In this document: positions 1 through 64,000 of the stretch, piece after piece
Numbering within the stretch: the first letter of the stretch is position 1
How the letters are laid out: each line of letters opens with the position of its first letter
IMG/VR virus record: IMGVR_UViG_3300044535_002275
Span: 62,001-126,000 of that record
Length of the DNA: 64,000 bases
Reading direction: 5' to 3' (one strand)
Origin: a virus
Program-made: the position numbers and the translations under genes
The notes under the pieces: model-generated
Seen by the model: the letters and a program-made list of their open reading frames with translations, nothing else
Database searches by the model: none
Told to the model about the DNA's origin: nothing

Positions 1-455
1 CCAGCAACTATTCTATTTGGGCTCATAAATGTGCGAGTGGGGGCACGGTCTCTGGCTCTTGGTATTAAAAAAGTTTTATCGTAACCACGAAACCAGTCCT
101 GACAAGCCCAACCATGATAAAAGTAATAATGCGGCTGCCATCCATACTGTTTGATCAATTGTTCAACCGGTTCACCGATTTCGCTAACAACTACATGTCC
201 TTGAGGCTTGGCCCAGATGTCTTTGTTTCTTCTGATTACATCATCAAATAAAGGTTTATGCAAATCCAAATGAATAGGTTCTTGGTCGTGAAAAAATACA
301 TAATCGGTTTCTATGACATTGTCCTGCCCTAGGTTAAATAGACTGTCAGGATCACTGCGTCCTGGCGGATCACAAAAGAAAACTCTAGTTCCGTCTTTGT
401 TTTGATTAATCCAAGGCCAGAACGTGTTGTTGTAAATTTCATCTATTCTAATCAT
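1..455 (-). CDS. Conserved phage-type protein, C-terminus beyond window edge
   Basis: The frame opens at an ATG at 455 and stays open to the left edge (151 codons), so the gene is partial. It begins MIRIDEIYNNTFWPWINQ and contains FCDPPGRSDPD and FFHDQEPIHLD, Asp/His-rich stretches that look like a folded enzyme. I do not recognise the family. Its start overlaps the divergent start of the repeat protein by two bases, and the nearest genes make activated sugars, so a role in surface glycans is possible but not shown. Confidence 0.7.
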   Translation of the reverse strand, partial: MIRIDEIYNNTFWPWINQNKDGTRVFFCDPPGRSDPDSLFNLGQDNVIETDYVFFHDQEPIHLDLHKPLFDDVIRRNKDIWAKPQGHVVVSEIGEPVEQLIKQYGWQPHYYFYHGWACQDWFRGYDKTFLIPRARDRAPTRTFMSPNRIVA

Positions 456-3400
456 GTTTGATATTTTCTATCTAGGTAAAAAGCCCAATTTGTTTGCTCA
501 CGAAAGAGCAGTGGATAATATTGAACAAGCACAACAGCTAAGTCGCACAAGATATTTTTGGATTGTCGATTACTTATCGGATTATACAGGGTGGGATTGG
601 CTTTGGGAACCTGTGCCGTGGCAATCCCATCAGAGACATGCATGGCCCAGTCAACACCAGCTAGATTCTGGCACTTACCTTGTACCAAAATTAGGTTACG
701 CAGAAACAAATTATCATACAGATCAAACTATAATACGTTTGCCGTCTTACGATAATTGGGAAATTCTAGAAAAAATAGATGACTTACAATGGGATTGGTC
801 GTGGCATCCTAATGCGTCGGACCCTGCATACATTTACGATTTTGGTAATCAATGGAATCCTCCCGAATATAAAGCTAGTGTTCGATATCATGTTTCTGAA
901 GCCACGGAAACAAAATACATAAGTCATATAAGAACAGTTCGTCTTCCGCAACCTGGTTTATTTAGGCACAATCTGGCTGTGAGTTCTTTTGATTATAGTT
1001 GGGAACCAAACCCGTTTGATCCGCCAATGACTTATGTTTTCGGAAATCAATGGAATCCGGCTGTATTGGAACCAACAGTGATCTACGATACACCCACAGC
1101 AACGGAAATCAAATATATAGATGATATCAGTGCTGTGGTAGCCAAGGATATGTCTCATTGGCAGATATTAGACGATATTATTGATTTTGATTACAGTTGG
1201 CGACCGAATCCCACTGATCCTCCGTACATCTATATATTTGGTAATCAATGGTTAAGTCCGGAGCAACGCCCTGCACTAAAATACGTAGTACCTGGTGCAA
1301 CTGATATCAAGTACATGGATGAACCCAAGGCAGTTCGAGTTGCAGATCCAGATAAATTTGAAACACTGCATGAATGTGATTTTGATTACTCTTGGGAACC
1401 AGATCCTGGATCACCGCCTTACGATTATGTATTTGGTAATCAGTGGTGGCCAGCCGAAATTATGCCTACTGTTAGATATAACATGCTGGGCGCAACTGAT
1501 ATCAAGTACATAGATCAACCTATGGCTCGTTTGCCCGAAAGGCACGATAACCATTGGGAAACTGTAATTGATTGCGAATGGGATTATAGTTGGATTCCAG
1601 ATCCTGGAGATCCGCCGTACATTTACGTATTCGGCAATCAGTGGTATTCAGCAGAAGTAATGCCCACAGTGAAATATCATGTTGCAGGAGCAACACAAGA
1701 AAAATATTTAGATTATCCTGCAGCAAAATTGTTACCATCAATTGAGTATTGGTCTATTCCTGAGGAAGTCGACCGTGTCAATATTGATTTCAGCTGGGTG
1801 CCGCACCCCAACGACGACCCTTATATACACCATTTCGGTAGCGAGTATCAAGTTAGTGTTGGTTTAACATACACTGTACCGGGTGCAACTGAATTGAAAT
1901 TCGAAGGAGAAATTCCTTTACTGTCAAAAGAGAAAAAAGCAATTGATGTAGTAGATATGTTTTTTATCGACCGAAGCAACGCTATGAGCAATACTAGATT
2001 CCAGGACTTGCAGGAGCGATATCCTCACATTCAACGAGTACGGTATGTTAATTCTATAATGGATACAATTAACCGTTGTTTATCCAAGTCAAAGACTAAT
2101 CGTTTTTGGGTAATAGGCAGCGAAAATGTCTATGACAATTTTGATTTTGCGTGGCATGCCCAACCGTGGCAGAGCTCGATGACTCATGTTTTTGGTTCTC
2201 AATGGAACAAATGGAGCGACACATTTCTAATTAACAAATGGGAATTTGAACGTCATGCCAAATGGGCCAAGGGCATTGAACAGTTTCCCAATTTGAATTT
2301 TGTGTCGGATCAAACAGTAACTGCACCGGCTGATGCTGCTGACATTTACGTTATTGATCACGGAAACTCGGAAAACAAACAGGTACTTGAATTCCTACAG
2401 CAACGTTATCGTGTGGTCAAGCAAGCTCGTTACTTTGATAATTATCTCGACACATTAAAAAGACTATTACAGGATGTTTCTGCTGAACATGTATGGGTAG
2501 TTTCTAGTATTTGTGATTATAGTAGATTTGATTTTAGTTGGCAACCAGAGGCATGGCAGCGAGACATGCTGCATGTCTTTCCTAGTAAAGAACAAAAGTT
2601 TGGTGACACATTTTATGTGCCAGTGGCAGCATTGCGAAATCAGATTACAAAATTGGAATTGCTTGATTGGTTTGACACTATAAACTACTGTAACGATCAG
2701 TGTGTACCTAGGTGGGACATGCCAGTCTTTATACATCAGCAGGATTCGCATGTTGATTTTGTTAAGACAGTAAACGTTGCAGCACCCTTGGTTTTGATCA
2801 GCAACAGAGAAATAAAACAACAGGATTTACCTACTGTTAATCTCTGGAGAGAAAAGACCAAAACAATTGTGCCACTCGATGCCGGAGGCACAGCAGTAAT
2901 TGTGCCACGCACAGCCATTGGATCAATACAACAACAATTCTACGATTATCCTTATATAGATAAGAGTTATCGGAGACTAGAAGATCACCTGCTGGATATC
3001 GTATTTCTAAGTAACGGTGAACCCAATGCCGGTGCCAACTGGCATCACTTGCAAAACATTGCAGCAGGCCGCGGCAATCGTTGTATAAGAATCGACGGTG
3101 TCAATGGACGAAGTGCAGCATATAAAGCAGCAGCCGCGGCCAGCGAAACACCTTGGTTCTTTTCTGTGTTTGCCAAATTGGAAATTGATCCTACTTTTGA
3201 TTTTACATGGCAACCAGATCGAATGCAACAGGCCAAGCATTACATCTTTAATTCCAGGAATCCAGTAAATGGATTAGAGTATGGTCACCAAGGTCTGATT
3301 GCTTACAATAAAAAGTTGGTATTAGCAACTGAAGAAATACAGGGATTAGATTTTACCCTGAGTCAGCCGCACGGCGTAGAACCTATACTAAGCGGTGTAG

Positions 3401-3675
3401 CACATTACAACAGTGATCCTTGGAGCACATGGCGTACTGCATTTAGAGAAGTTGTTAAACTACGACACTATTACAAAACCACGCCAGATGTTGAAACAGA
3501 GTACAGACTAGATGTATGGCAAAAACGTGCAGAAGGCGATTATGCCGAATGGAGTCTACGCGGAGCGCAAGACGCTATGGATTATTATGATTCGGTGTCG
3601 GGAAATTATGACAGCTTGTTGCTGACGTTTGAATGGGCTTGGCTACGTGACTATTTCAATAATCTTACAACTTGA
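454..3675 (+). CDS. Large repeat protein with FDxSWxPxP...FGNQW repeats
   Basis: A 1,073-residue protein of unknown function. A unit built on (F/W)D(Y/F)SWxPxPxDPPYIYxFGNQW followed by GAT(D/E)xKY recurs at about residues 112, 178, 243, 308, 374 and 443, a period near 65. Degenerate copies lie near residues 46, 561, 690 and 913. The C-terminal third (VFLSNGEPNAGANWHHL..., ...WFFSVFAKLEI) recalls a GT-A glycosyltransferase fold, but no DxD motif is visible. No signal peptide. The 3' end overlaps the convergent aminotransferase gene by 25 bases. No clear Shine-Dalgarno precedes the ATG. The sugar-gene neighbours suggest glycan handling; this is inference. Confidence 0.8.
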   Translation: MFDIFYLGKKPNLFAHERAVDNIEQAQQLSRTRYFWIVDYLSDYTGWDWLWEPVPWQSHQRHAWPSQHQLDSGTYLVPKLGYAETNYHTDQTIIRLPSYDNWEILEKIDDLQWDWSWHPNASDPAYIYDFGNQWNPPEYKASVRYHVSEATETKYISHIRTVRLPQPGLFRHNLAVSSFDYSWEPNPFDPPMTYVFGNQWNPAVLEPTVIYDTPTATEIKYIDDISAVVAKDMSHWQILDDIIDFDYSWRPNPTDPPYIYIFGNQWLSPEQRPALKYVVPGATDIKYMDEPKAVRVADPDKFETLHECDFDYSWEPDPGSPPYDYVFGNQWWPAEIMPTVRYNMLGATDIKYIDQPMARLPERHDNHWETVIDCEWDYSWIPDPGDPPYIYVFGNQWYSAEVMPTVKYHVAGATQEKYLDYPAAKLLPSIEYWSIPEEVDRVNIDFSWVPHPNDDPYIHHFGSEYQVSVGLTYTVPGATELKFEGEIPLLSKEKKAIDVVDMFFIDRSNAMSNTRFQDLQERYPHIQRVRYVNSIMDTINRCLSKSKTNRFWVIGSENVYDNFDFAWHAQPWQSSMTHVFGSQWNKWSDTFLINKWEFERHAKWAKGIEQFPNLNFVSDQTVTAPADAADIYVIDHGNSENKQVLEFLQQRYRVVKQARYFDNYLDTLKRLLQDVSAEHVWVVSSICDYSRFDFSWQPEAWQRDMLHVFPSKEQKFGDTFYVPVAALRNQITKLELLDWFDTINYCNDQCVPRWDMPVFIHQQDSHVDFVKTVNVAAPLVLISNREIKQQDLPTVNLWREKTKTIVPLDAGGTAVIVPRTAIGSIQQQFYDYPYIDKSYRRLEDHLLDIVFLSNGEPNAGANWHHLQNIAAGRGNRCIRIDGVNGRSAAYKAAAAASETPWFFSVFAKLEIDPTFDFTWQPDRMQQAKHYIFNSRNPVNGLEYGHQGLIAYNKKLVLATEEIQGLDFTLSQPHGVEPILSGVAHYNSDPWSTWRTAFREVVKLRHYYKTTPDVETEYRLDVWQKRAEGDYAEWSLRGAQDAMDYYDSVSGNYDSLLLTFEWAWLRDYFNNLTT

Positions 3676-4736
3676 TCGGCAATGTATTCTACTTCTGTAT
3701 CGGTTAGTTCTGGATAGATCGGCAAGCTTAAAACCCTGCGACTTAATGCACTAGAGCAACTCAGCAATGAGTTTGGCCCTTGATAATAATCATACAGCGG
3801 TTCTTCGTGTAAGGGCTTGGCATAGTGTACTTTGGCTTCAATACCACGAGTGAGAAGATCTTGTTGTACCAGATCTCGATTGTCGATTTCGATAACAAAT
3901 TTATGAAAGCAGTGATGATACATCATGTCGCCTGAGATCAGGGTCTTTACTGCAGCTTCTTTGAAGCAACTATTATAATAAGCAGCAATTTGCTGACGTC
4001 GATTTTGCCAATCGTGTATATGATTGGCTTTGATCATCATTAACGCACAATCCAGCTCGCTCATCCTACTATTGGTACCTACAGTGGTACCGCTGGTCAC
4101 AGAGTTTGTTCTCCATTGACGTACAAACTCTGCTAGTTTACTGTCTCTGGTGACAACAGCGCCACCGTTACCGTAGCAGGCCAAATTCTTGGTGGGATCA
4201 AAACTAACAGCAGTTGCTGATCCCACACGATTACCGCTATCAGCTAGCCAGTGTTGAGCACCATCTTCAATTATTATGACATCTCTATAAAGCCAATCTT
4301 GCCATTGCTTCACATAGCCCATGTGCCCCACACTAGCACCATACAAGCCCACTATGACTACAGCTTCGTAATCGATCTTTTCGGGCAAAGAATCAAAATT
4401 CAATAGCCCGTATCGGTCGGTATCAACAAAACGTATGTTCCACCCTGCACGTATGAATGCATTGGCAGTGGCGCGATATGTAAGTGCAGGAATTAAAACT
4501 GTAGGAGTATATGGAAACTTTTTTCTATAAAATTCAGCAGTGGCTTCTAGTGCATGTGTTCCTGAATGCACAGTTACGGCATGTTTACTGCTGTTGTATT
4601 TTGCAAGCCACTGTTCGAATTCTTCAGTATACTGACCATTCATAAGATAGCCCGAAGCGTAAACTTGGGCCACTACAGGATCGATTTCGTCTTTTAATGA
4701 AAGGTACTGACGATCTAACCCGTTGAACTTGATCAT
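3651..4736 (-). CDS. DegT/DnrJ/EryC1-type PLP sugar aminotransferase
   Basis: 361 residues, full length for the family, which transfers an amino group to nucleotide-linked keto-sugars. The PLP lysine sits in FDPTKNLACYGNGGA (about residue 183), and GAQHWLA follows the pattern of the cofactor-binding aspartate/glutamate region. It overlaps the upstream epimerase by ATGA, so the two are probably translated together and act in sequence on one sugar nucleotide. Substrate unknown. Confidence 0.85.
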   Translation of the reverse strand: MIKFNGLDRQYLSLKDEIDPVVAQVYASGYLMNGQYTEEFEQWLAKYNSSKHAVTVHSGTHALEATAEFYRKKFPYTPTVLIPALTYRATANAFIRAGWNIRFVDTDRYGLLNFDSLPEKIDYEAVVIVGLYGASVGHMGYVKQWQDWLYRDVIIIEDGAQHWLADSGNRVGSATAVSFDPTKNLACYGNGGAVVTRDSKLAEFVRQWRTNSVTSGTTVGTNSRMSELDCALMMIKANHIHDWQNRRQQIAAYYNSCFKEAAVKTLISGDMMYHHCFHKFVIEIDNRDLVQQDLLTRGIEAKVHYAKPLHEEPLYDYYQGPNSLLSCSSALSRRVLSLPIYPELTDTEVEYIADQVVRLLK

Positions 4737-5701
4737 GCTTTGAGTTTCTGTTGCCAGTAAGAAGAATTCTTAAGCCATTGGTAATAGATATCGAAACCTT
4801 CTTCCATGTCCACTCGAGGATTGTAGCCCAGGTCGGCTCTGGCAGCATCGATGTTTAAAGCACCGCGGCTAGGAAAATCCAAGTCGCGATCTCTCACATT
4901 GATTGACCCTTTTCCGGCAATCTTGACTGCCAGTTCAGCAGCTTCTAGTAATGTCTTGCTATGGCTCTTGGTAATGTTGTAGGTTCGGTTGTTGGCAATA
5001 TCTAACGTGGTAGCAGCCGCAATGCCATCAGCGGCATCGTCAACATAGGTAAAGTCTAGTGTTTCGTTAGCACCGTTGACATTAAGTGTTTCGCCACGCA
5101 TGGCTGTCAACAAGAACTTGCTGATTACGCGATCGTTTACATCTAATGGTCCGTACACAGCACTGGGACGAATGATCACATGTGCCATGCCGGTTTTTCT
5201 AGTATAGTCCTTGACCAGCCATTCTCCGGCTAACTTTAAGATACCGTATTGTCCTTGAGGACGACACGCAGCATCTTCACGTACTTGATCGGTAAAATCG
5301 CCGTAGACCATACTGCTACTGATATAAACAAACTTCTTTACTTGATGTTGAGTAGCCAGTTCTAACAAGTTTAGCAAACCTTCACTCATGGTCTGACTAC
5401 CCAATTGTGGATTTACATTTACAACCTTTTGTCGCGGAAAGCTGGCCAAGTGAACAACAGTGTCAATCTTGTGTTGTTCGATTAGATTGCTCATGGCCTC
5501 GGCTGCAATGTCTGTGCGATAAATCTGACCAGTAGTGATTTTCTGTCGACGTTCGGCAAACAGGTAGTCCATTTCGTCTTTGGGAATAAGACCGTAGTCG
5601 GTGAAGTTGTCAGCAATGACAACTTCTTGTCCTTGTGATTCTAAACGTTGCACTACATTGTGTCCGATAAGCCCAAGCCCGCCAGTTACTAGTATTTTCA
5701 T
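4733..5701 (-). CDS. NAD-dependent sugar epimerase/dehydratase (extended SDR)
   Basis: 322 residues. The N-terminal Rossmann motif is ILVTGGLGLIGHNV (GxxGxxG) and the catalytic YxxxK is YGILK, with an upstream ISSSMVYG serine region. These define the extended short-chain dehydrogenases that epimerise or dehydrate nucleotide sugars. The gene overlaps both neighbours by four bases and is co-oriented with the aminotransferase. GalE, GMD and RmlB-like activities cannot be told apart by eye. Confidence 0.85.
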   Translation of the reverse strand: MKILVTGGLGLIGHNVVQRLESQGQEVVIADNFTDYGLIPKDEMDYLFAERRQKITTGQIYRTDIAAEAMSNLIEQHKIDTVVHLASFPRQKVVNVNPQLGSQTMSEGLLNLLELATQHQVKKFVYISSSMVYGDFTDQVREDAACRPQGQYGILKLAGEWLVKDYTRKTGMAHVIIRPSAVYGPLDVNDRVISKFLLTAMRGETLNVNGANETLDFTYVDDAADGIAAATTLDIANNRTYNITKSHSKTLLEAAELAVKIAGKGSINVRDRDLDFPSRGALNIDAARADLGYNPRVDMEEGFDIYYQWLKNSSYWQQKLKA

Positions 5702-6012
5702 TTGAATTTCAATTTAAAAAATAATTCGTGTTGTTCAGTTAATCTTGCTGTAATACAGTACCGATACGAGTAGTAACCGACACAGCGACGCCATTGCGGC
5801 TGTTCTACGCTGTGTTCCATAACCCATTTACCAGCTTCGCTATGTTGCCACGCTAGCAAAGGTTCAGCAGCATAGACATCGGGATCTTCAACGTCGCCTA
5901 CGGAGAATTCATGCACGACAACTGTAGATATCTTAACTGGTTTGCTGTTTACTAGTTGCCACTGCGGCTCTTCATGAACGTTGCTAACAGGAAACTGATT
6001 AGTATAAGCCAT
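5698..6012 (-). CDS. Hypothetical protein (104 aa)
   Basis: Small soluble protein with no recognised domain. Trp- and Tyr-rich, with CVGYYSYRYCITARL near the C-terminus. It is the first gene of the overlapping unit with the epimerase and aminotransferase. The ATG at 6012 is used because there is no upstream in-frame alternative. Confidence 0.6.
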   Translation of the reverse strand: MAYTNQFPVSNVHEEPQWQLVNSKPVKISTVVVHEFSVGDVEDPDVYAAEPLLAWQHSEAGKWVMEHSVEQPQWRRCVGYYSYRYCITARLTEQHELFFKLKFK

Positions 6013-6039
6013 ATTTTTATGTTAACACATTTGGCATTC

Positions 6040-6726
6040 TTATACAACCGGTACTAGATTTTTAGCCATTGGAAAAATTTCTGCAATAACCTTTGCACAA
6101 GCCAACGCAACCAATTGATGTTCTTTTTGTGTACCATTGGCGCTTCTTAATTCAATAAAATGAATCCAAGATCTTAAGGTGCCATTCATGTATAGTCGAC
6201 TTACGGTATTACCTTCGGGCAATACTGCACGAGCTTGCTCTTTGGCAATACCATTATGCACCGCCCAAGTGTAGGCTTCTTTGGCAGCCGCAATCACTGC
6301 CTGTTGTTTTTCTACCCATATGTTATTCAACTCACGTTGATTGGGATCAGCGAGGTCAAGATCAACTGAGTTCTGTCGATTTTTTGTATCTTGAAAACGT
6401 GCTTCTCGAATTTCGAAATCTAGATCTTTAGTGGGATCCGCATAACGCTGACTAAACTCTTGGAAAGCAAAGCTACGATGACGTAAGATTTGTCGAGCAA
6501 TATCTCGAGTAGTTGTAATTTCAACACAGGCCGAAACCATTTCCAAAGGCGACCAATGAGCATGTTTGACCAAATAATTGATCAGTTTTTCGCTTGTTTC
6601 GGTGTTGAGTTGATTTGATGGGTTACTGACCCGGGCGCAAAATGCAATAAGTTCTTGCACGTTGTCAATTCCCAAGTCAGCAAACTCCACTGTGGGAGCA
6701 GAGCTTGAGACTAGGCGTACTTGCAT
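6040..6726 (-). CDS. thyX: Flavin-dependent thymidylate synthase ThyX
   Basis: 228 residues, normal for ThyX. Makes dTMP from dUMP using FAD, NADPH and methylene-tetrahydrofolate. The signature RHRX7S is present as RHRSFAFQEFSQRY (about residues 82-95), and the C-terminal substrate region includes RLYMNGTLRSWIHFIELR. The start overlaps the upstream gene's stop (TAATG). Common in phages as a source of thymidine during infection; dCMP deaminase at 55.4 kb would feed it dUMP. Confidence 0.95.
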   Translation of the reverse strand: MQVRLVSSSAPTVEFADLGIDNVQELIAFCARVSNPSNQLNTETSEKLINYLVKHAHWSPLEMVSACVEITTTRDIARQILRHRSFAFQEFSQRYADPTKDLDFEIREARFQDTKNRQNSVDLDLADPNQRELNNIWVEKQQAVIAAAKEAYTWAVHNGIAKEQARAVLPEGNTVSRLYMNGTLRSWIHFIELRSANGTQKEHQLVALACAKVIAEIFPMAKNLVPVV

Positions 6727-7028
6727 TAGATACCTCTTAGAAGTTTGTCGGTTTCGGGTTGTATAATCTCAGCAACAGCTTCGACATCCAATACCAATTC
6801 CATCGAAGCAATTAGTCCATCATTGTCGCTGATATATGTTGTAACTGCATGTTCAATGCTGTCGTTGTCGAATCCTTGTTTGCGTAATTGACGCAAGTTG
6901 ATGGTTTTTTGTTTACGATCGGTAGTTTTAAAAACTACTTTTTTAACACATTCGATTGGACAATGATTTTTGTCAACATCGTTGACTATTTGTTCCCACC
7001 GTTGTAAGAAATCTCGATCAAGCTGCAT
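6726..7028 (-). CDS. Hypothetical phage protein (100 aa)
   Basis: A 100-residue protein, mostly helical by composition, starting MQLDRDFLQRWEQIV. No known domain. It lies between ThyX and a charged 224-residue protein, overlapping both, so it is part of one leftward operon. Confidence 0.6.
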   Translation of the reverse strand: MQLDRDFLQRWEQIVNDVDKNHCPIECVKKVVFKTTDRKQKTINLRQLRKQGFDNDSIEHAVTTYISDNDGLIASMELVLDVEAVAEIIQPETDKLLRGI

Positions 7029-7692
7029 CGACAGTTTTCACCTTCTTCTGCCGTCCGCGTTTGGGTTTAGGTGCTCCGCCGGCCATAGCTTCGGCTTCAG
7101 CTTTAAGCCTGGCACTTTCAGCCAGCAGGCCACGTGCTTCTGCTTCCATGCGTGTGGCCTGGGCCAGACGATCTTTAGCTAACGCAGCATCATCAAGAGC
7201 TTTAGCAGCATCAGAACCAGCAACTTCAGACAATCGTTGTGGCGCCGGTGCACCAACTTCTCTTCCGTAATCATCACGTCGTCGTGCTTTACCAGTCATG
7301 CCACGATTAGAATCCAGCTCGGCCATTTCTCGAATAGCAGATTCGCCCATCTTCATTTTACGAATAATCTGATTCATCTCGTCAAGATTAACTGAACTGC
7401 TGGGAGTAGGAGTAACAGTTACTTGTTTGGCTTGTACTTTTTTAATCATGCCTTCAGTATGTAAGGTCTGCAACATAGGACGTCCATCTGGTAATAGATT
7501 GCGAAACAAAGCATCGCCTAAGTTTTCTGCAGTTTGTCCTTCGGCAGATTCGATTACTCGCATAATCGAATCGTGCATATGTACCGGCATGATGTCAGGA
7601 TAGACAACTAATGCCATATGATCTTCTCCGGGAACTTCTCTAAATACAATAGCAACCTTTCGATCACCGTGTTTTCCAATATGTTTAATCAT
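7018..7692 (-). CDS. Hypothetical phage protein with Ala/Lys-rich tail (224 aa)
   Basis: Residues 1-75 look globular (VAIVFREVPGEDHMALVVYPD). A linker and a Met/Arg-rich segment (KMKMGESAIREMAELDSNRG) follow. Then comes an alanine-rich predicted coiled coil, ending in a basic tail PKPKRGRQKKVKT that could bind nucleic acid. Family not recognised. Overlaps both neighbours. Confidence 0.65.
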   Translation of the reverse strand: MIKHIGKHGDRKVAIVFREVPGEDHMALVVYPDIMPVHMHDSIMRVIESAEGQTAENLGDALFRNLLPDGRPMLQTLHTEGMIKKVQAKQVTVTPTPSSSVNLDEMNQIIRKMKMGESAIREMAELDSNRGMTGKARRRDDYGREVGAPAPQRLSEVAGSDAAKALDDAALAKDRLAQATRMEAEARGLLAESARLKAEAEAMAGGAPKPKRGRQKKVKTVDAA

Positions 7693-7886
7693 TTTGCTTC
7701 TCCTTGTTGGGCGGACTCGGCTGTAGCAACTATATGCTCTAAAAAGCCAGTCAGTTTGTCGTAAAGTTCTCCGACAGTGGTCATTTCCTCAGCACGAAAT
7801 GCGCCGCGTTCGCATGCAACGCTGATAAGGTTTTTAACCACAGCTAAATCGTTAATTGTAATTTGGGGTGTTTGGTGTTCATCCAT
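7689..7886 (-). CDS. Hypothetical small protein (65 aa)
   Basis: The frame is open further upstream, but the ATG at 7886 (MDEHQTPQITINDLA) is preferred. The longer version would run back through a terminator hairpin and into the next gene. The product is acidic and probably helical. It overlaps the downstream gene by four bases. Confidence 0.6.
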   Translation of the reverse strand: MDEHQTPQITINDLAVVKNLISVACERGAFRAEEMTTVGELYDKLTGFLEHIVATAESAQQGEAK

Positions 7887-7903
7887 GTAAATATTTAACA
7901 GTA

Positions 7904-7937
7904 AAAAGAAACCCCGAATTAAAATATTCGGGGTTTT
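7904..7937 (-). terminator. Rho-independent terminator after the VWA gene
   Basis: Leftward reading gives a stem AACCCCGAAT/ATTCGGGGTT, then TTTCTTTTT, just after the stop of the VWA protein gene. Confidence 0.8.
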
Positions 7938-7950
7938 GGACAAATTACTT

Positions 7951-9216
7951 TTACTCGTACAAAGCCCAAACTCCGAAAGGAGGATCGGGATTACGATCAC
8001 CGTGAATGACCCAGGTAGTGTCGCAGTAGTTCGGATCACCCCAACTACCACAGGGATAGCCATCTGTAAACACAATCAACTTCTTGGGTTCAATATCTTC
8101 GCGTTTTAGAAAGTCAAAGATAGCATCAAAATCAGTGCCACCGCCACCTTTAATTTCATAATTAGAAATATCTTCGAGATTATCGCTGGTAAACAACTGC
8201 ATATTATAAACTTCGGTGTCGAAACAGGCTACATGAATACGATAGTCTTCAAATGTTTCCATGATACCCTTGATTTCGCTAATGAAATCTCGCCCTTGTT
8301 CATCGCTGATTGATCCAGACATGTCAATAAACACAGCAATATCAATAGCATCTTGTGTACGCATACCAGGCATAACAGCATCCATTTCCCATCCTTTTCG
8401 GCTGCTCTTCATCCAAGTATAATCGCTCTTAACTGTACTTTGTATTTGCTGCAGAATGAGTTCGCGCCAGTTTAGCTTGGGCTCTGTTAGTGTCTCAATC
8501 ATGCGTTTGACGCCAGCTGGGATATTGCCGGCATCGCAGGTCTGTGCAGCACTGAGCATGGCTTCTTTGATTTCGTCGCGAATAGCAGCACGTTCTTCTT
8601 CGGTTAGTCGTGGACGTCCTTTGCCGTTCTTGCTGTCTTTTCCTTCTTGCCCGTCGGCATCGTCGCCGTCGATATGATCATCTAACATCTTGTCAATGAG
8701 ATCATTGATGTCGATTTTTTCAGCGTTTTCGTACAAGTCGTCGTAGACTTGTTCTGCACTCATACCATCATATTTTTTGTCGTATAGACAAGGCACCGAA
8801 GTTATAAAGTCGCCAATTCGGTGTTTCTTTAGATCAGCATTGTTGCAGAAATCTGCAGCAATATTCCATAGTCTAGGATCTCGACTACCTCTACGACCAA
8901 AATGGTCGTAGATCACATGCAAAACTTCATGCCCAAACAAGAATTCAATTTCTTTAGTTTTGAGCATTTTAATAAAACGAGTATTGTAATAAAAGTTTCG
9001 ACCGTCAGTGGCAGCAGTAGCGCACCACTCGTCGGCATTGACCAATTTCAAACGAGTAGCTAAGTTACCAAAAAAACTAGCCTTTAGTAGCATGCCAACT
9101 CTGGCCGTGATCAGCAATTCTCGGACTTCACGATCAAGCTTGGGGTCAGTTGGACCAATCAATTCAGCAAACCGCTTGGCGTCATCTTTGTTGGAAGTGT
9201 CTGTTGCTGTAGTCAT
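7951..9216 (-). CDS. Metallopeptidase-like plus VWA domain protein (DUF2201 type)
   Basis: 421 residues. The N-terminal half carries the zinc-protease-like motif HEVLHVIYDH (HExxH). The C-terminal half is a von Willebrand factor A domain with an intact MIDAS start DMSGSISDE and the later FTDGYP strand. The start at 9216 is chosen because CGGAG lies eight bases upstream; the longer frame has no ribosome site. Such VWA proteins pair with MoxR-type AAA+ ATPases, and one lies two genes upstream (9906-10994). The pair probably remodels or inserts metal into a target protein; the target is unknown. Confidence 0.85.
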   Translation of the reverse strand: MTTATDTSNKDDAKRFAELIGPTDPKLDREVRELLITARVGMLLKASFFGNLATRLKLVNADEWCATAATDGRNFYYNTRFIKMLKTKEIEFLFGHEVLHVIYDHFGRRGSRDPRLWNIAADFCNNADLKKHRIGDFITSVPCLYDKKYDGMSAEQVYDDLYENAEKIDINDLIDKMLDDHIDGDDADGQEGKDSKNGKGRPRLTEEERAAIRDEIKEAMLSAAQTCDAGNIPAGVKRMIETLTEPKLNWRELILQQIQSTVKSDYTWMKSSRKGWEMDAVMPGMRTQDAIDIAVFIDMSGSISDEQGRDFISEIKGIMETFEDYRIHVACFDTEVYNMQLFTSDNLEDISNYEIKGGGGTDFDAIFDFLKREDIEPKKLIVFTDGYPCGSWGDPNYCDTTWVIHGDRNPDPPFGVWALYE

Positions 9217-9245
9217 ATGGTTACTCCGTTGTTTCAGTATAATAC

Positions 9246-9274
9246 ATTGTAGCATTAATGGTTTTTCTGGTCAA
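9246..9274 (-). promoter_or_regulatory. Sigma70-type promoter for the VWA gene
   Basis: TTGACC at 9269-9274, 17-base spacer, TACAAT at 9246-9251. It lies inside the 3' end of the upstream gene. Confidence 0.7.
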
Positions 9275-9635
9275 CCGGGTGTGCCAAGCAAAACAAAGTA
9301 AGTTCCTGTTGTGTTGCCACATATATACGGTATTCTCCATCTACCCCGTTTGTCCACGACCATAATGGGTTGCATTCCGCAGGTATCGAGTCTTGGCCAA
9401 CAGGTGCAGCAATAGACCATTTTTTAGCAGCAACATAGTTGGTATACCAGTCGTGTATCTTGCGATACAAGCGGACTTCGGCACTCCAACCATATGTATT
9501 GGTAAACCATTGTTGAGCTCGGCAAAACAATAAGGGGCCTTCGTTTTGTGCCATTCCGCCCGAGAATCCAATGTAATACTTGAAATATTGATGGTGCGTG
9601 TGGCGTTGATCCATCTGCCGTATAGTGTACATCAT
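9255..9635 (-). CDS. Hypothetical protein (126 aa)
   Basis: Aromatic-rich soluble protein (RAQQWFTNTYGWSAEVRLY, PLWSWTNGVDGEYRIYVAT). No recognised domain. Sits between the MoxR ATPase and its VWA partner and overlaps the gene upstream by ATGA. Confidence 0.6.
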   Translation of the reverse strand: MMYTIRQMDQRHTHHQYFKYYIGFSGGMAQNEGPLLFCRAQQWFTNTYGWSAEVRLYRKIHDWYTNYVAAKKWSIAAPVGQDSIPAECNPLWSWTNGVDGEYRIYVATQQELTLFCLAHPVDQKNH

Positions 9636-9919
9636 AATGAGTATTTAAGGCCGAACAAGGTTGCATCTCGTGGATCAGAGAAGAAAAATTTCAGTGCCCA
9701 GGTGTTTACTTCGTTGTAAGATTCTGTTTCGAAATACCATCTACCGCGATTGGCTGGTCCAAAGTCTCGGGTTATTTCTCTTAGATATCGGCTAACTTCT
9801 AAATAATTATAAGGATCGAACACGATCCTTATAGTAGAAAGGGACGGTACTGGATCCAACGTAGTTCCATGTTCGATGAAATTGGTCGGATCCACCTCTA
9901 TACTCTTACGAGTTGGCAC
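9632..9919 (-). CDS. Hypothetical protein related in its tail to the LRWS family (95 aa)
   Basis: Starts with GTG (MPTRKSIEVDPTNF). The end, WYFETESYNEVNTWALKFFF and ...DATLFGLKYSL, follows the same plan as the small proteins of the 45.4-47.9 kb array (F.FE..., DA.LF.LRWS). It is possibly a dispersed member. Overlaps the MoxR ATPase gene and the next gene. Confidence 0.6.
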   Translation of the reverse strand: MPTRKSIEVDPTNFIEHGTTLDPVPSLSTIRIVFDPYNYLEVSRYLREITRDFGPANRGRWYFETESYNEVNTWALKFFFSDPRDATLFGLKYSL

Positions 9920-10994
9920 TCAAGATGTACTTGCCAAACCGCTGGTGAAACTCGTCAAAATTCTTTAGTTTGGTTGGTTTGAACGGTAATGCATAAGTGG
10001 TAAGAGCAATCCTAGCACCCATGACAACCAGTTCGGTCTCAAAGTTCTTCATCATGTAAGCAAAGAAGTTGTCGGCCATTTCGTGAAACTTTTCGTCAGT
10101 TTCTTTGCGATCAAGTGCATCTTTGAGTTCGTAGCATAAACTAGTGACCAACGAGTACATGGCCGATACTTCTTTAACGTCAAGATCTTTGACCTTGCCC
10201 GACAAAATGTCTTCGGGCTTGGGCAAACGACTAGAAATCTTGCGATGTGCCATGAACTTGACAGCTAACCCTTCGCCGACTGTACCAGCAATCAAGTCGG
10301 TAGCAGTGACATCATCTAAATCCTCGTCTGCCAACAGCTCGCTTACAAAGAACCACGAGCGTGGTGTAGCAAAAGCACGTGAACTAGATTTAGCATCAAA
10401 ATCGTAGAGATCTTGCTTGGCAAAACTTATGTAACCCACAACATCTTTGTGAGTCTTGTTTTGCACAGCCCATTCGTGCCAGCTAGGAAAGTCTACTTTC
10501 ATTTCCAAGTGTACAAAGCGGTTAGACAACGGAGTAGGCATACGATAAGTAACACCCTTGTCGCTTTCACGATTACCGGCAGCAATCATGACCACATTGT
10601 CGGGCAATACATACTTGCCGCAGCGACGGTTAAGGATCAACTGATAAGCAGCAGACTGTACACCGGGCGGAGCCGAGTTCATTTCATCCAAAAATAACAC
10701 TATTACAGGGTACTGACTGGCTAGTTCTTCGTCAGGCAAATCAATTGGGGGAGCCCAATCCATTTTGCCAAGTTCTTTGTTATAGAAAGGAATACCACGA
10801 ATATCCGTGGGATCCATTTGTCCCAAACGCAGATCGATCATGAAACCTCCTAGTTCTTGAGCAATGTCAGCAACAACTTCGCTCTTGCCAATACCCGGAG
10901 GACCCCACAAGAATACAGGGCGTTTGGTTTTGAAGCATTTAACAATGCTCTTGCGGGCACCAACTGCTGTAACTGTACGGGTATCTACTGACAT
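9906..10994 (-). CDS. MoxR-type AAA+ ATPase
   Basis: 362 residues. Walker A is WGPPGIGKSE (about residues 30-39), Walker B is VILFLDEMNSAP, and the sensor-1 asparagine is in VVMIAAGNRE. Family members act as chaperone-like ATPases with VWA partners; here the VWA metallopeptidase-like protein is encoded just downstream. AAGGA precedes the ATG, and a sigma70-type promoter lies 56-84 bases upstream. Confidence 0.9.
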   Translation of the reverse strand: MSVDTRTVTAVGARKSIVKCFKTKRPVFLWGPPGIGKSEVVADIAQELGGFMIDLRLGQMDPTDIRGIPFYNKELGKMDWAPPIDLPDEELASQYPVIVLFLDEMNSAPPGVQSAAYQLILNRRCGKYVLPDNVVMIAAGNRESDKGVTYRMPTPLSNRFVHLEMKVDFPSWHEWAVQNKTHKDVVGYISFAKQDLYDFDAKSSSRAFATPRSWFFVSELLADEDLDDVTATDLIAGTVGEGLAVKFMAHRKISSRLPKPEDILSGKVKDLDVKEVSAMYSLVTSLCYELKDALDRKETDEKFHEMADNFFAYMMKNFETELVVMGARIALTTYALPFKPTKLKNFDEFHQRFGKYILSANS

Positions 10995-11049
10995 AGTGTT
11001 TCCTTAGGGAGAGGGATAAAATTAAATTCTGTATTGCTAGTGAAATACT

Positions 11050-11078
11050 ATTATAGCGTTTCGTAGATTACTGGTCAA
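11050..11078 (-). promoter_or_regulatory. Sigma70-type promoter for the MoxR operon
   Basis: TTGACC at 11073-11078, 17-base spacer, TATAAT at 11050-11055. The -35 overlaps the tail of the upstream small gene. Confidence 0.75.
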
Positions 11079-11274
11079 CTAGACCTTTACCTACTTCGGT
11101 TTGTTCGATGTAGTTGGCTAGCGTATTAACAACAACCATGACCGCAGTCATGACAGCCGCAGGATTATCTGTGCCTTTGGCAATACTGTAAGCATAGTCC
11201 AAAGCTTCGTCGAAGGAGGCACGGTCTGCAAAAAGATTATTTCGGATGGATTCGGCAAGTCCAGTCGGTGTCAT
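11068..11274 (-). CDS. Hypothetical small protein (68 aa)
   Basis: Helical by composition, with a hydrophobic middle (PAAVMTAVMVVVNTLANYI) that could be a core helix rather than a membrane segment. Unknown function. It starts one base before the stop of the 73-residue protein gene. Confidence 0.6.
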   Translation of the reverse strand: MTPTGLAESIRNNLFADRASFDEALDYAYSIAKGTDNPAAVMTAVMVVVNTLANYIEQTEVGKGLVDQ

Positions 11275-11275
11275 A

Positions 11276-11497
11276 TTAGGCCTCTACTGACAAGTCTGAC
11301 ATGTTGGGAAAACGACCAGTGGCCTTGTAAGTATTCACAGCTGAATAACCTGCTTCTAAGGCATAGTCAGCGTCGGGGAAAATAGCCGCGCTGGTGAATA
11401 CCGCAATATCACCGTGACGGTCAAATACTTCAATAGACACTTCATAACGATCAACAGCTTCGTTTAGCTTGATTTCGGTGACTTGAGCTTGACGCAT
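11276..11497 (-). CDS. Hypothetical small protein (73 aa)
   Basis: The start at 11497 is set by AAGGAG six bases upstream (MRQAQVTEIKLNEAV). Alternating beta pattern in the first half, then YALEAGYSAVNTYKA. No known family. Confidence 0.65.
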   Translation of the reverse strand: MRQAQVTEIKLNEAVDRYEVSIEVFDRHGDIAVFTSAAIFPDADYALEAGYSAVNTYKATGRFPNMSDLSVEA

Positions 11498-11507
11498 TGA
11501 GTACTCC

Positions 11508-11786
11508 TTAGATACGAGTAAGATTAATAACACGCCCAGGATAGTCGTTGTAGGAAACTCTAAGTGGAACAAACACAATTTCGCCAACGCGGCTACCATA
11601 GCCGCGTTCTTCAAATCGCTTGCCGTCAAACTCATCTACCAGCACACGGATTTTGACGGCAGCATAGCCTGGCTCATTTGTCATCTCAAGCACACGGCCT
11701 TCGACAAAACAGTCGGAACGGCCGTACATGGGTTTAAAATCATATGAACGAATAACATCGTTCTTTTCAATTTTTTCTACTAGCAT
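11508..11786 (-). CDS. Hypothetical protein (92 aa)
   Basis: The start at 11786 is chosen because CGGAG precedes it; the longer frame upstream would cross the promoter. All-beta composition (GRVLEMTNEPGYAAVKIRV, GEIVFVPLRVSYND), suggesting a small barrel or OB-like fold. First gene of a leftward unit behind a strong promoter. Confidence 0.65.
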   Translation of the reverse strand: MLVEKIEKNDVIRSYDFKPMYGRSDCFVEGRVLEMTNEPGYAAVKIRVLVDEFDGKRFEERGYGSRVGEIVFVPLRVSYNDYPGRVINLTRI

Positions 11787-11816
11787 GATCTGCTCCGTTT
11801 TGTTCACTGTAAATAC

Positions 11817-11845
11817 ATTATAGCAAATGGTGTATTTCCGGTCAA
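11817..11845 (-). promoter_or_regulatory. Sigma70-type promoter
   Basis: TTGACC at 11840-11845, exact 17-base spacer, TATAAT at 11817-11822. Drives the leftward small-gene unit. Confidence 0.8.
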
Positions 11846-12057
11846 CCAAAAGAAAGCCCCAAATTGCGGAGCTTTTTAGTGTTGTAAAAAAACAACAGTT
11901 ATCTAACAGATTATAAATATATTTGTTAGCGCCGATTATCGCAATTGACGCAGAATATATCAAAACGCCTGGCACGTTATGCCTTTACTGTAGTGTTGCT
12001 ACAGAACGCCAACAAAATAAATCGTATTATCAATTACCTCTAATATAAAATCATTCA
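11846..12057. other. Divergent intergenic region
   Basis: AT-rich spacer between the leftward small genes and the rightward Tct cassette. It must hold the promoter of the cassette, but no convincing -35/-10 pair is visible on the plus strand. No gene seen. Confidence 0.5.
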
Positions 12058-13386
12058 ATGATAGAGCCATTTGTTTTTTGGACAACAGGAATAGTGTCAG
12101 GAATCGCAACCGGGATTCTGCCTGGCATTGGACCATTGGCTTTGGTAATACTTTTTTATCCTGTACTGATGTCCACTGATGTGCTATCAATCATGCTTTT
12201 TTACAGTGGCATGCTGGTGGCAGCACAATACACCGGTGCTGTCATTGGAGTTGTGGCCGGAGTACCGGGTGAAATATCGTCCACTGTAGCAGCAACATCT
12301 GGACATAAACTATTCAAAAAAGGCAAAGGATTTGACGCCTTGGGAATTGCTGCTATTGGTGGCACAACAGCATCGTTGATTGCTGTTTTTCTTGTTCCAA
12401 CAATTGCAAACTTATTTTACAATAATGCCAAGTTCTACAGTATTTTTGTGCAAGTGTTTATATTTTTGTCTATTATTATTTTGATGATCGTTTACAACAA
12501 AAATTATCTTGTTAATCTGGCATTGATAGCAACTGGATTTACCGCGGGATTGATTGGATATCATCCTAGTTTTGGATCCATAATGACATTCAATTCAATG
12601 ATTTTGGATCCTGGGATATCCATAACAGTTTTTTTATTTTGTATTTTTATTGTGCCTCAACTGTTGATGTTTGGTCGAATCAAATTCAACACAGCTAATT
12701 TACCCGGCAGACACAGTATGCGTCAGATAGTAAAACTTGCGGTCAATCGATATCAATCCATTCTCAGAGGATCGTTGATGGGAGTTTTGTTAGGGCTAAT
12801 ACCAGCTGTGGGCACATCTATTTGTAGCAATGTTGCGGCGTTTGTTGAGAAAAGAATCAATCGTCAGCAGTCCAAACAGTTGTCATCCGCAGAAGCAGCC
12901 AATAATTCTTCTGCAATCAGCAGTATGATTCCTTTGGTAGCATTTGGTATTCCGATTACTGCGTCCGAAATGGTAATTTACAATGTAATCAGTACCAGTA
13001 CTCCGTCGTTTGGATATGCATGGTTCCAAACATTGGCATTTGGAAATTTTACCAACCTGGATATCTTGTTATGCAGTCTTGTTATAGGTTCTGTTATTAT
13101 GACCTTTGTGGCTTGGAACTGTGCATCAACCATAATTAAAATAATATCCAAAATTTCTTTCTTACACATATACTCAACTGTTGTTGTAATTATTGTAGGT
13201 GCCATAATTTACCAAGCAATTGATCAATATCGAATCGACACTGACTTTATTTCTTTGTTGGTGTTGTTACCCATCGGATGGATTTGTTACAAGAAAAATA
13301 TCGACACATTGCCGGCAGTGTTGGCTTTTATGATAGCTAAACCGTGCTTGTCAGCAATGTCTATAGCAGTTCAATTATTAAATTAA
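12058..13386 (+). CDS. tctA: TctA-family transporter membrane subunit
   Basis: 442 residues with about ten hydrophobic segments. The family's GxxPGIGP signature is GILPGIGPLALVI near residue 20, with a second LGLIPAVGTSICS around residue 245, matching the duplicated TctA fold. TctA is the large inner-membrane subunit of tripartite tricarboxylate transporters, taking up citrate or related acids with a periplasmic binding protein. A binding-protein gene follows 15 bases later, but the small TctB subunit is not encoded here. Unusual in a phage. Confidence 0.85.
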   Translation: MIEPFVFWTTGIVSGIATGILPGIGPLALVILFYPVLMSTDVLSIMLFYSGMLVAAQYTGAVIGVVAGVPGEISSTVAATSGHKLFKKGKGFDALGIAAIGGTTASLIAVFLVPTIANLFYNNAKFYSIFVQVFIFLSIIILMIVYNKNYLVNLALIATGFTAGLIGYHPSFGSIMTFNSMILDPGISITVFLFCIFIVPQLLMFGRIKFNTANLPGRHSMRQIVKLAVNRYQSILRGSLMGVLLGLIPAVGTSICSNVAAFVEKRINRQQSKQLSSAEAANNSSAISSMIPLVAFGIPITASEMVIYNVISTSTPSFGYAWFQTLAFGNFTNLDILLCSLVIGSVIMTFVAWNCASTIIKIISKISFLHIYSTVVVIIVGAIIYQAIDQYRIDTDFISLLVLLPIGWICYKKNIDTLPAVLAFMIAKPCLSAMSIAVQLLN

Positions 13387-13401
13387 AAGGAAATTTTTAC
13401 A

Positions 13402-14280
13402 ATGAAAAAATTAATTATTGCGTTTTTTATCGCAGCATCGTCGGTGGTTGGTGCTGCAGATCTAACCTATTATCAACTGTCGTCCCGTACTGAGCCCACT
13501 GTGTTGATTCAGGATGCATGGCTTGATAGCCTGAAATCCACAGGCATCTCGGTCACCGCCAAACGAGGAATGGGTTGCGGAGGTATGACCGCTTACCAAG
13601 CTGATCCTGCTGCCAAATTAGTTTATTTTTCAGGCGGTCGTTACTGGCTCAGTCTGCAAAAAAATGAAACAGCTTGTGTCATCGACTTGGACTCAATTGA
13701 ATGGGTGGCCACTGTGTCTGATCCGTATTTGATGTGCTCACTGACAGATTCCCCAATTCGGGATAGAGATTCTTTTAGACAAAAAAAGCAACTGACCATT
13801 GGCAGTACCGGCGCAGCGCCATTTGGTAGTTGGATCAGCGATTACAATCGCAAAAATCACACAACTCACAAATCTATTTCTTTTGGCAACAGCACTGAAG
13901 CAGCAATGGCCCTACTGGCCCGAGATATACAGGTGGCTGTGTTGCAGGCTATTGCTGCCAAAAAACACATATCAAGTGGAAAAATAAAATGCTTTGCCTC
14001 AACAGCAACATCTTCTGACCTGGCGAATTTCTCCAGTTTGCACCCTACAGGGGATAAAGTAATAAATGAATACACATCAACATTTGCGTTAGGAGCAGTT
14101 GGATTATCGCATGATATGTTATTGCGTGTGAGACAAGCAATAAGCAGCACATCGGTTGATGTCAGCACAACTGGTTTTAAAATTCGTTATATCACAACCG
14201 ACAAAGAACAACAGGACGGTAAGAAAATGATTAAATCGTTGATCACCGACGTGTTGCAAATTACAAAAACAAGCAGATGA
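13402..14280 (+). CDS. tctC: TctC/Bug-like periplasmic solute-binding protein
   Basis: 292 residues with a clear signal peptide (MKKLIIAFFIAASSVVGAAD). The mature part has family-like segments (TIGSTGAAPFGSWI, NSTEAAMALLARDIQVAV) and probably binds a carboxylate for the TctA protein. It is somewhat diverged from typical Bug proteins. AAAGGA precedes the start. Its stop overlaps the next start (ATGA), so all three genes form one rightward operon. Confidence 0.7.
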   Translation: MKKLIIAFFIAASSVVGAADLTYYQLSSRTEPTVLIQDAWLDSLKSTGISVTAKRGMGCGGMTAYQADPAAKLVYFSGGRYWLSLQKNETACVIDLDSIEWVATVSDPYLMCSLTDSPIRDRDSFRQKKQLTIGSTGAAPFGSWISDYNRKNHTTHKSISFGNSTEAAMALLARDIQVAVLQAIAAKKHISSGKIKCFASTATSSDLANFSSLHPTGDKVINEYTSTFALGAVGLSHDMLLRVRQAISSTSVDVSTTGFKIRYITTDKEQQDGKKMIKSLITDVLQITKTSR

Positions 14281-15371
14281 AATACGGATATTACGAAGTA
14301 GCTGGTAAACAGTACGCCAGCAAATTGCAGGCAATAGAAGAGGCTACCCCAAACGGCTGGTGGCCTCATTGGAATTTCCATGAAAAATATTTTTCGTCAG
14401 TGGATTGGTCTGTTGAACCAGAGGAATCTCTGTCGGTATTATATCAACGTCGTGCAAAAGAAATCAGAGAACAACACAGTCGTGTGTACCTGCACTACAG
14501 CGGTGGATCGGACAGCTGGCAGGTTGCATATTCATTCTTGACTGCTGGATTGAAAATTGATCGTTTGATTTACCGGTCGTATGAATTTGTAAAAGATTTC
14601 AAAACAATAGGAGCAGAAAATTTAAATGCCGAAGGCAAATTATCAGCTTATCCATCCTACAAGGCCTTGCTGGAACTAGATCCCACTCTCAAATGGGAAA
14701 CTTGGGAAACAGGCGACGACATGTTAAAATTATGGGCAAACACAAAGCTTGATACCACTTTATTGAATATACCGCAACCATCAATTATTTCTAGATTAAA
14801 TTTGATCAAAAACTCATTTAATCTAACAGACCAATCAACTGCCAACATATATGGCATTGAAAAACCGAATCTGTATTACGAAGATGGCAATTTTTATCTA
14901 TTTTTTCCAGATCATGCAGTGAACTTTCAGTGCTTTAACGAAAACAATCAAAACAATATTTTGTTTTTTTGGGACAACACTCCGGCTGCAATCGACATAT
15001 TGAAAAAACAAGTACATCTAGTTAAGAAATGGTTTTTAAAAAATCCACAACATATACACAAGATTGCAAGTCGTAAATCTCGTGATGCTGATTGGTATAA
15101 TCGTGTTGTTGCCAACATTGTTTATCCAGATTACAAATTGACCTGGCAAACAAAAAAACCTGCTCGAATTGTTAAAATTGAAACTACTAATTGGTTTTAT
15201 CAAATAAGCCCAGATCAGCCGGAATGGAAAGCATACCAGGCATGGCGCAGATACGTGGTCGAACAAAGCGAACGCATTAAAATAGCCATGAAAGACTTCC
15301 CGGAATTTCAGAAGAAAGAGGAAGATTTGAATGTTCTTCCTACGTCGTGGAGTAAGTTATACAAAGTATAA
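14277..15371 (+). CDS. PP-loop ATP-pyrophosphatase-like protein
   Basis: 364 residues. The PP-loop SGGSDS lies in VYLHYSGGSDSWQVAYSF (about residues 75-92); this motif binds ATP in enzymes that adenylate a substrate (QueC, asparagine synthase, PAPS reductase, tRNA thiolases). The rest matches none of these by eye, and it is too long and too different to call QueC. Translationally coupled to the binding-protein gene. Substrate unknown. Confidence 0.75.
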   Translation: MKYGYYEVAGKQYASKLQAIEEATPNGWWPHWNFHEKYFSSVDWSVEPEESLSVLYQRRAKEIREQHSRVYLHYSGGSDSWQVAYSFLTAGLKIDRLIYRSYEFVKDFKTIGAENLNAEGKLSAYPSYKALLELDPTLKWETWETGDDMLKLWANTKLDTTLLNIPQPSIISRLNLIKNSFNLTDQSTANIYGIEKPNLYYEDGNFYLFFPDHAVNFQCFNENNQNNILFFWDNTPAAIDILKKQVHLVKKWFLKNPQHIHKIASRKSRDADWYNRVVANIVYPDYKLTWQTKKPARIVKIETTNWFYQISPDQPEWKAYQAWRRYVVEQSERIKIAMKDFPEFQKKEEDLNVLPTSWSKLYKV

Positions 15372-15389
15372 ACTAAGACACTGCGATTT

Positions 15390-15992
15390 TTACATTGCAG
15401 GGCCGTTACCGTTCCTAAAACCCACTACCCCACCTTCGGCTTCGATACGTTTGATTGCGTCTTCAAAAAGAATAGGTGCAAAATCAGTTTGTTCAACACA
15501 AACACAGTGATATCTAGGATCAATTTGATCGCTGTAAAGGACCTCTCCGGTACGAGCATCAACCCCGCGCGGTTTCATAACACGATTGGCATGGAGGTGA
15601 CCGTGTATGTTTACACCAAATCGTCCAAGGCTCTCAGGATGGACAGGAATATGACTAAGAATCATTCCGTTCATGACATGGTATGCACGAAGTTCGCGGA
15701 AGTACTGTCTGTATTCGTCATCCCGAAAGATGTCGTGATTACCGCGAATAAGCACTTTATCGCCGTTGAGACGGGCAAGTGTAGACATTGCTCGTCGGTT
15801 AATGACTACATCTCCGAGATGGTATACTTTGTCATTTGGACGCACACGTTCGTTCCAACGCTCAATCATGGCTTCATCCATTTCTGCCGGATCGTCCCAC
15901 GGACGAAGTTTAGTCACACCGTCGTTGCGCACAAAGCGACACACGCCAGCATGCCCAAAATGTGTATCACTTACAAGAAAAACTGCTGGCAT
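15390..15992 (-). CDS. Calcineurin-like metallophosphoesterase
   Basis: 200 residues. Metal-binding motifs in order: SDTHFGH, HLGDVV, RGNHDIF and HGHLH. This is a small soluble phosphoesterase, possibly a nucleotidase or RNA end-processing enzyme. AGGAGG six bases upstream of the ATG. A second, unrelated-length member lies at 30566-31444. Confidence 0.9.
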   Translation of the reverse strand: MPAVFLVSDTHFGHAGVCRFVRNDGVTKLRPWDDPAEMDEAMIERWNERVRPNDKVYHLGDVVINRRAMSTLARLNGDKVLIRGNHDIFRDDEYRQYFRELRAYHVMNGMILSHIPVHPESLGRFGVNIHGHLHANRVMKPRGVDARTGEVLYSDQIDPRYHCVCVEQTDFAPILFEDAIKRIEAEGGVVGFRNGNGPAM

Positions 15993-16004
15993 GATTGCCT
16001 CCTT

Positions 16005-16274
16005 TTATTTTTTACTTGAGTTGGATGCCAACAATGCCATGGTTGCCATGGCCTCTGACTTTACCCCAATCCAATAAACTTTAAACCCATCTCGAGCTGC
16101 TCGATAACCAAATTTTGACTTCCACGGTGAATCTCGCCTGTACTGACCGCCAAAATGGCGTTCCATTGTCCGTTCCATATTGCCAGCCACAACACTGTAG
16201 TGGCTGAAACGAAAAGCATGAGTATAACCATCACGGTACAGACTGTGAGTTTTGTTTAGTTTTATCAACTTCAT
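16005..16274 (-). CDS. Hypothetical small basic protein (89 aa)
   Basis: Basic protein starting MKLIKLNKTHSLYRDG; it contains FGYRAARDGFKVYWIGVKSEA. No known domain. Follows the single-helix membrane peptide gene at two bases' distance. Confidence 0.6.
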   Translation of the reverse strand: MKLIKLNKTHSLYRDGYTHAFRFSHYSVVAGNMERTMERHFGGQYRRDSPWKSKFGYRAARDGFKVYWIGVKSEAMATMALLASNSSKK

Positions 16275-16275
16275 T

Positions 16276-16377
16276 TTATTGACTCAGTTTAATTGCTGCC
16301 CATATAAGAACAGCAGCAACAAGACCAGATACTACAAGAGCAGCAATCACAATTAGCGCAGCCACTATCAAGTCCAC
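16276..16377 (-). CDS. Single-helix membrane micro-protein (33 aa)
   Basis: A GTG start at 16377, one base after the previous stop, gives a 33-residue peptide. It is almost entirely one hydrophobic helix (LIVAALIVIAALVVSGLVAA...) ending IKLSQ. Its tight packing between two genes supports it. Function unknown; a holin-like or regulatory membrane peptide is possible. Confidence 0.5.
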   Translation of the reverse strand: MDLIVAALIVIAALVVSGLVAAVLIWAAIKLSQ

Positions 16378-16378
16378 G

Positions 16379-16579
16379 CTACACCATCTGCTCGTAAAAT
16401 CCGTACCGGGCAGAGTAAGCATCGAGTGCTTCCAACTCACGCACCAAGGTCCAGCGTCCTACACCAGCCATGCGTTTACGAAATCCGTGTACAGACTTAT
16501 GATAGTCTGACAAAATTTCAGCTAGATCAGCATCGCTGTATTGACTCTTAAACCAATCAATCTTGTTTGATGATTGCAT
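16379..16579 (-). CDS. Hypothetical small protein (66 aa)
   Basis: Start at 16579 (MQSSNKIDWFKSQYSDAD), supported by GGAG seven bases upstream. Helical, charged, soluble. No known family. Confidence 0.6.
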   Translation of the reverse strand: MQSSNKIDWFKSQYSDADLAEILSDYHKSVHGFRKRMAGVGRWTLVRELEALDAYSARYGFYEQMV

Positions 16580-16601
16580 TACATTTCTCCTTGGTCCGAG
16601 A

Positions 16602-17060
16602 TTAAACAGCAACTTCGTCGTTGTCTTGAGCAACCTGGCTCATGGGGTTTGGGTAGTAGGCCATACCGCCGTTGCCAACTGGGAAAGCAATAAACTGCAT
16701 GGCAGCCAATTCCTTGGCAGTAAGTTCACGTGGCTCTGATGCCGCCGTCTTTTTAGACTTGGTTACTTTGACTTTGACACGGACTTCTCGTTTGGCTTTA
16801 GGAGCCTTGGCAAAAGGATTCTCATCCTTGACCTGAGCTGTCAAAAATGCAGTAACTTCTGCTTCGGCATTGCTGTACAGTTGGATAACAGCCTTTACAG
16901 CTTCGTTTTTTGTAGAAACTGGCACAGCCAACTTGATGATGTTGATATCAGTGTCGCCTAACTTGGCCAACTGCTCAATGCGCTTTTCGTCAGTGGCAGT
17001 ACGGAATTTGAGCTCGCCTGCTACACGGCTATAACCTGCAAAAGAGATTAGTTTAGACAT
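16602..17060 (-). CDS. Hypothetical protein with Lys-rich linker (152 aa)
   Basis: Residues 1-75 form a folded-looking region (MSKLISFAGYSRVAGELKF). A lysine/valine-rich linker (KREVRVKVKVTKSKK) and a short C-terminal segment follow. AGGAG precedes the ATG and a TAGACC-N17-TATAAT promoter lies just upstream. Unknown function. Confidence 0.65.
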   Translation of the reverse strand: MSKLISFAGYSRVAGELKFRTATDEKRIEQLAKLGDTDINIIKLAVPVSTKNEAVKAVIQLYSNAEAEVTAFLTAQVKDENPFAKAPKAKREVRVKVKVTKSKKTAASEPRELTAKELAAMQFIAFPVGNGGMAYYPNPMSQVAQDNDEVAV

Positions 17061-17090
17061 TTACTGCTCCTGTTTTGTTAGTGTAAGTAC

Positions 17091-17119
17091 ATTATAACCG
17101 AAAGGGCTTTTCTGGTCTA
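17091..17119 (-). promoter_or_regulatory. Sigma70-type promoter
   Basis: TAGACC at 17114-17119, 17-base spacer, TATAAT at 17091-17096. Drives the leftward genes from 17060. Confidence 0.65.
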
Positions 17120-17173
17120 CCAAAATATGCAAAAAAGCAACATAAAAACTAGGAAAAACTCTGCTACGCCCAT
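17117..17173 (-). CDS. Possible hydrophobic micro-ORF (18 aa)
   Basis: MGVAEFFLVFMLLFCIFW, overlapping (TAATG) a 17-codon frame at 17173-17226 that would start exactly where the upstream promoter should begin transcription. No ribosome site. Very short, so possibly chance; the region otherwise holds two promoters and no other gene. Confidence 0.25.
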   Translation of the reverse strand: MGVAEFFLVFMLLFCIFW

Positions 17174-17232
17174 TAAAACAAGTGTGGCAAAATTACAACA
17201 TACGCTGTTGAGGTGCTTTTTAGCATGTTCTT

Positions 17233-17261
17233 AGTATAACAAACACACGATTTTAAGTCAA
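17233..17261 (-). promoter_or_regulatory. Sigma70-type promoter beside a terminator
   Basis: TTGACT at 17256-17261, 17-base spacer, TATACT at 17233-17238. It begins immediately after a terminator hairpin, so it restarts transcription for the 17.06 kb unit. Confidence 0.65.
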
Positions 17262-17286
17262 TAAAAAAAGCCCCATTTTGGGGCTT
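17262..17286 (-). terminator. Rho-independent terminator
   Basis: Leftward: AGCCCCA/TGGGGCT stem followed by seven T residues, 28 bases after the stop of the 112-residue protein gene. Confidence 0.85.
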
Positions 17287-17313
17287 GATTTTTGTTGCAT
17301 TTTTACAACATTA

Positions 17314-17652
17314 TTACTCAGTATCGGTTACAATAGTACCCAAATAAGTCCAACCGGCTGCTTCATCGGCAGCAAGAGCTGCACTGTCACTGTATCCATA
17401 TGACACTCTTATTGCTTCATATTCATCGCCGTTAGTTACATGCTTATTAATGGATAAAATGAACGTTTCCTGATCCCACTCGTACGTGATTGGCTCTAAC
17501 AAAACTCCGTCAGCAAGTGCAGCATTATTGCCTTCTGTTACAGATAGTTCTAGTTCCGCTGGGTATAAAGAATTTTTATTGGCATACGCTTCGTTGCCAT
17601 CTACAAAGATTGCATTATCTTTCTCGTATTGTATTTTCAATAATTGTGACAT
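17314..17652 (-). CDS. Hypothetical acidic protein (112 aa)
   Basis: Acidic, beta-rich protein (LYPAELELSVTEGNNAAL, ITYEWDQETFILSINKH). AAGGA before the ATG. Followed directly by a terminator. It could be a small structural or decoration protein; no family recognised. Confidence 0.6.
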   Translation of the reverse strand: MSQLLKIQYEKDNAIFVDGNEAYANKNSLYPAELELSVTEGNNAALADGVLLEPITYEWDQETFILSINKHVTNGDEYEAIRVSYGYSDSAALAADEAAGWTYLGTIVTDTE

Positions 17653-17721
17653 AGAATATCCTTAACAGTGTTATGAAATTATTTATGATTGGTTTAATAA
17701 AGAAAACTAACATGTTGTTTG

Positions 17722-18141
17722 TTATTTTGTTCTATCAACAATATCCTTGTATCCGGACCAACTGGGATGAATCCCGTCTTTCTGTAATCCGCGAATTGGT
17801 AAAACTGTATCTCCGTATTCAGCAGCCACAGCCTTTACATAATCTTGAATTGTTTCAATTGGTACTTCACTGCCTTTTAAGTTGCCAGCTGGCAGTACCC
17901 AAAAGACTCGATTGCTTTTGACACGAGCCCGCATCTTACGCAATTCTTGCGTTGTCTTAATGTATTTGTGATCATTAGTTGCCAGACTGATAATAACAAC
18001 ACTGGCTGTTAAATTAGCAGCAGAATACATGTTATTCCATTGCCATGTATTGATACCGCCTTTGCCTACTAGTTCGCATTGTGGTGCAAATTGTTTGGTA
18101 CCTACTGCAATTGAGTCACCTAATATTAAACATTCCAGCAT
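17722..18141 (-). CDS. SGNH/GDSL-type hydrolase
   Basis: 139 residues. Block I is LILGDSIAVG (catalytic Ser), block III is ISLATNDHK (Asn), and block V is DGIHPSWSGY (Asp and His), so the catalytic set is complete. Members are esterases, often deacetylases of polysaccharide. No signal peptide. One of four SGNH-like proteins in this window (also 34912, 51652 and 52432). Confidence 0.8.
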   Translation of the reverse strand: MLECLILGDSIAVGTKQFAPQCELVGKGGINTWQWNNMYSAANLTASVVIISLATNDHKYIKTTQELRKMRARVKSNRVFWVLPAGNLKGSEVPIETIQDYVKAVAAEYGDTVLPIRGLQKDGIHPSWSGYKDIVDRTK

Positions 18142-18162
18142 AATCGTCCCCGTAAAAATATA

Positions 18163-18438
18163 TTATAACATAATTACAGCGATCAGTGCTTGTCTATTAT
18201 CCCAAAATGCCCAATACCATTTTTGATGCGTGTCTCTTGATAAAAACACCGGCTTGGCATTGTATTTTTCTAAAAGTTGGTTGGCATCGTCCCAGGTTGT
18301 ATTTCGTCGATGCCGGTCTAAAATGTCAATTTCTAATAAGACTTGAGGCGGATCGACTGAGTATTGAGCCCTCAGTCGATCCGCCTCATAGTAAGGAATA
18401 TGCTGTTCTAACCAGATATTCCAGTCATAAACTCGCAC
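18163..18438 (-). CDS. Hypothetical protein (91 aa) containing a perfect DNA palindrome
   Basis: Starts with GTG (MRVYDWNIWLEQHIPYYEAD). No known domain. The middle of the gene (residues about 18-31, EADRLRAQYSVDPP) is encoded by a perfect 17-base inverted repeat, an unusual constraint on coding sequence. Confidence 0.6.
   Translation of the reverse strand: MRVYDWNIWLEQHIPYYEADRLRAQYSVDPPQVLLEIDILDRHRRNTTWDDANQLLEKYNAKPVFLSRDTHQKWYWAFWDNRQALIAVIML
18345..18387. repeat. Perfect 17-bp inverted repeat inside a gene
   Basis: Arms 18345-18361 and 18371-18387 are exact reverse complements (GAGGCGGATCGACTGAG), with a 9-base loop. In the mRNA this makes a very stable hairpin within an open reading frame. 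Confidence 0.95.
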
Positions 18439-18450
18439 ACTGCGTTCCTA

Positions 18451-18894
18451 TTACTCGCCTGCTTCTGCTTTGTATGCGTCTAATGCTCGCTGATAGCGAT
18501 TGGCATGTGAGCGTTCTGCTTTGGCCAAAGTCTCAAACCAGTCAGCGACTTCGTCAAAGCCTTCGTCGCGAGCAGTTTTGGCCATGCCTGGGTACATGTC
18601 GGTGTACTCGTGTGTTTCACCGTGAATTGCTGCTTCCAATGCTTCCTGTGGTGTTGTACCTGGCATGCCTGTTCCGGGTTCGCCTGCTCCGCCGTTGATC
18701 AAGAATTCCATGTGACCGTGTGCATGTCCTGTTTCGCCTTCGGCTGTGGAACGGAACAAAGCTGCTACATCAGGAGCACCTGCTACATCACACAAGTTTG
18801 CAAAATACAAATAACGGCGATTGGCCATTGATTCACCTGCAAATGCTTCTTTTAGGCACTCTGCTGTTTTACTACCTTTTAGACTTTCTGACAT
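18451..18894 (-). CDS. Rubrerythrin-type diiron protein without rubredoxin domain
   Basis: 147 residues forming a ferritin-like four-helix bundle. Metal-ligand helices are visible: [35 protein letters not shown] and [11 protein letters not shown]. Rubrerythrins reduce peroxide using a diiron site. The usual C-terminal rubredoxin domain is absent, so electrons would come from elsewhere. AAGGAG precedes the ATG. A phage might use it against oxidative stress or to hold iron; this is inference. Confidence 0.85.
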
Positions 18895-18949
18895 GTAATA
18901 CTCCTTGTGATATAAAATGTGTGTATCAGTATTACTACTGACTTGAACT

Positions 18950-18979
18950 ATTATATATGATTTTAACTCTATAAGTCAA
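18950..18979 (-). promoter_or_regulatory. Promoter for the rubrerythrin gene
   Basis: TTGACT at 18974-18979, 18-base spacer, TATAAT at 18950-18955. Confidence 0.55.
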
Positions 18980-19101
18980 TGTATTTTTATAGGTTTTTTC
19001 TATTGTATTTTTTAATAGGCAACATTGATGTTTTCTATGTACACTGAAGACAAACTTGTGTTGACTAAATATTAGTGGAGCACTTAAAAAAAGAGAACAA
19101 T

Positions 19102-19383
19102 ATGAACGAAATATTCAAACTGATTTCAGATCTGGGATTTCCCATTGCCGCTGCTATTGCCGGCGGATACTTTGTATATCTAACTATTAAACTGTTACTG
19201 GCCGGTGTACTGTCTGCTGTCAAAGGCATGGCTGGCATCATCACTGCTTTAGATAACCGTGTCAAAACTATGAACCACGACGTGGTGCGCATTGACGCAG
19301 TGGTATCAAATGCCTTGGGTCTCAGACCAGATGTTGAGCGTATTGCCCGAGCTGACGGCAAGAACGACGCACGTCGAGATTGA
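19102..19383 (+). CDS. Phage membrane protein, one helix plus amphipathic tail (93 aa)
   Basis: MNEIFKLISDLGFPIAAAIA begins a single hydrophobic segment, followed by a charged helical tail (DNRVKTMNHDVVRIDAVV). Clearly paralogous to the protein at 19543 (same LIS..GFPI start and same D..L/V.R.D...). Resembles small YvrJ-like phage membrane proteins. The inner start is chosen over GTG at 19075. First gene of a five-gene rightward operon. Confidence 0.65.
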   Translation: MNEIFKLISDLGFPIAAAIAGGYFVYLTIKLLLAGVLSAVKGMAGIITALDNRVKTMNHDVVRIDAVVSNALGLRPDVERIARADGKNDARRD

Positions 19384-19385
19384 TC

Positions 19386-19568
19386 ATGGTAAGAGAAGAT
19401 TGGATAGCCGAACTTCGCGACTTGGCAAAGCGCATTGATTTAGCTGGCCAGCCGCACATTGCCAACAGCATGAGATACGACGCTGATCGACTGGAAATGA
19501 TAGTAGAAAAAACAAAAATAACTCAAACAAAGGAAGAAATCAATGGGCGACATAGCAGATTTAATTAG
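19386..19568 (+). CDS. Hypothetical small protein (60 aa)
   Basis: Starts at ATG 19386, two bases after the previous stop (MVREDWIAELRDLAKRID). Short helical soluble protein. Its 3' end overlaps the next gene by 26 bases. Confidence 0.5.
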   Translation: MVREDWIAELRDLAKRIDLAGQPHIANSMRYDADRLEMIVEKTKITQTKEEINGRHSRFN

Positions 19569-19842
19569 CAAGTACGGATTTCCTATCGTAGCAGCAGTAG
19601 GCATGGGCATGATGATCAAGTATGTGTGGACCTGGGCCACAACCGAAATTAAGCCGGTTATCAGCGATGCCAACACAGTTCTTATTGCCTTAATCGATCG
19701 CATTCGTATGTTAGACAACGACTTGATTCGATTGAATCAAAAGGTCAATACTGTGCTACATTTACGCGGCAAAACAATCGAACACGAGCGTGTGCAAGCA
19801 GAAGAAGAAATCAATCAAAAAATCACGGAAGATAAAAAATGA
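19543..19842 (+). CDS. Phage membrane protein, paralogue of 19102 (99 aa)
   Basis: MGDIADLISKYGFPIVAAVG begins one membrane helix, followed by a long charged helix (DANTVLIALIDRIRMLDNDL). AGGAAG upstream. The same plan as the protein at 19102 indicates a local duplication. The following lipoprotein gene suggests the pair works at the envelope, perhaps in lysis. Confidence 0.65.
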   Translation: MGDIADLISKYGFPIVAAVGMGMMIKYVWTWATTEIKPVISDANTVLIALIDRIRMLDNDLIRLNQKVNTVLHLRGKTIEHERVQAEEEINQKITEDKK

Positions 19843-20180
19843 AATATCTTACTGCAGCATTATTAGCCGTAACCTTAACTGGCTGTAGCTTACTACCGCG
19901 AGCACATGATCCTGTTATGTTTGGACAATTGGTAGTATTAAGCCTGCAAGTTGAATCTGTAGATTGCGATCGACCCAATTGGCAACCGGCTGTGCAGCAA
20001 TCACAGGCTTTGTCACGTTATACAGCCTGGCGACGAGATCCGCAGGCCGACAATCTTGCAGGGCTACATAAGCATGTAGAACGCATGAATCAAGGTGGTA
20101 GCAAAACATTCTGCGAACTGGGAAAGCAAACAGCAGCAGGAAGAATTTCAGCAGCTCGAACAGCATGGGAAGGAAGATGA
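19839..20180 (+). CDS. Small lipoprotein (113 aa)
   Basis: Signal sequence with lipobox LTGCS (cysteine about residue 17). The mature part has two further Cys (VDCDRP, TFCELG), possibly a disulfide. ATGA overlap with the upstream membrane-protein gene. A membrane protein followed by an overlapping lipoprotein recalls spanins, but a better spanin pair lies at 37.4-38.1 kb; the role here is open. Confidence 0.65.
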   Translation: MKYLTAALLAVTLTGCSLLPRAHDPVMFGQLVVLSLQVESVDCDRPNWQPAVQQSQALSRYTAWRRDPQADNLAGLHKHVERMNQGGSKTFCELGKQTAAGRISAARTAWEGR

Positions 20181-20419
20181 TAAATTCAATTGACGTGTTA
20201 GAACAACTCAAACTGGTAGATCCGGTGTTTACCGGCATTGCAACAGAAATGCAAGCAATTGAGGATGCGTATGCCCGCGGTGATCTGTCTGCTGAAGAAC
20301 GACATCATTTAATATCCGAAATGCGTGACGTTCGTGCTGCCGAAGTCTGCGCCGGTAATGAAATTGCATTCCGTCACTTGGTACAGGTCTGTACACTGAT
20401 ACTAAGCGTGGTCAAGTGA
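20177..20419 (+). CDS. Hypothetical phage protein (80 aa)
   Basis: Start at ATG 20177 (MINSIDVLEQLKLVDPVF), overlapping the lipoprotein stop. Acidic, helical, soluble (YARGDLSAEERHHLISEMRD). It ends one base before the convergent cyclase gene. Unknown function. Confidence 0.6.
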   Translation: MINSIDVLEQLKLVDPVFTGIATEMQAIEDAYARGDLSAEERHHLISEMRDVRAAEVCAGNEIAFRHLVQVCTLILSVVK

Positions 20420-22471
20420 TTACTTGCTTTGTGCTATAAACACGCCGTTCCAGTCGCCGGGCAGTCGCTGTGTCTTTTGAAACTCGCAGCGTTCAATCCA
20501 CATGGTATAGTAATCAGTCATTCGACCATCAAACTCTGATTTCAGCTGTTCACACATTTCGATTGCTTGATCAAATTTCTGAGCACGATACAGACGGTGC
20601 ATTTCGTCGTGTTCTCTTTGTGATCTAACCTGTCGCAGTGTAGCATCACCAATGGCACTTAACACAGTGTAGATACCAACCCCAACTGACTTGCCTTTCA
20701 CGGCCAAGTCATCTATCTTGAGAAACAAGAACGCATCTCCGCACTGTTTGACTGTGTTCTCTCCAACCAACAGTACACAACCATATTCTTTACACTTGCT
20801 TTCAATGCGAGCTGTAGTACTCACAGCATCACCTAACACATCATAACTGTGTCGTGCAGTTGATCCCATTTCACCTATGTAGCCTAATCCTGTATTGATA
20901 CCAGCACCCATCTTAACACCTGGACGACCTCGAGCTTCTAATTCTCGACTAAACTCTTTGACTGCTTGAACCATTTTGAGTCCCACTGCCACAGCAGTCC
21001 GAGCGTGGTCGGGATCATCAATAGGAGCATTGTGTATGTGCATTGACGCATCGCCGATGTACTTGATGATCATACCGTTGGCTTCTAATACTGGTCGAGT
21101 GATAGCATCCATGTAGCCGTTCATGACTTCTGTCAAGCCTTTAACATCGTCTCCGAAACTTTCTCCTAATGGTGTAAAGCCGCGCAGATCACTGAAGCAG
21201 ATTGATACTTCTTTTTTAACACCCTTCTTGATCAGGTCAGGATTCTCTTGCAGCAGACGAACCACAGTAGGGCTGGCATAACCAGCAAATTGTTTCTTGA
21301 TGGCTTGCTTCTGTAGGAACTCGCTTACAAACTTAACACCATAAGCATGCAGAAGAACAAGACCCAGGCCCACAGCGATAGCAGTACTATCCACGAGCCA
21401 ACTATAAGCAGAAAACAGATATACACTACCACCGATACTGCCAGCAAGCACGACAACAGCAGAAATAATTCCAACATAAACCCACCTTGTTAACATTAAT
21501 AATATGATACTCAACACAACCAGTGCTACAATTTCGGCACCATCTGCCCAGTCAGGTCTTTGAATCGCAACACCGTTTAACAGTGTACCTACTACAGCGG
21601 CCTGTACTGCATGCGGATGAACAGCACCTAGACCGGTTGCCACTGGATTACTGATACCAGCAGCAGTTGGGCCCACAATGACCAAGGCACCATCAAACGA
21701 TTCGGGCAATGCAGTCATGGTGGCCGAATGTGCAGTCTGGCTCCAGTCGATCCATACACGGCCCAGGCTGTCGGTAGCAACAGGGCCAAACTTGGGAATA
21801 CGTATGCGTTCTACTCCTGACTCATTTAGTTTGACTTGGAATGTGGTATCGGATGCAGCCACTCGCATGATTTCAAATGCCAGGCTGGGGTACAAGCGAT
21901 CGCCCACAGCAATCACCAACGGCATGCGTCTATTGACACCGTCTAATTCAGGCAAGGTATGGACAGTGCCTACTCCCCGTGCTGGTCGTTCTAATTCTGG
22001 GATGTTGGCGATCATGCCAGGATATGACACAATGCGATCCAAGTATTGCGATCCAATCACAGCAGATCCAGGTCTACGTGGAGTATTTTTATTTTGTTCT
22101 GCTGGGATGTTGGGCAAGATTACCAGGTGCTTTTGCATTACAGACGACAATGCAGCATCGCCGCCGGCACGATCTGTTTCCGGCATCAGTACATTGAATA
22201 CCACTAGCCCAGCATCACGACGATACAGTTCTTCGATCAACTCAGCATAAACTGTTCTGGGAAAGGGCCATTGGCCATGTTTATTGATTGCAGCTTCGTC
22301 TATGTCCACAGTCCAAATTTCATTAACAGTGGGAGCCTGATTAACAATAAGCGTATCAAAGTATCTCAAGCGAACGCTTTCAACAAATGCAGGATCTGCT
22401 GCACGAATAACCACAATCAAGGCCAAAGTAACAACAGCAGTCCAAGGACTTAGCAAGATCTTTTTTATCAT
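20420..22471 (-). CDS. CHASE2-domain class III adenylate/guanylate cyclase
   Basis: 683 residues from the start at 22471 (MIKKILLSPW), four bases after the upstream stop. N-terminal membrane anchor; periplasmic CHASE2 sensor with the hallmark VDIDEAAINKHGQWPFPR; about three membrane helices near residues 320-400. The class III cyclase domain has FSDLRGFT and KYIGDAS supplying the two metal aspartates, then GINTGLGYIGEMGS. Makes cAMP (or cGMP) from NTP in response to an outside signal. A short helical C-terminal tail follows. Complete and apparently active; very unusual for a phage. Confidence 0.85.
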   Translation of the reverse strand: MIKKILLSPWTAVVTLALIVVIRAADPAFVESVRLRYFDTLIVNQAPTVNEIWTVDIDEAAINKHGQWPFPRTVYAELIEELYRRDAGLVVFNVLMPETDRAGGDAALSSVMQKHLVILPNIPAEQNKNTPRRPGSAVIGSQYLDRIVSYPGMIANIPELERPARGVGTVHTLPELDGVNRRMPLVIAVGDRLYPSLAFEIMRVAASDTTFQVKLNESGVERIRIPKFGPVATDSLGRVWIDWSQTAHSATMTALPESFDGALVIVGPTAAGISNPVATGLGAVHPHAVQAAVVGTLLNGVAIQRPDWADGAEIVALVVLSIILLMLTRWVYVGIISAVVVLAGSIGGSVYLFSAYSWLVDSTAIAVGLGLVLLHAYGVKFVSEFLQKQAIKKQFAGYASPTVVRLLQENPDLIKKGVKKEVSICFSDLRGFTPLGESFGDDVKGLTEVMNGYMDAITRPVLEANGMIIKYIGDASMHIHNAPIDDPDHARTAVAVGLKMVQAVKEFSRELEARGRPGVKMGAGINTGLGYIGEMGSTARHSYDVLGDAVSTTARIESKCKEYGCVLLVGENTVKQCGDAFLFLKIDDLAVKGKSVGVGIYTVLSAIGDATLRQVRSQREHDEMHRLYRAQKFDQAIEMCEQLKSEFDGRMTDYYTMWIERCEFQKTQRLPGDWNGVFIAQSK

Positions 22472-22475
22472 AAGT

Positions 22476-22865
22476 TTATTTTGTAGTAGAGTCGCTGAAC
22501 ACGTACACACGTATTGGTGTACCTGACTTTGCGGCACGAGCACTTCTATGATGCCCGTCTAATATATAAAGCCTGCGGTCTTTTTTGTACACCACAGGTA
22601 AATCTTCATATTCGTCAAACAAGGCTCCGTCACTACCGTAGTTGCTGAGCCAGTCTTGTGTGGCAAACAACTGAGCAGGATTTACTGTAGCTACTTGTGG
22701 TTCGACGCCGGCTGCTATCTGTGCTTCCACCGCGTTGTGTAATAGGCCTGCATCTAGATAATCATCTGCTTTTTCAAATTCAGCAGTGCTAGGATCCAAA
22801 TATTGACCTATACGTAAATTGGTGCGCCATATATTGGGGTCTTGAGTAATTTCTGTTATTCTCAT
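22476..22865 (-). CDS. ParB-like nuclease-fold (DGHHR) protein
   Basis: 129 residues. The C-terminal third has LPVVYKKDRRLYILDGHHR followed by SARAAKSG, the DGHHR signature of ParB/sulfiredoxin-like domains. These often occur in small phage proteins that modify or bind nucleotides or DNA. No separate DNA-binding domain is visible. Precedes the cyclase gene by four bases. Confidence 0.65.
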   Translation of the reverse strand: MRITEITQDPNIWRTNLRIGQYLDPSTAEFEKADDYLDAGLLHNAVEAQIAAGVEPQVATVNPAQLFATQDWLSNYGSDGALFDEYEDLPVVYKKDRRLYILDGHHRSARAAKSGTPIRVYVFSDSTTK

Positions 22866-22889
22866 AGTAGCAATATTTAGTCACAAAGA

Positions 22890-22905
22890 AGCCCCAAAAG
22901 GGGCT
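22890..22905 (-). terminator. Rho-independent terminator after pstS
   Basis: AGCCCC/GGGGCT hairpin with an AAAA loop and a short T-rich tract on the leftward strand, 55 bases past the pstS stop. Confidence 0.65.
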
Positions 22906-22959
22906 AATTACTGGTTACGAGTTCCAGTGTGTACTCTATCTTGTACCCGGTTTACTTGA

Positions 22960-23970
22960 TTATTTTGCGATCTTGGACCAAACTTTATTACGAATTTGGT
23001 CGGTTAGCGTGTCAGGCAGTGCTACATAGTCCAGCTCTGATGCCAAGGCTTTGCCGTTCTTGAATGCCCAGTCAAAAAACTTGATGACTTCTGCTGAAGC
23101 TTTTGGGTCAGCGGGCTTGGCATACACTAGAATAAAACTGGCACCAGCAATGGGCCAGCTCTTAGCACCTGTGGCATCAATAATGCTTATGCCCATGCCT
23201 GGCTTACTGAACCAATCAGCATCGGCTGCTGCTGCGGCAAAGGATTCTTCGTTGGGATTTACATAGTGTCCATCACGATTCTGCAATTGAAGATGTTTGA
23301 TGTTGTTCTTTTTAGCGTAGGCATATTCTACATAACCAATGGCGCCAGCAACTCGTCTCACATTAGCAGCTACACCTTCGTTGCCTTTACCGCCAACTGA
23401 ACTGGCTGCGGGCCATTTGACAGCATTGCCTTTGCCAATCTTGTCTGCCCAGTCCTTGGATACTGTAGCAAGATAGTCGGTAAAGTGGTAAGTAGTGCCC
23501 GAACCGTCAGCACGATGTACCACGGTGATATTTTGATTGGGCAACTGCTTGCCGGGATTCAGTGCTGCTATCTTGGCATCATTCCATTTGAGGATGTTGC
23601 CTTGATAAATTTCAGCCAACACTGCACCAGTTAGTCGCAGTTCGCCTGGCTTGAATCCATCCAAATTGGCTATTGGCACCACACCGCCTAAGATAGCTGG
23701 GAATTGCAACAAGCCCAGCTTGTCCAAAGTGTCACCTGCTACTGGAGCATCTGACGCACCAAAGTTTACTGTTTTGTTGGTGATTTGACGAACACCACCA
23801 GAACTACCAATACTTTGATAATTGAATCTTACGCCGGTTTCTTTGTTGTAAACTTCTGCCCACTTGGCATAGATGGGATAGGGGAATGTTGCACCAGCAC
23901 CTGTGATTTGTTGTGCTGATACTGCAAAACTTGATACTGCTAATAATAGTACAGCTACTATTTTTTTCAT
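22960..23970 (-). CDS. pstS: Phosphate-binding periplasmic protein PstS
   Basis: 336 residues, normal for PstS. Signal peptide MKKIVAVLLLAVSSFAVSAQ. Phosphate-ligand regions are GAGATFPYPIYAKW, YQSIGSSGGVRQI, FGASDAP and HRADGSGTTYHF. Captures phosphate for the host PstCAB transporter; phages carry it to keep phosphate flowing under starvation. No pstC, pstA or pstB here. A Pho-box-like site lies 49 bases upstream. Confidence 0.95.
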   Translation of the reverse strand: MKKIVAVLLLAVSSFAVSAQQITGAGATFPYPIYAKWAEVYNKETGVRFNYQSIGSSGGVRQITNKTVNFGASDAPVAGDTLDKLGLLQFPAILGGVVPIANLDGFKPGELRLTGAVLAEIYQGNILKWNDAKIAALNPGKQLPNQNITVVHRADGSGTTYHFTDYLATVSKDWADKIGKGNAVKWPAASSVGGKGNEGVAANVRRVAGAIGYVEYAYAKKNNIKHLQLQNRDGHYVNPNEESFAAAAADADWFSKPGMGISIIDATGAKSWPIAGASFILVYAKPADPKASAEVIKFFDWAFKNGKALASELDYVALPDTLTDQIRNKVWSKIAK

Positions 23971-24018
23971 TGTAAATCTCCTTGTGAAAAGTATTTACAA
24001 TAATAGTAGCATATTATT

Positions 24019-24036
24019 ATTACAGTTGCGTGACAA
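24019..24036 (-). promoter_or_regulatory. Putative PhoB box upstream of pstS
   Basis: Leftward sequence TTGTCACGCAACTGTAAT: two 7-base half-sites (consensus CTGTCAT) separated by four bases, as in Pho boxes. A -10-like TACTAT lies about 10 bases downstream and no -35 is seen, as expected for a PhoB-activated promoter. Match judged by eye. Confidence 0.55.
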
Positions 24037-24049
24037 AAGCAGCTTTTGT

Positions 24050-24337
24050 CTATTTTGTTTTTGTAGTGTGACCAGTTCCTAACCCAATTACACAGACCAT
24101 GTCGGTGTTAAATTGTATAAGAGTCCACCCACCAGTTTTTTCGTCCACCAATAAGGCATAACGACTTGAGACACCTGAGCCAATCCAAAAAGGTCGTTCA
24201 GTAGGGTTGGCTTCGATCAAGGCTCGAAATGCAACTTCGGGTGTTTCGCATATAACTTTTTTGTCTACAGTCACAGGTCCCGATTGGGCCAAACTCAGGG
24301 CAGGCAACAGTAGAATACTAGCCAATAAATGTTTCAT
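24050..24337 (-). CDS. Small exported protein (95 aa)
   Basis: Signal peptide MKHLLASILLLPALSLAQ, then a short mature domain (ICETPEVAFRALIEANP..., WTLIQFNTDMVCVIGLG). Two Cys may pair. GGAG before the ATG. Probably periplasmic; family not recognised. First exported protein after the FecR/curli genes in the leftward order. Confidence 0.65.
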   Translation of the reverse strand: MKHLLASILLLPALSLAQSGPVTVDKKVICETPEVAFRALIEANPTERPFWIGSGVSSRYALLVDEKTGGWTLIQFNTDMVCVIGLGTGHTTKTK

Positions 24338-24411
24338 AGTATTCTCCGTGTTACTGCTATTTACCCTAAACCACTGTTATCGCACTGCAATTTGCAGCAC
24401 AAAAACGTTGT

Positions 24412-25503
24412 TTATTTTTGTACGATTGTAATTGCAGTGTTACCACCTTGGTTAACTTGTTGTCTAACTTGTACTCCGCCTTGATTTATGTTGATCACAG
24501 CATTGGACTCGGTGCCGACAGTGACTTCGGCAATGTGATCGGTCCTACGATACAAAGTGATCTTGCTTTTGTCATCATTGAAATAGTATCCGATGTTGGT
24601 GGCAGGATTATAATTGGGCAAGATATTTTTTTCAAAGGCACTGCCCAGTGCTGTTTTATTCTGTGCTGATAGTTCGTCTGTTTCGGCCAAGGCCAGGAGA
24701 TCAATGTCTAAATCATTACGATCGATCTCTTTCTTTTCGTCTAGTTCGTTTTTATCCAAGTCCTTGAACGCCAATAAATCCACATCAAGATCGTTTTTAT
24801 CCAACTCAGTCTTGTCCGACCGATACGCAGTTTCTTTAATTTCCACCGGCGGACTTATGATCAACATGTTGTTGATGTTGGCCTGATCGATTGAAATCAC
24901 AGTGGGATTAGATGGAGCAGAGGTCAAACTGTTGACCACAGTGGCTTGATAAGCCACATCCAACAACACACTTCCTGCTTCGTTGGAAACTTCGATAGCA
25001 CCAGTCACACACCCTTTCTTGTCGCAGCTGGGCAATAGCATGACCAAGCTGCGACCCAATTCATCCACCGTCATAGAGAAGTCTGTGCCACGCACTGCTA
25101 CAGTAGCAGTGGGAGTTCGTACGTTGACTGCTTGTGGATTATTTTTAGCAATCTGACCAGACGCATAACGTGCTGTGCCTAGTGCAACTCGCATGGCCAG
25201 CTTGCCTGTTCCTTGCGAAGCGTCGTACACAAAGTCATCTATGACCAGTTTACTTTGCTCAGTTATTTTGACCGTGGTTTTATCTTCGAACGACAAAGTG
25301 ACACGACTCTTGGCAGTGGTCACTGTGTCCTGCATCTCGATTGCGGTGTTGATTGAACTCTCAACACTTTTTTTATTTCTGACAATTTCTGTAGGACCAG
25401 TCTGTTCAGTGACTCGCCCCACAGGAGCTGCAAAATTAGTTGGACTGATTGACAGTAATAGAGTTACTGTTACCAGTTGAAGTAATAGTTGCTTGTTGTA
25501 CAT
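24412..25503 (-). CDS. Exported FecR-domain protein with curlin-like tail
   Basis: 363 residues. Signal peptide at residues 1-25. FecR-like beta domain at about 30-160 (VTLSFEDKTTVKITEQSKL, TPTATVAVRGTDFSM). The middle segment repeats LDKNDLDVDLLAF and IDRNDLDIDLLAL. The C-terminal INQGGVQVRQQVNQGGN resembles curlin units. Secreted FecR-domain proteins of this type are thought to bind glycans or act at the cell surface. The gene begins 68 bases inside the end of the curlin gene in another frame; no later start would keep the signal peptide. Probably part of the curli-type system. Confidence 0.8.
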   Translation of the reverse strand: MYNKQLLLQLVTVTLLLSISPTNFAAPVGRVTEQTGPTEIVRNKKSVESSINTAIEMQDTVTTAKSRVTLSFEDKTTVKITEQSKLVIDDFVYDASQGTGKLAMRVALGTARYASGQIAKNNPQAVNVRTPTATVAVRGTDFSMTVDELGRSLVMLLPSCDKKGCVTGAIEVSNEAGSVLLDVAYQATVVNSLTSAPSNPTVISIDQANINNMLIISPPVEIKETAYRSDKTELDKNDLDVDLLAFKDLDKNELDEKKEIDRNDLDIDLLALAETDELSAQNKTALGSAFEKNILPNYNPATNIGYYFNDDKSKITLYRRTDHIAEVTVGTESNAVININQGGVQVRQQVNQGGNTAITIVQK

Positions 25504-26047
25504 TGGTTCCGCCTTGTGTCAAGCTGATGGTATTGCCACTTAACGCTACTCCGCCAGTGACTGTTATGATTGCTGAGTGCGCACCAGAACCTGACGTGGT
25601 ATGTGTCACTGTGTTCTCATCACCGGTGATCAAGATCTCACTGTACTGAGTAGCAGATGCAACCAAGTTTTGTGTCACTGTGTTGTTGTCACCAGTGACT
25701 TGTTGCTTGATGAAACTGCTGCCGCATGTGGCACTGTTGGCAGTACCGCAATTGATCACCTGTGTGTTGTTGCTGCCGTTGGTGGTCACAGTTGCAGTAA
25801 TTGCAGCGCCGTTGATGATCATGTCCAAGGCATTCGAGCTACCAATTTGATCAATGGTTACTATATTGGCATCGCCTTTGATTATGGAAGGTGTGCCGTC
25901 AGCGCCTATCCTGTTGCTGTTGCCATCCTGTAGTATGGTGATAGCAGCACCATCACCTACCTGTTCTATATAAACATCATTTGCTTGAGCTGTAGGCACC
26001 CAAGCCAGGGCAGCGATTACTGCCATTATTCCAAAACGTTTAAGCAT
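25436..26047 (-). CDS. Curlin-like amyloid subunit
   Basis: 203 residues. Signal peptide ending TAQA. The mature protein is Asn/Thr/Gly/Ser-rich with recurring QxGxxNxxxxxQ-like units (ILQDGNSNRIG, IDQIGSSNALD, QQVTGDNNTVTQN, LTQGGTNVQQATI), the pattern of curlin repeats that stack into fibres outside the cell. AAGGAG upstream. CsgG and CsgF are encoded immediately upstream in the same leftward operon. Confidence 0.8.
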   Translation of the reverse strand: MLKRFGIMAVIAALAWVPTAQANDVYIEQVGDGAAITILQDGNSNRIGADGTPSIIKGDANIVTIDQIGSSNALDMIINGAAITATVTTNGSNNTQVINCGTANSATCGSSFIKQQVTGDNNTVTQNLVASATQYSEILITGDENTVTHTTSGSGAHSAIITVTGGVALSGNTISLTQGGTNVQQATITSTGNSNSITVNQSN

Positions 26048-26066
26048 TTTTTGCTCCTTTTTATTA

Positions 26067-26837
26067 TTATTTTTTGAACCGCCATAAACCTGAACGTTCT
26101 CCGCTCATGATCATTTCATACACAGCCTGCTCAATTGCCACACGTACTGCATAAGTTGTGGGCTCATTCAAGGTTGCACCGTTTTCTAATTCTATGCTTT
26201 TAGTAGCAGAGTCAAAGAATTTAAGTGCGCCCAGAGTATGAGCTGTACTGTATATTGTTTTGGAGATACTGTTGCTGATCAACACTTCTCCTGAGTTGAC
26301 TGATATCAGTCTAATGCTGACTACCACTTCGTCAACTCGATACTGTTGGCTTCCGCCGATGCCTAGTATTCTAGCACCGCTTCCGCCTGTTCTGATGTTG
26401 CTGTCATAACCAATGATGCCACCTTCTATTATGAGTCCAGCCACTATCATGGGCTTGAGAGGTTTGGCATCCTTGCCTTCGTAAATTTCTCGCTGATTAC
26501 GTATCAGCTGACGTTCCTTGATCAAGTTGTCCAGGCCCACACGCTCGACCACACGGAACCAACCCGGCACATCCTTTAGGCTCTTGATCAAGAACACTTC
26601 AGCCCCTTGTGTCACTGCTTTGCTGAACACAGCCAACTTATCGTTGGGTTTCAGCTGTCCTGTCTTGTCAGCAAATCCGTACACTGCCACAGTGACAACA
26701 GGACCATCGAGAGGAGGAATCTTTTCAATGAGATTCACTCGTGGTTTGATCTCCACGGGTTCCTCGCGAGCTGCGCTCATGTGAATCTGAGCACACCCGC
26801 CGACTAAAGCAAGTAGTAAAACGGCTAGGATACGCAT
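26067..26837 (-). CDS. csgG: Curli secretion pore lipoprotein CsgG
   Basis: 256 residues. Signal sequence with lipobox LVGGCAQ. CsgG features: VTVAVYGFADKTGQLKPND, GWFRVVERVGLDNLIKERQ, GLIIEGGIIGYDSN and the conserved YRVDEVVVSIRLI...GEVL. CsgG forms the outer-membrane nonamer that exports curlin. The start at ATG 26837 follows the csgF stop by one base; a TTG alternative lies four codons upstream. Confidence 0.9.
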   Translation of the reverse strand: MRILAVLLLALVGGCAQIHMSAAREEPVEIKPRVNLIEKIPPLDGPVVTVAVYGFADKTGQLKPNDKLAVFSKAVTQGAEVFLIKSLKDVPGWFRVVERVGLDNLIKERQLIRNQREIYEGKDAKPLKPMIVAGLIIEGGIIGYDSNIRTGGSGARILGIGGSQQYRVDEVVVSIRLISVNSGEVLISNSISKTIYSTAHTLGALKFFDSATKSIELENGATLNEPTTYAVRVAIEQAVYEMIMSGERSGLWRFKK

Positions 26838-26838
26838 G

Positions 26839-27288
26839 TTAAAACGCAAAGCTCGCTATTGGTACAACAACTTCAGTTCTATTACCTGTGGTATCTAGTA
26901 TGGTTAGAGTCACCGTGCTGCCATTCTTGAGCCACGTGATGCTGCTGCCTTGAAAGTCCAAGGTGCCGGTGTTCTTGTCTGACTCACCGAACATGTTGTC
27001 GGCCAACTGTTTGCTCAACTGCGCATAGATTCTTGATTCCAAGTTTACAATAAACTTGGCCAAGGTGGTGTTCTTGGCATCACGCTCGGCCTTGTCTCGG
27101 GCTGCTTGTTCAGCATCGTTAATTTTTTGTCGACGTTGTGTTTCTAATTGTTCTATGGTCAACACATGTGCCGAATAGCCCTGGCCACTAAAGGCAGGGC
27201 TAGAAAATTGGTGCACCAATTCGCTGGCCTGTGTACTGCCGCCTACGACCGATAGTGCCAGCATGATTGCTGTCAACCCGGTTCTCAT
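26839..27288 (-). CDS. csgF: Curli assembly factor CsgF
   Basis: 149 residues. Signal peptide MRTGLTAIMLALSVVGGSTQA, then the CsgF head ELVHQFSSPAFSG, which inserts into the CsgG pore. A helical linker rich in Gln/Lys/Ala and a C-terminal beta domain follow (LDFQGSSITWLKNGSTVTL). CsgF couples secretion to fibre nucleation. AGGAG upstream. No csgE homologue is seen nearby. Confidence 0.85.
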   Translation of the reverse strand: MRTGLTAIMLALSVVGGSTQASELVHQFSSPAFSGQGYSAHVLTIEQLETQRRQKINDAEQAARDKAERDAKNTTLAKFIVNLESRIYAQLSKQLADNMFGESDKNTGTLDFQGSSITWLKNGSTVTLTILDTTGNRTEVVVPIASFAF

Positions 27289-27361
27289 TGTAAACGCTCC
27301 TGTTATTTTTTACCTGCTTTATATTTAATCATACCGCGAAATTAGTTATGTACACACAAAG

Positions 27362-27386
27362 AAAAATCCTGCCGAGGCAGGATTTT
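27362..27386 (-). terminator. Rho-independent terminator after the OmpA-like gene
   Basis: Leftward AATCCTGCC/GGCAGGATT stem followed by TTTCTTT. Confidence 0.8.
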
Positions 27387-27409
27387 CTTGTACGCTAAAG
27401 AGTGTACGC

Positions 27410-27958
27410 TTACTTGATTGCAGTGATGACCACTCGTCGGTCGGGTGCCAGGCATGACTTGAGGCGTTCAAAGTTTTTCATTCCAGTACAAAGTTTTGTA
27501 CCTTCGGTTGGTTGTGTTGCTCCAACTCCTTGAGTGACAAACTTGCTCTTGAATCCCGACTTGGCATTCAGATAATCGCCTACCGCACCTGCACGTTGCT
27601 GACTCAATCGAAGATTGTAAGCAGCAGTGCCAATACGATCAGTGTGACCAACCACGGTCACTGTAGAACCTGGAGCAATGGTTGCAGCCAACTGATCCAG
27701 TGCTGCACGACCTACTGATGTAAGTGCTGCTGAATCAAATTCAAACAACACATCACCATTGATAGTGACAGGCGCACGTTCTGCAACAGGATCACATGCC
27801 TTGACTGCGTCAGCAGCGGTATAAGTTCCGGTATGCAAGCAAAGGCCTGAACCTGTACGAACAATCTGACCTGATCCATCTGTTACATATCCTGGAGTGC
27901 CTTGAGCAATGGCCAGGAATGCAACAGCGGATAACATGACGGCTAATAATGCTTTCAT
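27410..27958 (-). CDS. OmpA-like peptidoglycan-binding protein
   Basis: 182 residues. Signal peptide ending AIAQ. A short N-terminal segment of the type seen in Burkholderiales OmpA proteins (VTDGSGQIVRTGSGLC) precedes an OmpA_C domain (VTVVGHTDRIGTAAYNLRLS with the peptidoglycan-binding Asp and Arg). No beta-barrel domain. It would sit in the periplasm attached to the wall. AAAGGA upstream. Likely host-derived. Confidence 0.85.
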   Translation of the reverse strand: MKALLAVMLSAVAFLAIAQGTPGYVTDGSGQIVRTGSGLCLHTGTYTAADAVKACDPVAERAPVTINGDVLFEFDSAALTSVGRAALDQLAATIAPGSTVTVVGHTDRIGTAAYNLRLSQQRAGAVGDYLNAKSGFKSKFVTQGVGATQPTEGTKLCTGMKNFERLKSCLAPDRRVVITAIK

Positions 27959-27972
27959 TGTTATCCTTTAGA

Positions 27973-29145
27973 TTAGAACTGGTGACGCAAGCCAACACCG
28001 ACCACAGTGCTCTTGGCAGTGTCAACAGTGGCCAGGTTATCCATGTAACTCACGTAAGCATACGCATTGGTGCGCTTGGTGAAATCATATGTATAGCCCA
28101 GGTTGTAAGCTGACTGATTCTGTGCATTGTAAACATCTTTCATGTTGGTGTTGGGAGTCAACAAGGTCCAGCTGACCATAACACGGCTTGCGGCATTGAC
28201 GGGGACAGTAGCACCCAGCAGGTAGCTGTTGTAACCCATGTTCTGATCAAAGATCACTTCGCCATTGGCATTGGCCGGATTACCGTTTAAATTAATACCA
28301 GCACCTGTAGCGCCATTGCCCTGACCCAGGATGTAACCACCGCGTGTTTGGCCGTACGCTGCTGACAATTTGGCAACCTTAAGATCATACGCTCCGCCCA
28401 GGTTCCATGAACTGGGATTGCTGGCACTGATAGAACTGGTAGGTGCATAAATCTTGTCATATGACAAGGCAGTATAAACTGGACCATTGGTGTAGTTGGC
28501 ACCTAATGACAACTGACGCACGTTGTTGTTGGTTTCAAAGTTGTAGCCAGTAGAACCTACTCTTGAAACTCTTGCAGCAGCACCATCAATAGCTGTGTTG
28601 CTCATGCCATTGGCAAATGAGTAAGCAGCACCTGCACGGAATCCTGACATCAAAGGTGACTGGTACTTGATGGCATTGCTCATACGCAAAGTATTAGCTG
28701 CACCAAATGCTGCACCAATGTTGGCTTGTCCGAAGCCTTGACTAAACGGATCAATTGCGCCGAAATAGTCAGAGGCTAAGTTGTATTGACGGCCGATACG
28801 AGCCAAGCCCCAGGCGTTGTTTTCCACACCCAGATAAGCCTGACGACCAAACAGCCGGTTGGATTGACCACTAGTGCCATTTCCTAATTCAAATCCGCTT
28901 TCTAAAACAAAAGTAACGCGGTTACCGTTGCCAATGTCTTCAACACCACGCAGACCAAAACGGTTGCCACTTTGTACGCCATATGCAGCACCAAAGTTTG
29001 ATGCAGACGCATCTTGCAAACTCACTGTTTGATAACGAATTCCAGCATCTAGAATACCGTACAGTGTAACAGATGATTGAGCTGTAGCTGCAAAGCTCAG
29101 GCCCATTGCGGCCGTTAGTACTGCTAGTTTATGAGTAACTTTCAT
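27973..29145 (-). CDS. Betaproteobacterial general porin (trimeric 16-strand type)
   Basis: 390 residues. Signal peptide MKVTHKLAVLTAAMGLSFAA; mature start QSSVTLYGILDAGIRYQ, the hallmark of Burkholderiales/Neisseria-type porins. Many alternating beta strands and the C-terminal phenylalanine (RHQF) needed for outer-membrane insertion. Full length. AAGGAG and a good promoter upstream. A phage-borne porin could change uptake or replace the receptor; this is inference. Confidence 0.92.
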   Translation of the reverse strand: MKVTHKLAVLTAAMGLSFAATAQSSVTLYGILDAGIRYQTVSLQDASASNFGAAYGVQSGNRFGLRGVEDIGNGNRVTFVLESGFELGNGTSGQSNRLFGRQAYLGVENNAWGLARIGRQYNLASDYFGAIDPFSQGFGQANIGAAFGAANTLRMSNAIKYQSPLMSGFRAGAAYSFANGMSNTAIDGAAARVSRVGSTGYNFETNNNVRQLSLGANYTNGPVYTALSYDKIYAPTSSISASNPSSWNLGGAYDLKVAKLSAAYGQTRGGYILGQGNGATGAGINLNGNPANANGEVIFDQNMGYNSYLLGATVPVNAASRVMVSWTLLTPNTNMKDVYNAQNQSAYNLGYTYDFTKRTNAYAYVSYMDNLATVDTAKSTVVGVGLRHQF

Positions 29146-29196
29146 TACTTCTCCTTTAAAGTTTTAAAAAATGTGTATATATTTTATAGACAAGTA

Positions 29197-29225
29197 ATTA
29201 TATAGCGAATTGTGCAACGTGTCAA
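29197..29225 (-). promoter_or_regulatory. Sigma70 promoter for the porin gene
   Basis: TTGACA at 29220-29225, 17-base spacer, TATAAT at 29197-29202. Confidence 0.8.
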
Positions 29226-29242
29226 ACATTTCGAACACATAA

Positions 29243-29267
29243 AGAAAAAAGCCCACCGAAGTGGGCT
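29243..29267 (-). terminator. Rho-independent terminator after the HNH gene
   Basis: AGCCCAC-TTCG-GTGGGCT hairpin followed by TTTTTTCTTT leftward. Confidence 0.9.
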
Positions 29268-29287
29268 TGGTGATTTCTGTTACGAGG

Positions 29288-29683
29288 TCAGATCGAATAC
29301 GTATTGCCTTTGCTCATATTTTCCTTAGCTGGCAAATATTGCAGATTTTCTAAGACATGGAATCCGCTTACTAATTTTCCTCTTAGCGGGATTATATGGT
29401 CGACATGGTATCCTTCGGGACAATTTAGATAGAAGTTTTTAATCGCTTGCTTATCTGCCCAAGCCGGCATTCTTTGCAATCTAACTGCTCGTTCAGTTGC
29501 ACTTTTTAATCTAACTTTATCTCTATTATTTTTTTGCCACCGTCTGTATCGTTCTGACTGAGTTTTGGCATTAGACCGACGTTGAGCTTCTTGTTTACCG
29601 GGCTTGTTTAAATATTTTTGTTGGTAAGCTTTAAAACGTTCTTTTCGTTCTTCTTCGGTTTCTATTATTTTTTTGCGTCCCAT
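29288..29683 (-). CDS. HNH endonuclease
   Basis: 131 residues from ATG 29683 (MGRKKIIETEEERKERF). Basic N-terminal region, then the HNH core YHVDHIIPLRG and GFHVLENLQYLPAKEN. Free-standing HNH genes in phages are often homing endonucleases. It sits alone between two terminators, between the tmRNA and the porin, as a recent insertion would. Confidence 0.85.
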   Translation of the reverse strand: MGRKKIIETEEERKERFKAYQQKYLNKPGKQEAQRRSNAKTQSERYRRWQKNNRDKVRLKSATERAVRLQRMPAWADKQAIKNFYLNCPEGYHVDHIIPLRGKLVSGFHVLENLQYLPAKENMSKGNTYSI

Positions 29684-29714
29684 GATATTATTTATCATCG
29701 TTTGCTAAAAGAAA

Positions 29715-29732
29715 AGCCCGCCGAAGCGGGCT
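29715..29732 (-). terminator. Rho-independent terminator after the tmRNA
   Basis: AGCCCGC-TTCG-GCGGGCT hairpin followed by TTTTCTTTT leftward. Confidence 0.9.
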
Positions 29733-29735
29733 ACT

Positions 29736-30048
29736 ATTTTCTGTTTCGAAGGATAGTTCCTCAATAACGGCTTAAGCGGCCGCTAAAAATAACTCATCAT
29801 TAGCTGCGGTTATTTGGTTGTTTACTTTTAACGACTATCTGTGTCGAGTTGTCCATGCCGTTACTTGTTGCCCAATCGAAACCTGGTCAGCCCCATCAGA
29901 AGCATACTATGGTGAAATAGACTTACAATGTAGAGGTCTTGGCTTACCATTCCTGATCTTTTTACAGATTTTAATATGCTTATGGTGGAGCTGGAGGGAA
30001 TCGAACCCTCGTCTTGAACACTTTTCTCTTTACTTCATACAACAATTC
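29736..30048 (-). ncRNA. ssrA: Circularly permuted (two-piece) tmRNA
   Basis: Read leftward, the acceptor piece comes first: T-arm GAGGGTTCGATTCCCTC and 3' end CCAGCTCCACCA (3' A at 29983). An 88-base intervening segment follows. Then the coding piece starts at 29894 with GGGGCTGACCAGGTTTCGAT, the classic tmRNA 5' end. GGGGCTG pairs with CAGCTCC to rebuild the acceptor stem. The tag frame (29772-29807) reads GCA then ANDELFLAAA-stop. This 3'-before-5' order is the permuted form, processed to two RNAs. tmRNA rescues stalled ribosomes and tags the product. Outer ends are approximate. Confidence 0.92.
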
Positions 30049-30054
30049 TTAAAA

Positions 30055-30210
30055 TCAATCCGGCTGTTTACGAGCATTGAGTTTATCAGATGCATAGGTA
30101 ACCAGCACCCATGGTAGTACAGCATGAATTACTAATGCACCTGCTATCTTTAACGCAAAAAATAAATGCTTGAAATATCCCACGTTGTTTTCTTTCAGAT
30201 GATCAATCAC
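30055..30210 (-). CDS. Small membrane protein (51 aa, DUF6356-like)
   Basis: GTG start with AGGGG upstream; a second GTG three bases earlier is possible. The product has GYFKHLFFALKIAGALVIHA, one membrane helix, then LPWVLVTYASDKLNARK. The (Y/F)F.H...A...AG...HA.LP....YASDK pattern is that of a small uncharacterised membrane family (DUF6356-like, from memory). Its stop lies just before the tmRNA acceptor piece, so they may share a transcript. Confidence 0.6.
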   Translation of the reverse strand: MIDHLKENNVGYFKHLFFALKIAGALVIHAVLPWVLVTYASDKLNARKQPD

Positions 30211-30233
30211 CACTGTACCCCTGTGTTTATACA

Positions 30234-30264
30234 ATATTATACCCGTCTTTTTCGGGTATAATAT
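30234..30264 (-). terminator. Perfect 12-bp inverted repeat after rpoZ
   Basis: Arms ATATTATACCCG/CGGGTATAATAT with a 7-base loop, just past the rpoZ stop. The T tract is poor, so it may act as a weak terminator or a processing/stability hairpin. Confidence 0.55.
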
Positions 30265-30268
30265 TTAG

Positions 30269-30511
30269 TTAAGCATCAGAGTCCTGCGGCGGACGTTCCT
30301 TGCGATCCAATGTGCGTGGCTTTAACAAGTAATCACGCCCGATCAAGCCTGCTTCGATTTCTCGTAGTGCAGTAACTGGCAGATCATTGTTGCATTGAAC
30401 CCTGGGTAACCACCCGCGTTTAAGTTCTCTGACTCTACGCGAAGCAATTAACACCAGGTCGTATTTGTTGCCCACTGCTAAGGCAGCAGCGTCACTGGTA
30501 ATTCTGGCCAT
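30269..30511 (-). CDS. rpoZ: RNA polymerase omega subunit homologue
   Basis: 80 residues. Starts MARITSDAAALAVGNKYDLV, then LIASRRVRELKRG and PVTALREIEAGLIG, matching the conserved omega regions (MARxT..DA...GN(R/K)(F/Y)DLV..A..R.R and TALREI..G). Omega helps assemble and stabilise the beta' subunit of host RNA polymerase. A phage copy could replace host omega and alter polymerase, for example its ppGpp response (inference). AAGGA and a strong promoter upstream. Confidence 0.85.
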   Translation of the reverse strand: MARITSDAAALAVGNKYDLVLIASRRVRELKRGWLPRVQCNNDLPVTALREIEAGLIGRDYLLKPRTLDRKERPPQDSDA

Positions 30512-30540
30512 TTTATTTCCTTAAGAAAGTTTAAGTACAA

Positions 30541-30569
30541 ATTATACAACAATATCAAAAATTTGTCAA
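30541..30569 (-). promoter_or_regulatory. Sigma70 promoter for rpoZ
   Basis: TTGACA at 30564-30569, 17-base spacer, TATAAT at 30541-30546. The -35 overlaps the end of the metallophosphoesterase gene. Confidence 0.8.
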
Positions 30570-31444
30570 TTCCAGTTAGGATCAAACAATACTTGCCCGT
30601 CTGTATTGATATCAAATCCCTTAACTGTGTAGTTGTTAGCTTGTTCTTCGTACCCGGCATAACCGCGAGGATTGCACAGCACAGTAGTTTCTCCAATTTG
30701 ATATCGGAAATCATCATGTGTGTGACCATGTGTCCAAACTCTAATTTCGGGATGGTCCAGCATGAACTCGCTGAGATCACTAGAGTAACCACCGTTCATT
30801 AAATGGTCATCGGCATACTTGGGTTTGATACTGAGCTTGCTGGGTGCATGATGAGTAACCACAACTACCGGTCTAGGATCAGGTCTAGCACGATTGTTTT
30901 CTAACGCAATGCGAAAAAAAGTCAAGGTATCCTTGTGGTGACGATACGCAATTTCTGGCTGGAAACGATAGTAATCGTTGTTGTCATTTTGATAACGAAT
31001 GATCCTAAAATCGTTCATGCAGCTTTTGAGATGAAACATGGTGAGATCATCACCACCGTTCATGTCAGTCCACAAAGTAGCACCCAAAAACAACACACCG
31101 TCCAGCTCGATACTTTCTTTTTCCAGCAAGTACACGTTGGTGGGCAACTGGCTTTTGATGTGATCGTAGGTTTTGTTAAATGTAAAACTGTAGTGTTCGT
31201 GGTTGCCCATGACCCAGATCACATGGCGATATTTTTGACTACATTCTTCCAGTAAAAATCGATAGTAGCGATCAGGCCGTTTAGCAGCCGATTCAAAAGG
31301 TAATGTAACCTGCTCAGGGTTGTAGTCTTTTTCGCTGAGATTTTTGGCTTCAAATACATCACCAGACAGAATCAAGACATCACCCCCGGGCAAGGTCAAG
31401 TCACTAAATTCCAAATGAAGGTCACTAACTAGGTCCACGTGCAT
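30566..31444 (-). CDS. Calcineurin-like metallophosphoesterase (292 aa)
   Basis: Motifs in order: VSDLHLEF (DxH), LSGDVFEA (GD), MGNHEHY (GNH), VVTHHAP and THGHTHDD (GHxH). All metal ligands are present. Related to small Ser/Thr-phosphatase-like or cAMP/DNA phosphoesterases; substrate unknown. GGAG before ATG. Because the window also encodes a nucleotide cyclase, a cyclic-nucleotide phosphodiesterase activity is conceivable, but the sequence does not show it. Confidence 0.9.
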   Translation of the reverse strand: MHVDLVSDLHLEFSDLTLPGGDVLILSGDVFEAKNLSEKDYNPEQVTLPFESAAKRPDRYYRFLLEECSQKYRHVIWVMGNHEHYSFTFNKTYDHIKSQLPTNVYLLEKESIELDGVLFLGATLWTDMNGGDDLTMFHLKSCMNDFRIIRYQNDNNDYYRFQPEIAYRHHKDTLTFFRIALENNRARPDPRPVVVVTHHAPSKLSIKPKYADDHLMNGGYSSDLSEFMLDHPEIRVWTHGHTHDDFRYQIGETTVLCNPRGYAGYEEQANNYTVKGFDINTDGQVLFDPNWN

Positions 31445-31461
31445 TTTAATTTCTCCAAATA

Positions 31462-31487
31462 CTCAGTAGAAACCATTAGTTTCTGCT
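31462..31487. repeat. Imperfect 10-bp inverted repeat upstream of the phosphoesterase
   Basis: CAGTAGAAAC and GTTTCTGCTG with a short loop (one mismatch) in the divergent spacer at 31445-31555. A related GTAGAAACACTGAGTCTAC lies 30 bases on. Possible operator; no factor identified. Confidence 0.4.
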
Positions 31488-31555
31488 GCAGTCGCATAAA
31501 TACTTTCATAGTAGAAACACTGAGTCTACTGCCATTTTAACACAAAACTTATATC

Positions 31556-31723
31556 ATGTCAATACTTAACTTACTAGAACGCCTTGCAGAAATGTTCCCT
31601 AACCAGGATTATCACTCACGCATGGAGCGTTATATACGGCTGTGTCGGCCACAATCAGCAGCAGAAGTAGATCATTGCCAGCGGCAATTTGAAAGAAACG
31701 AATTCAGGAGATTGGGATTATGA
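31556..31723 (+). CDS. Hypothetical small protein (55 aa)
   Basis: MSILNLLERLAEMFPNQDYH start; charged helical peptide rich in Arg/Gln (HCQRQFERNEFRRLGL). It has the size and layout of DUF3563-like peptides, but that assignment is weak. First of three packed rightward small genes; its stop overlaps the next ATG. Confidence 0.5.
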   Translation: MSILNLLERLAEMFPNQDYHSRMERYIRLCRPQSAAEVDHCQRQFERNEFRRLGL

Positions 31724-31812
31724 AAGCATTTTTTAAATCAATATTGAGCAGCATGCAAGACGCAATGGCATTGCGAGCAGAACTATATATTAAAACAAGA
31801 GGATGGGAATAA
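31720..31812 (+). CDS. Hypothetical micro-protein (30 aa)
   Basis: MKAFFKSILSSMQDAMALRA..., amphipathic helix. AGGAG seven bases upstream and an ATGA overlap with the gene before support it. Confidence 0.5.
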   Translation: MKAFFKSILSSMQDAMALRAELYIKTRGWE

Positions 31813-31814
31813 TC

Positions 31815-31943
31815 GTGAAAATCTTAAAGAAAATTGCAGCTTTTTTTGAATTTTTTGGCCGAGCAAGATCTGCTGGTATATTGGCAAGACAAGGTCGACG
31901 CCAAGAAGCAATCGACCATATCCAAGGTTCAAGAATCGTTTAA
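31815..31943 (+). CDS. Hypothetical micro-protein (42 aa)
   Basis: GTG start two bases after the previous stop. MKILKKIAAFFEFFGRARSA..., a basic amphipathic N-terminus then RQGRRQEAIDHI. Third of the small rightward unit. Function unknown; ends just before the convergent DUF805 gene. Confidence 0.45.
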   Translation: MKILKKIAAFFEFFGRARSAGILARQGRRQEAIDHIQGSRIV

Positions 31944-31954
31944 CAGTTGAAGTT

Positions 31955-32314
31955 TTAAGACTGTGGTCCGTACTTGTTGTCACCGGGAGTTGGTGGAATA
32001 AAAATTAGAGCAATTGCCACAGCAAATCCCACATAGGGAATAAGATACAAAAATACCCAGCAACCGCTTTGGTCGAAGTCTCTTATACGTTGAGCTGAAA
32101 CAATCATGCTCATTACGTACAAGACAATGAATGCTGGTACCATGATGATGAGGCTAAGTCCGTAAGACAAAAATGCAAAAACGGTACCTACAATGACCAC
32201 TGCAATGGCCAGCGCGATCAATGCCACGTTGGCCAATACATAGCTCTTTCGACCGCGACGTCCTTCAAATTTAAACATGCTACCAAAAAAAGATTGTGCT
32301 TGAGTGTTGTCCAC
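31955..32314 (-). CDS. DUF805-family inner-membrane protein
   Basis: 119 residues. The family pattern is clear: FKFEGRRGRKSYVLAN at the start, three hydrophobic segments, QRIRDFDQSGCWVFL, a proline-glycine turn (LIPYVGF) and the ending GDNKYGP. GTG start with CAGGAG upstream and a promoter behind it. Function of the family is unknown. Confidence 0.85.
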   Translation of the reverse strand: MDNTQAQSFFGSMFKFEGRRGRKSYVLANVALIALAIAVVIVGTVFAFLSYGLSLIIMVPAFIVLYVMSMIVSAQRIRDFDQSGCWVFLYLIPYVGFAVAIALIFIPPTPGDNKYGPQS

Positions 32315-32347
32315 TGTGGGATCTCCTGATTAAGTTAATATATTTGT

Positions 32348-32376
32348 ATTGTACTGTGTGATATATTACTGATCAA
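32348..32376 (-). promoter_or_regulatory. Sigma70-type promoter for the DUF805 gene
   Basis: TTGATC at 32371-32376, 17-base spacer, TACAAT at 32348-32353. Confidence 0.55.
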
Positions 32377-32391
32377 CTGCTTTGGTGATAT

Positions 32392-32466
32392 TGGTGCCCC
32401 CACCCGGAATCGAACTGGGATTTGATGATTACAAGTCAACTGTAATAGCCGTTATACTATAGGGGC
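32392..32466 (-). tRNA. tRNA-Thr(TGT)
   Basis: Acceptor GCCCCTA/TGGGGGC, anticodon loop CTTGTAA, T-loop TTCGATT, encoded CCA. One mismatch in the anticodon stem. Confidence 0.9.
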
Positions 32467-32476
32467 GTGAAACTGT

Positions 32477-32683
32477 TTACTCAACTGATTCAACAGCTAC
32501 AACCTGTCCGATGTAGCTTTTTCGACTTTTTACAATCCGAATTCGATTGAGAATTTTTGCTTTAATTTTCTTTTTTCCTTCTTTTTCTAATACAGACTCT
32601 AGTTGACTCACTGTCAATCCACCAAGCCTAATTTTACCAGTTTTGGTTTTGTTTGGATCTCTAACTTGATTACGTTGCGACAT
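32477..32683 (-). CDS. Hypothetical basic protein (68 aa)
   Basis: Strongly basic (KTKTGKIRLGGLTVSQLESV, KKKIKAKILNRIRIVKSRK), starting MSQRNQVRDPNKTKTG. Could bind nucleic acid. AAAGGA upstream. Between tRNA-Thr and tRNA-Ser in the same direction, so probably cotranscribed with the tRNAs. Confidence 0.6.
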   Translation of the reverse strand: MSQRNQVRDPNKTKTGKIRLGGLTVSQLESVLEKEGKKKIKAKILNRIRIVKSRKSYIGQVVAVESVE

Positions 32684-32701
32684 TTTATTCCTTTAAAATT
32701 T

Positions 32702-32789
32702 TGGCGGGTAGTATAGGAGTCGAACCTATCCACCGGTTTCCCAGTGAGGGATTAGCAATCCCTTGCCTTAACCGCTCGGCCAACTACCC
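32702..32789 (-). tRNA. tRNA-Ser(GCT)
   Basis: GGGTAGT/ACTACCC acceptor, loop TTGCTAA, long variable arm, discriminator G, encoded CCA. Confidence 0.93.
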
Positions 32790-32801
32790 AATAATCTTAT
32801 T

Positions 32802-32996
32802 TTATAGCAAATCTTTTAAATTTGCAATCTGCGCTGGACTCAAAACCAATTCGAACTGTGTCTGCACACTTCCGTCTCTACGAGCATGATCCCATTCTGT
32901 TAGGAATCTAATTTGTTTGTGTCCTGCTGGTTTAGCTATGTCTCTGATTTCTAAAATAGTTCGAAATCCGTCGTTGTCATTAATAACTGTTTTCAT
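32802..32996 (-). CDS. Hypothetical small protein (64 aa)
   Basis: MKTVINDNDGFRTILEIRDI; a beta-then-helix composition ending SPAQIANLKDLL. No family recognised. Lies in the leftward tRNA unit. Confidence 0.55.
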   Translation of the reverse strand: MKTVINDNDGFRTILEIRDIAKPAGHKQIRFLTEWDHARRDGSVQTQFELVLSPAQIANLKDLL

Positions 32997-33003
32997 TTTA
33001 ATC

Positions 33004-33453
33004 CTAAGTATTTGCGTCTGTAAATAATTTAGTAAATTCTGGATCCTTGCTAAAGACTCGCACAGATGATGACAAACGAGCTACTAAATGTATTCCAGTT
33101 TCGGAATGTTCTTGGCACCATTCAAACACTTGGTCTTTCACGGGACGATTGGATAGTACCAACAACACATACCGATAGTTTTCAATCGATCTGTTTACTA
33201 AAATAACACCTGACTGATCCGGGCGCATCCATTCGGGTACACGGGTGTTTATTTTCCAGTGACATTTGAATGTTTGGCAGGGCGTTTCTGGTCGGATCAT
33301 GTAGATACCGCAACCTGATTGATTCAAGTAATGACAAGGTTTTCCGGGATAAAATTCGTGTCCGTATGCTTCGCCAGTTAACCAACCTTCACAACACATG
33401 CGGCAACTGCTGCAGGCTCGGTCTACGGACTTTTTACTAAGTATCGGTATCAT
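33004..33453 (-). CDS. YkgJ-type cysteine-cluster protein
   Basis: 149 residues. Eight Cys in the N-terminal half, in the order CSSCRMCCEGW, PCHYL, GCGIY, PCQTFKC, as in YkgJ/UPF0153 zinc- or iron-chelating domains. The C-terminal half is a plain alpha/beta segment. Metal binding is likely; role unknown. Confidence 0.75.
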   Translation of the reverse strand: MIPILSKKSVDRACSSCRMCCEGWLTGEAYGHEFYPGKPCHYLNQSGCGIYMIRPETPCQTFKCHWKINTRVPEWMRPDQSGVILVNRSIENYRYVLLVLSNRPVKDQVFEWCQEHSETGIHLVARLSSSVRVFSKDPEFTKLFTDANT

Positions 33454-33494
33454 CCATTAATTATGCAAAATATATCAGGATGGTAAAATAAAAT

Positions 33495-33571
33495 TGGATG
33501 CAGGGGCTGGATTCGAACCAGCGACCTCCAGGTTATGAGCCTAGCGGGATGACCAACTTCCCTACCCTGCG
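33495..33571 (-). tRNA. tRNA-Met(CAT), initiator-like
   Basis: Loop CTCATAA. Position 1 is C and 72 is A, the unpaired C1-A72 that marks bacterial initiator tRNA. Anticodon stem CTAGG/CCTGG has two of the three usual G-C pairs. Encoded CCA. Confidence 0.8.
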
Positions 33572-33790
33572 ATTGATTGTTCAATGGCCACTTGCGTCCC
33601 CGCTAGCCCCATTCTGAGTTGTCTACCCTGTCGATCCATTTATTTTTCTGGACAGGTTGGCTCCTGCCCTACGGTGTTTTCAAGACGCGGCGGTAATGCC
33701 GCCTTGAGGACTGACCGTATGTACCCTGCTGGTATGGCTGCAGCAATCGCCCCCTATACTTACGAGTAGGGATCCCGGGATTCTAAAAGT
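33572..33790 (-). other. Structured spacer between tRNA-Asp and initiator tRNA
   Basis: A 219-base spacer, more GC-rich than its surroundings, with no convincing gene. Leftward it can fold several hairpins: CCCTA...TAGGG near 33765, TCAAGGCGG...CCGCCGCGTCTTGA at about 33680-33708, and GGGCAGG...CCTGTCC near 33655. It may be a small structured RNA or a processed spacer. Confidence 0.4.
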
Positions 33791-33868
33791 TGGCGACTCG
33801 GACGGGATTCGAACCCGTGATCTCTTGCGTGACAGGCAAGCGTATTAGGCCAACTATACTACCGAGCC
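33791..33868 (-). tRNA. tRNA-Asp(GTC)
   Basis: GGCTCGG acceptor, loop CTGTCAC, T-loop TTCGAAT, discriminator G, encoded CCA. A queuosine-type (GUN) anticodon. Confidence 0.93.
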
Positions 33869-33872
33869 AATT

Positions 33873-33956
33873 TGGTGGAGGTGGTAGGGATCGAACCTAC
33901 CTGGCGTTAGCCCACGAATTTACAGTCCGCTGTCCCACCGTTGGAACATCACCTCC
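33873..33956 (-). tRNA. tRNA-Tyr(GTA)
   Basis: GGAGGTG/CACCTCC acceptor, loop CTGTAAA, long variable arm as in bacterial tRNA-Tyr, encoded CCA. Four bases from tRNA-Asp. Confidence 0.93.
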
Positions 33957-33985
33957 AAAAACTTTTGTGTTGCTATTATAGCAAC

Positions 33986-34100
33986 GCCATATTGAAGCAC
34001 ACTGACTTCCACGGGATGACATCAGACGAATCTGCAACTTCCCCTTCAACGACAGTATCAGAGGGTGGAGTCGAACCACCACAGCGTGCTTCAATATGGC
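33986..34100. repeat. 15-bp inverted repeat spanning a tRNA-like segment (element A)
   Basis: Arms GCCATATTGAAGCAC at 33986-34000 and its exact complement at 34086-34100. ACTGAC follows the first arm, as in three other spacer hairpins of the tRNA region (39201, 39400, 42203). Confidence 0.8.
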
Positions 34101-34150
34101 TCCCCAATCTTGTCACAGTTGTGTGCTACTATCAACTGAGCTATTGGAGA
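34053..34150 (-). other. tRNA-like structured element, identity unresolved
   Basis: Leftward: TCTCCAATAGCTCAGTTGAT looks like a tRNA 5' half with D-arm; GTGACAA resembles an anticodon loop (GAC); GGTGGTTCGACTCCACC is a perfect T-arm. But the acceptor halves do not pair and CCA is missing. Instead TCTCCAAT pairs with ATTGGGGA before the T-arm. Either a degenerate or interrupted tRNA, or another structured RNA. Confidence 0.4.
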
Positions 34151-34192
34151 ATAGTTTGTTTTTAAAGAAAACAAATTACTTACTGTAGTACT

Positions 34193-34221
34193 ATTATAAC
34201 AAAAGTTGATTAACGTGTCAA
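34193..34221 (-). promoter_or_regulatory. Sigma70 promoter for the tRNA block 34.15-32.4 kb
   Basis: TTGACA at 34216-34221, 17-base spacer, TATAAT at 34193-34198. Confidence 0.8.
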
Positions 34222-34229
34222 CTGTGTTG

Positions 34230-34652
34230 TTACATGATTTCTTTGTACAAAGAACCGTTGTATTTTCTCAACGCCTGATCAACATCTTGCTTCAGTAAAG
34301 CAACAACCTCGTCGGCAGATGAATAAATTAACCCTGCTTCTTCCAACGCAGATCGACGTAGCAATTCGCTAGCCTGAGTCCATCCCCAGACCGCACTGTC
34401 GGATCCAAATGCCAACTTAGGCCATCTTGTTTCAATCCAGCTCGACAGATGTTTTAATGCTGTTATAGTATTGGCCGGATGACTGCGAGAAATAGCAGAA
34501 AACCAATCGTTACTTAAAAGAGAAGAAAAAAAAGAACCAGGCTCTAGGCCGTGGATCAAATAACGATACATGGGACTGTAATATTCTGGCTCAACCTCCC
34601 ACTCACTAGCACTTTTTGCCAGCAGTAACTTTGAGTGTATTGTTAGGTTCAT
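34230..34652 (-). CDS. Hypothetical protein (140 aa)
   Basis: MNLTIHSKLLLAKSASEWEV; contains PMYRYLIHGLEPGSFFSSLL and an acidic C-terminal helix (SADEVVALLKQDVDQALRKY). No recognised domain. Cotranscribed with tRNA-Glu and tRNA-Gly. Confidence 0.6.
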   Translation of the reverse strand: MNLTIHSKLLLAKSASEWEVEPEYYSPMYRYLIHGLEPGSFFSSLLSNDWFSAISRSHPANTITALKHLSSWIETRWPKLAFGSDSAVWGWTQASELLRRSALEEAGLIYSSADEVVALLKQDVDQALRKYNGSLYKEIM

Positions 34653-34665
34653 GGTATCAAAAATG

Positions 34666-34740
34666 TGGTACTCCGTAGGGGAGTCGAACCCCTCTTGCAG
34701 GAATGAAAATCCTGAGTCCTAACCGATAGACGAACGGAGC
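34666..34740 (-). tRNA. tRNA-Glu(TTC)
   Basis: GCTCCGT/ACGGAGT acceptor, loop TTTTCAT, T-loop TTCGACT, encoded CCA. Confidence 0.92.
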
Positions 34741-34746
34741 ATTAAG

Positions 34747-34820
34747 TGGAGCAGGGTAAGAGAATCGAACTCTCCGCATCAGCTTGGAAGGCTGAGGTAT
34801 TACCACTATACGAACCCTGC
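34747..34820 (-). tRNA. tRNA-Gly(TCC)
   Basis: GCAGGGT/ACCCTGC acceptor, loop CTTCCAA, discriminator T, encoded CCA. Confidence 0.93.
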
Positions 34821-34840
34821 TTGTTAATTACTATACTGCT

Positions 34841-34869
34841 ATTATAACAACGGACTATTTAGTTGTCAA
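34841..34869 (-). promoter_or_regulatory. Sigma70 promoter for tRNA-Gly/Glu
   Basis: TTGACA at 34864-34869, 17-base spacer, TATAAT at 34841-34846. Confidence 0.8.
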
Positions 34870-34911
34870 TGATTTTCGATGCCTGTTGCATTTCTACAAC
34901 TAAATATTTCT

Positions 34912-35730
34912 ATGATAATATTATTTGGATGCAGTTGGGCAAGAAATGCCTGGGCACACACCAGTCAAGAATCTACATATGGTTATAAGCACTGGAGACT
35001 GCCTGATACCTGGGCAATAAATTCTCCCAACTGGTTGAATTCTTTTTTTACCAAAGACACAGTGGTAAATTTTGCTAGATACGCTAATACCAATGATTGG
35101 ATGATTAGAGATCTTTATCACGCTACCAACACTGTATCAAACTTTCCTGATCGAGTGGATTTCTTAGTGTTTCAAACAGATCCCTTGCGCATATTCGCTC
35201 CCAGACAAGACTACAATGATTACAACATTGTTTGGCCTAATTTTGTAGCTTGGGCCGAAAAGAAACAGTTTGATTGGCAAACTCGCTCATTTGATGATAT
35301 GCTGGAAGTCATTTATAGAGATTATTATCAAAACTTAGTAAGTTTTCAAAGTTCCAGTCAGTATATGAATCCCGGAAAAGATATAAATCTTTGGTTAGTA
35401 GGCGGTGTCAGTCGTGTGCATCCGTGTATCAAGGATTTTGATCTTTGTACAATCATCGATAGCTTAACTGGATTTTTTGGATTTGCCAACGACTGTTGCC
35501 TTGAGAATCGTGCTAGTCTTATTAGCCTCACAAAATTTTGGGGAGATAAGCTAACTGATCCGGCAAAAAAACATGCACTTCGGGAAGCATGGAAACACTA
35601 CGATGACTTATTACAACAGAAGGAAGATTTTTGGGTCGAAAATCAGGAACTCTTTGCTGGCCGGCATACAACCGAAAAAGCCATGCAACAAATCGCCAAA
35701 CACATAGAATCTCAAATAGGATTGGGGTGA
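34912..35730 (+). CDS. SGNH-hydrolase-like protein (272 aa)
   Basis: MIILFGCSWARNAWAHT opens with the hydrophobic strand and GCSW serine block typical of phage SGNH-like proteins. LVFQTDPLR would be the Asn/Asp strand position, and a later catalytic Asp-His pair is not obvious. The start at 34912 is preferred because the strand follows at once; a longer frame from 34879 is possible. The 3' end runs eight bases into the convergent tRNA-His gene. Confidence 0.6.
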   Translation: MIILFGCSWARNAWAHTSQESTYGYKHWRLPDTWAINSPNWLNSFFTKDTVVNFARYANTNDWMIRDLYHATNTVSNFPDRVDFLVFQTDPLRIFAPRQDYNDYNIVWPNFVAWAEKKQFDWQTRSFDDMLEVIYRDYYQNLVSFQSSSQYMNPGKDINLWLVGGVSRVHPCIKDFDLCTIIDSLTGFFGFANDCCLENRASLISLTKFWGDKLTDPAKKHALREAWKHYDDLLQQKEDFWVENQELFAGRHTTEKAMQQIAKHIESQIGLG

Positions 35731-35797
35731 CTAACGGGGTTCGAACCCGTGACGACAGATCCACAATCTGTAGTGTTGCCGCTACACTATAGTCACC
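35723..35797 (-). tRNA. tRNA-His(GTG)
   Basis: Loop TTGTGGA. Extra G at -1 opposite C73, the tRNA-His identity pair; acceptor GTGACTA/TAGTCAC; encoded CCA. Confidence 0.93.
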
Positions 35798-35883
35798 ACT
35801 ATAAAACTAACTAACTTTTCTTTAGTTGAAATCTGCAGCTCTAAATCCATAAATACGTGACAACTATTTTTACAGGAGCTGTT

Positions 35884-36336
35884 ATGTCGAATAAAGACTA
35901 CAAAGAAATGAGTGCAAGCGAAAAGAAAAAAGAAGATTGGATGAATTCAAAATGGCGTCCAATGATGGGTTGGATGTACATGGCAGTGTGTATGGCTGAC
36001 TTTGTGCTGTTTCCAGTTCTCTGGAGCCTAGTACAAGCAGCACACGGCGGTAGCGTACAAACACAGTGGAACCCAATTACACTACAAGGCGCAGGCCTGT
36101 TCCACATGGCCATGGGTGCTATTTTGGGTATTGCAGCATTTGGTCGTACACAAGAAAAGATGGCCGGTGCTAACAATGGCGGAATTGCTGCAGCACCTGC
36201 AGCCAGTTCGTTCTCTGCACCACCAGCAACCAGTTTTAGCGCACCTACCCCTACCCCAGCACCTGCCAGTTTCAACAGCGGCGGAATTGCAGCAGGTAAA
36301 GCTCGCCCGGCTGAATTTGAGCATCCGGCAATTTAA
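35884..36336 (+). CDS. Holin (3-TM holin-like)
   Basis: 150 residues from ATG 35884, with AGGAG upstream. SKWRPMMGWMYMAVCMADFV and LWSLVQAAHGG form two membrane segments. ITLQGAGLFHMAMGAILGIAA is the third, ending FGRTQEKM, the signature layout of phage 3TM holins. An Ala/Pro-rich tail follows. It would puncture the inner membrane at lysis time. The endolysin and spanins follow in order. Confidence 0.82.
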   Translation: MSNKDYKEMSASEKKKEDWMNSKWRPMMGWMYMAVCMADFVLFPVLWSLVQAAHGGSVQTQWNPITLQGAGLFHMAMGAILGIAAFGRTQEKMAGANNGGIAAAPAASSFSAPPATSFSAPTPTPAPASFNSGGIAAGKARPAEFEHPAI

Positions 36337-36349
36337 TAAGGAAAACAAA

Positions 36350-36577
36350 ATGAAATTAATATACTCAACTATTTTAGCACTGAGCCTTGTTGCCGGTGTT
36401 CACGCACAAGACACCAAACCTGCTGCGAACAAAGGCGAAAAGAAAGAAGTCTGCACCGACGTCAAAGACAAGGCTGGTGCTGTGGTCAAGAACAAAGACG
36501 GCACGGTCAAACAAACTTGCAAAACCATCACTGTGCGTAAGAAGTACGAAGGTACTGCAGTTCCCGACAAAAAATAA
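36350..36577 (+). CDS. Small exported Lys-rich protein (75 aa)
   Basis: Signal peptide MKLIYSTILALSLVAGVHAQ, then a lysine-rich mature part with two Cys (EVCTDVKDKAGAVVKNKDG, KQTCKTITVRKKYEG). Lies between holin and endolysin in the lysis operon. It may modulate lysis in the periplasm; this is inference. Confidence 0.65.
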   Translation: MKLIYSTILALSLVAGVHAQDTKPAANKGEKKEVCTDVKDKAGAVVKNKDGTVKQTCKTITVRKKYEGTAVPDKK

Positions 36578-36587
36578 GGAGTACTAG

Positions 36588-37442
36588 ATGGCTTTTAATT
36601 TTAATTTTACTCAACAACAACTAGCGCAGTTAATTCCCGGCAACCCTTACGTAGCACAATGGTATTCTGCACTGAACATGATCTTGCCTGACTACGGAAT
36701 TGATACTGTGCCACGTGTAGCAGCGTTTGTTGCTCAATGTGCGCACGAAAGTGCCAACTTCAAGTTCTTGAAAGAAAACTTGAACTACAAGGCCGAAAGC
36801 CTGATGCGAGTCTGGCCCAGTCGTTTCCCTTCGATAGATGTTGCTCGTCAATATGCCATGCAGCCAGAAAAGATTGCCAATAAGGTCTATGGTGGCCGCA
36901 TGGGCAATGGCACAGAAGAAACCGGTGACGGATGGCGTTACGCCGGCAAAGGTCTTATTCAGTTGACTGGCAAGGACAACTACACACGCTTTGCTGAAAG
37001 TATTGACACCCCAGTGGAAGAAATTCCTGAATACCTACAGACATTTGAAGGTGCTGTGCAAAGTGCCTGTTGGTTCTGGGAAGTCAACAATTTAAATCAG
37101 TGGGCCGATGCCGGCGATATACTAACCTTGACCAAACGCATCAACGGTGGTGTCATTGGCCTGGAAGATCGCAAAAAGCACTATGCACATGCTTTGCATG
37201 TGTTGGGTGGCGATTCAGCACACCATGTTGCAGAAAGTTCTGCCGCTGTCAACACTGCTCAAGTTCTACGACGCGGCAGTCGTGGGGACACTGTGGCTGC
37301 CATGCAGATCAAACTGGGATTGAGCGGAGACGGTGACTTTGGTCCAGCAACAGAACGTGCTCTAATGGGTTGGCAGCGTGAAAACGGATTAGAACCCGAC
37401 GGCGTTGCTGGTCCCGCGACACTAGCCAAATTGTTGGCCTAA
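36588..37442 (+). CDS. GH19 endolysin with C-terminal peptidoglycan-binding domain
   Basis: 284 residues. GH19 (chitinase-like lysozyme) catalytic domain at about 1-200: the glutamate in CAHESANFKFLKE, then YGGRMGNGTEETGDGWRYAG and GLIQLTGKDNYTRF. A PG_binding_1 domain lies at about 220-284 (LRRGSRGDTVAAMQIKLGL, FGPATERALMGWQ). Cleaves the cell-wall glycan backbone. No signal peptide, so it depends on the holin. Confidence 0.93.
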   Translation: MAFNFNFTQQQLAQLIPGNPYVAQWYSALNMILPDYGIDTVPRVAAFVAQCAHESANFKFLKENLNYKAESLMRVWPSRFPSIDVARQYAMQPEKIANKVYGGRMGNGTEETGDGWRYAGKGLIQLTGKDNYTRFAESIDTPVEEIPEYLQTFEGAVQSACWFWEVNNLNQWADAGDILTLTKRINGGVIGLEDRKKHYAHALHVLGGDSAHHVAESSAAVNTAQVLRRGSRGDTVAAMQIKLGLSGDGDFGPATERALMGWQRENGLEPDGVAGPATLAKLLA

Positions 37443-37446
37443 CATC

Positions 37447-37887
37447 ATGTGGCAAATCATGTGGATGCTGGGGTTGATACCAGCCTGGCTATGGCACGTA
37501 TTACTGGGAGTTTCCCTGGTGACCATAGCTGCCACATATTTTCTACGCATGATTCCATTCTTTGGCACAAACGCAATTCAGTTGCGTTTTGTTGCTACAC
37601 TGATATTGATTTTTACTGTCTGGATGGAAGGCGGCATAGCCAACGAAGCCAAGTGGCAACAACGTATTCAAGACTTGGAAGCCCGAGTAGCTGCTGCTGA
37701 AAAGCAGGCTGCTGAAACCAATACCAAAATTGAAACAGTTTATGTTGATCGAGTTCAAGTGGTCAAAGAAATACAATATGTAGTTCGCAAAGATATTGAA
37801 CGTGCTGCTACCGAACTGGATGCCAACTGTCGTGTTTCGCCTCGTGCTATTGAACTATTAAATCAAGCCACAGGTGTTAAGAAATGA
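37447..37887 (+). CDS. i-spanin (Rz-like)
   Basis: 146 residues. Two N-terminal hydrophobic segments (LIPAWLWHVLLGVSLVTIAA and a second near residues 45-58). A periplasmic coiled coil follows (IQDLEARVAAAEKQAAETNT). It overlaps the o-spanin start. Spanins join the inner and outer membranes and fuse them in the last step of lysis. Confidence 0.82.
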   Translation: MWQIMWMLGLIPAWLWHVLLGVSLVTIAATYFLRMIPFFGTNAIQLRFVATLILIFTVWMEGGIANEAKWQQRIQDLEARVAAAEKQAAETNTKIETVYVDRVQVVKEIQYVVRKDIERAATELDANCRVSPRAIELLNQATGVKK

Positions 37888-38141
37888 AATTTATTGTCAT
37901 TGCTGTTTTACTAGTATTGACTGGTTGTGTTGCTCCGGTCAAACGAGAATTCCCTGTTATTCCACCCAGCTTGGAAAAGCCCTGTGGTAATTTATTAGAT
38001 GTTCCAACCACTACCCGACTCAGTAAAGTTCTTGAAGTAGTTACCGAAAACTATGCATTATATCGAGAGTGTCAGATCAAAAATGAAACTTGGCTAGATT
38101 GGTATCAAAAACAAAAGAAGATATTTGATAGTGTAAAATAA
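37884..38141 (+). CDS. o-spanin lipoprotein (Rz1-like)
   Basis: 85 residues. Signal sequence MKFIVIAVLLVLTGC with lipobox LTGC, then a proline-containing segment (REFPVIPPSLEKPCG) and a short helix. ATGA overlap with the i-spanin gene. Outer-membrane partner of the i-spanin. Confidence 0.82.
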   Translation: MKFIVIAVLLVLTGCVAPVKREFPVIPPSLEKPCGNLLDVPTTTRLSKVLEVVTENYALYRECQIKNETWLDWYQKQKKIFDSVK

Positions 38142-38142
38142 T

Positions 38143-38218
38143 TGGTGCGCAGTGACGGGCTCGAACCGCCGACATTCTGCGTGTAAAGCAGACACTCTAC
38201 CAACTGAGCTAACCGCGC
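38143..38218 (-). tRNA. tRNA-Val(TAC)
   Basis: GCGCGGT/ACTGCGC acceptor, loop TTTACAC, T-loop TTCGAGC, encoded CCA. Confidence 0.92.
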
Positions 38219-38224
38219 CGTATT

Positions 38225-38308
38225 TGGTGCTCCAGGTCGGACTCGAACCGACACGCCTTTCGGCACTAGTTCCTAAGACTAGCGTGGCTACCATTACACC
38301 ACCGGAGC
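38225..38308 (-). tRNA. tRNA-Leu(TAG)
   Basis: GCTCCGG acceptor, loop CTTAGGA, long variable arm, encoded CCA. Confidence 0.92.
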
Positions 38309-38338
38309 TTTATAAATATAACTCTTAGAGGAATACTT

Positions 38339-38779
38339 ATGAAAAAATTATTACTTGCATTACTATTTGTACCTGCGATTGCTGTATCTCAAACACCAAA
38401 AGAACCTGTGGGCGTCACATACGATGCTCAAATCATCCGCGTCAGCGACGGCGATACCATTGTGATTGCTGCTGCATTTTTGCCACCGCCCTTGAAGCCT
38501 GAGCTAGCTGTGCGTATCTACGGAGTTGACACTCCGGAAAAAGGACACAGAGCACAATGTCCTCAAGAAGCAGCACGAGCCGAACAAGCATCGGCTTGGA
38601 CCAAACAGCTGATTGCCAGCAGCACCAAGCGTCAAGTGATCTTATACAAGTGGGACAAGTTCGGCGGTCGTGTGATCGGCGACATCATCGTCAACGGTCA
38701 AAGTGTGCGTCGCGGACTTATTGCTAATGGTTTTGCCAGAGAATACTACGGCGAAGCAAAAACCAGCTGGTGTAACTAA
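38339..38779 (+). CDS. Exported staphylococcal-nuclease-like (thermonuclease) protein
   Basis: 146 residues with signal peptide MKKLLLALLFVPAIAVSQ. SNase fold: VSDGDTIVI (metal Asp), VRIYGVDTPEKGH (catalytic Arg and Asp), KWDKFGGRVIGDI (second Arg region) and GLIANGFARE. A secreted Ca-dependent nuclease could degrade host DNA in the periplasm or on lysis. AGAGG upstream. Ends with a three-base overlap against the leftward neighbour. Confidence 0.88.
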   Translation: MKKLLLALLFVPAIAVSQTPKEPVGVTYDAQIIRVSDGDTIVIAAAFLPPPLKPELAVRIYGVDTPEKGHRAQCPQEAARAEQASAWTKQLIASSTKRQVILYKWDKFGGRVIGDIIVNGQSVRRGLIANGFAREYYGEAKTSWCN

Positions 38780-39003
38780 TCTCTACGCATCTTCCAAGTG
38801 TAGTTTTCTCCGCTTGGAAGACGTCCATCTTTAACACTGTCAACACCCATGGCACCAACTTGGTTGGCATTTTCTCCAACCATAGCAACATAAGCTCGAC
38901 CTTGAGTGCGTAGACGATTGGCTTGTGTCAAGGCTTCGACCATTTCTGCATAATCTTCGCTGCATGCTGTTCCGTTAGGATCAGTCCAATAAACTTTGTA
39001 CAT
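38776..39003 (-). CDS. Hypothetical protein (75 aa)
   Basis: Start at 39003 (MYKVYWTDPNGTACSEDY) with GAGAAAG upstream; a longer frame would run into tRNA-Phe. Contains ALTQANRLRTQGRAYVAMVG. No family recognised. Confidence 0.6.
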   Translation of the reverse strand: MYKVYWTDPNGTACSEDYAEMVEALTQANRLRTQGRAYVAMVGENANQVGAMGVDSVKDGRLPSGENYTWKMRRD

Positions 39004-39018
39004 TACTTTCTCTTTATC

Positions 39019-39094
39019 TGGTGCCGACCCCCGGTTACGATCCGGATTCTCCAATTCTTCAGACTGGCGTGAGGACCACCTTCACCTGATCGGC
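39019..39094 (-). tRNA. tRNA-Phe(GAA) with unusual T-loop
   Basis: GCCGATC/GGTCGGC acceptor, anticodon arm CCAGT-CTGAAGA-ATTGG, encoded CCA. The T-loop is ATCGTAA: A54 and T58 instead of T54 and A58, shared with tRNA-Lys and tRNA-Asn below. Confidence 0.85.
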
Positions 39095-39102
39095 ATTAAT
39101 AT

Positions 39103-39192
39103 TGGCGGAAGTGGTAGGATTCGAACCCACGGTGCGTTTCCACACTTCAGTTTTCAAGACTGCTGCCTTAAGCCAGACTCAGCCACACTTCC
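39103..39192 (-). tRNA. tRNA-Ser(TGA)
   Basis: GGAAGTG/CACTTCC acceptor, loop CTTGAAA, long variable arm, discriminator G, encoded CCA. Confidence 0.92.
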
Positions 39193-39200
39193 TTTAAGGG

Positions 39201-39314
39201 TGAACAAAGATATCCTCACTGCCACGACCAGATTTCCTTCGGCAGGGGTACGCCACTAGGCGGTTAGTAAAGATAACCCGTGTGCATTTAACACTGCTCG
39301 GATATCTTCGTTCA
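39201..39314. repeat. 15-bp inverted repeat in tRNA spacer (element D)
   Basis: Arms 39201-39215 (TGAACAAAGATATCC) and 39300-39314 (one mismatch). The 84-base interior has its own smaller hairpins and no gene. TCACTGCC follows the first arm, like the ACTGAC of elements A-C. It fills the spacer between the CAT tRNA and tRNA-Ser. Confidence 0.75.
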
Positions 39315-39319
39315 TTGGT

Positions 39320-39395
39320 TGGTGGTGAGAGAGGGACTTGAACCCCCGACCTTGCGAATATGAATCGCCTGCTCTACCAACTAAGCTATATCACC
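39320..39395 (-). tRNA. tRNA with CAT anticodon (elongator Met or Ile2)
   Basis: GGTGATA acceptor, loop TTCATAT. The anticodon arm region GCAGGCGATTCATATTCGC resembles bacterial tRNA-Ile2, whose C34 is changed to lysidine to read AUA. Met elongator is the alternative. Confidence 0.8.
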
Positions 39396-39399
39396 ATAT

Positions 39400-39463
39400 T
39401 GAAACGTACTCTGACAAAATCCGGTAAGATTATGCGTTGATCGATCTACTTGAATACGTTTCA
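39400..39463. repeat. Inverted repeat in tRNA spacer (element C)
   Basis: Arms TGAAACGTA (39400-39408) and TACGTTTCA (39455-39463). CTCTGAC follows the first arm. Lies directly upstream of the CAT tRNA; the rest of the 39396-39560 spacer holds no gene. Confidence 0.65.
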
Positions 39464-39560
39464 CTATAATGACATTGATGAAATGCTTAATAAGAAAGAA
39501 GCATACCTTAATCTTGGTTATAAGTTTCATTTACAGCTGGATCATAAATTATTAGAAAAC

Positions 39561-39636
39561 TGGTAGGGGCACTGGGGTACGATCCCAGAAAGCGACATTA
39601 AAAGTGTCATATGATATCCATTTTCATCATACCCCC
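39561..39636 (-). tRNA. tRNA-Lys(TTT) with unusual T-loop
   Basis: GGGGGTA acceptor, loop CTTTTAA, T-arm CTGGG-ATCGTAC-CCCAG (A54/T58), encoded CCA. Its 5' half overlaps the end of the small gene at 39607-39762. Confidence 0.85.
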
Positions 39637-39762
39637 ACTGTCTTTAATCTTTACTTCTCTACGCAAGGCCTTGTTGCTCTTGCGGTGACTTCCTGCCCCT
39701 GTCTTTTGTAGTACCAGGCAAACGAAGGGGTTACGTTTGGGTACGGTCAGTTTAGACTTCAT
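39607..39762 (-). CDS. Small basic protein (51 aa) overlapping tRNA-Lys
   Basis: MKSKLTVPKRNPFVCLVLQK then KTGAGSHRKSNKALRRE; very basic. AAGGAG nine bases upstream. The stop lies inside the tRNA-Lys gene on the same strand (30-base overlap), so translation and tRNA processing would compete on one transcript. Possibly nucleic-acid binding. Confidence 0.6.
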   Translation of the reverse strand: MKSKLTVPKRNPFVCLVLQKTGAGSHRKSNKALRREVKIKDSGGMMKMDII

Positions 39763-39777
39763 AACTACTCCTTAAAA

Positions 39778-40068
39778 TTATGTTACTTTTTGTTTGTTTT
39801 TAACGGCACTAAGCAATGTTGACGCACGTTTGAGGTCAAAGTTTTTGTGGCGGTACATGTAGGTTTTTTTACGTTCCGCTACTACTAGAGCTTGTGCCAA
39901 CATGTACTTCTCATTAAAATTTAGAGACCGCATCATGGCGTCTTGCATGTCCACGACATCTAGTGCATACTCCAGCCACTTCTCTGTTGCTTTAATGCTG
40001 TCGTAAGTGCTAAAGCCCGCAGACTTGTTGCTGGTGTTGTATTTGTTAATAAAGTTGCGAGCTTGCAT
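39778..40068 (-). CDS. Hypothetical protein (96 aa)
   Basis: Start at 40068 (MQARNFINKYNTSNKSAG), with AGGAG seven bases upstream. Helical, ending in a basic tail (RASTLLSAVKNKQKVT). Unknown family. Behind a strong promoter. Confidence 0.65.
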   Translation of the reverse strand: MQARNFINKYNTSNKSAGFSTYDSIKATEKWLEYALDVVDMQDAMMRSLNFNEKYMLAQALVVAERKKTYMYRHKNFDLKRASTLLSAVKNKQKVT

Positions 40069-40098
40069 AATAAACTCCTTGTTGATTAACAAGCAAGT

Positions 40099-40127
40099 AT
40101 TATAGCACTCAGCGAGTTAGTGGTCAA
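40099..40127 (-). promoter_or_regulatory. Sigma70 promoter
   Basis: TTGACC at 40122-40127, 17-base spacer, TATAAT at 40099-40104. Drives the genes from 40068 through tRNA-Lys. Confidence 0.8.
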
Positions 40128-40156
40128 ATCAACCGTTGCGTAATTACAACAAGATG

Positions 40157-40230
40157 TGGCAGGCCCACAAGGGTTCGAACCTTGACTGACAGAATCAAAA
40201 TCTGTAGTGCTACCATTACACTATGGACCA
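40157..40230 (-). tRNA. tRNA-Gln(TTG)
   Basis: Loop TTTTGAT, stem ACAGA/TCTGT, discriminator G, encoded CCA. Positions 1 and 72 are both T and do not pair, in line with weak 1-72 pairs of tRNA-Gln. Confidence 0.9.
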
Positions 40231-40236
40231 ACAAAA

Positions 40237-40311
40237 TGGCTCCCCAGGGTGGTTACGATCCACCGACCAAATGATTAACAGTCATCTACTCTACCGCTGA
40301 GCTACTGGGGA
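40237..40311 (-). tRNA. tRNA-Asn(GTT) with unusual T-loop
   Basis: TCCCCAG/CTGGGGA acceptor, loop CTGTTAA, T-arm GGTGG-ATCGTAA-CCACC (A54/T58), discriminator G, encoded CCA. Queuosine-type anticodon. Confidence 0.9.
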
Positions 40312-40332
40312 ATAAAACTTTACTATAACTCT

Positions 40333-40361
40333 ATTATAACTAAAACTGCATTACCGGTCAA
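40333..40361 (-). promoter_or_regulatory. Sigma70 promoter for tRNA-Asn/Gln
   Basis: TTGACC at 40356-40361, 17-base spacer, TATAAT at 40333-40338. Confidence 0.8.
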
Positions 40362-40362
40362 C

Positions 40363-40830
40363 CTACCGATAGTACTGATTGACATGCTGTTGTATTTTAT
40401 CGTGGCTGATTTTGTAGTGACCATGTCCGGGACTGCGTTGCCCACGCCCAGAAGCATCAAACCAGTTATCGTACGGAATTCCGAATCGATCAAAATTGAC
40501 ATCAACTGAATGATAAGCTCCTACAGTTATTGCATACACCGGTTTGACAGTGACCTGCTTTAATACTTGCTTCACTGCAACAGCGCCGGCACTAAAACCA
40601 TACAGCTCATATGGTTGATTTAACTGTTGAACAAAATCAACTGCCGCAGCAGATTCCTGCCAGTTGTACACCAGTGAACAGGCTGATTTTTGTTCAGCGT
40701 ACTGATCAAATGCTGCTTGATCAAACACACCGCCGGCACCACGGAATCCAACAACATACAGATTGCAGTCTACATCGGGTGTGACAGCCGGAGTAAAAAA
40801 CCATAAAAACACAGTGAGAAAAATATCCAT
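40363..40830 (-). CDS. Alpha/beta-hydrolase-like exported protein (155 aa)
   Basis: A hydrophobic N-terminus (MDIFLTVFLWFFTPAVTP) acts as a signal or anchor. The nucleophile elbow GFSAG sits in YELYGFSAGAVAV (about residue 76). AITVGAYHS and a His-rich C-terminus (GHGHYKISHDKI) could provide the Asp/His. Probable esterase or lipase-like enzyme; substrate unknown. Confidence 0.65.
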   Translation of the reverse strand: MDIFLTVFLWFFTPAVTPDVDCNLYVVGFRGAGGVFDQAAFDQYAEQKSACSLVYNWQESAAAVDFVQQLNQPYELYGFSAGAVAVKQVLKQVTVKPVYAITVGAYHSVDVNFDRFGIPYDNWFDASGRGQRSPGHGHYKISHDKIQQHVNQYYR

Positions 40831-40843
40831 GTGTTATTTAACT

Positions 40844-40920
40844 TGGCCGGTCCTGAGAGACTCGAACTCCCAACCTCCAGTTTCGAAGACTGGCACTCTA
40901 TCCAATTGAGTTAAGGACCG
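40844..40920 (-). tRNA. tRNA-Arg(TCG)
   Basis: CGGTCCT/AGGACCG acceptor, loop CTTCGAA, stem CCAGT/ACTGG, encoded CCA. Confidence 0.92.
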
Positions 40921-40925
40921 TGTTG

Positions 40926-41020
40926 TGGTAGTAGCGTAGAGATTCGAACTCTATCGTTGCAGCCCATCTGACCGCTCTCCCAGGTTTATAAAACCCGGCC
41001 GCATACCAATGCTCGCTACC
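40926..41020 (-). tRNA. Unusual tRNA with TAT anticodon and long variable arm
   Basis: GGTAGCG/CGCTACT acceptor, anticodon arm CGGGT-TTTATAA-ACCTG giving TAT (Ile AUA), T-arm TAGAG-TTCGAAT-CTCTA, encoded CCA. The variable region is about 27 bases and can form GCGG...CTGC, a class II feature not normal for tRNA-Ile. The D-loop is very short. Charging identity uncertain (Ile, Leu or Ser). Confidence 0.75.
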
Positions 41021-41038
41021 GTTAATTAAATTGTGTTA

Positions 41039-41116
41039 TGGAGGACAGGGTCGGATTCAAACCGACGGTTGTAGAGATTTGCAGTCACTTGCCTTGGATC
41101 ACTCGGCCACCTGTCC
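41039..41116 (-). tRNA. tRNA-Cys(GCA)
   Basis: GGACAGG/CCTGTCC acceptor, loop CTGCAAA, discriminator T, encoded CCA. T-loop TTTGAAT. Confidence 0.88.
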
Positions 41117-41121
41117 ATATT

Positions 41122-41195
41122 TGGTGCTCCCAACAAGAATTGAACTTGTGATTCAGTCTTACCAAGACTGTGGTATACCACTTACCTATAGGAGC
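41122..41195 (-). tRNA. tRNA-Thr(GGT)
   Basis: GCTCCTA/TGGGAGC acceptor, loop TTGGTAA, stem CAGTC/GACTG, encoded CCA. Confidence 0.92.
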
Positions 41196-41244
41196 AAGAA
41201 AACCAAGGCGTACATTTCTGCAGAGGCCCTGGCCGTGTTTACTG

Positions 41245-41727
41245 CTATGCTGCTTGTTGCTGATTTAAAATTTCTTTTAAACGATCAGCACAGTAGGATG
41301 CAGCAAATGCCTGTGGTTTGACACGGGGAACTACATTACACATGCCACGTATGTAACCAATGGCTTCATTGACCACACAGCTGGATCCGTGCATTTCGTT
41401 GGGATTAATATCTAGGTGTACTTCTACTAGACGATCTTCTAGTACCTCATTTAATTTTAAATAAAGTTCAGCAATCTTGTACACTTCGTTCATAAGTCGC
41501 ATGCGTGGCTTGTCTTTCTTTTGATCCCAGTCACGTTCACGTTGTACTTCTCCAAAAATCTTACATCCGTTATTGCCATTGATATGCACCACAATGGCTA
41601 GGGTGTAATCAGCATACCAAGCACCGTTCAGTTGGAATCGTTCGCTGTCGCCACCGATGTAGATACGGGTAGCAGGACCTTGCGCAAGAACAAATTCCTT
41701 TACTTCTTCTATATTGATACTGCGCAT
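41245..41727 (-). CDS. RNase H-like DUF458/YkuK-type protein
   Basis: 160 residues. Acidic residues are placed as in RNase H-like folds: YIGGDSERF at the first strand, YTLAIVVHIN, EVYKIAELYLKLNE helix, VEVHLDINPNE and SSCVVNEAIGYIRGM. This is the DUF458 pattern; members may be nucleases, and activity is unproven. AAAGGTG upstream. Sits among tRNA genes, which would suit an RNA-related role. Confidence 0.75.
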   Translation of the reverse strand: MRSINIEEVKEFVLAQGPATRIYIGGDSERFQLNGAWYADYTLAIVVHINGNNGCKIFGEVQRERDWDQKKDKPRMRLMNEVYKIAELYLKLNEVLEDRLVEVHLDINPNEMHGSSCVVNEAIGYIRGMCNVVPRVKPQAFAASYCADRLKEILNQQQAA

Positions 41728-41753
41728 GTAACACCTTTGTGGTTAAACTAATT

Positions 41754-41829
<76 letters not shown>

Positions 41830-41836
41830 ATAAACT

Positions 41837-41912
41837 TGGAGCGGCTAACCGGGTTCGAACCGATGACGTCTTGCTTGGCAAGCAAGTACTCTACCAACTG
41901 AGCTACAGCCGC
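41837..41912 (-). tRNA. tRNA-Gly(GCC)
   Basis: GCGGCTG acceptor, loop TTGCCAA, stem CTTGC/GCAAG, discriminator T, encoded CCA. Confidence 0.92.
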
Positions 41913-41955
41913 ATTAAATTATTTTACTACATAGCTGTGTATATAGTAACAAACT

Positions 41956-42029
41956 TGGTGGACCGTGAGAGAATCGAACTCTCAACTCCGGCTTGCAAAG
42001 CCAGTGTTATCCCATTTAACTAACAGCCC
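41956..42029 (-). tRNA. tRNA-Ala(TGC)
   Basis: GGGCTGT/ACGGTCC acceptor with G-T pairs, loop TTTGCAA, stem CTGGC/GCCGG, encoded CCA. Confidence 0.9.
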
Positions 42030-42035
42030 ATAACT

Positions 42036-42111
42036 TGGTCTGAGTACAAGGATTTGAACCTTGGACGCCTGGTCCCAAACCAGGTATGTTACCAGACTAC
42101 ACTATACTCAG
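42036..42111 (-). tRNA. tRNA-Pro(TGG)
   Basis: CTGAGTA/TACTCAG acceptor, loop TTTGGGA, stem CTGG/CCAG, encoded CCA. Confidence 0.92.
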
Positions 42112-42119
42112 ATACGACT

Positions 42120-42193
42120 TGGTTCTCACGAGAAGAATTGAACTTCTGTCTATCGGTTATCAGCCGATTGCTCTACCATTGAGCTACATGAGA
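42120..42193 (-). tRNA. tRNA-Ile(GAT)
   Basis: TCTCATG/CGTGAGA acceptor, loop CTGATAA, stem ATCGG/CCGAT, encoded CCA. Confidence 0.92.
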
Positions 42194-42202
42194 ATAACTT
42201 TC

Positions 42203-42242
42203 AATTTATAAAGCACACTGACCTCAATGCGCTTTATAAATT
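42203..42242. repeat. 12-bp inverted repeat in tRNA spacer (element B)
   Basis: Arms AATTTATAAAGC (42203-42214) and GCTTTATAAATT (42231-42242), exact. ACACTGAC follows the first arm as in element A. A GCACAGG/CCTGTGC hairpin is next to it. Otherwise 42243-42375 holds only a doubtful 30-codon frame. Confidence 0.8.
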
Positions 42243-42375
42243 GCACAGGCCTTCCCTGTGCTGCCTATTTTACTTTCGTTGTTACCGCCAACGATTTCAT
42301 CCAGGACTCCGCCCATTCGAACATGTTTAGCGTGGGCTCTGGGTTCTCGTTACCCATTCCACGTACTACAAAAGC

Positions 42376-42403
42376 AAAAACCCCAGGGTTTTTAATCCTG
42401 GGG
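42376..42403 (-). terminator. Rho-independent terminator
   Basis: CCCCAGG/CCTGGGG stem then TTTTTGCTTTT leftward, after the small gene at 42438. A long hairpin (CTTGGTTA/TAACCAAG, 42405-42446) precedes it and overlaps that gene's stop. Confidence 0.8.
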
Positions 42404-42437
42404 TCTTGGTTAAGAATATACGGACTGTGTATATGGT

Positions 42438-42578
42438 CTAACCAAGACCCCCTGATGGCTCGCGATCGCTTGTAATCATCTCGACGGTTGCAAACCCGCA
42501 ATTTGACCAATAGGCTACTGTGCCTAGTTTGGGCTGTTGCGATATCTGCACGAAGTGATTAAGAGTGTTTATTTTCAT
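42438..42578 (-). CDS. Possible small protein (46 aa) from a near-leaderless transcript
   Basis: MKINTLNHFVQISQQPKLGT... SNCGFATVEMITSDREPS. The ATG lies about ten bases after the -10, leaving no room for a ribosome site, and the stop sits in a strong hairpin before a terminator. Promoter, frame and terminator fit one short unit, which could instead be a small RNA. Confidence 0.45.
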   Translation of the reverse strand: MKINTLNHFVQISQQPKLGTVAYWSNCGFATVEMITSDREPSGGLG

Positions 42579-42587
42579 ATTAAAGTA

Positions 42588-42616
42588 ATTGTACGTGTTT
42601 ATTTATACCTTGTCAA
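42588..42616 (-). promoter_or_regulatory. Sigma70 promoter
   Basis: TTGACA at 42611-42616, 17-base spacer, TACAAT at 42588-42593. Drives the small unit and possibly the tRNAs beyond. Confidence 0.7.
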
Positions 42617-42625
42617 CCAGTAATC

Positions 42626-42904
42626 CTACTTAGTCTGTTCAAATATTTTGCTGTATTTTCTCAATTTTTCTTCCTTGCGGAGCCAAGCACGTTGCAAACC
42701 TTCTTCGGATACTACACCGTCTTCGTGCAACAGTTCGATCATAAACATAACATCACCTATTTCCTGCTCTAAATGATCGCGGTGTAAGCGACCATCTGGG
42801 TGGCGGCTGTCAATACCAAATCTTCGGCACTTGCTGACTTCCTGTATCACTTCAGCACATTCCTCCTGAAGTATGTCTAAAATTTCTTGTATACGTTTAT
42901 TCAT
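42626..42904 (-). CDS. MazG-like nucleotide pyrophosphohydrolase (92 aa)
   Basis: All-alpha NTP-PPase fold: LQEECAEVIQEVSK supplies the ExxE metal pair, and LEQEIGDVMFMIELL supplies ExxD. MazG-like enzymes hydrolyse non-canonical or signalling nucleotides. A second member is at 49876. Confidence 0.85.
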   Translation of the reverse strand: MNKRIQEILDILQEECAEVIQEVSKCRRFGIDSRHPDGRLHRDHLEQEIGDVMFMIELLHEDGVVSEEGLQRAWLRKEEKLRKYSKIFEQTK

Positions 42905-42942
42905 TTTTTATAATTTAAAAATTTTTCAATATTGCAGTAGCA

Positions 42943-43500
42943 TTATTTGCACATAAACCATGTGGGTTGCTTGCTGGCCCAATTATCGCCTGGTGCACAG
43001 TCGATAACATAAATGTCTCGTTGCTTACGTTCGGCAAAGATGTTTAAATTCTCAACCACTAGTGGCCAAGCAGTTTGATTATAATCATCACCGCTGAATA
43101 TACCACCGGGTTTTACTTTAGGCCACCAATCGTCAAAAGTCTGACCGTTTTCTTGTCCAGTATGTGCAAAGCCATCAATGTAAATCCAGTCAAAATAATT
43201 GTTCTCGAACACATTAACAACTTCGCTAAATTTCATCTTGATTATAGATGATCTATTTCTAAAAGGTATCAAATTTTGCATTGCGGCTTGGTAACGGCCG
43301 TCGTCTGGATCAAACATGTCTACAGTATAAAGATATTCTAAATCAGAATTTTCTAACACTTGCCGAGAAAAATCTCCCCCTGCTGTGCCCAATTCAATTC
43401 CTATACCTTGAGACTTCACCAGTTTAACAACATCGTGACGAGAACCAAATTTGTGAACAACTCCGTTCAATTCAAATTCTTTTACTGTGTGTATTTTCAT
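42943..43500 (-). CDS. SAM-dependent methyltransferase (185 aa)
   Basis: Class I fold: motif I IGIELGTAGGDFSRQ, motif II YTVDMFDP, and the post-motif FDWIYIDGFAHTG, like Methyltransf_24. The acceptor is unknown; a sugar or protein is more likely than DNA because no target-recognition region is present. Directly upstream of tRNA-Ile/Leu genes on the same strand. Confidence 0.8.
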   Translation of the reverse strand: MKIHTVKEFELNGVVHKFGSRHDVVKLVKSQGIGIELGTAGGDFSRQVLENSDLEYLYTVDMFDPDDGRYQAAMQNLIPFRNRSSIIKMKFSEVVNVFENNYFDWIYIDGFAHTGQENGQTFDDWWPKVKPGGIFSGDDYNQTAWPLVVENLNIFAERKQRDIYVIDCAPGDNWASKQPTWFMCK

Positions 43501-43521
43501 AAGATTCTTATTTTAGAAATA

Positions 43522-43606
43522 TGGTGCGACGGGCCGGAATCGAACCGGCATGCTGTTAAGCGAGAGATTTTAAGTCTCTTGTGTCTACCTATTTCACCAC
43601 CATCGC
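43522..43606 (-). tRNA. tRNA-Leu(TAA)
   Basis: GCGATGG/CCGTCGC acceptor, loop CTTAAAA, long variable arm, encoded CCA. Confidence 0.92.
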
Positions 43607-43617
43607 ATTTTACTTTC

Positions 43618-43692
43618 TGGCCCGGCGTACAGGAATCGAACCCATATTCAGCGGGTAGAAGCCGCTTGTATTATCCATTATACTAACGCCAG
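43618..43692 (-). tRNA. tRNA-Arg(TCT)
   Basis: CTGGCGT/ACGCCGG acceptor, loop CTTCTAC, stem AGCGG/CCGCT, discriminator G, encoded CCA. Confidence 0.9.
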
Positions 43693-43695
43693 TAT

Positions 43696-43772
43696 TGGTG
43701 CCCCCGGAGGGATTTGAACCCCCGACCAATCGATTATGAGTCGACTGCTACTGACCACTGAGCTACAGGGGC
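43696..43772 (-). tRNA. tRNA with CAT anticodon (Ile2 or elongator Met)
   Basis: GCCCCTG/CGGGGGC acceptor, loop CTCATAA, stem GTCGA/TCGAT. Body resembles bacterial tRNA-Ile2 (CCCCT acceptor, TTGGTCG variable). Together with 33495 and 39320 it gives three CAT tRNAs: probably initiator, elongator and Ile2. Confidence 0.82.
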
Positions 43773-43785
43773 GGAACTCTATTTA

Positions 43786-43965
43786 TTATACCGGAAACAC
43801 AGAACGGATCTGCACTTCGGTATTGTCACGCTCAAACATGGCTTTGATTTGCTTTTCAGCATAGTATCGCCCACCATCGCAAGTCACTGCCTGAGATCCT
43901 TCTGTTAATACTTCACCGCTGTTTTTACGATAAACAACATAATTGACATTAAATGTTTGGGACAC
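43786..43965 (-). CDS. Hypothetical small protein (59 aa)
   Basis: GTG start with AAGGA seven bases upstream. MSQTFNVNYVVYRKNSGEVL, then CDGGRYYAEKQIKAMFERDN and TEVQIRSVFPV, a beta-alpha-beta layout. A good promoter lies upstream. Unknown family. Confidence 0.6.
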   Translation of the reverse strand: MSQTFNVNYVVYRKNSGEVLTEGSQAVTCDGGRYYAEKQIKAMFERDNTEVQIRSVFPV

Positions 43966-44017
43966 GATGTTTCCTTGATGTTTAATTACTGTTGATGTTG
44001 TCTACTACTGAAATACA

Positions 44018-44046
44018 ATTGTAGTGCAATTGGTTTTACTGGTCAA
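44018..44046 (-). promoter_or_regulatory. Sigma70 promoter
   Basis: TTGACC at 44041-44046, 17-base spacer, TACAAT at 44018-44023. The -35 overlaps the end of the upstream gene. Confidence 0.75.
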
Positions 44047-44911
44047 CTGGTTGTTTTAATCCGCGCCACCGATCCACTGCAGAATTACAGTTGATCCACC
44101 GTTCACCGTCCCAGCGTACAAATTCCACAGTGTCGTTGATGCTGCATTCGTACACACCCAAGTGTACCGGGTCACATGTTCCCGGCAACCACTCGGTGCG
44201 ATCGTCTTGGTCTATCACACGTTGCGCCCAAGTTTCTTCACCTTCTAACACATCCACTGCGTCGCTGCCCACACGGTAGATTTCGTAGTTGGCAGATTTA
44301 CCACGTGTGTCGTAAGCGTCGGCGCCGTCTAGATCTTCCCCGGCATACGAAACACTGTCCACAATGGGCCAACTGTTGTACACACTGTATCTGATCTGCA
44401 ATTGAGCAGGATCCCACGGTTGTGTCAGTTCAAATTCGGCACTGAAAAAGCAGCCTTTATCCACACTCTGTCCCACAAATACACAAGTACCAGACTCGAA
44501 ATCATCCAATTCGATATTTTCGAATTCTTCTAATTTGACGCCGTGGTTTTCCAAGTTCTCATGATCCAGTGTGGTGGAAAACAAAGTTTCCCCAGTCGAT
44601 TGATCCTCTACTGTGATCCAGCACAACCCACTCAACTCTATACCGTTGTTGTGCGCAATATCGTCGCAGTCGTGCCAGGCACCTCGAGCAAACGGTTGGT
44701 ACTTTTCTGGCACTGTCTCTGTTTCGTTGTCACTCCAGTCTGTGGCATATTCTTCCAGGTCGTCACAGCGATCTTGCCAGTATTCGTACACTGACTGAGA
44801 CACACGACCCATCACAATTTCACCGCCATAGCCGTGTAAAGTAATACAGATCTGTCTAGGTGTAAACTGCAATACCTTAATCAATTGATCTTGTTCTTGT
44901 GCCTTGGACAT
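44036..44911 (-). CDS. Hypothetical acidic protein (291 aa)
   Basis: Very acidic (YWQDRCDDLEEYATDWSDNE, EEFENIELDDFESG) with beta-rich stretches and a Trp-rich end (VEFVRWDGERWINC). AAGGA upstream. No known domain; the low pI recalls phage DNA-mimic proteins, but the length and structure argue for a regular fold. Confidence 0.65.
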   Translation of the reverse strand: MSKAQEQDQLIKVLQFTPRQICITLHGYGGEIVMGRVSQSVYEYWQDRCDDLEEYATDWSDNETETVPEKYQPFARGAWHDCDDIAHNNGIELSGLCWITVEDQSTGETLFSTTLDHENLENHGVKLEEFENIELDDFESGTCVFVGQSVDKGCFFSAEFELTQPWDPAQLQIRYSVYNSWPIVDSVSYAGEDLDGADAYDTRGKSANYEIYRVGSDAVDVLEGEETWAQRVIDQDDRTEWLPGTCDPVHLGVYECSINDTVEFVRWDGERWINCNSAVDRWRGLKQPVDQ

Positions 44912-44913
44912 GC

Positions 44914-45174
44914 CTAGTCCTTTTTAAGGTTGCGCATGATCTGATTCTGTTCCATTTCGTATACAGCACGACTAAAGCGATACCAAGCGATACCAGCATC
45001 AACTAAGGACATTGACACCCCGGTAATTAGCACATAAAAAGGCCAAGACCCAGGGCATCCGCTGACTAGCATGATTACAGCTAAGATTACAGTCACAAAT
45101 CCCCAAAAGCTCAAGCTCTTGTGACAATCTCGAAACTGCCAACGAATGAAACTCATATTTGTTTGTTTTTCCAT
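44914..45174 (-). CDS. Hypothetical membrane protein, two helices (86 aa)
   Basis: Hydrophobic segments SFWGFVTVILAVIMLVSG and GSWPFYVLITGVSMSLVDAG separated by a short loop; charged ends. Shares one base with its upstream neighbour. Function unknown. Confidence 0.65.
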   Translation of the reverse strand: MEKQTNMSFIRWQFRDCHKSLSFWGFVTVILAVIMLVSGCPGSWPFYVLITGVSMSLVDAGIAWYRFSRAVYEMEQNQIMRNLKKD

Positions 45175-45362
45175 TATTCAACTCCAAAGTGTTGTTTAAG
45201 ATATGCTACATTGTCGCCCTGCTGTCTGGCAACATCAACGCACTCCTGTACAATGCGCTGTCCAAAACTGGCTAATTGTGCAGTATTAACTTCAGGATAG
45301 ATACTGCCGCCGGCTTCTAATGCAATACGATGCAGCACTTCTGTTAAATGACGATCACGCAT
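45174..45362 (-). CDS. Hypothetical phage protein (62 aa)
   Basis: MRDRHLTEVLHRIALEAGGS; ends FGQRIVQECVDVARQQGD...LKQHFGVE. This ending recurs, from memory, in small uncharacterised T4-like phage proteins. CAGGAG and a promoter upstream. Confidence 0.7.
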   Translation of the reverse strand: MRDRHLTEVLHRIALEAGGSIYPEVNTAQLASFGQRIVQECVDVARQQGDNVAYLKQHFGVE

Positions 45363-45393
45363 ATTGATCTCCTGATTTCTAATTTACACTACA

Positions 45394-45422
45394 ATTATAC
45401 TGGATATTTTCTTATTTGTCAA
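45394..45422 (-). promoter_or_regulatory. Sigma70 promoter
   Basis: TTGACA at 45417-45422, 17-base spacer, TATAAT at 45394-45399. Confidence 0.75.
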
Positions 45423-45448
45423 GCAATTGCTGTAGCAAAAATGCAACA

Positions 45449-45781
45449 CTAACGCCAAGTTCTGTGACGTTCAGCAATCCATTCGTGTCCGTCGTATTCT
45501 TGTATAATCCAGTCAACATCAGCCGGTATTTCTATTATTTTAAGTTGAGAAAAATTATCTTCAGCACGTTCTCCCCATTCTTCAACTAATCGAACCAAAT
45601 AAGGATCGTCACGGTCGATGTCTTGATCAGTGAATTCGTCGTCGTCAATGCAGGCCATGCGTTTGTATTCTTCCAAGGCAGATTCGCTGAGACCGTACCC
45701 GCCAAAACAATCATTGATGACTATTTTGCGAATTCCCATAAGCTGCTGAATTAATCGATCTTTTTCTTCGGAGGTTGCCAT
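45449..45781 (-). CDS. Hypothetical acidic protein at the end of the LRWS array (110 aa)
   Basis: MATSEEKDRLIQQLMGIRKI; acidic centre (CIDDDEFTDQDIDRDD). Lacks the LRWS tail. Its start lies 31 bases inside the upstream gene. Last gene of the array operon. Confidence 0.6.
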   Translation of the reverse strand: MATSEEKDRLIQQLMGIRKIVINDCFGGYGLSESALEEYKRMACIDDDEFTDQDIDRDDPYLVRLVEEWGERAEDNFSQLKIIEIPADVDWIIQEYDGHEWIAERHRTWR

Positions 45782-45945
45782 TGACATGCAAATAAAAAAC
45801 TATCGCTTTTACGTTTAAAAACAAACGTAGTCGAGTCTGTGCTGAATTTAACACTCCATTCGCCAGATCTCAAATTCTGCCGGCACCAATCCATCATGGA
45901 GTCAATTTCATTATTGCTGTAGAGATCAAATGATATTTCTGTCAT
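45751..45945 (-). CDS. LRWS-array member with altered tail (64 aa)
   Basis: MTEISFDLYSNNEIDSMMDW, then WSVKFSTDSTTFVFKRKSDS and FLFACQWQPPKKKID. It keeps the F.F....D...F family plan, but LRWS is replaced by CQWQPPKKKID. Start by ATGA overlap with the gene before. Confidence 0.65.
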   Translation of the reverse strand: MTEISFDLYSNNEIDSMMDWCRQNLRSGEWSVKFSTDSTTFVFKRKSDSFLFACQWQPPKKKID

Positions 45946-46163
45946 GACCATTTTAATAAAAAAGCAATGTATTCAGGTTCTAACATGTATACTTCTCCGG
46001 CTTGAGTACTTGCCATTACATATACATTTATGCCGTACCATTCAGCCATCCAAAGTTTAAATTGTTGACTGCCGACAGCAGCACTGGGGTCAATATGATT
46101 TTGCATACGACTGACTATGTCGTGCCAAAATTTGGGATACTGTTTGAGATTTACTCGTTTCAT
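45942..46163 (-). CDS. LRWS-array member (73 aa)
   Basis: MKRVNLKQYPKFWHDIVSRM ... EYIAFLLKWS. ATGA overlap with both neighbours; the codons for the upstream protein's RWS end supply its ribosome site. Confidence 0.75.
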   Translation of the reverse strand: MKRVNLKQYPKFWHDIVSRMQNHIDPSAAVGSQQFKLWMAEWYGINVYVMASTQAGEVYMLEPEYIAFLLKWS

Positions 46164-46414
46164 GACCACCGTAAAATAAACATTAGCAGCAATTCTTGAT
46201 TGTCAAAACCCACAGTCATGCCCATTTGAACAGCACCGGGATGGTCAGCACACCACGCATCTAACGCATCGGCATGATCTGTCCAGAAATAGATGTCGGT
46301 TAGTACTATCAAATGCGACACTGCATTGTCGTGCGCTATTGCAGATTCTACCACTATAAATCTTTGTTTTTTCCACTCAGAAAAAATGTCTTCTTGATAT
46401 TGATTAATTGTCAT
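46160..46414 (-). CDS. LRWS-array member (84 aa)
   Basis: MTINQYQEDIFSEWKKQRFI ... GFDNQELLLMFILRWS. Ends CGG-TGG-TCA-TGA, overlapping the next ATG. A GTG start at 46429 is possible. Confidence 0.7.
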   Translation of the reverse strand: MTINQYQEDIFSEWKKQRFIVVESAIAHDNAVSHLIVLTDIYFWTDHADALDAWCADHPGAVQMGMTVGFDNQELLLMFILRWS

Positions 46415-46685
46415 CCTGTATATATTCACTGTACTTTAACATAAAAAATGTTTTCTTTGCACTGTTGTACCAGTCCAAGTAAACACAACCTCGATAGTAG
46501 CCGAGATTGTCACGATTTTGAATCCAGTGAGCATGACGTCTAACAGTAAAGCCCAGTTCTCGTTGCATGACCGAGCGCATGATGATGTGGCTGGGAGGAT
46601 AGTCGCGTACCAAGCGTTCGCGAAGACGATTCCATTGTCCTGGGGTCAACTCAGTAGACTCTAACTCCAGCGAAGCTGAAACCAT
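46404..46685 (-). CDS. LRWS-array member, longer (93 aa)
   Basis: MVSASLELESTELTPGQWNR ... SAKKTFFMLKYSEYIQDDN. The LKYS replaces LRWS and carries an extra seven residues. GAGG lies seven bases before the ATG, so this start is used despite the 25-base overlap upstream. Confidence 0.65.
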   Translation of the reverse strand: MVSASLELESTELTPGQWNRLRERLVRDYPPSHIIMRSVMQRELGFTVRRHAHWIQNRDNLGYYRGCVYLDWYNSAKKTFFMLKYSEYIQDDN

Positions 46686-46879
46686 TCTGCGTCCTCGACT
46701 GTTTTAAATTCCCACCGCCAACTGCTGTTGCGGTACGCAATGCCAGTAGAATCTAACCATTGATTTATTTCGTTTTGTAATCGCCTGCCGCGCCACCAAT
46801 GGTCAACATCAGCCTGAACCACATTGACCACACAAGGCCATTCGTCTGGTGCCTCTAACACTGTCATGACGAATTTCAT
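46661..46879 (-). CDS. LRWS-array member (72 aa)
   Basis: MKFVMTVLEAPDEWPCVVNV ... WRWEFKTVEDAEWFQLRWS. Shows the full tail plan W.(F/W)EF....DA..F.LRWS. ATGA overlap with the upstream gene. Confidence 0.75.
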   Translation of the reverse strand: MKFVMTVLEAPDEWPCVVNVVQADVDHWWRGRRLQNEINQWLDSTGIAYRNSSWRWEFKTVEDAEWFQLRWS

Positions 46880-47073
46880 GCCCACCGCAATTGAAACAAC
46901 AAGGCCTGTTCGGCGTCTTCAAATTCTAACCAAGGATAAAATGTTTCCCTACGAACAGGAAACACTCCTTGCGTATATAGCCAGTAACTGAATTCGTCGT
47001 TGTTGAGGTTGTGATTTTCTATCCACCATTTGGCAGCATTGACCCAGTAAGGTTCAATAGGTAATTGTATCAT
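46876..47073 (-). CDS. LRWS-array member (65 aa)
   Basis: MIQLPIEPYWVNAAKWWIEN ... WLEFEDAEQALLFQLRWA. Ends CGG-TGG-GCA-TGA, which carries the next gene's start. Confidence 0.75.
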   Translation of the reverse strand: MIQLPIEPYWVNAAKWWIENHNLNNDEFSYWLYTQGVFPVRRETFYPWLEFEDAEQALLFQLRWA

Positions 47074-47246
47074 AACCACTTCAATGTAAAAAATGCCGCA
47101 TCGCCGGAATTTTTAAACTCCCAGATACTATCCCTAATGCGCAGATTCCATTGATCACGGAACTCACCAAAGTGTTGCTCGCACCATTGAAACATAACGG
47201 GCATCTTTTTATAATCAACACCGGGCACATAAATTCTGACGATCAC
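47070..47246 (-). CDS. LRWS-array member (58 aa)
   Basis: GTG start in a GTGA overlap. MIVRIYVPGVDYKKMPVMFQ ... WEFKNSGDAAFFTLKWL. The smallest member. Confidence 0.7.
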   Translation of the reverse strand: MIVRIYVPGVDYKKMPVMFQWCEQHFGEFRDQWNLRIRDSIWEFKNSGDAAFFTLKWL

Positions 47247-47458
47247 TTCCACCTCAATTGAAATAACACAACATCCTGATCGTCACCAAATTGATATTCA
47301 CACATCAGATCATTTGTAACAGAAAAGTCTGATACATCCTGTACCTCATAGGTAACAAAACTCTCGCAGTTTTCCTCAGCCCAGGCAGCGGCTGCTCGAA
47401 AATATTGTGATGCCACTCTTAGCGTCATTCCGGTATCGTTTAGTATGACGGTAATCAT
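47243..47458 (-). CDS. LRWS-array member (71 aa)
   Basis: MITVILNDTGMTLRVASQYF ... CEYQFGDDQDVVLFQLRWK. Ends TTG-AGG-TGG-AAG-TGA: a good ribosome site for the next GTG. Confidence 0.75.
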   Translation of the reverse strand: MITVILNDTGMTLRVASQYFRAAAAWAEENCESFVTYEVQDVSDFSVTNDLMCEYQFGDDQDVVLFQLRWK

Positions 47459-47688
47459 GACCACCTCAATATCCACGCAGTTGACTCGGGAGAATCGTTA
47501 AACTCTAATTGAAACCGTGGCATAAACGCCTGATCCAACCCCTCTTCCCATACAAATCGATAAGGTCCAGGGCATATCAGTCTAAACTGTTCCTCTATGC
47601 GTTCTCGTGTAATGTAGTCCCAAGGTTCAAACAGATACTGTTCGATGACTTCTGAGGCCATTTCAATATATTGCGGTGCGTCGCTCAC
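47455..47688 (-). CDS. LRWS-array member (77 aa)
   Basis: GTG start in a GTGA overlap (MSDAPQYIEMASEVIEQYLF) ... LEFNDSPESTAWILRWS. Ends TTG-AGG-TGG-TCA-TGA. Confidence 0.75.
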   Translation of the reverse strand: MSDAPQYIEMASEVIEQYLFEPWDYITRERIEEQFRLICPGPYRFVWEEGLDQAFMPRFQLEFNDSPESTAWILRWS

Positions 47689-47912
47689 GACCACCTCAAC
47701 GCAAACATAATGACAGTGTCTGGATCCACTAGATCAGTATCCAATTCAAATCTGACACGATGCTGCATTGGATTAATCTGCTGATAACTCATGCTCCATC
47801 CTTGCCCGCGTACATGATTACCGCCTGCATGCGGCAAGGCTTCGCCCACATTGTCCGTAAGCCATTGTACAATGGCACGAGCACGTTCAGTGTCCTGAGT
47901 ATCTACAATCAT
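47685..47912 (-). CDS. LRWS-array member, first in order (75 aa)
   Basis: MIVDTQDTERARAIVQWLTD ... FELDTDLVDPDTVIMFALRWS. Ends TTG-AGG-TGG-TCG-TGA. Coupled to the membrane-protein gene upstream by ATGA. Confidence 0.75.
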   Translation of the reverse strand: MIVDTQDTERARAIVQWLTDNVGEALPHAGGNHVRGQGWSMSYQQINPMQHRVRFELDTDLVDPDTVIMFALRWS

Positions 47913-48265
47913 CTACGTTCAAACTCTATCACTTGTTCCCAGTCAGGTCCCATGATCATTTGGGTCTTGTTGATCACAAAAATATGTTGAGGAAAACGCT
48001 GTTCTAGCACAGCAACAATTTCGTTGTGATCACGTCCCTGGGCCAAAAAGGTACCGTCGTCGTTGTCAAACCAATATATGATGTCGTTGATAACTTCTTG
48101 TTTGACCACATGCACACGTTGTTCCAGTTGTGCAATCTCCTGTTGTTCTTGATCGTGTTGATCCTGCAGCGAGGGCAAAATCAACCAGCGCAGTACCATG
48201 CGTCCCAAAACAACCCCCACAGCAAACCAGCCAATGGTACTTAAAATGCTTACTAAGATATCCAT
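47909..48265 (-). CDS. Membrane-anchored protein with coiled coil (118 aa)
   Basis: N-terminal membrane helix (ILVSILSTIGWFAVGVVLG), a Gln-rich coiled coil (HDQEQQEIAQLEQRVHVVKQ) and a small domain WFDNDDGTFLAQGRDHNEIV...LEQRFPQHIFVI. The domain plan recurs, from memory, in T4-like phage proteins of unknown function. AAGGA upstream. Immediately precedes the LRWS array. Confidence 0.7.
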   Translation of the reverse strand: MDILVSILSTIGWFAVGVVLGRMVLRWLILPSLQDQHDQEQQEIAQLEQRVHVVKQEVINDIIYWFDNDDGTFLAQGRDHNEIVAVLEQRFPQHIFVINKTQMIMGPDWEQVIEFERR

Positions 48266-48273
48266 GCTGTTCC

Positions 48274-48510
48274 TTACAGGGATTGAATATGATCAATAAT
48301 TAATTGCGACTCTGACATGTCAACAAGCCCGTTATCGATGTCGGTATCGAATACTTCGAACATGACCATGCGGATCATGGCATGAGCCATAGGCTTGATG
48401 CTAGCAGGTAAAGATTCGAACCACTTGATTAGTTGTTCGGACGTGTTGCATGACCAAATTGCATCACATAATTCTTGTTGTAGAGGCGAAAGATTAGGAA
48501 TTGATATCAT
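48274..48510 (-). CDS. Hypothetical protein (78 aa)
   Basis: MISIPNLSPLQQELCDAIWS; helical, ends DNGLVDMSESQLIIDHIQSL. ATGA overlap with the small gene upstream. Unknown. Confidence 0.65.
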   Translation of the reverse strand: MISIPNLSPLQQELCDAIWSCNTSEQLIKWFESLPASIKPMAHAMIRMVMFEVFDTDIDNGLVDMSESQLIIDHIQSL

Positions 48511-48665
48511 ATTTTTTCCAGTCGTTGTTGGCGTCGGTACTCGTGTTTGAGAAAGTATTTAAATCTTTGAAAATATTCTGATCGGCTGAAGCGAGATTCG
48601 TGACACTGCTCGCGTTCGTCGCAGTTGTCAAACCATAGTTGTTCAATCCACACACGGAATTTCAT
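48507..48665 (-). CDS. Small basic protein (52 aa), first gene of the array operon
   Basis: MKFRVWIEQLWFDNCDEREQ, then an Arg/Tyr/Phe-rich helix ending YRRQQRLEKI. AGGAG six bases upstream and a TTGACT-N17-TATAAT promoter 20 bases further make this the likely first gene of the 48.7-45.4 kb operon. Confidence 0.7.
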   Translation of the reverse strand: MKFRVWIEQLWFDNCDEREQCHESRFSRSEYFQRFKYFLKHEYRRQQRLEKI

Positions 48666-48685
48666 TTCTGTCTCCTGATGCGTTA

Positions 48686-48714
48686 ATTATACTACTAAAC
48701 TTGTTGCCAGTCAA
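48686..48714 (-). promoter_or_regulatory. Sigma70 promoter of the LRWS-array operon
   Basis: TTGACT at 48709-48714, 17-base spacer, TATAAT at 48686-48691. Confidence 0.8.
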
Positions 48715-48755
48715 CAGAGAAAGTGTGGTTTTTTCACAACTGTTGTACATACGCC

Positions 48756-49118
48756 TTAGCGCGGAACACACCCATTTAGCCATGCCGTGAGGTCACCGTA
48801 CATGGTGGCCATCATGGCTTCTCGACTGCTAAAAAATACTATTTTTCGAGCACGGGAATCCAGGTAAAAAGGAAATGCAATCTTACGGTCCATGTCCAGC
48901 AACACACGCTTGGTTATGGTTTTGGGTTCGAACGGCAAATGCCAATGCTGTATTTCCAAGGTCTGACTCAATACTCTAAATCCCTCAGCAGTGAGTCTCA
49001 AGCCACCAGTATCTCTTATGTTGACATACCAATCAAATAGAGCCTCGTTTAATTCCGGAGCAGCAGCACCGGGCCAGGCACGAATAAGTTCTTGTGTGAT
49101 GTCACGCTTGTTTATCAT
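48756..49118 (-). CDS. Conserved T4-like phage protein (120 aa)
   Basis: MINKRDITQELIRAWPGAAA; contains GLRLTAEGFRVLSQTLEI, VLLDMDRKIAFPFYLD and KIVFFSSREAMMATMYGDL, a pattern I associate with conserved cyanophage-type T4-like proteins of unknown function. Overlaps the upstream gene by 17 bases. Confidence 0.7.
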   Translation of the reverse strand: MINKRDITQELIRAWPGAAAPELNEALFDWYVNIRDTGGLRLTAEGFRVLSQTLEIQHWHLPFEPKTITKRVLLDMDRKIAFPFYLDSRARKIVFFSSREAMMATMYGDLTAWLNGCVPR

Positions 49119-49404
49119 CAGGATATATCTGTTGACCTTGAGTCAACAACACCACTGAGAATTTGTCAGTTTTGAATTGAGTGTTGAGTTTTTTGGCCAA
49201 GTTGACAGCATGTCCTTGATTACTGAACGATACTTTTTTATACTTGGGTCCAGGGTATTGAACCAACAGATTAGAAGTCTTGAGATTGATAGGCTTGCTA
49301 TCAAAGAACACAGCCCAGATACCTTGGGCTGCTAATACCTGTTCAGTTTTATAAGTAGATCTGTTGGTGATTTCTACTAGCACATCGGGTTTTGGTCTGC
49401 TCAT
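49102..49404 (-). CDS. Hypothetical phage protein (100 aa)
   Basis: MSRPKPDVLVEITNRSTYKT; contains YPGPKYKKVSFSNQGHAVNL. Basic alpha/beta protein, probably paired with the gene it overlaps. Unknown function. Confidence 0.65.
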   Translation of the reverse strand: MSRPKPDVLVEITNRSTYKTEQVLAAQGIWAVFFDSKPINLKTSNLLVQYPGPKYKKVSFSNQGHAVNLAKKLNTQFKTDKFSVVLLTQGQQIYPDDKQA

Positions 49405-49445
49405 TCATTAAACTCCTACATTTATTTATCTAAATGTAAGCCGTT

Positions 49446-49658
49446 TTAGAACGAGCCTCCATCTATTTCAATGTTACTGCTGGGTGCAGTAACAGGTGCA
49501 ATAGTGCGTTGTTCTTGTAAATTTTGCAGAGCTAGCAACAGTTTGGTAATGTCAGCATGTAGATCTTTGGCATCACTCATGCTCATAGTAAAGTCACGCT
49601 GAGATCTTGAATCAGCTGCTTTGATACGATCGATAAATCGATTTATATGCAAGCTCAT
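49446..49658 (-). CDS. Hypothetical phage protein (70 aa)
   Basis: MSLHINRFIDRIKAADSRSQ; two helices then a Gly/Ser tail (SNIEIDGGSF). The ADSR...DF.MSM.DA..LH.DITKLL plan is familiar from T4-like phages; function unknown. Confidence 0.65.
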   Translation of the reverse strand: MSLHINRFIDRIKAADSRSQRDFTMSMSDAKDLHADITKLLLALQNLQEQRTIAPVTAPSSNIEIDGGSF

Positions 49659-49873
49659 TAGTCATTCCCGCAAATATTTCGAGCCGTTGCAACATGTTTA
49701 AATTCCATGTGCGGAGCAATGTCGTTGTCGAAAATCTGCGCCATAGTGTTCCAAAGATATGTGCGTTCCTCTATAGTCATACCAGAGAAGAAGCTGCCAG
49801 TTTCGGATTTTATTATACCGTAGTCGTGTCTGTAAGTGTAACACATGTTGGTGATGATATTTTCTCGATCCAT
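49658..49873 (-). CDS. Hypothetical phage protein (71 aa)
   Basis: MDRENIITNMCYTYRHDYGI; helical, acidic. Shares one base with the next gene. Unknown family. Confidence 0.6.
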   Translation of the reverse strand: MDRENIITNMCYTYRHDYGIIKSETGSFFSGMTIEERTYLWNTMAQIFDNDIAPHMEFKHVATARNICGND

Positions 49874-49875
49874 GA

Positions 49876-50244
49876 TTATTTTCTCAAATAAGGTGCTAAC
49901 TTAGGAGACTGCCAGTTCACAGGTTTTAGAACTTTTCCATCTTCGCGTTTACGAACTTTTCCAGTTAATCGATCAATCTTGGCAAAGTTTGTGCCTATAA
50001 CTTCTTTCCAGGCACCTTCGGCATCTGCTCCCATCGAATGAATAGCGCCAATAGCAACAACTAGTATGTCGATTAGTGCATCTAACTGTTCTACCATATC
50101 GCCTGCATTTTCGGCAGCTACTAGCTCTTTGTATTCTTCTTCGATGAGATTTTTATACATTGCAAATTGCTGTTCATTGAACTCATCAACTGATTGATCA
50201 CAAGCTCGCATGAATTTGTATTGATCTTTAAAGGGATTTGTCAC
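49876..50244 (-). CDS. MazG-like nucleotide pyrophosphohydrolase (122 aa)
   Basis: Helical NTP-PPase with the metal pairs in NLIEEEYKELVAAEN (ExxE) and QLDALIDILVVAIGA (D..D). C-terminal basic extension (GKVRKREDGKVLKPVNW) typical of phage dNTPase-like MazG proteins. Likely cleans or reshapes the nucleotide pool. Confidence 0.85.
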   Translation of the reverse strand: MTNPFKDQYKFMRACDQSVDEFNEQQFAMYKNLIEEEYKELVAAENAGDMVEQLDALIDILVVAIGAIHSMGADAEGAWKEVIGTNFAKIDRLTGKVRKREDGKVLKPVNWQSPKLAPYLRK

Positions 50245-50677
50245 GTGACTGTTCCTCGGTATGATATGGGCCGCGATAAGCGTAGCGTTGCAAGGTAATC
50301 AGTTTGGGACAAAACACAGTTTCCCATTCGCGTCCTTGTTTGATTTGATACCAACCGGCTGCGTACCAGCTTTTGGATTTAGGTTCTTTGGTCCACAGCG
50401 GTACTTGGTGCTTGACGTCGTAGATGGCATTGTAGGCTCTACTGCTGGTACTGTAACCATGAACTGAATTTACCGATGTAGCGGACTTTCTCTTGATCAC
50501 AGGTTCAAAGTCGATTTGTACTCGCTGCTTGATTGTGTTGATGGTTTTAAAACGTTCAATCTGATTATTGATTTTTACTGAAAATCCCTGTGGTCCTGCT
50601 TCTATGTTTCCAATCTTGCGATCGTTTTCTTTTAAGATCCAGTATTGATTAGGAACTACTGTTTTTGCTACTATCAT
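50228..50677 (-). CDS. Conserved T4-like phage protein (149 aa)
   Basis: MIVAKTVVPNQYWILKENDR; contains SKSWYAAGWYQIKQGREWET and FCPKLITLQRYAYRGPY, a pattern I associate with T4-like cyanophage hypothetical proteins. Overlaps the exonuclease gene upstream by 29 bases. Confidence 0.7.
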   Translation of the reverse strand: MIVAKTVVPNQYWILKENDRKIGNIEAGPQGFSVKINNQIERFKTINTIKQRVQIDFEPVIKRKSATSVNSVHGYSTSSRAYNAIYDVKHQVPLWTKEPKSKSWYAAGWYQIKQGREWETVFCPKLITLQRYAYRGPYHTEEQSRDKSL

Positions 50678-51671
50678 CGAGAACTCCTTGATATGTTTGA
50701 TTCAACCATCGAGCATATTGCTCAGCTGATTCACTGGCCTTGACCAAGTCATACTTGCCACAAAACTTCATAAATCTGATGCCTACTTGTCCAATATCTT
50801 TGTGACTAACCATACTTTGAATACTGTCATCGACCATTTGTTTAACTTCTACCGGTTGTGCATTTAAATCGATTAGCAAACGATTGCGCTCGTAATCGTC
50901 TAACACACGATGCTCTTCGCCATTATGGTCGGTCCAGCGTTGCAGCATGAGATTGTTCCAAGCATAACCCTGCCGGCTGCGATCTTCAAATGCTTCTGTT
51001 AGACCCACTTTGTTTTTAGTACCTTTGACACGCACACCCGGATAGGCCGAAAACACATTGTCACTAGTGTCGCCGCGCATGCACTTTTCAAACAGCAGCC
51101 ATTCTGGATTGGGTATGGTCTTGGGTAATTTGGTTTTTTTATCGATCACTGGACGATTTTTTGCGTCAAAAATTCCGCGGACAGTCAGTAATTCATCAGT
51201 GATTCCATTGTACTGATCTACGTTGTCGGCTAACAGTTGAACAAAGTCAGTGTCACTAGAAATAATTACATGATGGTCTTGGGGGTGTAAAGCTATCCAA
51301 CGTGCTATGATATCGTCGGCCTCGGCATTTTCGTTTCTGATTACTGAACAGTTTGTACCTTCAGCCAAGTATTTAGTCAAGTTATCAAAGGTTTCCCAGA
51401 ACAATTGATCTTCTTGTTGTTCTTTTTCAGTCTGCGCTGCTCTAGCGTCACTGCGATTACGCTTGTAAGGAGCATAAACATCCTTGCGCCAACTGCGTCC
51501 TTCGAGTGCAAATACCACATGATCTGCACCAAATTTTTGGTAGACCTTGTTAACTGCGCTAAGTGTGATATGCAAAGCATAACCTACTTTTTCCCAGTCA
51601 TCACTGGCTCTAAAAGCCACGTGTCTGGCACGGAAAAACAAATTAGCAGTATCAATAAGAATGTATTTCAT
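50649..51671 (-). CDS. rnh: 5'-3' exonuclease / T4 RNase H-like (FEN family)
   Basis: 340 residues. PIN/FEN fold with metal aspartates in YILIDTANLFFRAR (start), the loop EGRSWRKDVYAPYKRNR, NAEADDIIARW and IISSDTDFVQLL. A later H2TH-like region begins near KCMRGDTSDNVFS. T4 RNase H removes RNA primers during lagging-strand synthesis. Confidence 0.9.
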   Translation of the reverse strand: MKYILIDTANLFFRARHVAFRASDDWEKVGYALHITLSAVNKVYQKFGADHVVFALEGRSWRKDVYAPYKRNRSDARAAQTEKEQQEDQLFWETFDNLTKYLAEGTNCSVIRNENAEADDIIARWIALHPQDHHVIISSDTDFVQLLADNVDQYNGITDELLTVRGIFDAKNRPVIDKKTKLPKTIPNPEWLLFEKCMRGDTSDNVFSAYPGVRVKGTKNKVGLTEAFEDRSRQGYAWNNLMLQRWTDHNGEEHRVLDDYERNRLLIDLNAQPVEVKQMVDDSIQSMVSHKDIGQVGIRFMKFCGKYDLVKASESAEQYARWLNQTYQGVLDDSSKNSSS

Positions 51672-52425
51672 GTGCTTTTAAGTAGTTAGTTAAACTAGGA
51701 ATAAGAACCTGTTGGGTCCATTTTAAGTGACCATCAATGCTGGGATGGAATTGGTCTTCTGAAATTAGGTCGTGTTTAACTGACCAATTGTACAATGTTT
51801 CAGCATCTAAAAACATTTTACTATATTCTGTTCTTAAATGCAATGGTATTAAGTTGTTTATTTCAAAATCACTGTTTATATCATCTCTATTTGCATAGTT
51901 TAAAAAACAAAATCGATAACCTTTAGATTTTAAATAATGCCAGGTTGAATTTACATATAAAAAATTTTCTACAGACCGAGAATTTTTGTCTTTGGAATTT
52001 AATACTTTTCTTGACAAGACAATATCGACATTCCCTGAATCGTTGTGACCGGATAAACCAGTTTGCACTTTGTCATTGTATGCAAAAGAAAATGAATATG
52101 GTTTAATCGCATCCTTGGAAAATATAAAATCATCTCGATCGTTACCTGACCACATGACAATAACCAATGTATCTACAGGATTTAATTTTTCTAATTCTAA
52201 AGACCATTGTAGAGATTGAGATATATGATAATTTCCAGCTCCGGGCAAACTGCAGTCATACACTTGTTTAAAATTTGCCAAGTCTCTAAGATAGTAAGGC
52301 CAAGCACACAAATCAGATTCTGAATTGTTAAAAGTAAAACTGCAACCACTAACCACAAGATTTTTTATGTCAAAGTCAATGACAGAATCGAATTGTTTAT
52401 TCAGAGTTCTTTGTTTAAATGTCAT
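51652..52425 (-). CDS. SGNH-hydrolase-like protein (257 aa)
   Basis: Block I LVVSGCSFTFNNSES, glycine block LPGAGNYHISQSL, block III VIVMWSGNDRDDF and a late DQFHPSIDGHLKW carrying the Asp-His pair. Catalytic set appears complete. No signal peptide. Similar in plan to the next gene; may act on glycans or be a virion protein. Confidence 0.75.
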   Translation of the reverse strand: MTFKQRTLNKQFDSVIDFDIKNLVVSGCSFTFNNSESDLCAWPYYLRDLANFKQVYDCSLPGAGNYHISQSLQWSLELEKLNPVDTLVIVMWSGNDRDDFIFSKDAIKPYSFSFAYNDKVQTGLSGHNDSGNVDIVLSRKVLNSKDKNSRSVENFLYVNSTWHYLKSKGYRFCFLNYANRDDINSDFEINNLIPLHLRTEYSKMFLDAETLYNWSVKHDLISEDQFHPSIDGHLKWTQQVLIPSLTNYLKAHEIHSY

Positions 52426-52431
52426 CGAGAA

Positions 52432-53139
52432 TCAAATCAATTTGTTAGCAATAATGTATTGTAGCATAAAACGACTCCATGCTGCATGTGCTTCCTTACC
52501 GAAATGGTATGAATTGGATGCAACTGTTTCGTATCTGTTGCTTAATAACCACTGACTGTAGGTCATTGTAGAATCGTAAGGACTGATATAACTGGTACCC
52601 CAGTCTCGCCGTTGTTTTTTCGAAACGGATCCAAAATGTGTGTTTCCGTTAAAGAATATGTGTTTAACACCCAGTTCAACCAGCTCCAAATGAAAGCTCC
52701 ATATATCATTATGTGCTTGTTCAGTTGTTGTGTTCCAATCAATAGAACTGACAAATTCTTTATACTTTTGTTGATGAGATTCAGGAAGGTGGTCTATACC
52801 GGACGCATTAACTTGAAACCAAGAATCATCGATTAGCCACTCTTGGCGCTCCCAAGTTGACCATTGTATGATCATTAAAGTATCAGACGTGTCAGAATGA
52901 TCTTTTAGCCATTCTCTGGTGGTTCTAATGATACGTTGATTAGAAGCAGCTGATTCAGCATCGCAGTAAAACGCAGCCTTTAATACTTCAGATAATCGTT
53001 TACCCCAGCTGACTGCCAGATTTTCAGGATGCGGTAGTCTTCCAAGATATCGCAAATCCCAGTCGTCTTCGGCAAATGCGCAGGCATTTACAGCTTCGGC
53101 ACCAGCGGTGTGACTATCGCCGTTGACATATAATTTCAT
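52432..53139 (-). CDS. SGNH-hydrolase-like protein (235 aa)
   Basis: Block I VNGDSHTAGAEA, then SAASNQRIIRTT and MIIQWSTWERQEW (Asn replaced by Thr in block III) and SYHFGKEAHAAW near the end in place of DxxHP. Related to the downstream protein but with changed catalytic positions, so activity is uncertain. Confidence 0.7.
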   Translation of the reverse strand: MKLYVNGDSHTAGAEAVNACAFAEDDWDLRYLGRLPHPENLAVSWGKRLSEVLKAAFYCDAESAASNQRIIRTTREWLKDHSDTSDTLMIIQWSTWERQEWLIDDSWFQVNASGIDHLPESHQQKYKEFVSSIDWNTTTEQAHNDIWSFHLELVELGVKHIFFNGNTHFGSVSKKQRRDWGTSYISPYDSTMTYSQWLLSNRYETVASNSYHFGKEAHAAWSRFMLQYIIANKLI

Positions 53140-53609
53140 TTGCGCAGGTCCTTTTCGATTTCGGCCTGTACTACACGTTTACGTAAGCTGCTGCTACTAA
53201 ATGAATGATCTCGTTTATTAAAAATCAATTCAATGCCGCGGGCACAACACTCATGCGCTCCTGTAAATTCTTTATCGGCATATTCTACTCCTAAGATTCT
53301 AACATCAACTGGCAAGATCAACAGCAAGTCTACTAGATCCTGTTCAGTTTGATATATCACTATTTCGTCTACAAATCTAGTGGCCGACAACTGTATCTGT
53401 CGTTCTACTATGCTCTGCACCGGAGGATTTTTTGTGTCGGGTCGATCAATTGTGGGATCAGTTTGCAAGCCGGCAATCAAATAATCACAGTGATTTTTAG
53501 CTTCGGCTAACATGGCAATGTGTCCGGCATGCAGTAAATCAAATGTGCTGAAAGTGATGCCAATTCTCAGGCCCTGCTGCTTTAGTTCTTTAATTTTGTT
53601 GAATATCAT
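53136..53609 (-). CDS. Cytidylyltransferase-like nucleotidyltransferase (157 aa)
   Basis: The HxGH motif is in FDLLHAGHIAMLAEA and the ISSSTKI-like end is SSSSLRKRVV. It resembles TagD/RfaE C-terminal cytidylyl or adenylyl transferases, which activate glycerol-3-phosphate, ethanolamine or heptose-phosphate. Fits the surface-sugar genes further left-to-right in the window. Confidence 0.85.
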   Translation of the reverse strand: MIFNKIKELKQQGLRIGITFSTFDLLHAGHIAMLAEAKNHCDYLIAGLQTDPTIDRPDTKNPPVQSIVERQIQLSATRFVDEIVIYQTEQDLVDLLLILPVDVRILGVEYADKEFTGAHECCARGIELIFNKRDHSFSSSSLRKRVVQAEIEKDLRK

Positions 53610-53624
53610 TTTAGTTTTAACATT

Positions 53625-53652
53625 AAAAATGGTGCTAACTCAGCATTAGCAC
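53625..53652 (-). terminator. Rho-independent terminator
   Basis: GTGCTAA/TTAGCAC stem followed by CATTTTT leftward, 4 bases after the 130-residue protein gene. Confidence 0.75.
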
Positions 53653-53655
53653 TGG

Positions 53656-54048
53656 TTATGATACTTCTGTACGTCCGTTGCCTATGTCTCTGCTGCGTGT
53701 AAATCTGGTAGGGTTCATGGCCTGCTCTTGTTCCCAGGTTTCCATGACCACATGCCGGCACACATTTTGAAACCATTGATCCACAATGTCAGCATCGGTT
53801 TTGCCCACGTATCCGGCACGTATTAGATTGGCCACAAACTTTTCGTTCCAGTCCAATTCAAAGGCACCTTGGTGGATGTTTTCAGGATCAACGTCCATGC
53901 TGAGAATAGCCACATACGGATCTCCGCGTTCGGTAGCCAAATCTTTGTCGGACTTTTTGACACGTGATTTTTTGCCAGTCTTGGGAGTTTCTGCAGCAGA
54001 TTGGTCAGCTGTTGCTTTTACAAATTTCTTTTTAAAATATTCAAACAT
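53656..54048 (-). CDS. Conserved T4-like phage protein (130 aa)
   Basis: Start at 54048 (MFEYFKKKFVKATADQ). A basic linker, then ATERGDPYVAILSMDVDPEN, GAFELDWNEKFVANLIRAGY and DQWFQNVCRHVVMETWEQE, a plan familiar from T4-like cyanophage proteins. Function unknown. Followed by a terminator. Confidence 0.7.
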   Translation of the reverse strand: MFEYFKKKFVKATADQSAAETPKTGKKSRVKKSDKDLATERGDPYVAILSMDVDPENIHQGAFELDWNEKFVANLIRAGYVGKTDADIVDQWFQNVCRHVVMETWEQEQAMNPTRFTRSRDIGNGRTEVS

Positions 54049-54050
54049 TA

Positions 54051-54521
54051 TTATTCCTTGATTTCTATCCATGTGTGGTCACCCAACCACTTGACTGCTG
54101 TAATATATTGATACCATGCAGGTGGACCTGCTGACCAACCATCAGGTCCCATGCCGCATAATATGATTTCGTTGCGTCTGGTATCTTGCACCAGCCAATA
54201 GATCTGTCCGTGAGCAATTTGAAAATCATAACGGGCAGCATGTACCATATCAGTTAAGTCTAATCTGCGCTTTATGTCAGCTGCCTGCTGCTGTAGTACA
54301 TCTACCAACTGCATGATTCTGTTGTACTCTTGCTCGGCATGCATGCGAGCAACATTCAGCATGATGTCTTTTTGTCGAGTAACAGGAACTAAATCAAATG
54401 CCGGCGCACCGGCTTCTGTGGGGTAAGGTGTAACGTTCCTATTAAAAAAATCAATCTGCGTGTTGCCAACTTCAACGTCAAAGCTGGTTCTTCCTTTAGC
54501 TCGATTAGATTTTTTAGACAA
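54051..54521 (-). CDS. DUF2452-type protein (156 aa)
   Basis: NVTPYPTEAGAPAFDLVPV, then QKDIMLNVARMHAEQEYNRI and LDLTDMVHAARYDFQIAHGQ, the signature of DUF2452 proteins found in T4-like phages and some bacteria. Function unknown. Supports a T4-like ancestry. Abuts the queE stop. Confidence 0.8.
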   Translation of the reverse strand: MSKKSNRAKGRTSFDVEVGNTQIDFFNRNVTPYPTEAGAPAFDLVPVTRQKDIMLNVARMHAEQEYNRIMQLVDVLQQQAADIKRRLDLTDMVHAARYDFQIAHGQIYWLVQDTRRNEIILCGMGPDGWSAGPPAWYQYITAVKWLGDHTWIEIKE

Positions 54522-55376
54522 TCAAGTGCCCCACTCGTTCTTAAACAAAGGAACTTGCAGTCTATCACTGTAGCGCAAGCCATTTTTCATAGCAAACTCT
54601 GCTACACGGCGATTGTTGAGTACGTACACACTTTCCACTCCACCTACCGGCATCAAGTAGCAAGGTCCACTAAATCCAGCAGCACGATATACAGACAATG
54701 TTTCCAGTGCTTCAGCAGCATCCGCTTCTGTGGCAATCACAAACTTGAGGTAAGTGTAACCGATTTCCTGATACTCGCACACAACCTTGGGAAGAATAGC
54801 TTCCGACCGTTCTTCGCCTGAGCAGCTAAGTTTAGCACTGACACTGAAAGTTAACTTGTTGTAATCTCGACCAAACCGTGTAAATTCTGTAAACAAATAG
54901 TCTTTGAATTCTGTGGAGAGTTGTTGAGTGCCGTTTGTTTCGAATGTAATCTCTTTAAGATCTGCCATCTTGGGATGATTCAACAGATCAGGATAAGCAC
55001 GTTGCCAGCCCAACAGAGGTTCACCGCCTGTAATGACCAAATGTTCATCCTGCCATTTGTTAAACGGCAGTATTTCTGTAATACGATCAGCAATGGCATC
55101 AGTTGTCAACATAGGACTAAGATGCTTAAACTCTGGAGCCCACGAGGCGTACGAATCACATCCAGTTGATACCAACGGTAGTTCCTCGTAGCTTTTAAAA
55201 TTTATTGCTTGTTCAGCCACGCGATGACGTTCTTGTGTTTTTTCTCCCAACGGCATACCAAAACCGTCGCAAGTGAAGTTACAACCGAATGTTCTAAGGA
55301 ACACACTGGGGACACCCATGAAACGACCTTCGCCCTGGATGGAATAAAATAGTTCTGCGATTTTAATTTTGCTCAT
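54522..55376 (-). CDS. queE: 7-carboxy-7-deazaguanine synthase QueE
   Basis: 284 residues. Radical SAM enzyme of the queuosine/deazaguanine pathway. FYSIQGEGRFMGVPSVFLR is the QueE start; the cluster cysteines begin FGCNFTC, but the third (STGCDSYASW) comes after an insertion of about 40 residues. ITGGEPLLGW and TFETNGTQ follow as usual. The insert type is, from memory, seen in other phage QueE proteins. Product CDG leads to preQ0. Confidence 0.88.
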   Translation of the reverse strand: MSKIKIAELFYSIQGEGRFMGVPSVFLRTFGCNFTCDGFGMPLGEKTQERHRVAEQAINFKSYEELPLVSTGCDSYASWAPEFKHLSPMLTTDAIADRITEILPFNKWQDEHLVITGGEPLLGWQRAYPDLLNHPKMADLKEITFETNGTQQLSTEFKDYLFTEFTRFGRDYNKLTFSVSAKLSCSGEERSEAILPKVVCEYQEIGYTYLKFVIATEADAAEALETLSVYRAAGFSGPCYLMPVGGVESVYVLNNRRVAEFAMKNGLRYSDRLQVPLFKNEWGT

Positions 55377-55390
55377 GATTTATTATACAC

Positions 55391-55879
55391 TTATTTAGAA
55401 ATTTTTTCAACTATGATGCCGCTCTTTTTCAAGAATTCAACTCCAGCATCGCTACGATAATCTTCGCTGTAAAATACTCGTTTCACACCTGCTTGGAATA
55501 TCATCTTAGCACAATCTATACAAGGACTGTGTGTAATAAACATATCAGCATCCTGAGCACTGACAGTGCTTTTGGCCATTTTACTGACAGCATTGGATTC
55601 GGCGTGCAACACTTCCGGGCGTGTCTTTAATCTGTAGCAAGTGCCGTCGGGTTCTTGTAGGGGGAAGTAAAGGTCTGCCCATTCAGAATGTTTATCATAC
55701 CGGTCTGGATATTCTTTGTACTCGCAATCGTTATCCCACCCGGAAGGCATGCCGTTATAGCCGTAAGTGATAACATCGTCCTTAACAATCACAGCGCCTA
55801 CTTTTAATCTACGAGCATAGCTGAGTTCTGCTACTCTGTGTGCAATATCAATATAAGCTTGTATGTACTTTTCTTTCAT
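55391..55879 (-). CDS. dCMP deaminase
   Basis: 162 residues. Zinc site: HAESNAVSKMAKS (His and catalytic Glu) and SPCIDCAKMIFQAG (two Cys), plus a phage-type upstream Cys/His region. Converts dCMP to dUMP, the substrate of ThyX in this genome. ATGA overlap with the cupin gene. Confidence 0.92.
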   Translation of the reverse strand: MKEKYIQAYIDIAHRVAELSYARRLKVGAVIVKDDVITYGYNGMPSGWDNDCEYKEYPDRYDKHSEWADLYFPLQEPDGTCYRLKTRPEVLHAESNAVSKMAKSTVSAQDADMFITHSPCIDCAKMIFQAGVKRVFYSEDYRSDAGVEFLKKSGIIVEKISK

Positions 55880-56208
55880 TGATGCTCTCTACGACCATCA
55901 AACACGCAAACAAAATACAAGTCCATTTCGCCGGTGTTGTGTACACGATGAAACACTCCGTTTTGTATAAGGATCATGTCACCGGGACCAACGGAAAACT
56001 TTTCGTTGTCCAGTTCCATTTCACCGAAACCGCGCAAGAAAAAATATACTTCTTCCTGCCCAACATGACAATGGCCGGACGTGCTTTTTTCTCTATGTAA
56101 ACAAGTTGAACTTACTACAAGATTTTTTAAGTCGGTATTATCAATCACAGTATAGCGATCATCTTGTTTGACAATCCGACCGGCAATATCGGCAGTCTTG
56201 AGTTTCAT
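55876..56208 (-). CDS. Cupin-domain protein (110 aa)
   Basis: Start at 56208 (MKLKTADIAGRIVKQDDRYT) with AGGAG eight bases upstream. Cupin motif 1 is GHCHVGQEEVYFFLRG and motif 2 is GDMILIQNGVFHRVHN, with the metal His/Glu present. Probably a sugar-phosphate isomerase-type or sensing cupin. Coupled to dCMP deaminase and the phosphoribosyltransferase. Confidence 0.82.
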   Translation of the reverse strand: MKLKTADIAGRIVKQDDRYTVIDNTDLKNLVVSSTCLHREKSTSGHCHVGQEEVYFFLRGFGEMELDNEKFSVGPGDMILIQNGVFHRVHNTGEMDLYFVCVFDGRREHQ

Positions 56209-56738
56209 TGATGATTCTCCTTTGGATCCCAGCGACGCCACCATTCTTCCCAAGGGAACACTATCCATTGCGGATCATCTAGTTTGTTGATGGTTTCTGC
56301 AGCATAAGTCGGAGTTAGTTGACTCTCACTGGCTTGGTTATCATACAGCACAGCCACACGCACATTACCGGGCTTGCCCCAGATAAGTCTCCAATTCTCG
56401 CTGTTGGGCAAACACCCTGCGGGCCAGTCTTGTTTGATCCAGTTCAGTGTGGCACCGGAATCGTTGATGTCATCAACAATCAGGATGTTCTTGCCGTTGA
56501 ACGCATCTTCGGCCATCCACAAGTTGCTTTCGCAGTCATCTGCAGCACCGTCGCGCAGTCTGACCTTCAGTGTTTCCATGGGGCAATCAAGATACTGACT
56601 AATCAAGTTGGCCGGTGTTAAACCACCGCGGGTAATTCCTACTACGTAATCGGGTGTCCATTTGTCTAGCCACATTTGACGAACCAGTTCTTGAACTTGA
56701 CGCTGTACATCATTCCAGCTTACATATACCTTTTTCAT
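56205..56738 (-). CDS. Purine-type phosphoribosyltransferase (177 aa)
   Basis: PRPP-binding motif ILIVDDINDSGATL (about residues 87-100) with GITRGGLTPANLI before it. Such enzymes salvage hypoxanthine, guanine or xanthine. The C-terminal Trp-rich end (WIVFPWEEWWRRWDP) is the form found in phage and bacterial xanthine/hypoxanthine PRTases. ATGA overlap with the neighbour on each side. Confidence 0.85.
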   Translation of the reverse strand: MKKVYVSWNDVQRQVQELVRQMWLDKWTPDYVVGITRGGLTPANLISQYLDCPMETLKVRLRDGAADDCESNLWMAEDAFNGKNILIVDDINDSGATLNWIKQDWPAGCLPNSENWRLIWGKPGNVRVAVLYDNQASESQLTPTYAAETINKLDDPQWIVFPWEEWWRRWDPKENHQ

Positions 56739-57457
56739 AATTCTATACCCAGTTGTTTAGCTAAGTCTGTCATTACCTGAACACGTATATCTGCGTCACG
56801 ACTTCCGTGAAAATGTAATATCTTAGCTTGACTGATATCACAGTTGTTCCAATGATTTCCTAGCTGTTGATTAAGACTAAAAGCCTGCCACGCCATAGCA
56901 GGATCTAACACATCTTCTAATTTTATGTTCTGACTCCAGAATTGATAGTTATGCACCAGTTGTCCCCAAGCCCAATTGCCTTCGCTGTGAGTGAACCAAC
57001 CCTCCATGTGTCTCTCCCCTACAGCCCATACTTCGGGATGCATTTTAGCAGGATAATAACGTATGTCGTCATTGAAATAGTTAGGGAACTCTGAATGAGA
57101 TTTTGGATCAGTGTAGTTGAACATCATCATGTTGTCATAACAACCAAACAGTTCAGTTGGCTTGATAAACAACGTATCAGCACCCATGGCCAAAATATTG
57201 CAAGGTTCTCGATGCCAAAGTTCTTTGATCACATACCATTGTGCAATTTGGTACATACGAGCATCGCGTACTGGCGCAGTGAACTTAATTTCTTCCCAGT
57301 CTCCTTGCAGAAATTTTCTTGCACTAGCTCGACTGATACGATACATGTCTTCGTATTTTTTATGTCCAGCAAGTGCTTGAGTTTCTTCCTCTTGAGTTTT
57401 CCAATAACCCCAAGTGGTGCTGACTGGTCTTACTGCTCCTACTAGGTAATTTTTCAT
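56735..57457 (-). CDS. Putative glycosyltransferase (240 aa)
   Basis: GT-A-like features: CNILAMGADTLFIKPTELFG has the donor-site Asp pair region, and a late ILHFHGSRD resembles the metal-binding His of GT8-type enzymes. N-terminus MKNYLVGAVRPVSTTWG. Coupled to Glf just upstream, so galactofuranose transfer is a reasonable guess, not shown. Confidence 0.6.
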   Translation of the reverse strand: MKNYLVGAVRPVSTTWGYWKTQEEETQALAGHKKYEDMYRISRASARKFLQGDWEEIKFTAPVRDARMYQIAQWYVIKELWHREPCNILAMGADTLFIKPTELFGCYDNMMMFNYTDPKSHSEFPNYFNDDIRYYPAKMHPEVWAVGERHMEGWFTHSEGNWAWGQLVHNYQFWSQNIKLEDVLDPAMAWQAFSLNQQLGNHWNNCDISQAKILHFHGSRDADIRVQVMTDLAKQLGIEL

Positions 57458-58548
57458 GTTTTTAACAAGTCTCTTACAGTTTTCATGGCACTACCAATTA
57501 CTTGATGCATGTCGTAATATCTATATTCTCCTAGCCTTCCACCTATTATAACATTGTTTAAGGTTTCTGCGCGATCTTGATATTGCCTAAATTTACTGGT
57601 ATTTGCTTCATCATTTACGGGGTAGTATGGAACCAAATTTCTATTCCATTCAACAGGTCTTTCCCAAGTAACAACTGTTTTTGAACTTTGTGTTTGAGCA
57701 AAATGTCGATGTTCGATAATTCTGGTATAATCTTGGTCAGGATCACAATTGTTAATCACTGCACATCCTTGGTAATTGTCGGTGTCCAGTACTTTTGTTT
57801 CAAAAGACAATGTGCGATATTCCAACTCACCGTATTCATAGTCGAAAAATTGATCAATTTTTCCAGTGTAAACAACACATTTGCCCTGTTGATCCCAGTA
57901 AGATTTATTTTCAAAATAATCCACGTTGGTTTTTACTTCGATACCTTTTAACATGTGTTGGAACAATGCGGTATATCCCGATTCTGGAATGCCTTGATAT
58001 CGGTCATTGAAATATCGATTGTCGTAAGTGTATCTAATAGGCAACCGTTTGATTATCCAAGGCGGCAACAGAGTTGGATCTCTTTGCCATTGTTTTTTAG
58101 TATAGTCCTTGATCAACAAATCGTAGACATCTTGTCCTACTAGACTTATTGCTTGCTCTTCAAGATTAGTTATTTCTTTTTTAGTTCTTTGCTGTTGTAT
58201 TTTGCTACGCACAATACTGGGATCAGTTTCTCCCCAGATCTCGTAGAATGTATTCATATTAAATGGCAAGCTATAAAGACGCTGGCCTCTAACAGCCTTG
58301 GGCATGTGAATATAGTTGTTGAAATCGGCAAACTTGTTTACAAATTCCCAAATTTCTCTGTTGTCAGTATGAAAAATGTGAGGACCGTACACATGTACAT
58401 CAATGCCCTCAATCTTGTCTGTGTAGGCATTGCCACCTATGTGTTGCCTGGACTCTAATACAAGGCAGCGTCGACCAGCATCGGTCATTAGTCTAGCAAA
58501 AGTTGCACCGTAAAAGCCTGCGCCAACAATAACGTAATCATACTTCAT
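57454..58548 (-). CDS. glf: UDP-galactopyranose mutase
   Basis: 364 residues. FAD-binding start YDYVIVGAGFYGATFARL, then RQHIGGNAYTD and the family motif VYGPHIFHTDN. Also SLPFNMNTF, and near the end GRLGEYRYYDMHQVIGSA. Converts UDP-galactopyranose to UDP-galactofuranose for surface glycans. Overlaps both neighbours by four bases. Confidence 0.95.
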   Translation of the reverse strand: MKYDYVIVGAGFYGATFARLMTDAGRRCLVLESRQHIGGNAYTDKIEGIDVHVYGPHIFHTDNREIWEFVNKFADFNNYIHMPKAVRGQRLYSLPFNMNTFYEIWGETDPSIVRSKIQQQRTKKEITNLEEQAISLVGQDVYDLLIKDYTKKQWQRDPTLLPPWIIKRLPIRYTYDNRYFNDRYQGIPESGYTALFQHMLKGIEVKTNVDYFENKSYWDQQGKCVVYTGKIDQFFDYEYGELEYRTLSFETKVLDTDNYQGCAVINNCDPDQDYTRIIEHRHFAQTQSSKTVVTWERPVEWNRNLVPYYPVNDEANTSKFRQYQDRAETLNNVIIGGRLGEYRYYDMHQVIGSAMKTVRDLLKT

Positions 58549-59246
58549 CGATTGTCTACAAGTCCTATGCCCATGACACTGCCACGAATACGTAACAGCA
58601 CATCATCGTATTGATCAGTCCACTCATGCAGTTTTTCTTGAGGATATTGTTTCTGTAAATCTTGCCAAATTTGTTGAGTGCCTGGACAAAAGATATTTTT
58701 AATATCGTGAAAAGCCATCATTTTGGCATTGGAACAGACTGCTGCATAATCGCGTTTGACACCGCTGTAACTGTGATCTCCATCAATCAAGATCAGATCC
58801 CATTTCTTTGATTTAATCAAACTCACAAAAGACTCGTCGTGACTAGAGTCAGTGAGATAAGTGACGTTTGTGTTGAGTTTTGCATAGTCGTGCATAATGT
58901 CTCTGGGCCAATTATCAACGGCCAAACAACTTTCCATCTCGTTAAATCTGGCCAGGTATTCGCAAGTGATGATAAATGTACCACCTTTGTGGCATCCAAT
59001 TTCTACATAATTTTGAATTTTGCAACGGGACAAATAACACAAATATTTGCTGAACTGGTTAGGATATTGCCAGCTGTCGACACCAATGCCGCAGTAGCGG
59101 TGAAGATGCTCGGGATATTGATGCATGTGACGATCGTTTAGACCCAATTCAGGTAATAAACGATATTCCAGGTAAGCAGGATCGGATAGTTTTTCAATTG
59201 ATTCGTTACGAATGCGCTCAACAACATCTAATAATTTTTTATTCAT
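58545..59246 (-). CDS. Class I SAM methyltransferase (CmcI-like, 233 aa)
   Basis: Motif I YVEIGCHKGGTFIITCE, motif II CLAVDNWP and the catalytic-side DLILIDGDHSYSGVKRDY, typical of Methyltransf_24/CmcI-like enzymes in sugar cassettes. Probably O-methylates a glycan. Coupled to glf by ATGA. Confidence 0.82.
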   Translation of the reverse strand: MNKKLLDVVERIRNESIEKLSDPAYLEYRLLPELGLNDRHMHQYPEHLHRYCGIGVDSWQYPNQFSKYLCYLSRCKIQNYVEIGCHKGGTFIITCEYLARFNEMESCLAVDNWPRDIMHDYAKLNTNVTYLTDSSHDESFVSLIKSKKWDLILIDGDHSYSGVKRDYAAVCSNAKMMAFHDIKNIFCPGTQQIWQDLQKQYPQEKLHEWTDQYDDVLLRIRGSVMGIGLVDNR

Positions 59247-59250
59247 AATT

Positions 59251-60069
59251 TTAAGCTTTATCTATTCTAGATACTTGATTATTAACGTCCGCTGCTAGCA
59301 TTTTGTCCCAAGGATCAACTTTTTTAGACAGTACATCGTCCCATCGAGACATGTCTACTCCCTTTGATTTTAAATACTCAGCAATCACAGTAGCATCTTT
59401 AAACCTGGCTACTCTGTTAGAGACATGATTAAAATCTCTGGGATCGTTGATGTTGCCTTCGAAAATCTTACGTCTTTGATAAGTCGAATCGTTGTTGTTA
59501 CCTGTTAAATCAAAACGGTCGTGTTTGACCCGAACATCAATGCGTTGCATAATATCCAAGATCCAAGCAATTTGACTCAGCCAAGCATCATTCAATTGAT
59601 GCAGACTCAGATGCCCAACCACTTCAAACCATTCACGCGGCACAATAGGAAAAATACTGTAAGGATGTAAGTTATGCGTATCAAACGCCTGTAAGCAAAA
59701 TCGACCAGTGTAGCTGTTGATTACTGAGTCCCATCCTGGCGTCTCCATCACAGCATCGTCGTTCCAAAAAACAAACCAATTGCCCTCGGCTGCCGCAGCC
59801 AATGCATTAACATATTGATTTAGTCTTTCGTAGCCTAGTGGTGCAAATTGTAAACAGGTATATGTTCCACCTGATTCAATAATTTCGGGTATGACGTTAG
59901 TTTCAAACCAACGATACGACAACTGATCATCGGAGTCAAATCCAAATAACCATTCAATGGAAGTTGGATTGTCAGCAGTTGTAATTAAACTTTTAACACT
60001 GTGAGCCAATTGCTCGGTCCTACCGCGTGTGGGTAATAAAATACTAATTTTAGTTGAATTGTTGGACAT
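59251..60069 (-). CDS. Family-2-like glycosyltransferase (272 aa)
   Basis: GT-A fold: ISILLPTRGRTEQLAHSV start, EWLFGFDSDDQLS, and the donor DxD-like FVFWNDDAVMETPGW. A C-terminal helical tail follows. Lacks a membrane segment, so it is soluble. Overlaps kdsA by 20 bases and belongs to the same operon. Confidence 0.82.
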   Translation of the reverse strand: MSNNSTKISILLPTRGRTEQLAHSVKSLITTADNPTSIEWLFGFDSDDQLSYRWFETNVIPEIIESGGTYTCLQFAPLGYERLNQYVNALAAAAEGNWFVFWNDDAVMETPGWDSVINSYTGRFCLQAFDTHNLHPYSIFPIVPREWFEVVGHLSLHQLNDAWLSQIAWILDIMQRIDVRVKHDRFDLTGNNNDSTYQRRKIFEGNINDPRDFNHVSNRVARFKDATVIAEYLKSKGVDMSRWDDVLSKKVDPWDKMLAADVNNQVSRIDKA

Positions 60070-60880
60070 GTTGATGTAGAGAATTTAATTGAGTCACTAA
60101 CTTTTCTAATTGATTAAGCGGTATCATGTTAGGACCGTCACTGGGTGCCGATTCAGGATCTTGGTGTGTTTCAACAAACACTGCCGATACTGATCCAGTT
60201 GCTACAGCCGCCTGGGCCAATGGTGCGACCATCCGACGGTCGCCGCCTGAGCTTGAGCCAAGTGCTCCAGGCTGCTGAACGCTATGTGTTGCATCATAAA
60301 CCACGGGATAACCAGTATGTGCCATAGTAGGTAAACTGCGCATATCGACCACAAGATTATTGTATCCATGTGTGTATCCTCTTTCGCAAAGCATAATTCT
60401 TTGATTACCTGTGGAGGCAATCTTGGCTGCAACATTGGCCATATCTTGTGGAGCAAGAAACTGACCTTTTTTTACATTTACAACACAACCAGTAGCACCA
60501 GCAGCTAGCAGTAAGTCAGTTTGCCGACACAAGAATGCCGGAATTTGTAGGACATCGATGCCAGCATCGGCACAGATCTGTGCTTGATAGCTTTCGTGTA
60601 TGTCTGTCAATACCGGCACACCATACCTGTGTTTGATGCCGTTAAGAATTTTTAAACCCTCATCTATACCAACACCGCGAGGTGTGCCAGCACTGCTTCT
60701 ATTGGCTTTGTCGAAGCTGCTTTTGTAGATAAAAGGAATGCTTAAAGGACGAACAATATCTAAAATTGAACCCACTATATGTTGAGCATGCATTTCACTC
60801 TCAATTTGACAAGGTCCAGCAATCAGCACCAACGGGTTGTTACCACCAATGATCATGCGATTGATTTGGATTGTTTTCAT
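60050..60880 (-). CDS. kdsA: 3-deoxy-8-phosphooctulonate (Kdo-8-P) synthase
   Basis: 276 residues, full length. Motifs: LIAGPCQIES, KSSFDKANRSS, NVKKGQFLAPQDM, LCERGYTHGYNN and a final DGPNMIPL. Condenses PEP with arabinose-5-phosphate for Kdo, the inner sugar of LPS. The GPC cysteine marks the metal-dependent class. A phage copy could boost Kdo or supply a Kdo-like virion or LPS sugar. Confidence 0.95.
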   Translation of the reverse strand: MKTIQINRMIIGGNNPLVLIAGPCQIESEMHAQHIVGSILDIVRPLSIPFIYKSSFDKANRSSAGTPRGVGIDEGLKILNGIKHRYGVPVLTDIHESYQAQICADAGIDVLQIPAFLCRQTDLLLAAGATGCVVNVKKGQFLAPQDMANVAAKIASTGNQRIMLCERGYTHGYNNLVVDMRSLPTMAHTGYPVVYDATHSVQQPGALGSSSGGDRRMVAPLAQAAVATGSVSAVFVETHQDPESAPSDGPNMIPLNQLEKLVTQLNSLHQHVQQFN

Positions 60881-60883
60881 ATA

Positions 60884-61411
60884 TTACCCTTCGTATGTGG
60901 CAGAATTTCCAGCATGTTCAAAAACTTCTACGCTCTTGATACGCACTGATGGATTTAATGGATACCGATGATTTCCATTCTTTAGCAACCAATCCATTTT
61001 TTCGTAGCACATTTTGGCAAACAATTCGCAGCCCACTCCTTCTACAATGCGTAGATCACACACACCGCTGCGGCGATATGGTTCAGTTTGCACTCTATTC
61101 GGATTTCCGTCATGCTCTGGATTACTACTCCATCCGGCCATTTCTTTAAATCTATCTAGTAGAGGATCATCGTGTGCAATCACAGTAGTATGATCAAACA
61201 TATTGTCGGCCCATGCTTTGAAGTCTTTTAAACCTCCAAAATCCATGCCCCAGTTTTTTTCGTCAAGAGTATCACATTCAAATACCAATTTAATACCAAT
61301 CGAGTAACCGTGGAGCAGCGAGCAATGACTGTGTGTGGCACGCCACTGTCTAAAACAGCATGACAGACCTCTATCGTTGCCGTATGTTTTTGTTGAAAGA
61401 TATTTTGCCAT
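60884..61411 (-). CDS. queD: 6-carboxytetrahydropterin synthase QueD
   Basis: 175 residues. Zinc histidines in SCCFRQWRATHSHCSLLHGY, WGMDFGGLKDFKAW, and the catalytic DHTTVIAHDDPLL; later VEVFEHAGNSATY. Makes CPH4 from dihydroneopterin triphosphate in the queuosine/deazaguanine pathway. Sits one gene from folE. Confidence 0.9.
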   Translation of the reverse strand: MAKYLSTKTYGNDRGLSCCFRQWRATHSHCSLLHGYSIGIKLVFECDTLDEKNWGMDFGGLKDFKAWADNMFDHTTVIAHDDPLLDRFKEMAGWSSNPEHDGNPNRVQTEPYRRSGVCDLRIVEGVGCELFAKMCYEKMDWLLKNGNHRYPLNPSVRIKSVEVFEHAGNSATYEG

Positions 61412-61493
61412 TATGTTTTCCTATGTTATAGTATAGCATAGGCAGCAGAGTTTGTATAGCGGGATGAATGCCGGAAGGCCGCTGTAACATTAA
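61412..61493. other. Short spacer upstream of queD
   Basis: Contains CCTATG...CATAGG with TATACT between the arms, possibly a promoter with an operator-like dyad for queD. No gene. Confidence 0.3.
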
Positions 61494-62189
61494 TTATCTA
61501 GGCGCAAAGTCTTGCTGTAATTTAATATTATCAAAAAACTCTTTTTTGACCCCAGGATCGGTACCAAACACACCTTTAAGCACTGTGGTCTGTGTCAAAC
61601 TTGAGTGTGCCATAATACCGCGATTCTCGCAGCAACCGTGTGTAGCTTGAATGTAAACGCCGACATTCTCGCTATCAGTGGCTCGCATTATTTCTCTTGC
61701 AATATCGTTGCAGAGTTCTTCTTGCAAAGTACCACGGCGAGCACACCACTGAGCAATCCTAGTATACTTAGATAGCCCGATAAGTTTATTTGCGGCAATA
61801 ATTCCAATGTAGGCAACACCGCTAACAGGCTGATGATGGTGACTACACATACTGCGCAACTCACTGCGCACAACCAACATACCTTCATATCTATCCTCGC
61901 TATCATTGGGAAACGCTGTGGCATCAGGAGCAGGTTCATATCGACCAGACATGATTTCGTACACATACATCTTGGCCAATCTACGTGCTGTGCCTTGACT
62001 GTTGGGATCTGTGACTGTATCAATGACCAGGCTTTGTAGCACATCTTCGAACTTGAGTGTGAGTTCGTCTACTAGTTGAGTTTTTTCTTCTTTTGTGATG
62101 TGTGCTGAAATGTTGTCTCCCGCCCAGTATCTGACCTTACCTGCTTCTAAGCGTTGGCGAATCACTTGTGATAAATGTTTTTCTTGCAT
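61494..62189 (-). CDS. folE: GTP cyclohydrolase I
   Basis: 231 residues from 62189 (MQEKHLSQVIRQRLEAG), GGAG upstream. Family signature: RSMCSHHHQPVSGVAYIGI, CNDIAREIMRA and GCCENRGIM, with zinc Cys/His intact. Makes dihydroneopterin triphosphate, the QueD substrate and the folate precursor ThyX needs. A good promoter lies upstream. Confidence 0.94.
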   Translation of the reverse strand: MQEKHLSQVIRQRLEAGKVRYWAGDNISAHITKEEKTQLVDELTLKFEDVLQSLVIDTVTDPNSQGTARRLAKMYVYEIMSGRYEPAPDATAFPNDSEDRYEGMLVVRSELRSMCSHHHQPVSGVAYIGIIAANKLIGLSKYTRIAQWCARRGTLQEELCNDIAREIMRATDSENVGVYIQATHGCCENRGIMAHSSLTQTTVLKGVFGTDPGVKKEFFDNIKLQQDFAPR

Positions 62190-62234
62190 TGTATTTCTCC
62201 GAGTTATAGGGTCGAGGATGACCAATCATACTGT

Positions 62235-62263
62235 AGTATACAGTTTATTTAGACCTAAGTCAA
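62235..62263 (-). promoter_or_regulatory. Sigma70 promoter for folE
   Basis: TTGACT at 62258-62263, 17-base spacer, TATACT at 62235-62240. Confidence 0.75.
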
Positions 62264-62848
62264 TTAGATAAAGTAAAATTTTCGTAAATCAGGATAGACT
62301 TGTTGTGTAACGGTTTTGGTTATTTTGTCTAAGCTCTCTAGTCCCTTAGCACAATCTTCTAGCGTGGGACAATAGTGATAGCCGGCGGCAAAATACTCTT
62401 GTTGGGTCCATGGAGAAACACGCAAATCACGCCCATCGCTGCGTTGTTGGCTCATGGTATTGTATGCAACAATATCATCTAATAACACAGCACCTACTCG
62501 TCCCAACTGCAAGGGTTTGCCGTTGCCGAAACTGACACACTGCATCTGTCCAGGCCGATACATGCCCGGCGTTAAGCGTCTGGCACTGTCCCAAATCCTA
62601 GTGCCGTGAAATTGGTATTCACCTTGTTCCGACCATACATCGTCGTTGAGCATGTATTTGATACCCAATTGCCGCATCAATTGCGGAACACTGAGATAAG
62701 TGAACGCTGAGAATTCTGTAGCTGTGACACGATCGTATCGCATACACAGTTCGATTGCATGTGTGCAACAATCGGTTAAGACCACATAAGGTGCTCCGGT
62801 GTACACAGATAACCGGCGTTCAAACTCAAACAGCGTATCAAATGTCAT
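62264..62848 (-). CDS. Short DegT-like aminotransferase domain protein (194 aa)
   Basis: Start at 62848 by ATGA overlap with galE. YTGAPYVVLTDCCTHAIELC matches the DegT PLP-binding start, and QCVSFGNGKPLQLGRVGAVL the lysine region (K of GKPL). It is about half the normal length and lacks the C-terminal domain. Possibly degenerate, or a specialised short form. Confidence 0.65.
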   Translation of the reverse strand: MTFDTLFEFERRLSVYTGAPYVVLTDCCTHAIELCMRYDRVTATEFSAFTYLSVPQLMRQLGIKYMLNDDVWSEQGEYQFHGTRIWDSARRLTPGMYRPGQMQCVSFGNGKPLQLGRVGAVLLDDIVAYNTMSQQRSDGRDLRVSPWTQQEYFAAGYHYCPTLEDCAKGLESLDKITKTVTQQVYPDLRKFYFI

Positions 62849-63795
62849 CGACTGTACCAGGCCCATGCATGAGTTAACATGTCGTTGAGCGTGTACTGAG
62901 GCTGCCATCCTGTGGCCGATTTAAATCGATCGGCACTGGCAGTAAGTTCTGCCGGATCACCGGGTCTAGCAGCACCAGTGCTGATTGCAGGATGAACACC
63001 TGTTATTTCTTCAACTGCTGCAATAACTTCTTTGTTGCTGATGCCTTGCAAGTTACCGAGATTATAGATTCCTGTCGCACTTTTTTCAACTGCCAATAAG
63101 TGTGCTTCGGCAAGATCCTCAACATGGATATAGTCTCTGACACAGGTGCCATCGTTTGTGGGATAGTCAGTACCATATAGAACAAATTCAGAACCTGTTC
63201 TAACACTTTCTAACAAGCGACTCATAATGTGAGTGCCACCTGCAGCATTGCCGTGACGTCCCTGAGGATCGGCGCCAGCTACGTTAAAATATCTAAATGC
63301 AGTAAACTGTTGATGATAAGCATGGTAATATGATTTCAGCAAGAACTCTACCATAAGTTTACTTTCGCCGTAAGGGCTAATAGGAAAGGTAGGATCTTCT
63401 TCACTAACTGGAACCATGACAGGTTCGCCATACACTGCTGCGCTACTACTAAAAATAACTTGTATATCGGTCAATCGATTGGCTTTAAGGTAATCCAATA
63501 ACTGTTTGGTCTTGACAAAATTATTTTCGTAGTAGATATCAGGATCTGTAACACTGGGTCCAACCAAACTGGTTCCAGCACAGTGTACTATAGCCACAGG
63601 CTCGGATCTAGCAATCATATGCAGACAATTGGTATCTACAAAATCAGTTTGCCAGTTTTCATCGGCAATTCCTTCCAAGTGAGTTGGAATAGTTCTGCGA
63701 TCAATGCCAATGACTCGATAGCCTGCTGCCTTAAATCTCAATACTGTTTGACCGCCAATGAATCCAGCAGCTCCGGTTACTATCACTGTTTTCAT
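62845..63795 (-). CDS. galE: UDP-glucose 4-epimerase GalE
   Basis: 316 residues. VTGAAGFIGGQTVLRF (GxxGxxG), IFSSSAAVYGEP, the catalytic YGESK and the GalE-specific FRYFNVAGADPQGRHG and VRDYIHVEDLAEAH. Makes UDP-galactose, the substrate of Glf at 57.4 kb. Coupled to the short aminotransferase gene. Confidence 0.93.
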   Translation of the reverse strand: MKTVIVTGAAGFIGGQTVLRFKAAGYRVIGIDRRTIPTHLEGIADENWQTDFVDTNCLHMIARSEPVAIVHCAGTSLVGPSVTDPDIYYENNFVKTKQLLDYLKANRLTDIQVIFSSSAAVYGEPVMVPVSEEDPTFPISPYGESKLMVEFLLKSYYHAYHQQFTAFRYFNVAGADPQGRHGNAAGGTHIMSRLLESVRTGSEFVLYGTDYPTNDGTCVRDYIHVEDLAEAHLLAVEKSATGIYNLGNLQGISNKEVIAAVEEITGVHPAISTGAARPGDPAELTASADRFKSATGWQPQYTLNDMLTHAWAWYSR

Positions 63796-64000
63796 TGATG
63801 TTCCTTGTCTTTTCTTGCATGATACTTGGGCTGGCTTACATGGTCTCTATAACGATTACCGGCGCGATTCCACTGTTCACCTTTGCCTTGTAAAATATCA
63901 ACGATCCGATCAACAGTGCTGTTAGTCCAGTCACTGATTAAACCCATGTTGTGATGCGGCTGCGACAACAACATCTGCATCTTGTGATAAGCATCATCTA
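63792..64000 (-). CDS. Hypothetical protein, N-terminus beyond window edge
   Basis: The frame is open to the right edge and ends just inside galE (four-base overlap). The visible part reads ...HNMGLISDWTNSTVDRIVDI and ends ARKDKEHQ. The full gene extends past base 64000. Family not recognised. Confidence 0.65.
   Translation of the reverse strand, partial: DDAYHKMQMLLSQPHHNMGLISDWTNSTVDRIVDILQGKGEQWNRAGNRYRDHVSQPKYHARKDKEHQ

Follow-up and report, generated by a model that had tools for sequence, protein, structure and literature searches.

To judge from its sequence, a T4-like phage record encodes a type VIII (curli) secretion module, complete by the standard of its own lineage, kept by selection and probably expressed late in infection. 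The module lies in a window of 64,000 nucleotides, bases 62001-126000 of the 159,510-base (159.5-kb) viral record. Curli modules of phages were first described in 2020, and proposals for what they do have rested in part on counting the absence of CsgE, the absence of CsgA/B or a "FecR regulator" as anomalies; the evidence considered here narrows the field to functions of a surface fibre at about the time when progeny are released. The reading favoured here, with somewhat better than even chances, is a late-expressed, CsgE-independent curli-type coat, for which a FecR-domain protein would serve as envelope partner and a nucleotide cyclase as sensor.

The csgF-csgG-curlin-FecR operon

The four genes that the initial annotation read as a curli-type cluster in a phage (csgF, csgG, a curlin gene and a FecR-domain gene) all match their families above cut-off, CsgG and CsgF included (Table 1), and form one leftward operon, 27288-24412, entirely on the minus strand. 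The genes overlap or nearly touch: csgF and csgG share 11 nt, csgG and the curlin gene are separated by 19 nt, and the curlin and FecR genes overlap by 68 nt. All four proteins start with a sequence that reads as a signal peptide or lipobox, as had been noted before.

CsgG can be aligned almost end to end with the solved E. coli CsgG in the PDB (E=4.5e-43); its lipobox cysteine is invariant in 18 phage sequences, and its start codon is probably the ATG at 26837. Positions F28, P31, F33, G35, G37, S39 and H41 of the CsgF head are at least 95% conserved among 83 phage homologues; in E. coli it is the CsgF head that binds the CsgG barrel. The C-terminal part of CsgF is divergent, and a PDB sequence search gave no match. 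The AlphaFold2 model of the curlin protein is a beta-solenoid (mean pLDDT 87, pTM 0.82); Foldseek against the PDB returned nothing at E<=0.001 for this model and gave weak scores to beta-rich or beta-solenoid proteins, a result that is neutral on curli. The features of type VIII secretion found here are thus a CsgG lipoprotein pore with its lipobox, CsgF alongside and a curlin-repeat substrate, with the CsgE gate absent; by gene content the cluster is a type VIII secretion module and not a bare pore.

Table 1. Features of the curli module and its flanks (positions in the window)
Feature	Position	Strand	Evidence
CHASE2-domain class III nucleotide cyclase	20420..22471	-	PF05226 E=7.9e-37, PF00211 E=3.2e-17
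PstS phosphate-binding protein	22960..23970	-	NCBIfam PRK10918 E=1e-121
Small exported protein	24050..24337	-	About a dozen other phage loci encode a homologue, often with FecR and the cyclase on either side
FecR-domain protein: signal peptide, FecR fold, low-confidence linker, C-terminal beta domain	24412..25503	-	PF04773 E=2.3e-12
Candidate curlin-like C-terminal tail of FecR protein, residues 300-363	24415..24606	-	pLDDT 78-88, beta strands
Curlin-repeat protein (CsgA/B-like), exported	25436..26047	-	PF07012 E=1.7e-6, three stretches
csgG, outer-membrane lipoprotein pore	26067..26849	-	PF03783 E=4.8e-51; lipobox LVGGC, cysteine C19
csgF, signal peptide, CsgF head (QFxSPAFxGxGYSxHVLTIEQ) and C-terminal domain	26839..27288	-	PF10614 E=1.9e-18
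TAAATA, resembling a late promoter of T4 type, 39 nt before csgF start	27322..27327	-	Motif match
Terminator-like hairpin between porin/ompA and csgF	27362..27387	-	11-pair stem; simple consensus scan
OmpA-like protein	27410..27958	-	PF00691 E=6e-18
Porin, Burkholderiales type	27973..29145	-	PF13609 E=7.7e-44
Perfect sigma-70 promoter consensus before porin gene	29197..29225	-	5 such sites in window vs 0.04 expected

The record is T4-like in encoding a portal, a gp55-type late sigma factor, a baseplate wedge and a DNA polymerase. It also carries a tmRNA of beta type, and its porin has relatives on plasmids, mostly from Burkholderia, Paraburkholderia and Cupriavidus; from these two features we infer that the host is probably a betaproteobacterium.

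Conservation and descent of the module

A scan of viral contigs found at least 593 CsgG relatives, of which the best 80 were examined, a selection by similarity to the query that favours close kin. Across these 80 contigs the set CsgF-CsgG-curlin-FecR-cyclase hardly varies. Among deduplicated loci with enough flanking sequence, csgG is accompanied by CsgF in 65 of 65, by curlin and by FecR in 56 of 56 each, and by the cyclase in 40 of 41; the cyclase is on the other strand in five cases. The FecR protein belongs to a conserved family, and the module occurs in phage records of up to 364 kb. For near-neighbour pairs with estimable dS, dN/dS of the five module genes is about 0.02-0.2 (several comparisons are synonymously saturated), so that in the sampled pairs the module genes are under purifying selection.

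A midpoint-rooted tree was built from 120 CsgG rows and has some long branches; in it all phage sequences group in one clade, with support of 100/99, apart from the bacterial rows; the clade takes in eight phage-like contigs binned into bacterial assemblies. On current sampling the module has been passed on as one block within a single viral lineage and descended once within viruses. A narrow-pattern scan of contigs from bacterial genomes found 15 loci, and roughly half of these lie on phage-like contigs that had been binned into bacterial assemblies. No FecR or cyclase profile match occurs around bacterial csgG in 33 stretches of about 11-19 kb each, but a CHASE2-type enzyme lies within about 3 kb of small bacterial FecR genes at four of seven loci; the phage module thus looks like the joining of two bacterial modules.

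Absence of CsgE

CsgE gates the pore in gamma- and betaproteobacterial systems and does not define the curli class as a whole. The initial annotation found CsgE missing, and a search of all 159,510 bases of the record with PF10627 indeed finds nothing; completeness is not given for this record, and part of the genome may be missing from it. The same profile, which recovers the E. coli positive control, has no match in any of 49 related phage records. Among 398 Pseudomonadota genomes, 38 contain CsgG at E<=1e-15; CsgE was sought in 39 CsgG-bearing genomes (36 of these 38 and three reached via other loci) and is present in 27. The nine genomes with the highest-scoring CsgG in a comparison with the phage profile (E<=1.4e-79) are all without it, for which reason the lack of CsgE does not disqualify the phage cluster from type VIII membership. 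A survey of curli systems likewise describes Alphaproteobacteria as a class without csgE (Dueholm et al.; PMC3521004). Together, the phages, the bacteria with the best-scoring CsgG and this survey indicate that a missing CsgE is ordinary in this branch; as far as these genomes go, it is the normal state and gives no evidence for a special pore.

The absence of CsgE is nonetheless the starting point for an alternative that we regard as unlikely, in which CsgG, with or without CsgF, now serves instead as an ungated or pinholin- or secretin-like outer-membrane pore for lysis timing or uptake, the other genes being accessories. It was proposed by the authors describing phage Melnitz (Buchholz et al., 2022; PMC9004378) and in the initial annotation, which suggested from the missing gate that there may be a pore for release, uptake or lysis; besides the absence of CsgE from this record and the 49 phage records, late expression would suit lysis too. 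That suggestion finds no support here: CsgE-less systems are ordinary in related bacteria (PMC3521004), and curlin and FecR are never missing (56/56), are under selection where tested, and would not be needed by a bare pore. The conserved CsgF head also argues against it. The CsgG lipobox is of the outer-membrane type, whereas pinholins act in the inner membrane.

Predicted late expression

The T4 late promoter TATAAATA has the hexamer TAAATA at its core. Of 70 phages, 52 have this hexamer no more than 70 nt upstream of csgF, where shuffles predict 6.6, which suggests that the curli unit is expressed late in infection; the statistic concerns a motif, and the promoter is a predicted one. By comparison, TAAATA is upstream of csgG in none of 70 phages and of the curlin gene in none of 67; it precedes the cyclase gene in 27 of 54 (4.8 expected). 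In phage HTVC008M an exact TATAAATA is found just before csgF. The gp55-like late sigma factor encoded in the present record fits such timing; the porin gene, by contrast, has a perfect sigma-70 consensus, and the terminator-like hairpin lies between ompA and csgF. Within the window the exact T4 late box TATAAATA is not enriched, and it is the shorter TAAATA that is enriched upstream of genes; across the genome it is found in 25 of 151 upstream regions (10 expected), among them those of the genes for the baseplate wedge, a virion protein and a large peptidase-domain protein, several others being of unknown function.

This timing bears on the possibility that the module acts early in superinfection exclusion, with a fibre layer that masks receptors against competing phages. 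The idea has been voiced for related phages (PMC9599517) and fits the surface position of the fibres and the envelope proteins encoded nearby, namely the porin, the OmpA-like protein and, in related phages, autotransporters. Exclusion would be expected to require early expression, however, whereas the motif before the csgF transcription unit is of late type; early exclusion is accordingly rated as quite improbable, and a benefit around progeny release is favoured over it.

The cyclase and flanking genes

The CHASE2-cyclase gene lies 2 kb downstream of the csg operon, and a ParB-like ORF, PstS and a small exported protein without a Pfam match are encoded between it and the FecR gene. Comparison with the starts of homologues indicates that the cyclase probably begins at ATG 22471, the ORF from GTG 22543 being too long; residues D452, K494 and D498 are invariant in 56 phages. 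A cAMP receptor (PF00027) was sought in the phage and is absent, so that any signal from the cyclase would have to act through host proteins. The cyclase, PstS, OmpA-like and porin genes had not been part of the initial annotation.

Autotransporter genes neighbour the cluster in related phages. Proteins of 660-1445 aa in these phages were picked up as curlin candidates by a loose regular expression but are not curlin; an autotransporter domain is present in two of the five that were scanned, and Pfam matches none of the other three.

PstS and the porin adjoin the cluster in the window, and a perfect sigma-70 promoter precedes the porin gene; on this basis the pore, porin and PstS could together raise uptake of phosphate, iron or a cofactor by the infected cell. 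The porin and PstS profiles, however, match only a handful of the 80 viral loci and these neighbours are not conserved, whereas curlin and FecR are always present, which leaves nutrient acquisition with very little likelihood. A further reading, that the phage took the module from a host and carries it as a selfish or neutral passenger, might draw on the existence of homologous operons in bacteria but is barely credible, being contradicted by purifying selection (low dN/dS) in a single, deep-branched phage clade.

The FecR-domain protein and its tail

Residues 56-215 of the AlphaFold2 model of the FecR protein match the FecR domain of PupR (Z 15.1). The cytoplasmic N-terminal anti-sigma domain and the membrane helix are absent: a signal peptide (about residues 1-25) leads directly into beta structure. 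Because there is no cytoplasmic anti-sigma part, the label "iron-dependent regulator" given to this protein (PMC9599517) is probably misleading. A search of PDB sequences with the FecR alignment profile found nothing credible. A resemblance of residues 25-119 to a "cell surface anchoring domain" (5ix9; VIA-align, Z 7.6) is below the level at which a shared fold can be trusted and was set aside.

The initial annotation called this protein a FecR-curlin hybrid, a description that holds in part. The protein does end in a beta domain that is conserved and shows signature residues like those of curlin: Q40, N50 and Q61 of the tail alignment are invariant in 20 phages, and the pattern QxG...ITIxQ resembles the end of the curlin protein. 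Homology to curlin itself is weak; PF07012 does not match the tail, a single hhalign comparison of tail and curlin gave a probability of 19% with E=0.0012, and in per-genome shuffles the median z was about 1.2, with the window itself at 3.2. The curlin-like tail is treated here as a lead. Among the bacterial FecR matches listed from the 398 genomes, none reaches the C-terminal domain, the furthest ending at profile position 282 of 362.

Proposed mechanism

That amyloid might coat infected cells was already suggested in the initial annotation, and a coat stays the best reading of these sequences. In this mechanism a T4-type late promoter would drive the operon, the curlin protein would cross the inner membrane by Sec, and a CsgG-CsgF pore would pass it without CsgE, as is presumed for CsgE-less alphaproteobacterial systems. 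Once exported, the curlin may polymerise and cover the infected cell with an amyloid-like layer. In the envelope the FecR protein would partner curlin, as a fibre cap or anchor or as a periplasmic adaptor, instead of acting as an iron regulator, and the periplasmic CHASE2 domain of the cyclase could sense either this protein or how export stands, and trigger cyclic nucleotide synthesis. The benefit would fall around progeny release, with sibling cells held nearby or receptors masked on the dying cell and its debris, which would keep progeny from being lost there.

A more specific and decidedly tentative version is that the FecR tail binds curlin and reports export to the CHASE2 cyclase, with the second messenger tuning the host late in infection while the coat is laid. 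Such a feedback circuit would mean that a virus had coupled two bacterial systems for which no link was found in the bacteria sampled.

Comparison with known systems

Relative to E. coli csgBAC/csgDEFG, the phage system shares the CsgG sequence over its full length and the CsgF family, but has no CsgE, a different gene order and a divergent C-terminal part of CsgF. CsgE-less bacterial curli operons (chiefly of Alphaproteobacteria, e.g., Cognatishimia and Oricola) are alike in having CsgG, mostly with CsgF and curlin, and in lacking CsgE; they differ in gene order, in that neither FecR nor CHASE2-cyclase was found in the stretches examined around csgG, and in belonging to a separate CsgG clade. 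In Burkholderia contaminans an operon with a FecR protein and a CHASE2 kinase regulates biofilm (PMC5192318). This FecR-LysM/CHASE2-kinase operon also pairs an exported FecR protein with a CHASE2 sensor enzyme, but the effector is a histidine kinase where the phage has a cyclase, and no curli genes are described there.

The nearest systems are those of phages infecting pelagibacteria and OM43 (HTVC008M, Melnitz). A csgGF cluster was reported in pelagimyophages (Zaragoza-Solas et al., 2020; PMC7029224), and uncultivated pelagiphages have a fuller module with CsgA/B, FecR and cyclase and without CsgE, for which aggregation, superinfection and import were considered (2022 mSystems; PMC9599517). 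Cultures infected with the related phage Melnitz showed no clumping (PMC9004378), which speaks against a fibre coat. The statement by the Melnitz authors that csgA/csgB are missing conflicts with the curlin-repeat genes in that record's own annotation, and has already been revised for related phages (PMC9599517). These phages (PMC7029224, PMC9004378, PMC9599517) have in common with the window the order CsgF-CsgG-curlin-FecR-(second curlin)-cyclase, the absence of CsgE, a T4-like background and the same CsgG clade. Their CsgG is only 48-52% identical to that of the window, which is without the second curlin, contains PstS, the ParB-like ORF and the small exported protein between FecR and cyclase, has the porin and OmpA-like genes upstream, and belongs to a phage whose host is probably betaproteobacterial. 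The system described here is a further branch of the known phage curli kind and not new in kind; what it adds is a phage of betaproteobacterial type, contigs of up to 364 kb, the comparison of CsgE across phages and bacteria, the late-motif statistic, a re-reading of the FecR protein and a neighbourhood of envelope genes.

Relatives in Bacterial Genomes

The phage-type module is also present on contigs from bacterial genome assemblies (L084-L090 and L095), in bins assigned to Rhodobacteraceae, Pirellulales, Flavobacteriaceae, and Pelagibacter. Because these contigs carry the phage-type module and their CsgG proteins are placed within the phage CsgG clade, they are probably mis-binned phage contigs. 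The bacterial proteins that best match the phage FecR domain (loci L135-L164) are either very large, encoded by open reading frames that range from 1,000 to almost 10,000 amino acids, or small (about 150-190 amino acids).

Genes Near the Module

Among the genes of the T4-like phage are one for a porin of the Burkholderiales type and one for an OmpA-like protein, both under a perfect sigma-70 promoter. A porin search of the viral contig collection recovered only two related loci, one of them on the L006 contig; among phage records the porin had one match, which was weak. The tmRNA, with the tag AANDELFLAAA, adjoins a cluster of 27 tRNA genes (window 32.4-43.8 kb). Pfam and PHROG searches with the small exported protein gave no match; roughly a dozen phage loci also have this protein close to the cyclase.

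Features of the window and of related phage loci (L-numbers)
Feature	Location	Strand	Remarks
Small exported protein	window 24050-24337	-	two conserved cysteines
OmpA-like protein	window 27410-27958	-	
Porin	window 27973-29145	-	Burkholderiales type
Promoter	window 29225-29197		perfect sigma-70; precedes porin and OmpA-like genes
tmRNA	window 29681-30075	-	betaproteobacterial/permuted type; matches to both RF01850 and RF04321
Large signal-peptide protein	L008:11915-14476		within curli locus
Large signal-peptide protein	L010:12116-14164		within curli locus
Similar large signal-peptide ORFs	L011, L013, L014, L017-L021, L036, L042, L043, L073		
Extended CsgG ORFs	L007, L008, L010, L017, L018, L073, L075		

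Variation among Phage Curli Loci

Many phages have a CsgG of 340-415 amino acids with a C-terminal extension, which is absent from the CsgG of the window; several of the extended proteins end in an SH3-like sequence (GRKGYVKxxxL type). The curli locus of related phages also encodes a large protein with a signal peptide, and two of the five such proteins scanned matched the autotransporter beta-domain (PF03797). Phage-encoded autotransporters next to a curli system seem unusual.

Follow-up and report, generated by a model that had tools for sequence, protein, structure and literature searches.

Among the closest described counterparts of the locus analysed here are the mORFs of fungal mitochondria, found in atp6 of Allomyces and in atp6, atp9, cox2 and nad3 of Glomus (PMC3630166). 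In mORFs, as apparently in the phage element considered below, the endonuclease gene carries a replacement 3' end and the native end is displaced beyond the endonuclease, and GIY-YIG enzymes are among the families involved in both. The targets of mORFs are mitochondrial protein genes, whereas the phage element occupies a non-coding RNA gene and the part that is swapped consists of a proteolysis tag and RNA structure. Islander tyrosine-integrase islands in tmRNA genes (PMC4383910) resemble the phage element in that the gene is split and restored and a displaced fragment is left behind; unlike these islands, the phage element has no integrase, measures only ~0.5 kb and encodes a homing-type nuclease, and, since it is inserted at the tag start, the tag itself is replaced. 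Phages are also familiar as carriers of free-standing homing endonucleases, encoded by small, intron-less genes of the GIY-YIG or EndoVII/HNH type, as with T4 Seg/Mob (PMC2988022) and the EndoVII-type F-CphI (PMC6083498), but here such a gene lies inside a split tmRNA gene and brings a replacement gene end with it.

Two-piece tmRNA itself is already known from phages, where 53 of the 133 unique tmRNA structures reported are of this kind (PMC9004378); as a permuted tmRNA pattern scan of viral contigs (IMG/VR) gave at least 120 matches, phage permuted tmRNA is not rare. The OM43 phage Melnitz also has a circularly permuted ssrA in its genome, which is of alphaproteobacterial type and associated with a glutamine riboswitch (PMC9004378), whereas the gene described here is of beta type, encodes AANDELFLAAA and is followed by an HNH gene, beyond which lies a displaced 3' end. 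The new part is this endonuclease and displaced 3' end downstream of the tmRNA. No literature on a mechanism that swaps tmRNA tags was found in a search largely not covering subscription journals, nor was a mORF-type element in tmRNA reported in the searchable papers.

The stretch of DNA analysed (the window) is 64,000 nucleotides long and corresponds to positions 62001-126000 of a 159,510-bp IMG/VR virus record. It carries a complete circularly permuted tmRNA gene of betaproteobacterial type on the minus strand and, given the comparisons set out below, it is very probable that the tag and 3' end of this apparently intact phage tmRNA have been replaced by a small homing-endonuclease element. 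The features of the locus, in the order of transcription, are as follows.

29983..30046, minus strand: 3' (acceptor) part of the tRNA-like domain, with P2 strand, T-arm and CAGCUCC-ACCA; CCA is encoded, its last base being 29983, and the 5' limit is approximate
29895..29982, minus strand: intervening (pre-tmRNA) spacer, 88 nt
29808..29894, minus strand: 5' piece from GGGGCUG (mature 5' end 29894) to the resume codon
29772..29807, minus strand: tag reading frame AANDELFLAAA-stop (ARAGORN)
29733..29771, minus strand: intact, putatively element-borne, tmRNA 3' end after the tag
29715..29732, minus strand: terminator hairpin of the apparently restored tmRNA gene
29695..29705, minus strand: GCAAACGATGA, a second copy of the tag start, kept before the HNH ORF in L170, L172 and L173
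29288-29698, minus strand: HNH/endonuclease VII-like ORF of 136 aa, proposed to encode a homing endonuclease (phrog_1035, E 5e-13)
29251..29287, minus strand: apparent displaced old tmRNA 3' end CCTCGTAACAGAAATCACCAAGCCCACTTCGGTGGGC with its terminator (hairpin at 29268-29249), leading without a break to the porin gene, as it does in L003

ARAGORN calls the permuted tmRNA at 29681-30075 on the minus strand with the tag AANDELFLAAA*, and two Rfam models match over their full length, tmRNA_permuted (RF04321, 30044-29772, 102.8 bits, E 6.4e-19, cut-off 47 bits) and beta_tmRNA (RF01850, 30086-29710, 101.7 bits, E 8.5e-30, cut-off 84 bits), the latter being the clan winner. The acceptor half comes before the 5' half, and the two halves re-create the acceptor stem over the spacer: GGGGCUG (29894-29888) and CAGCUCC (29993-29987) form seven of seven pairs, including the G3-U70 alanine identity pair, and the T-stem forms five of five. 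An earlier note, made from the letters alone, had proposed a phage-encoded two-piece tmRNA with an 88-base spacer and a re-formed acceptor stem, and had suggested a covariance-model search; the virus record, the two models and the mapped ends bear it out. Its reading of the tag as ANDELFLAAA holds for the C-terminal part, but the encoded tag has 11 codons (GCA GCU AAU GAU GAG UUA UUU UUA GCG GCC GCU UAA, 29807-29772), with an extra Ala codon (GCU after GCA) compared with most relatives, and the gene lies on the minus strand. The tag frame is open, with a resume codon and a hydrophobic C-terminus of the degron type. Among 49 distinct acceptor/T-arm sequences from fetched loci, pairs 4-6 of the acceptor stem occur in several compensatory types, and G3-U70 is constant, but many of these loci had been retrieved with a pattern that required U70. 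No SmpB was found in the 159,510-bp virus record, so that host SmpB would be needed, and the phage tmRNA presumably works with it.

NDELFLAAA is the tag end in nine other viral contigs too. Two loci, L126 and L128, have flanking genes collinear with those of the window and a tmRNA in the same orientation with the tag ANDELFLAAA and a much shorter spacer, which indicates that the acceptor stem and the C-terminus of the tag are kept and the spacer is free to vary; the conservation in related phages that the earlier note had looked to is thus found in these syntenic relatives. The T-loop in L126 (9161-9492) and L128 (5314-5645) reads GGCAGAG instead of UUCRANU, with the T-stem still paired at five of five positions and Rfam scores for L126 of 133-138 bits, and the T-loop of the L252 tmRNA is likewise unusual. 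The spacers between the two tmRNA pieces hold ORFs in L003 (3974-4414), where a frame of 81 aa starts in the spacer, crosses the 5' piece and continues in frame into the tag, and in L272 (2024-2525), where a 62-aa ORF ends at the mature 5' end. No close DNA relative of the virus was found among isolated phages for the 24 kb tested, the matches listed being short and almost all tRNA genes.

The tmRNA gene is embedded among other genes of the virus. On its 5' side and on the same strand (30269-30511, minus) lies an 80-aa ORF matching RNA polymerase Rpb6/omega (PF01192, 43.8 bits, cut-off 26), and beyond its 3' side an outer-membrane block occupies 24412-29145 on the minus strand:

27973-29145, minus strand: porin
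27410-27958, minus strand: OmpA domain
26839-27288, minus strand: CsgF
26067-26849, minus strand: CsgG
25436-26047, minus strand: curlin-repeat protein
24412-25503, minus strand: FecR domain

Curli genes, here csgG and csgF, are present in Melnitz and pelagimyophages as well (PMC9004378). The window also encodes a CHASE2 sensor and adenylate/guanylate cyclase domain protein (20420-22543, minus strand) with phage homologues (phrog_35576, E 1e-192), a PstS-like phosphate-binding protein (22960-23970, minus strand) and a TctA-family tricarboxylate transporter (12058-13386, plus strand; PF01970). Twenty-seven tRNA genes with small ORFs interleaved, all on the minus strand, lie at 32392-43772, and no tRNA gene was found outside this array in the 159.5-kb record. 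Elsewhere in the record (146001-159510; L139 8435-10738) an ATP-dependent protease is encoded (phrog_4871, E 1e-235), in the same phage that makes its own degradation tag. Sigma-70-type promoter matches on the minus strand at 30569-30541 (5' of the omega-like gene) and 29225-29197 (5' of the porin gene), both 12/12, are matches to the consensus only, and promoter matches of this type are overall no more frequent than in shuffled sequence.

The displaced 3' end, which the earlier note overlooked, was recognised at 29287-29251, beyond the HNH ORF. L003 contains a phage tmRNA with the tag ANEDSFVAERLAA and a porin gene directly after it. The window is homologous to L003 along the body of the tmRNA as far as the vicinity of the resume codon; a second match (90% over ~550 nt) starts with the 3' end and terminator of the tmRNA and continues into the porin gene; between the two matches the window has its tag, 3' end, terminator (29732-29715), GCAAACGATGA and the HNH ORF. 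L003 can be taken as an empty allele with the qualification that its own tag differs from that of the window. The HNH ORF has the intact tag with its 3' end on one side and the displaced tmRNA 3' end on the other, and is flanked by two tmRNA terminators. The relic is short (37 nt) and scores weakly against a general 3'-end profile (E 0.39), so its identity depends mainly on the continuity with L003, where the equivalent stretch stands at the end of the beta_tmRNA match (3949-4389). The HNH ORF is the only gene of the inserted segment, its PHROG matches are endonucleases, and no integrase was found there; an integrase-borne genomic island was rejected for this reason.

Relatives of the HNH protein were located at 80 loci, and the best six by score (L170-L175) all lie directly after a tmRNA 3' end, the tmRNAs of L170 and L173 being called by ARAGORN and Rfam and the other HNH-linked ones read by eye. 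As in the window, GCAAACGAYGATAAATA comes after the terminator in L170, L172 and L173, and the last part of the HNH frame of L170 is CCTAGCGGCATAAACTC, which resembles an old tag end; a relic is visible in two of the seven HNH cases (the window and L170). In five inspected lower-ranked relatives (L176, L184, L189, L190 and L199) no tmRNA was adjacent, and the HNH relatives in isolated phages mostly overlap hypothetical proteins, several beside tgt-type genes. The HNH-linked tmRNA-like 3' end in L171, just 5' of position 3001, has an apparently very long tag (...DDVEEAIAA*) and received no ARAGORN call.

A GIY-YIG family is found at the same position. Two loci discovered solely through the common tag ANDELFLAAA, L124 and L129, have a convergent GIY-YIG-like ORF after the tmRNA, followed by a second tag and 3' region, and all 17 relatives of this protein with at least 64% identity (L250-L266) lie after a permuted phage tmRNA in convergent orientation. 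Fifteen of these tmRNAs were identified by ARAGORN and those of L252 and L253 by profile (L252 confirmed by Rfam); the 17 are not all independent and represent, by sequence, about ten distinct elements. The gene lies 62-80 nt after the tag stop in the ARAGORN-called loci, and 176 nt after it in L034, which belongs to an unselected set. Beyond the endonuclease, a second tag and 3' region was detected by profile (E <1e-9) in L250-L254, L258-L264 and L033; no second copy reached this threshold in L255-L257, and short relics are readable in these three and in L265. Among the 113 tmRNA loci of the unselected scan, a GIY-YIG gene directly follows the tag in three (L033, L034 and L047) and an HNH gene in none. 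Identity between the GIY-YIG proteins and phage genes that carry an annotation as homing or HNH endonuclease is 36-41%, no relative above ~41% identity was found among isolated phages, and in the two isolated-phage records inspected the relatives lie beside structural genes. Pfam scores of both the HNH and the GIY-YIG proteins are below cut-offs. No GIY-YIG gene of this kind was found in 300 genomes of the order of Azohydromonas caseinilytica, in a search that had no positive control, and all endonuclease-tmRNA cases are metagenomic contigs. Second tmRNA 3' segments also lie past the intact gene, with neither an HNH nor a GIY-YIG gene, in L021 (5188-5242), where the segment is preceded by a T-arm-like sequence, and in L068 (8839-8891).

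At one locus, alleles in several states could be compared by means of a shared downstream gene. L272 and L273 are empty, with the tag ANDSKFALAA and no endonuclease; L270 and L271 are occupied, with the tag ANDELFLAAA, a GIY-YIG gene and, displaced, the old tag with its 3' end, the insertion being ~490 bp with 15-bp overlapping homology at the tag start; L274 and L275 have the tag ANDEAFLMAA and a GIY-type 3' end without endonuclease. These three states fit an invasion followed by loss of the endonuclease that leaves the swapped tag in place, and they, as well as the apparently intact restored gene, the displaced end, both family-wide links between endonuclease and tmRNA and the joint movement of the GIY-YIG gene and the 3' end, can be read directly in the sequences compared.

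These observations bear on the simplest alternative, that the window holds an ordinary phage permuted tmRNA acquired in its entirety from a betaproteobacterial host, beside an HNH gene that is there by chance, as such genes are throughout phage genomes. The Rfam beta type is what it would lead one to expect, permuted tmRNA occurs in many phages (at least 120 matches; PMC9004378), and HNH genes are common, most relatives of the one in the window lying away from tmRNA. However, the displaced 3' end in the window, the position of the six closest HNH relatives and of 17 out of 17 GIY-YIG relatives at tmRNA, and the existence of empty and occupied alleles make this alternative very improbable. The earlier note had likewise suggested capture from a host; the gene is of beta type, but whole capture was rejected as a sufficient account, since the tag and 3' end form a separate module that moves with the endonuclease.

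The movement of this module is apparent from the uneven conservation of the GIY-loaded genes: among L250, L254 and L258, identity is 85-87% over the 75 nt that follow the tag and 47-62% over the 110 nt that precede it, showing that the 3' end travels with the endonuclease. The same comparison addresses the proposal that the tmRNA 3' end was first duplicated in tandem, through replication slippage or recombination, and that endonucleases later settled in the spare copy. Direct repeats do flank the endonuclease, and the second 3' segment of L068 occurs without either endonuclease; against this, a single gene has an intact and a displaced copy that are very unlike each other, and its intact 3' end is similar to the counterpart in other endonuclease-bearing genes (85-87%), which argues that the new end came from outside together with the endonuclease. 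The statement that empty alleles never occur with a single copy is contradicted by L272/L273, at one locus. Duplication before invasion is accordingly judged very improbable.

Replacement by a homing element, followed by loss of the endonuclease, would also explain the LAAA tags of endonuclease-free genes. The same tag peptide occurs without endonuclease in L125, L127, L126, L128, L131 and L132. In L125, L127, L131 and L132 the 3' end resembles the GIY-borne one (83% identity to L250 for L125 and 74% for L132), from which we infer descent from the same element. A weaker case for such descent can be made for L126 and L128, the 3' end of L126 being closer to that of the HNH-linked L173 (66%).

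The new tag also appears to be encoded differently from the old one. The motif GCATTRGC, common in ALAA-type tags, occurs in 43 of 89 endonuclease-free and in none of nine GIY-loaded tmRNAs (Fisher p 0.004, in a small test with the motif picked after inspection and relatedness uncorrected), and GTTYGCATT is kept in most displaced copies. GCATTRGC is absent from the HNH-linked tag of the window and present in the HNH-linked L173. It is plausible from these patterns that the recoded tag gives immunity to cutting.

ClpX needs the terminal Ala-Ala of the tag, and LAAA keeps it. The chromosome of Azohydromonas caseinilytica carries a tmRNA, flanked by metabolic genes, that encodes ANDERFLAAA, and no other permuted tmRNA was found in the assembly; LAAA is therefore probably a working degron, and the idea of a phage-only tag was rejected. 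The different recognition by ClpXP that the earlier note had envisaged for LAAA is, on the same grounds, not required. In a permuted tmRNA search of the order of this bacterium, there were four strong matches in 150 genomes, and most of the weaker ones fetched were one-piece. The LAAA tag of the window is probably element-borne.

The third alternative, that the nuclease genes are domesticated helpers of phage tmRNA, for instance in regulation or in the processing of the two-piece precursor, and are kept adjacent by selection, draws on the constant spacing of the GIY-YIG gene after the tag, but is highly improbable given the rarity of these genes at unselected tmRNA loci (GIY-YIG in 3/113, HNH in 0/113), the intact appearance of alleles without nuclease, and the displaced ends and swapped tags that it leaves unexplained.

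In the preferred reading, replacement by a homing element, an endonuclease (HNH/EndoVII-like in the window and of the unrelated GIY-YIG family elsewhere) would cut, within the conserved tag region, the tmRNA gene carried by a co-infecting phage. Repair would copy in the element at the tag start, that is, a complete alternative tag and 3' end followed by the endonuclease gene. This would immediately restore the gene, now with a new tag, and leave the old tag and its 3' end further downstream as a relic. As the new tag would be encoded differently, the restored gene would no longer be cut; consistent with restoration, restored genes, including that of the window, still score as full-length tmRNA (Rfam). 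The endonuclease and relic could later be lost, with the swapped tag (for example LAAA or LMAA) remaining as a scar. The cleavage site, homing itself and immunity by recoding are what we infer from the arrangement of the alleles. A far broader proposal, which we regard as rather unlikely in its full extent, is that homing endonucleases are a main engine of phage tmRNA tag evolution, with two unrelated families cutting the conserved ALAA-type tag and each carrying a recoded, cut-proof one, and with host ssrA open to cutting too. If this were true, the enzyme could cut host ssrA, because betaproteobacterial ssrA has a similar tag sequence, and the phage would provide a tmRNA resistant to it in exchange; selfish DNA and the control of ribosome rescue by the phage would then coincide.

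The empty, occupied and endonuclease-lost alleles make cleavage and immunity directly testable. The mORF principle, known for protein genes of mitochondria, would then also apply to a structured RNA gene in phages. Lineages differ in their tmRNA tags, and selfish endonucleases at the tag offer a sequence-level mechanism for this variation; the tag of a phage tmRNA may record invasion by an element, and not the origin of the gene in a host.
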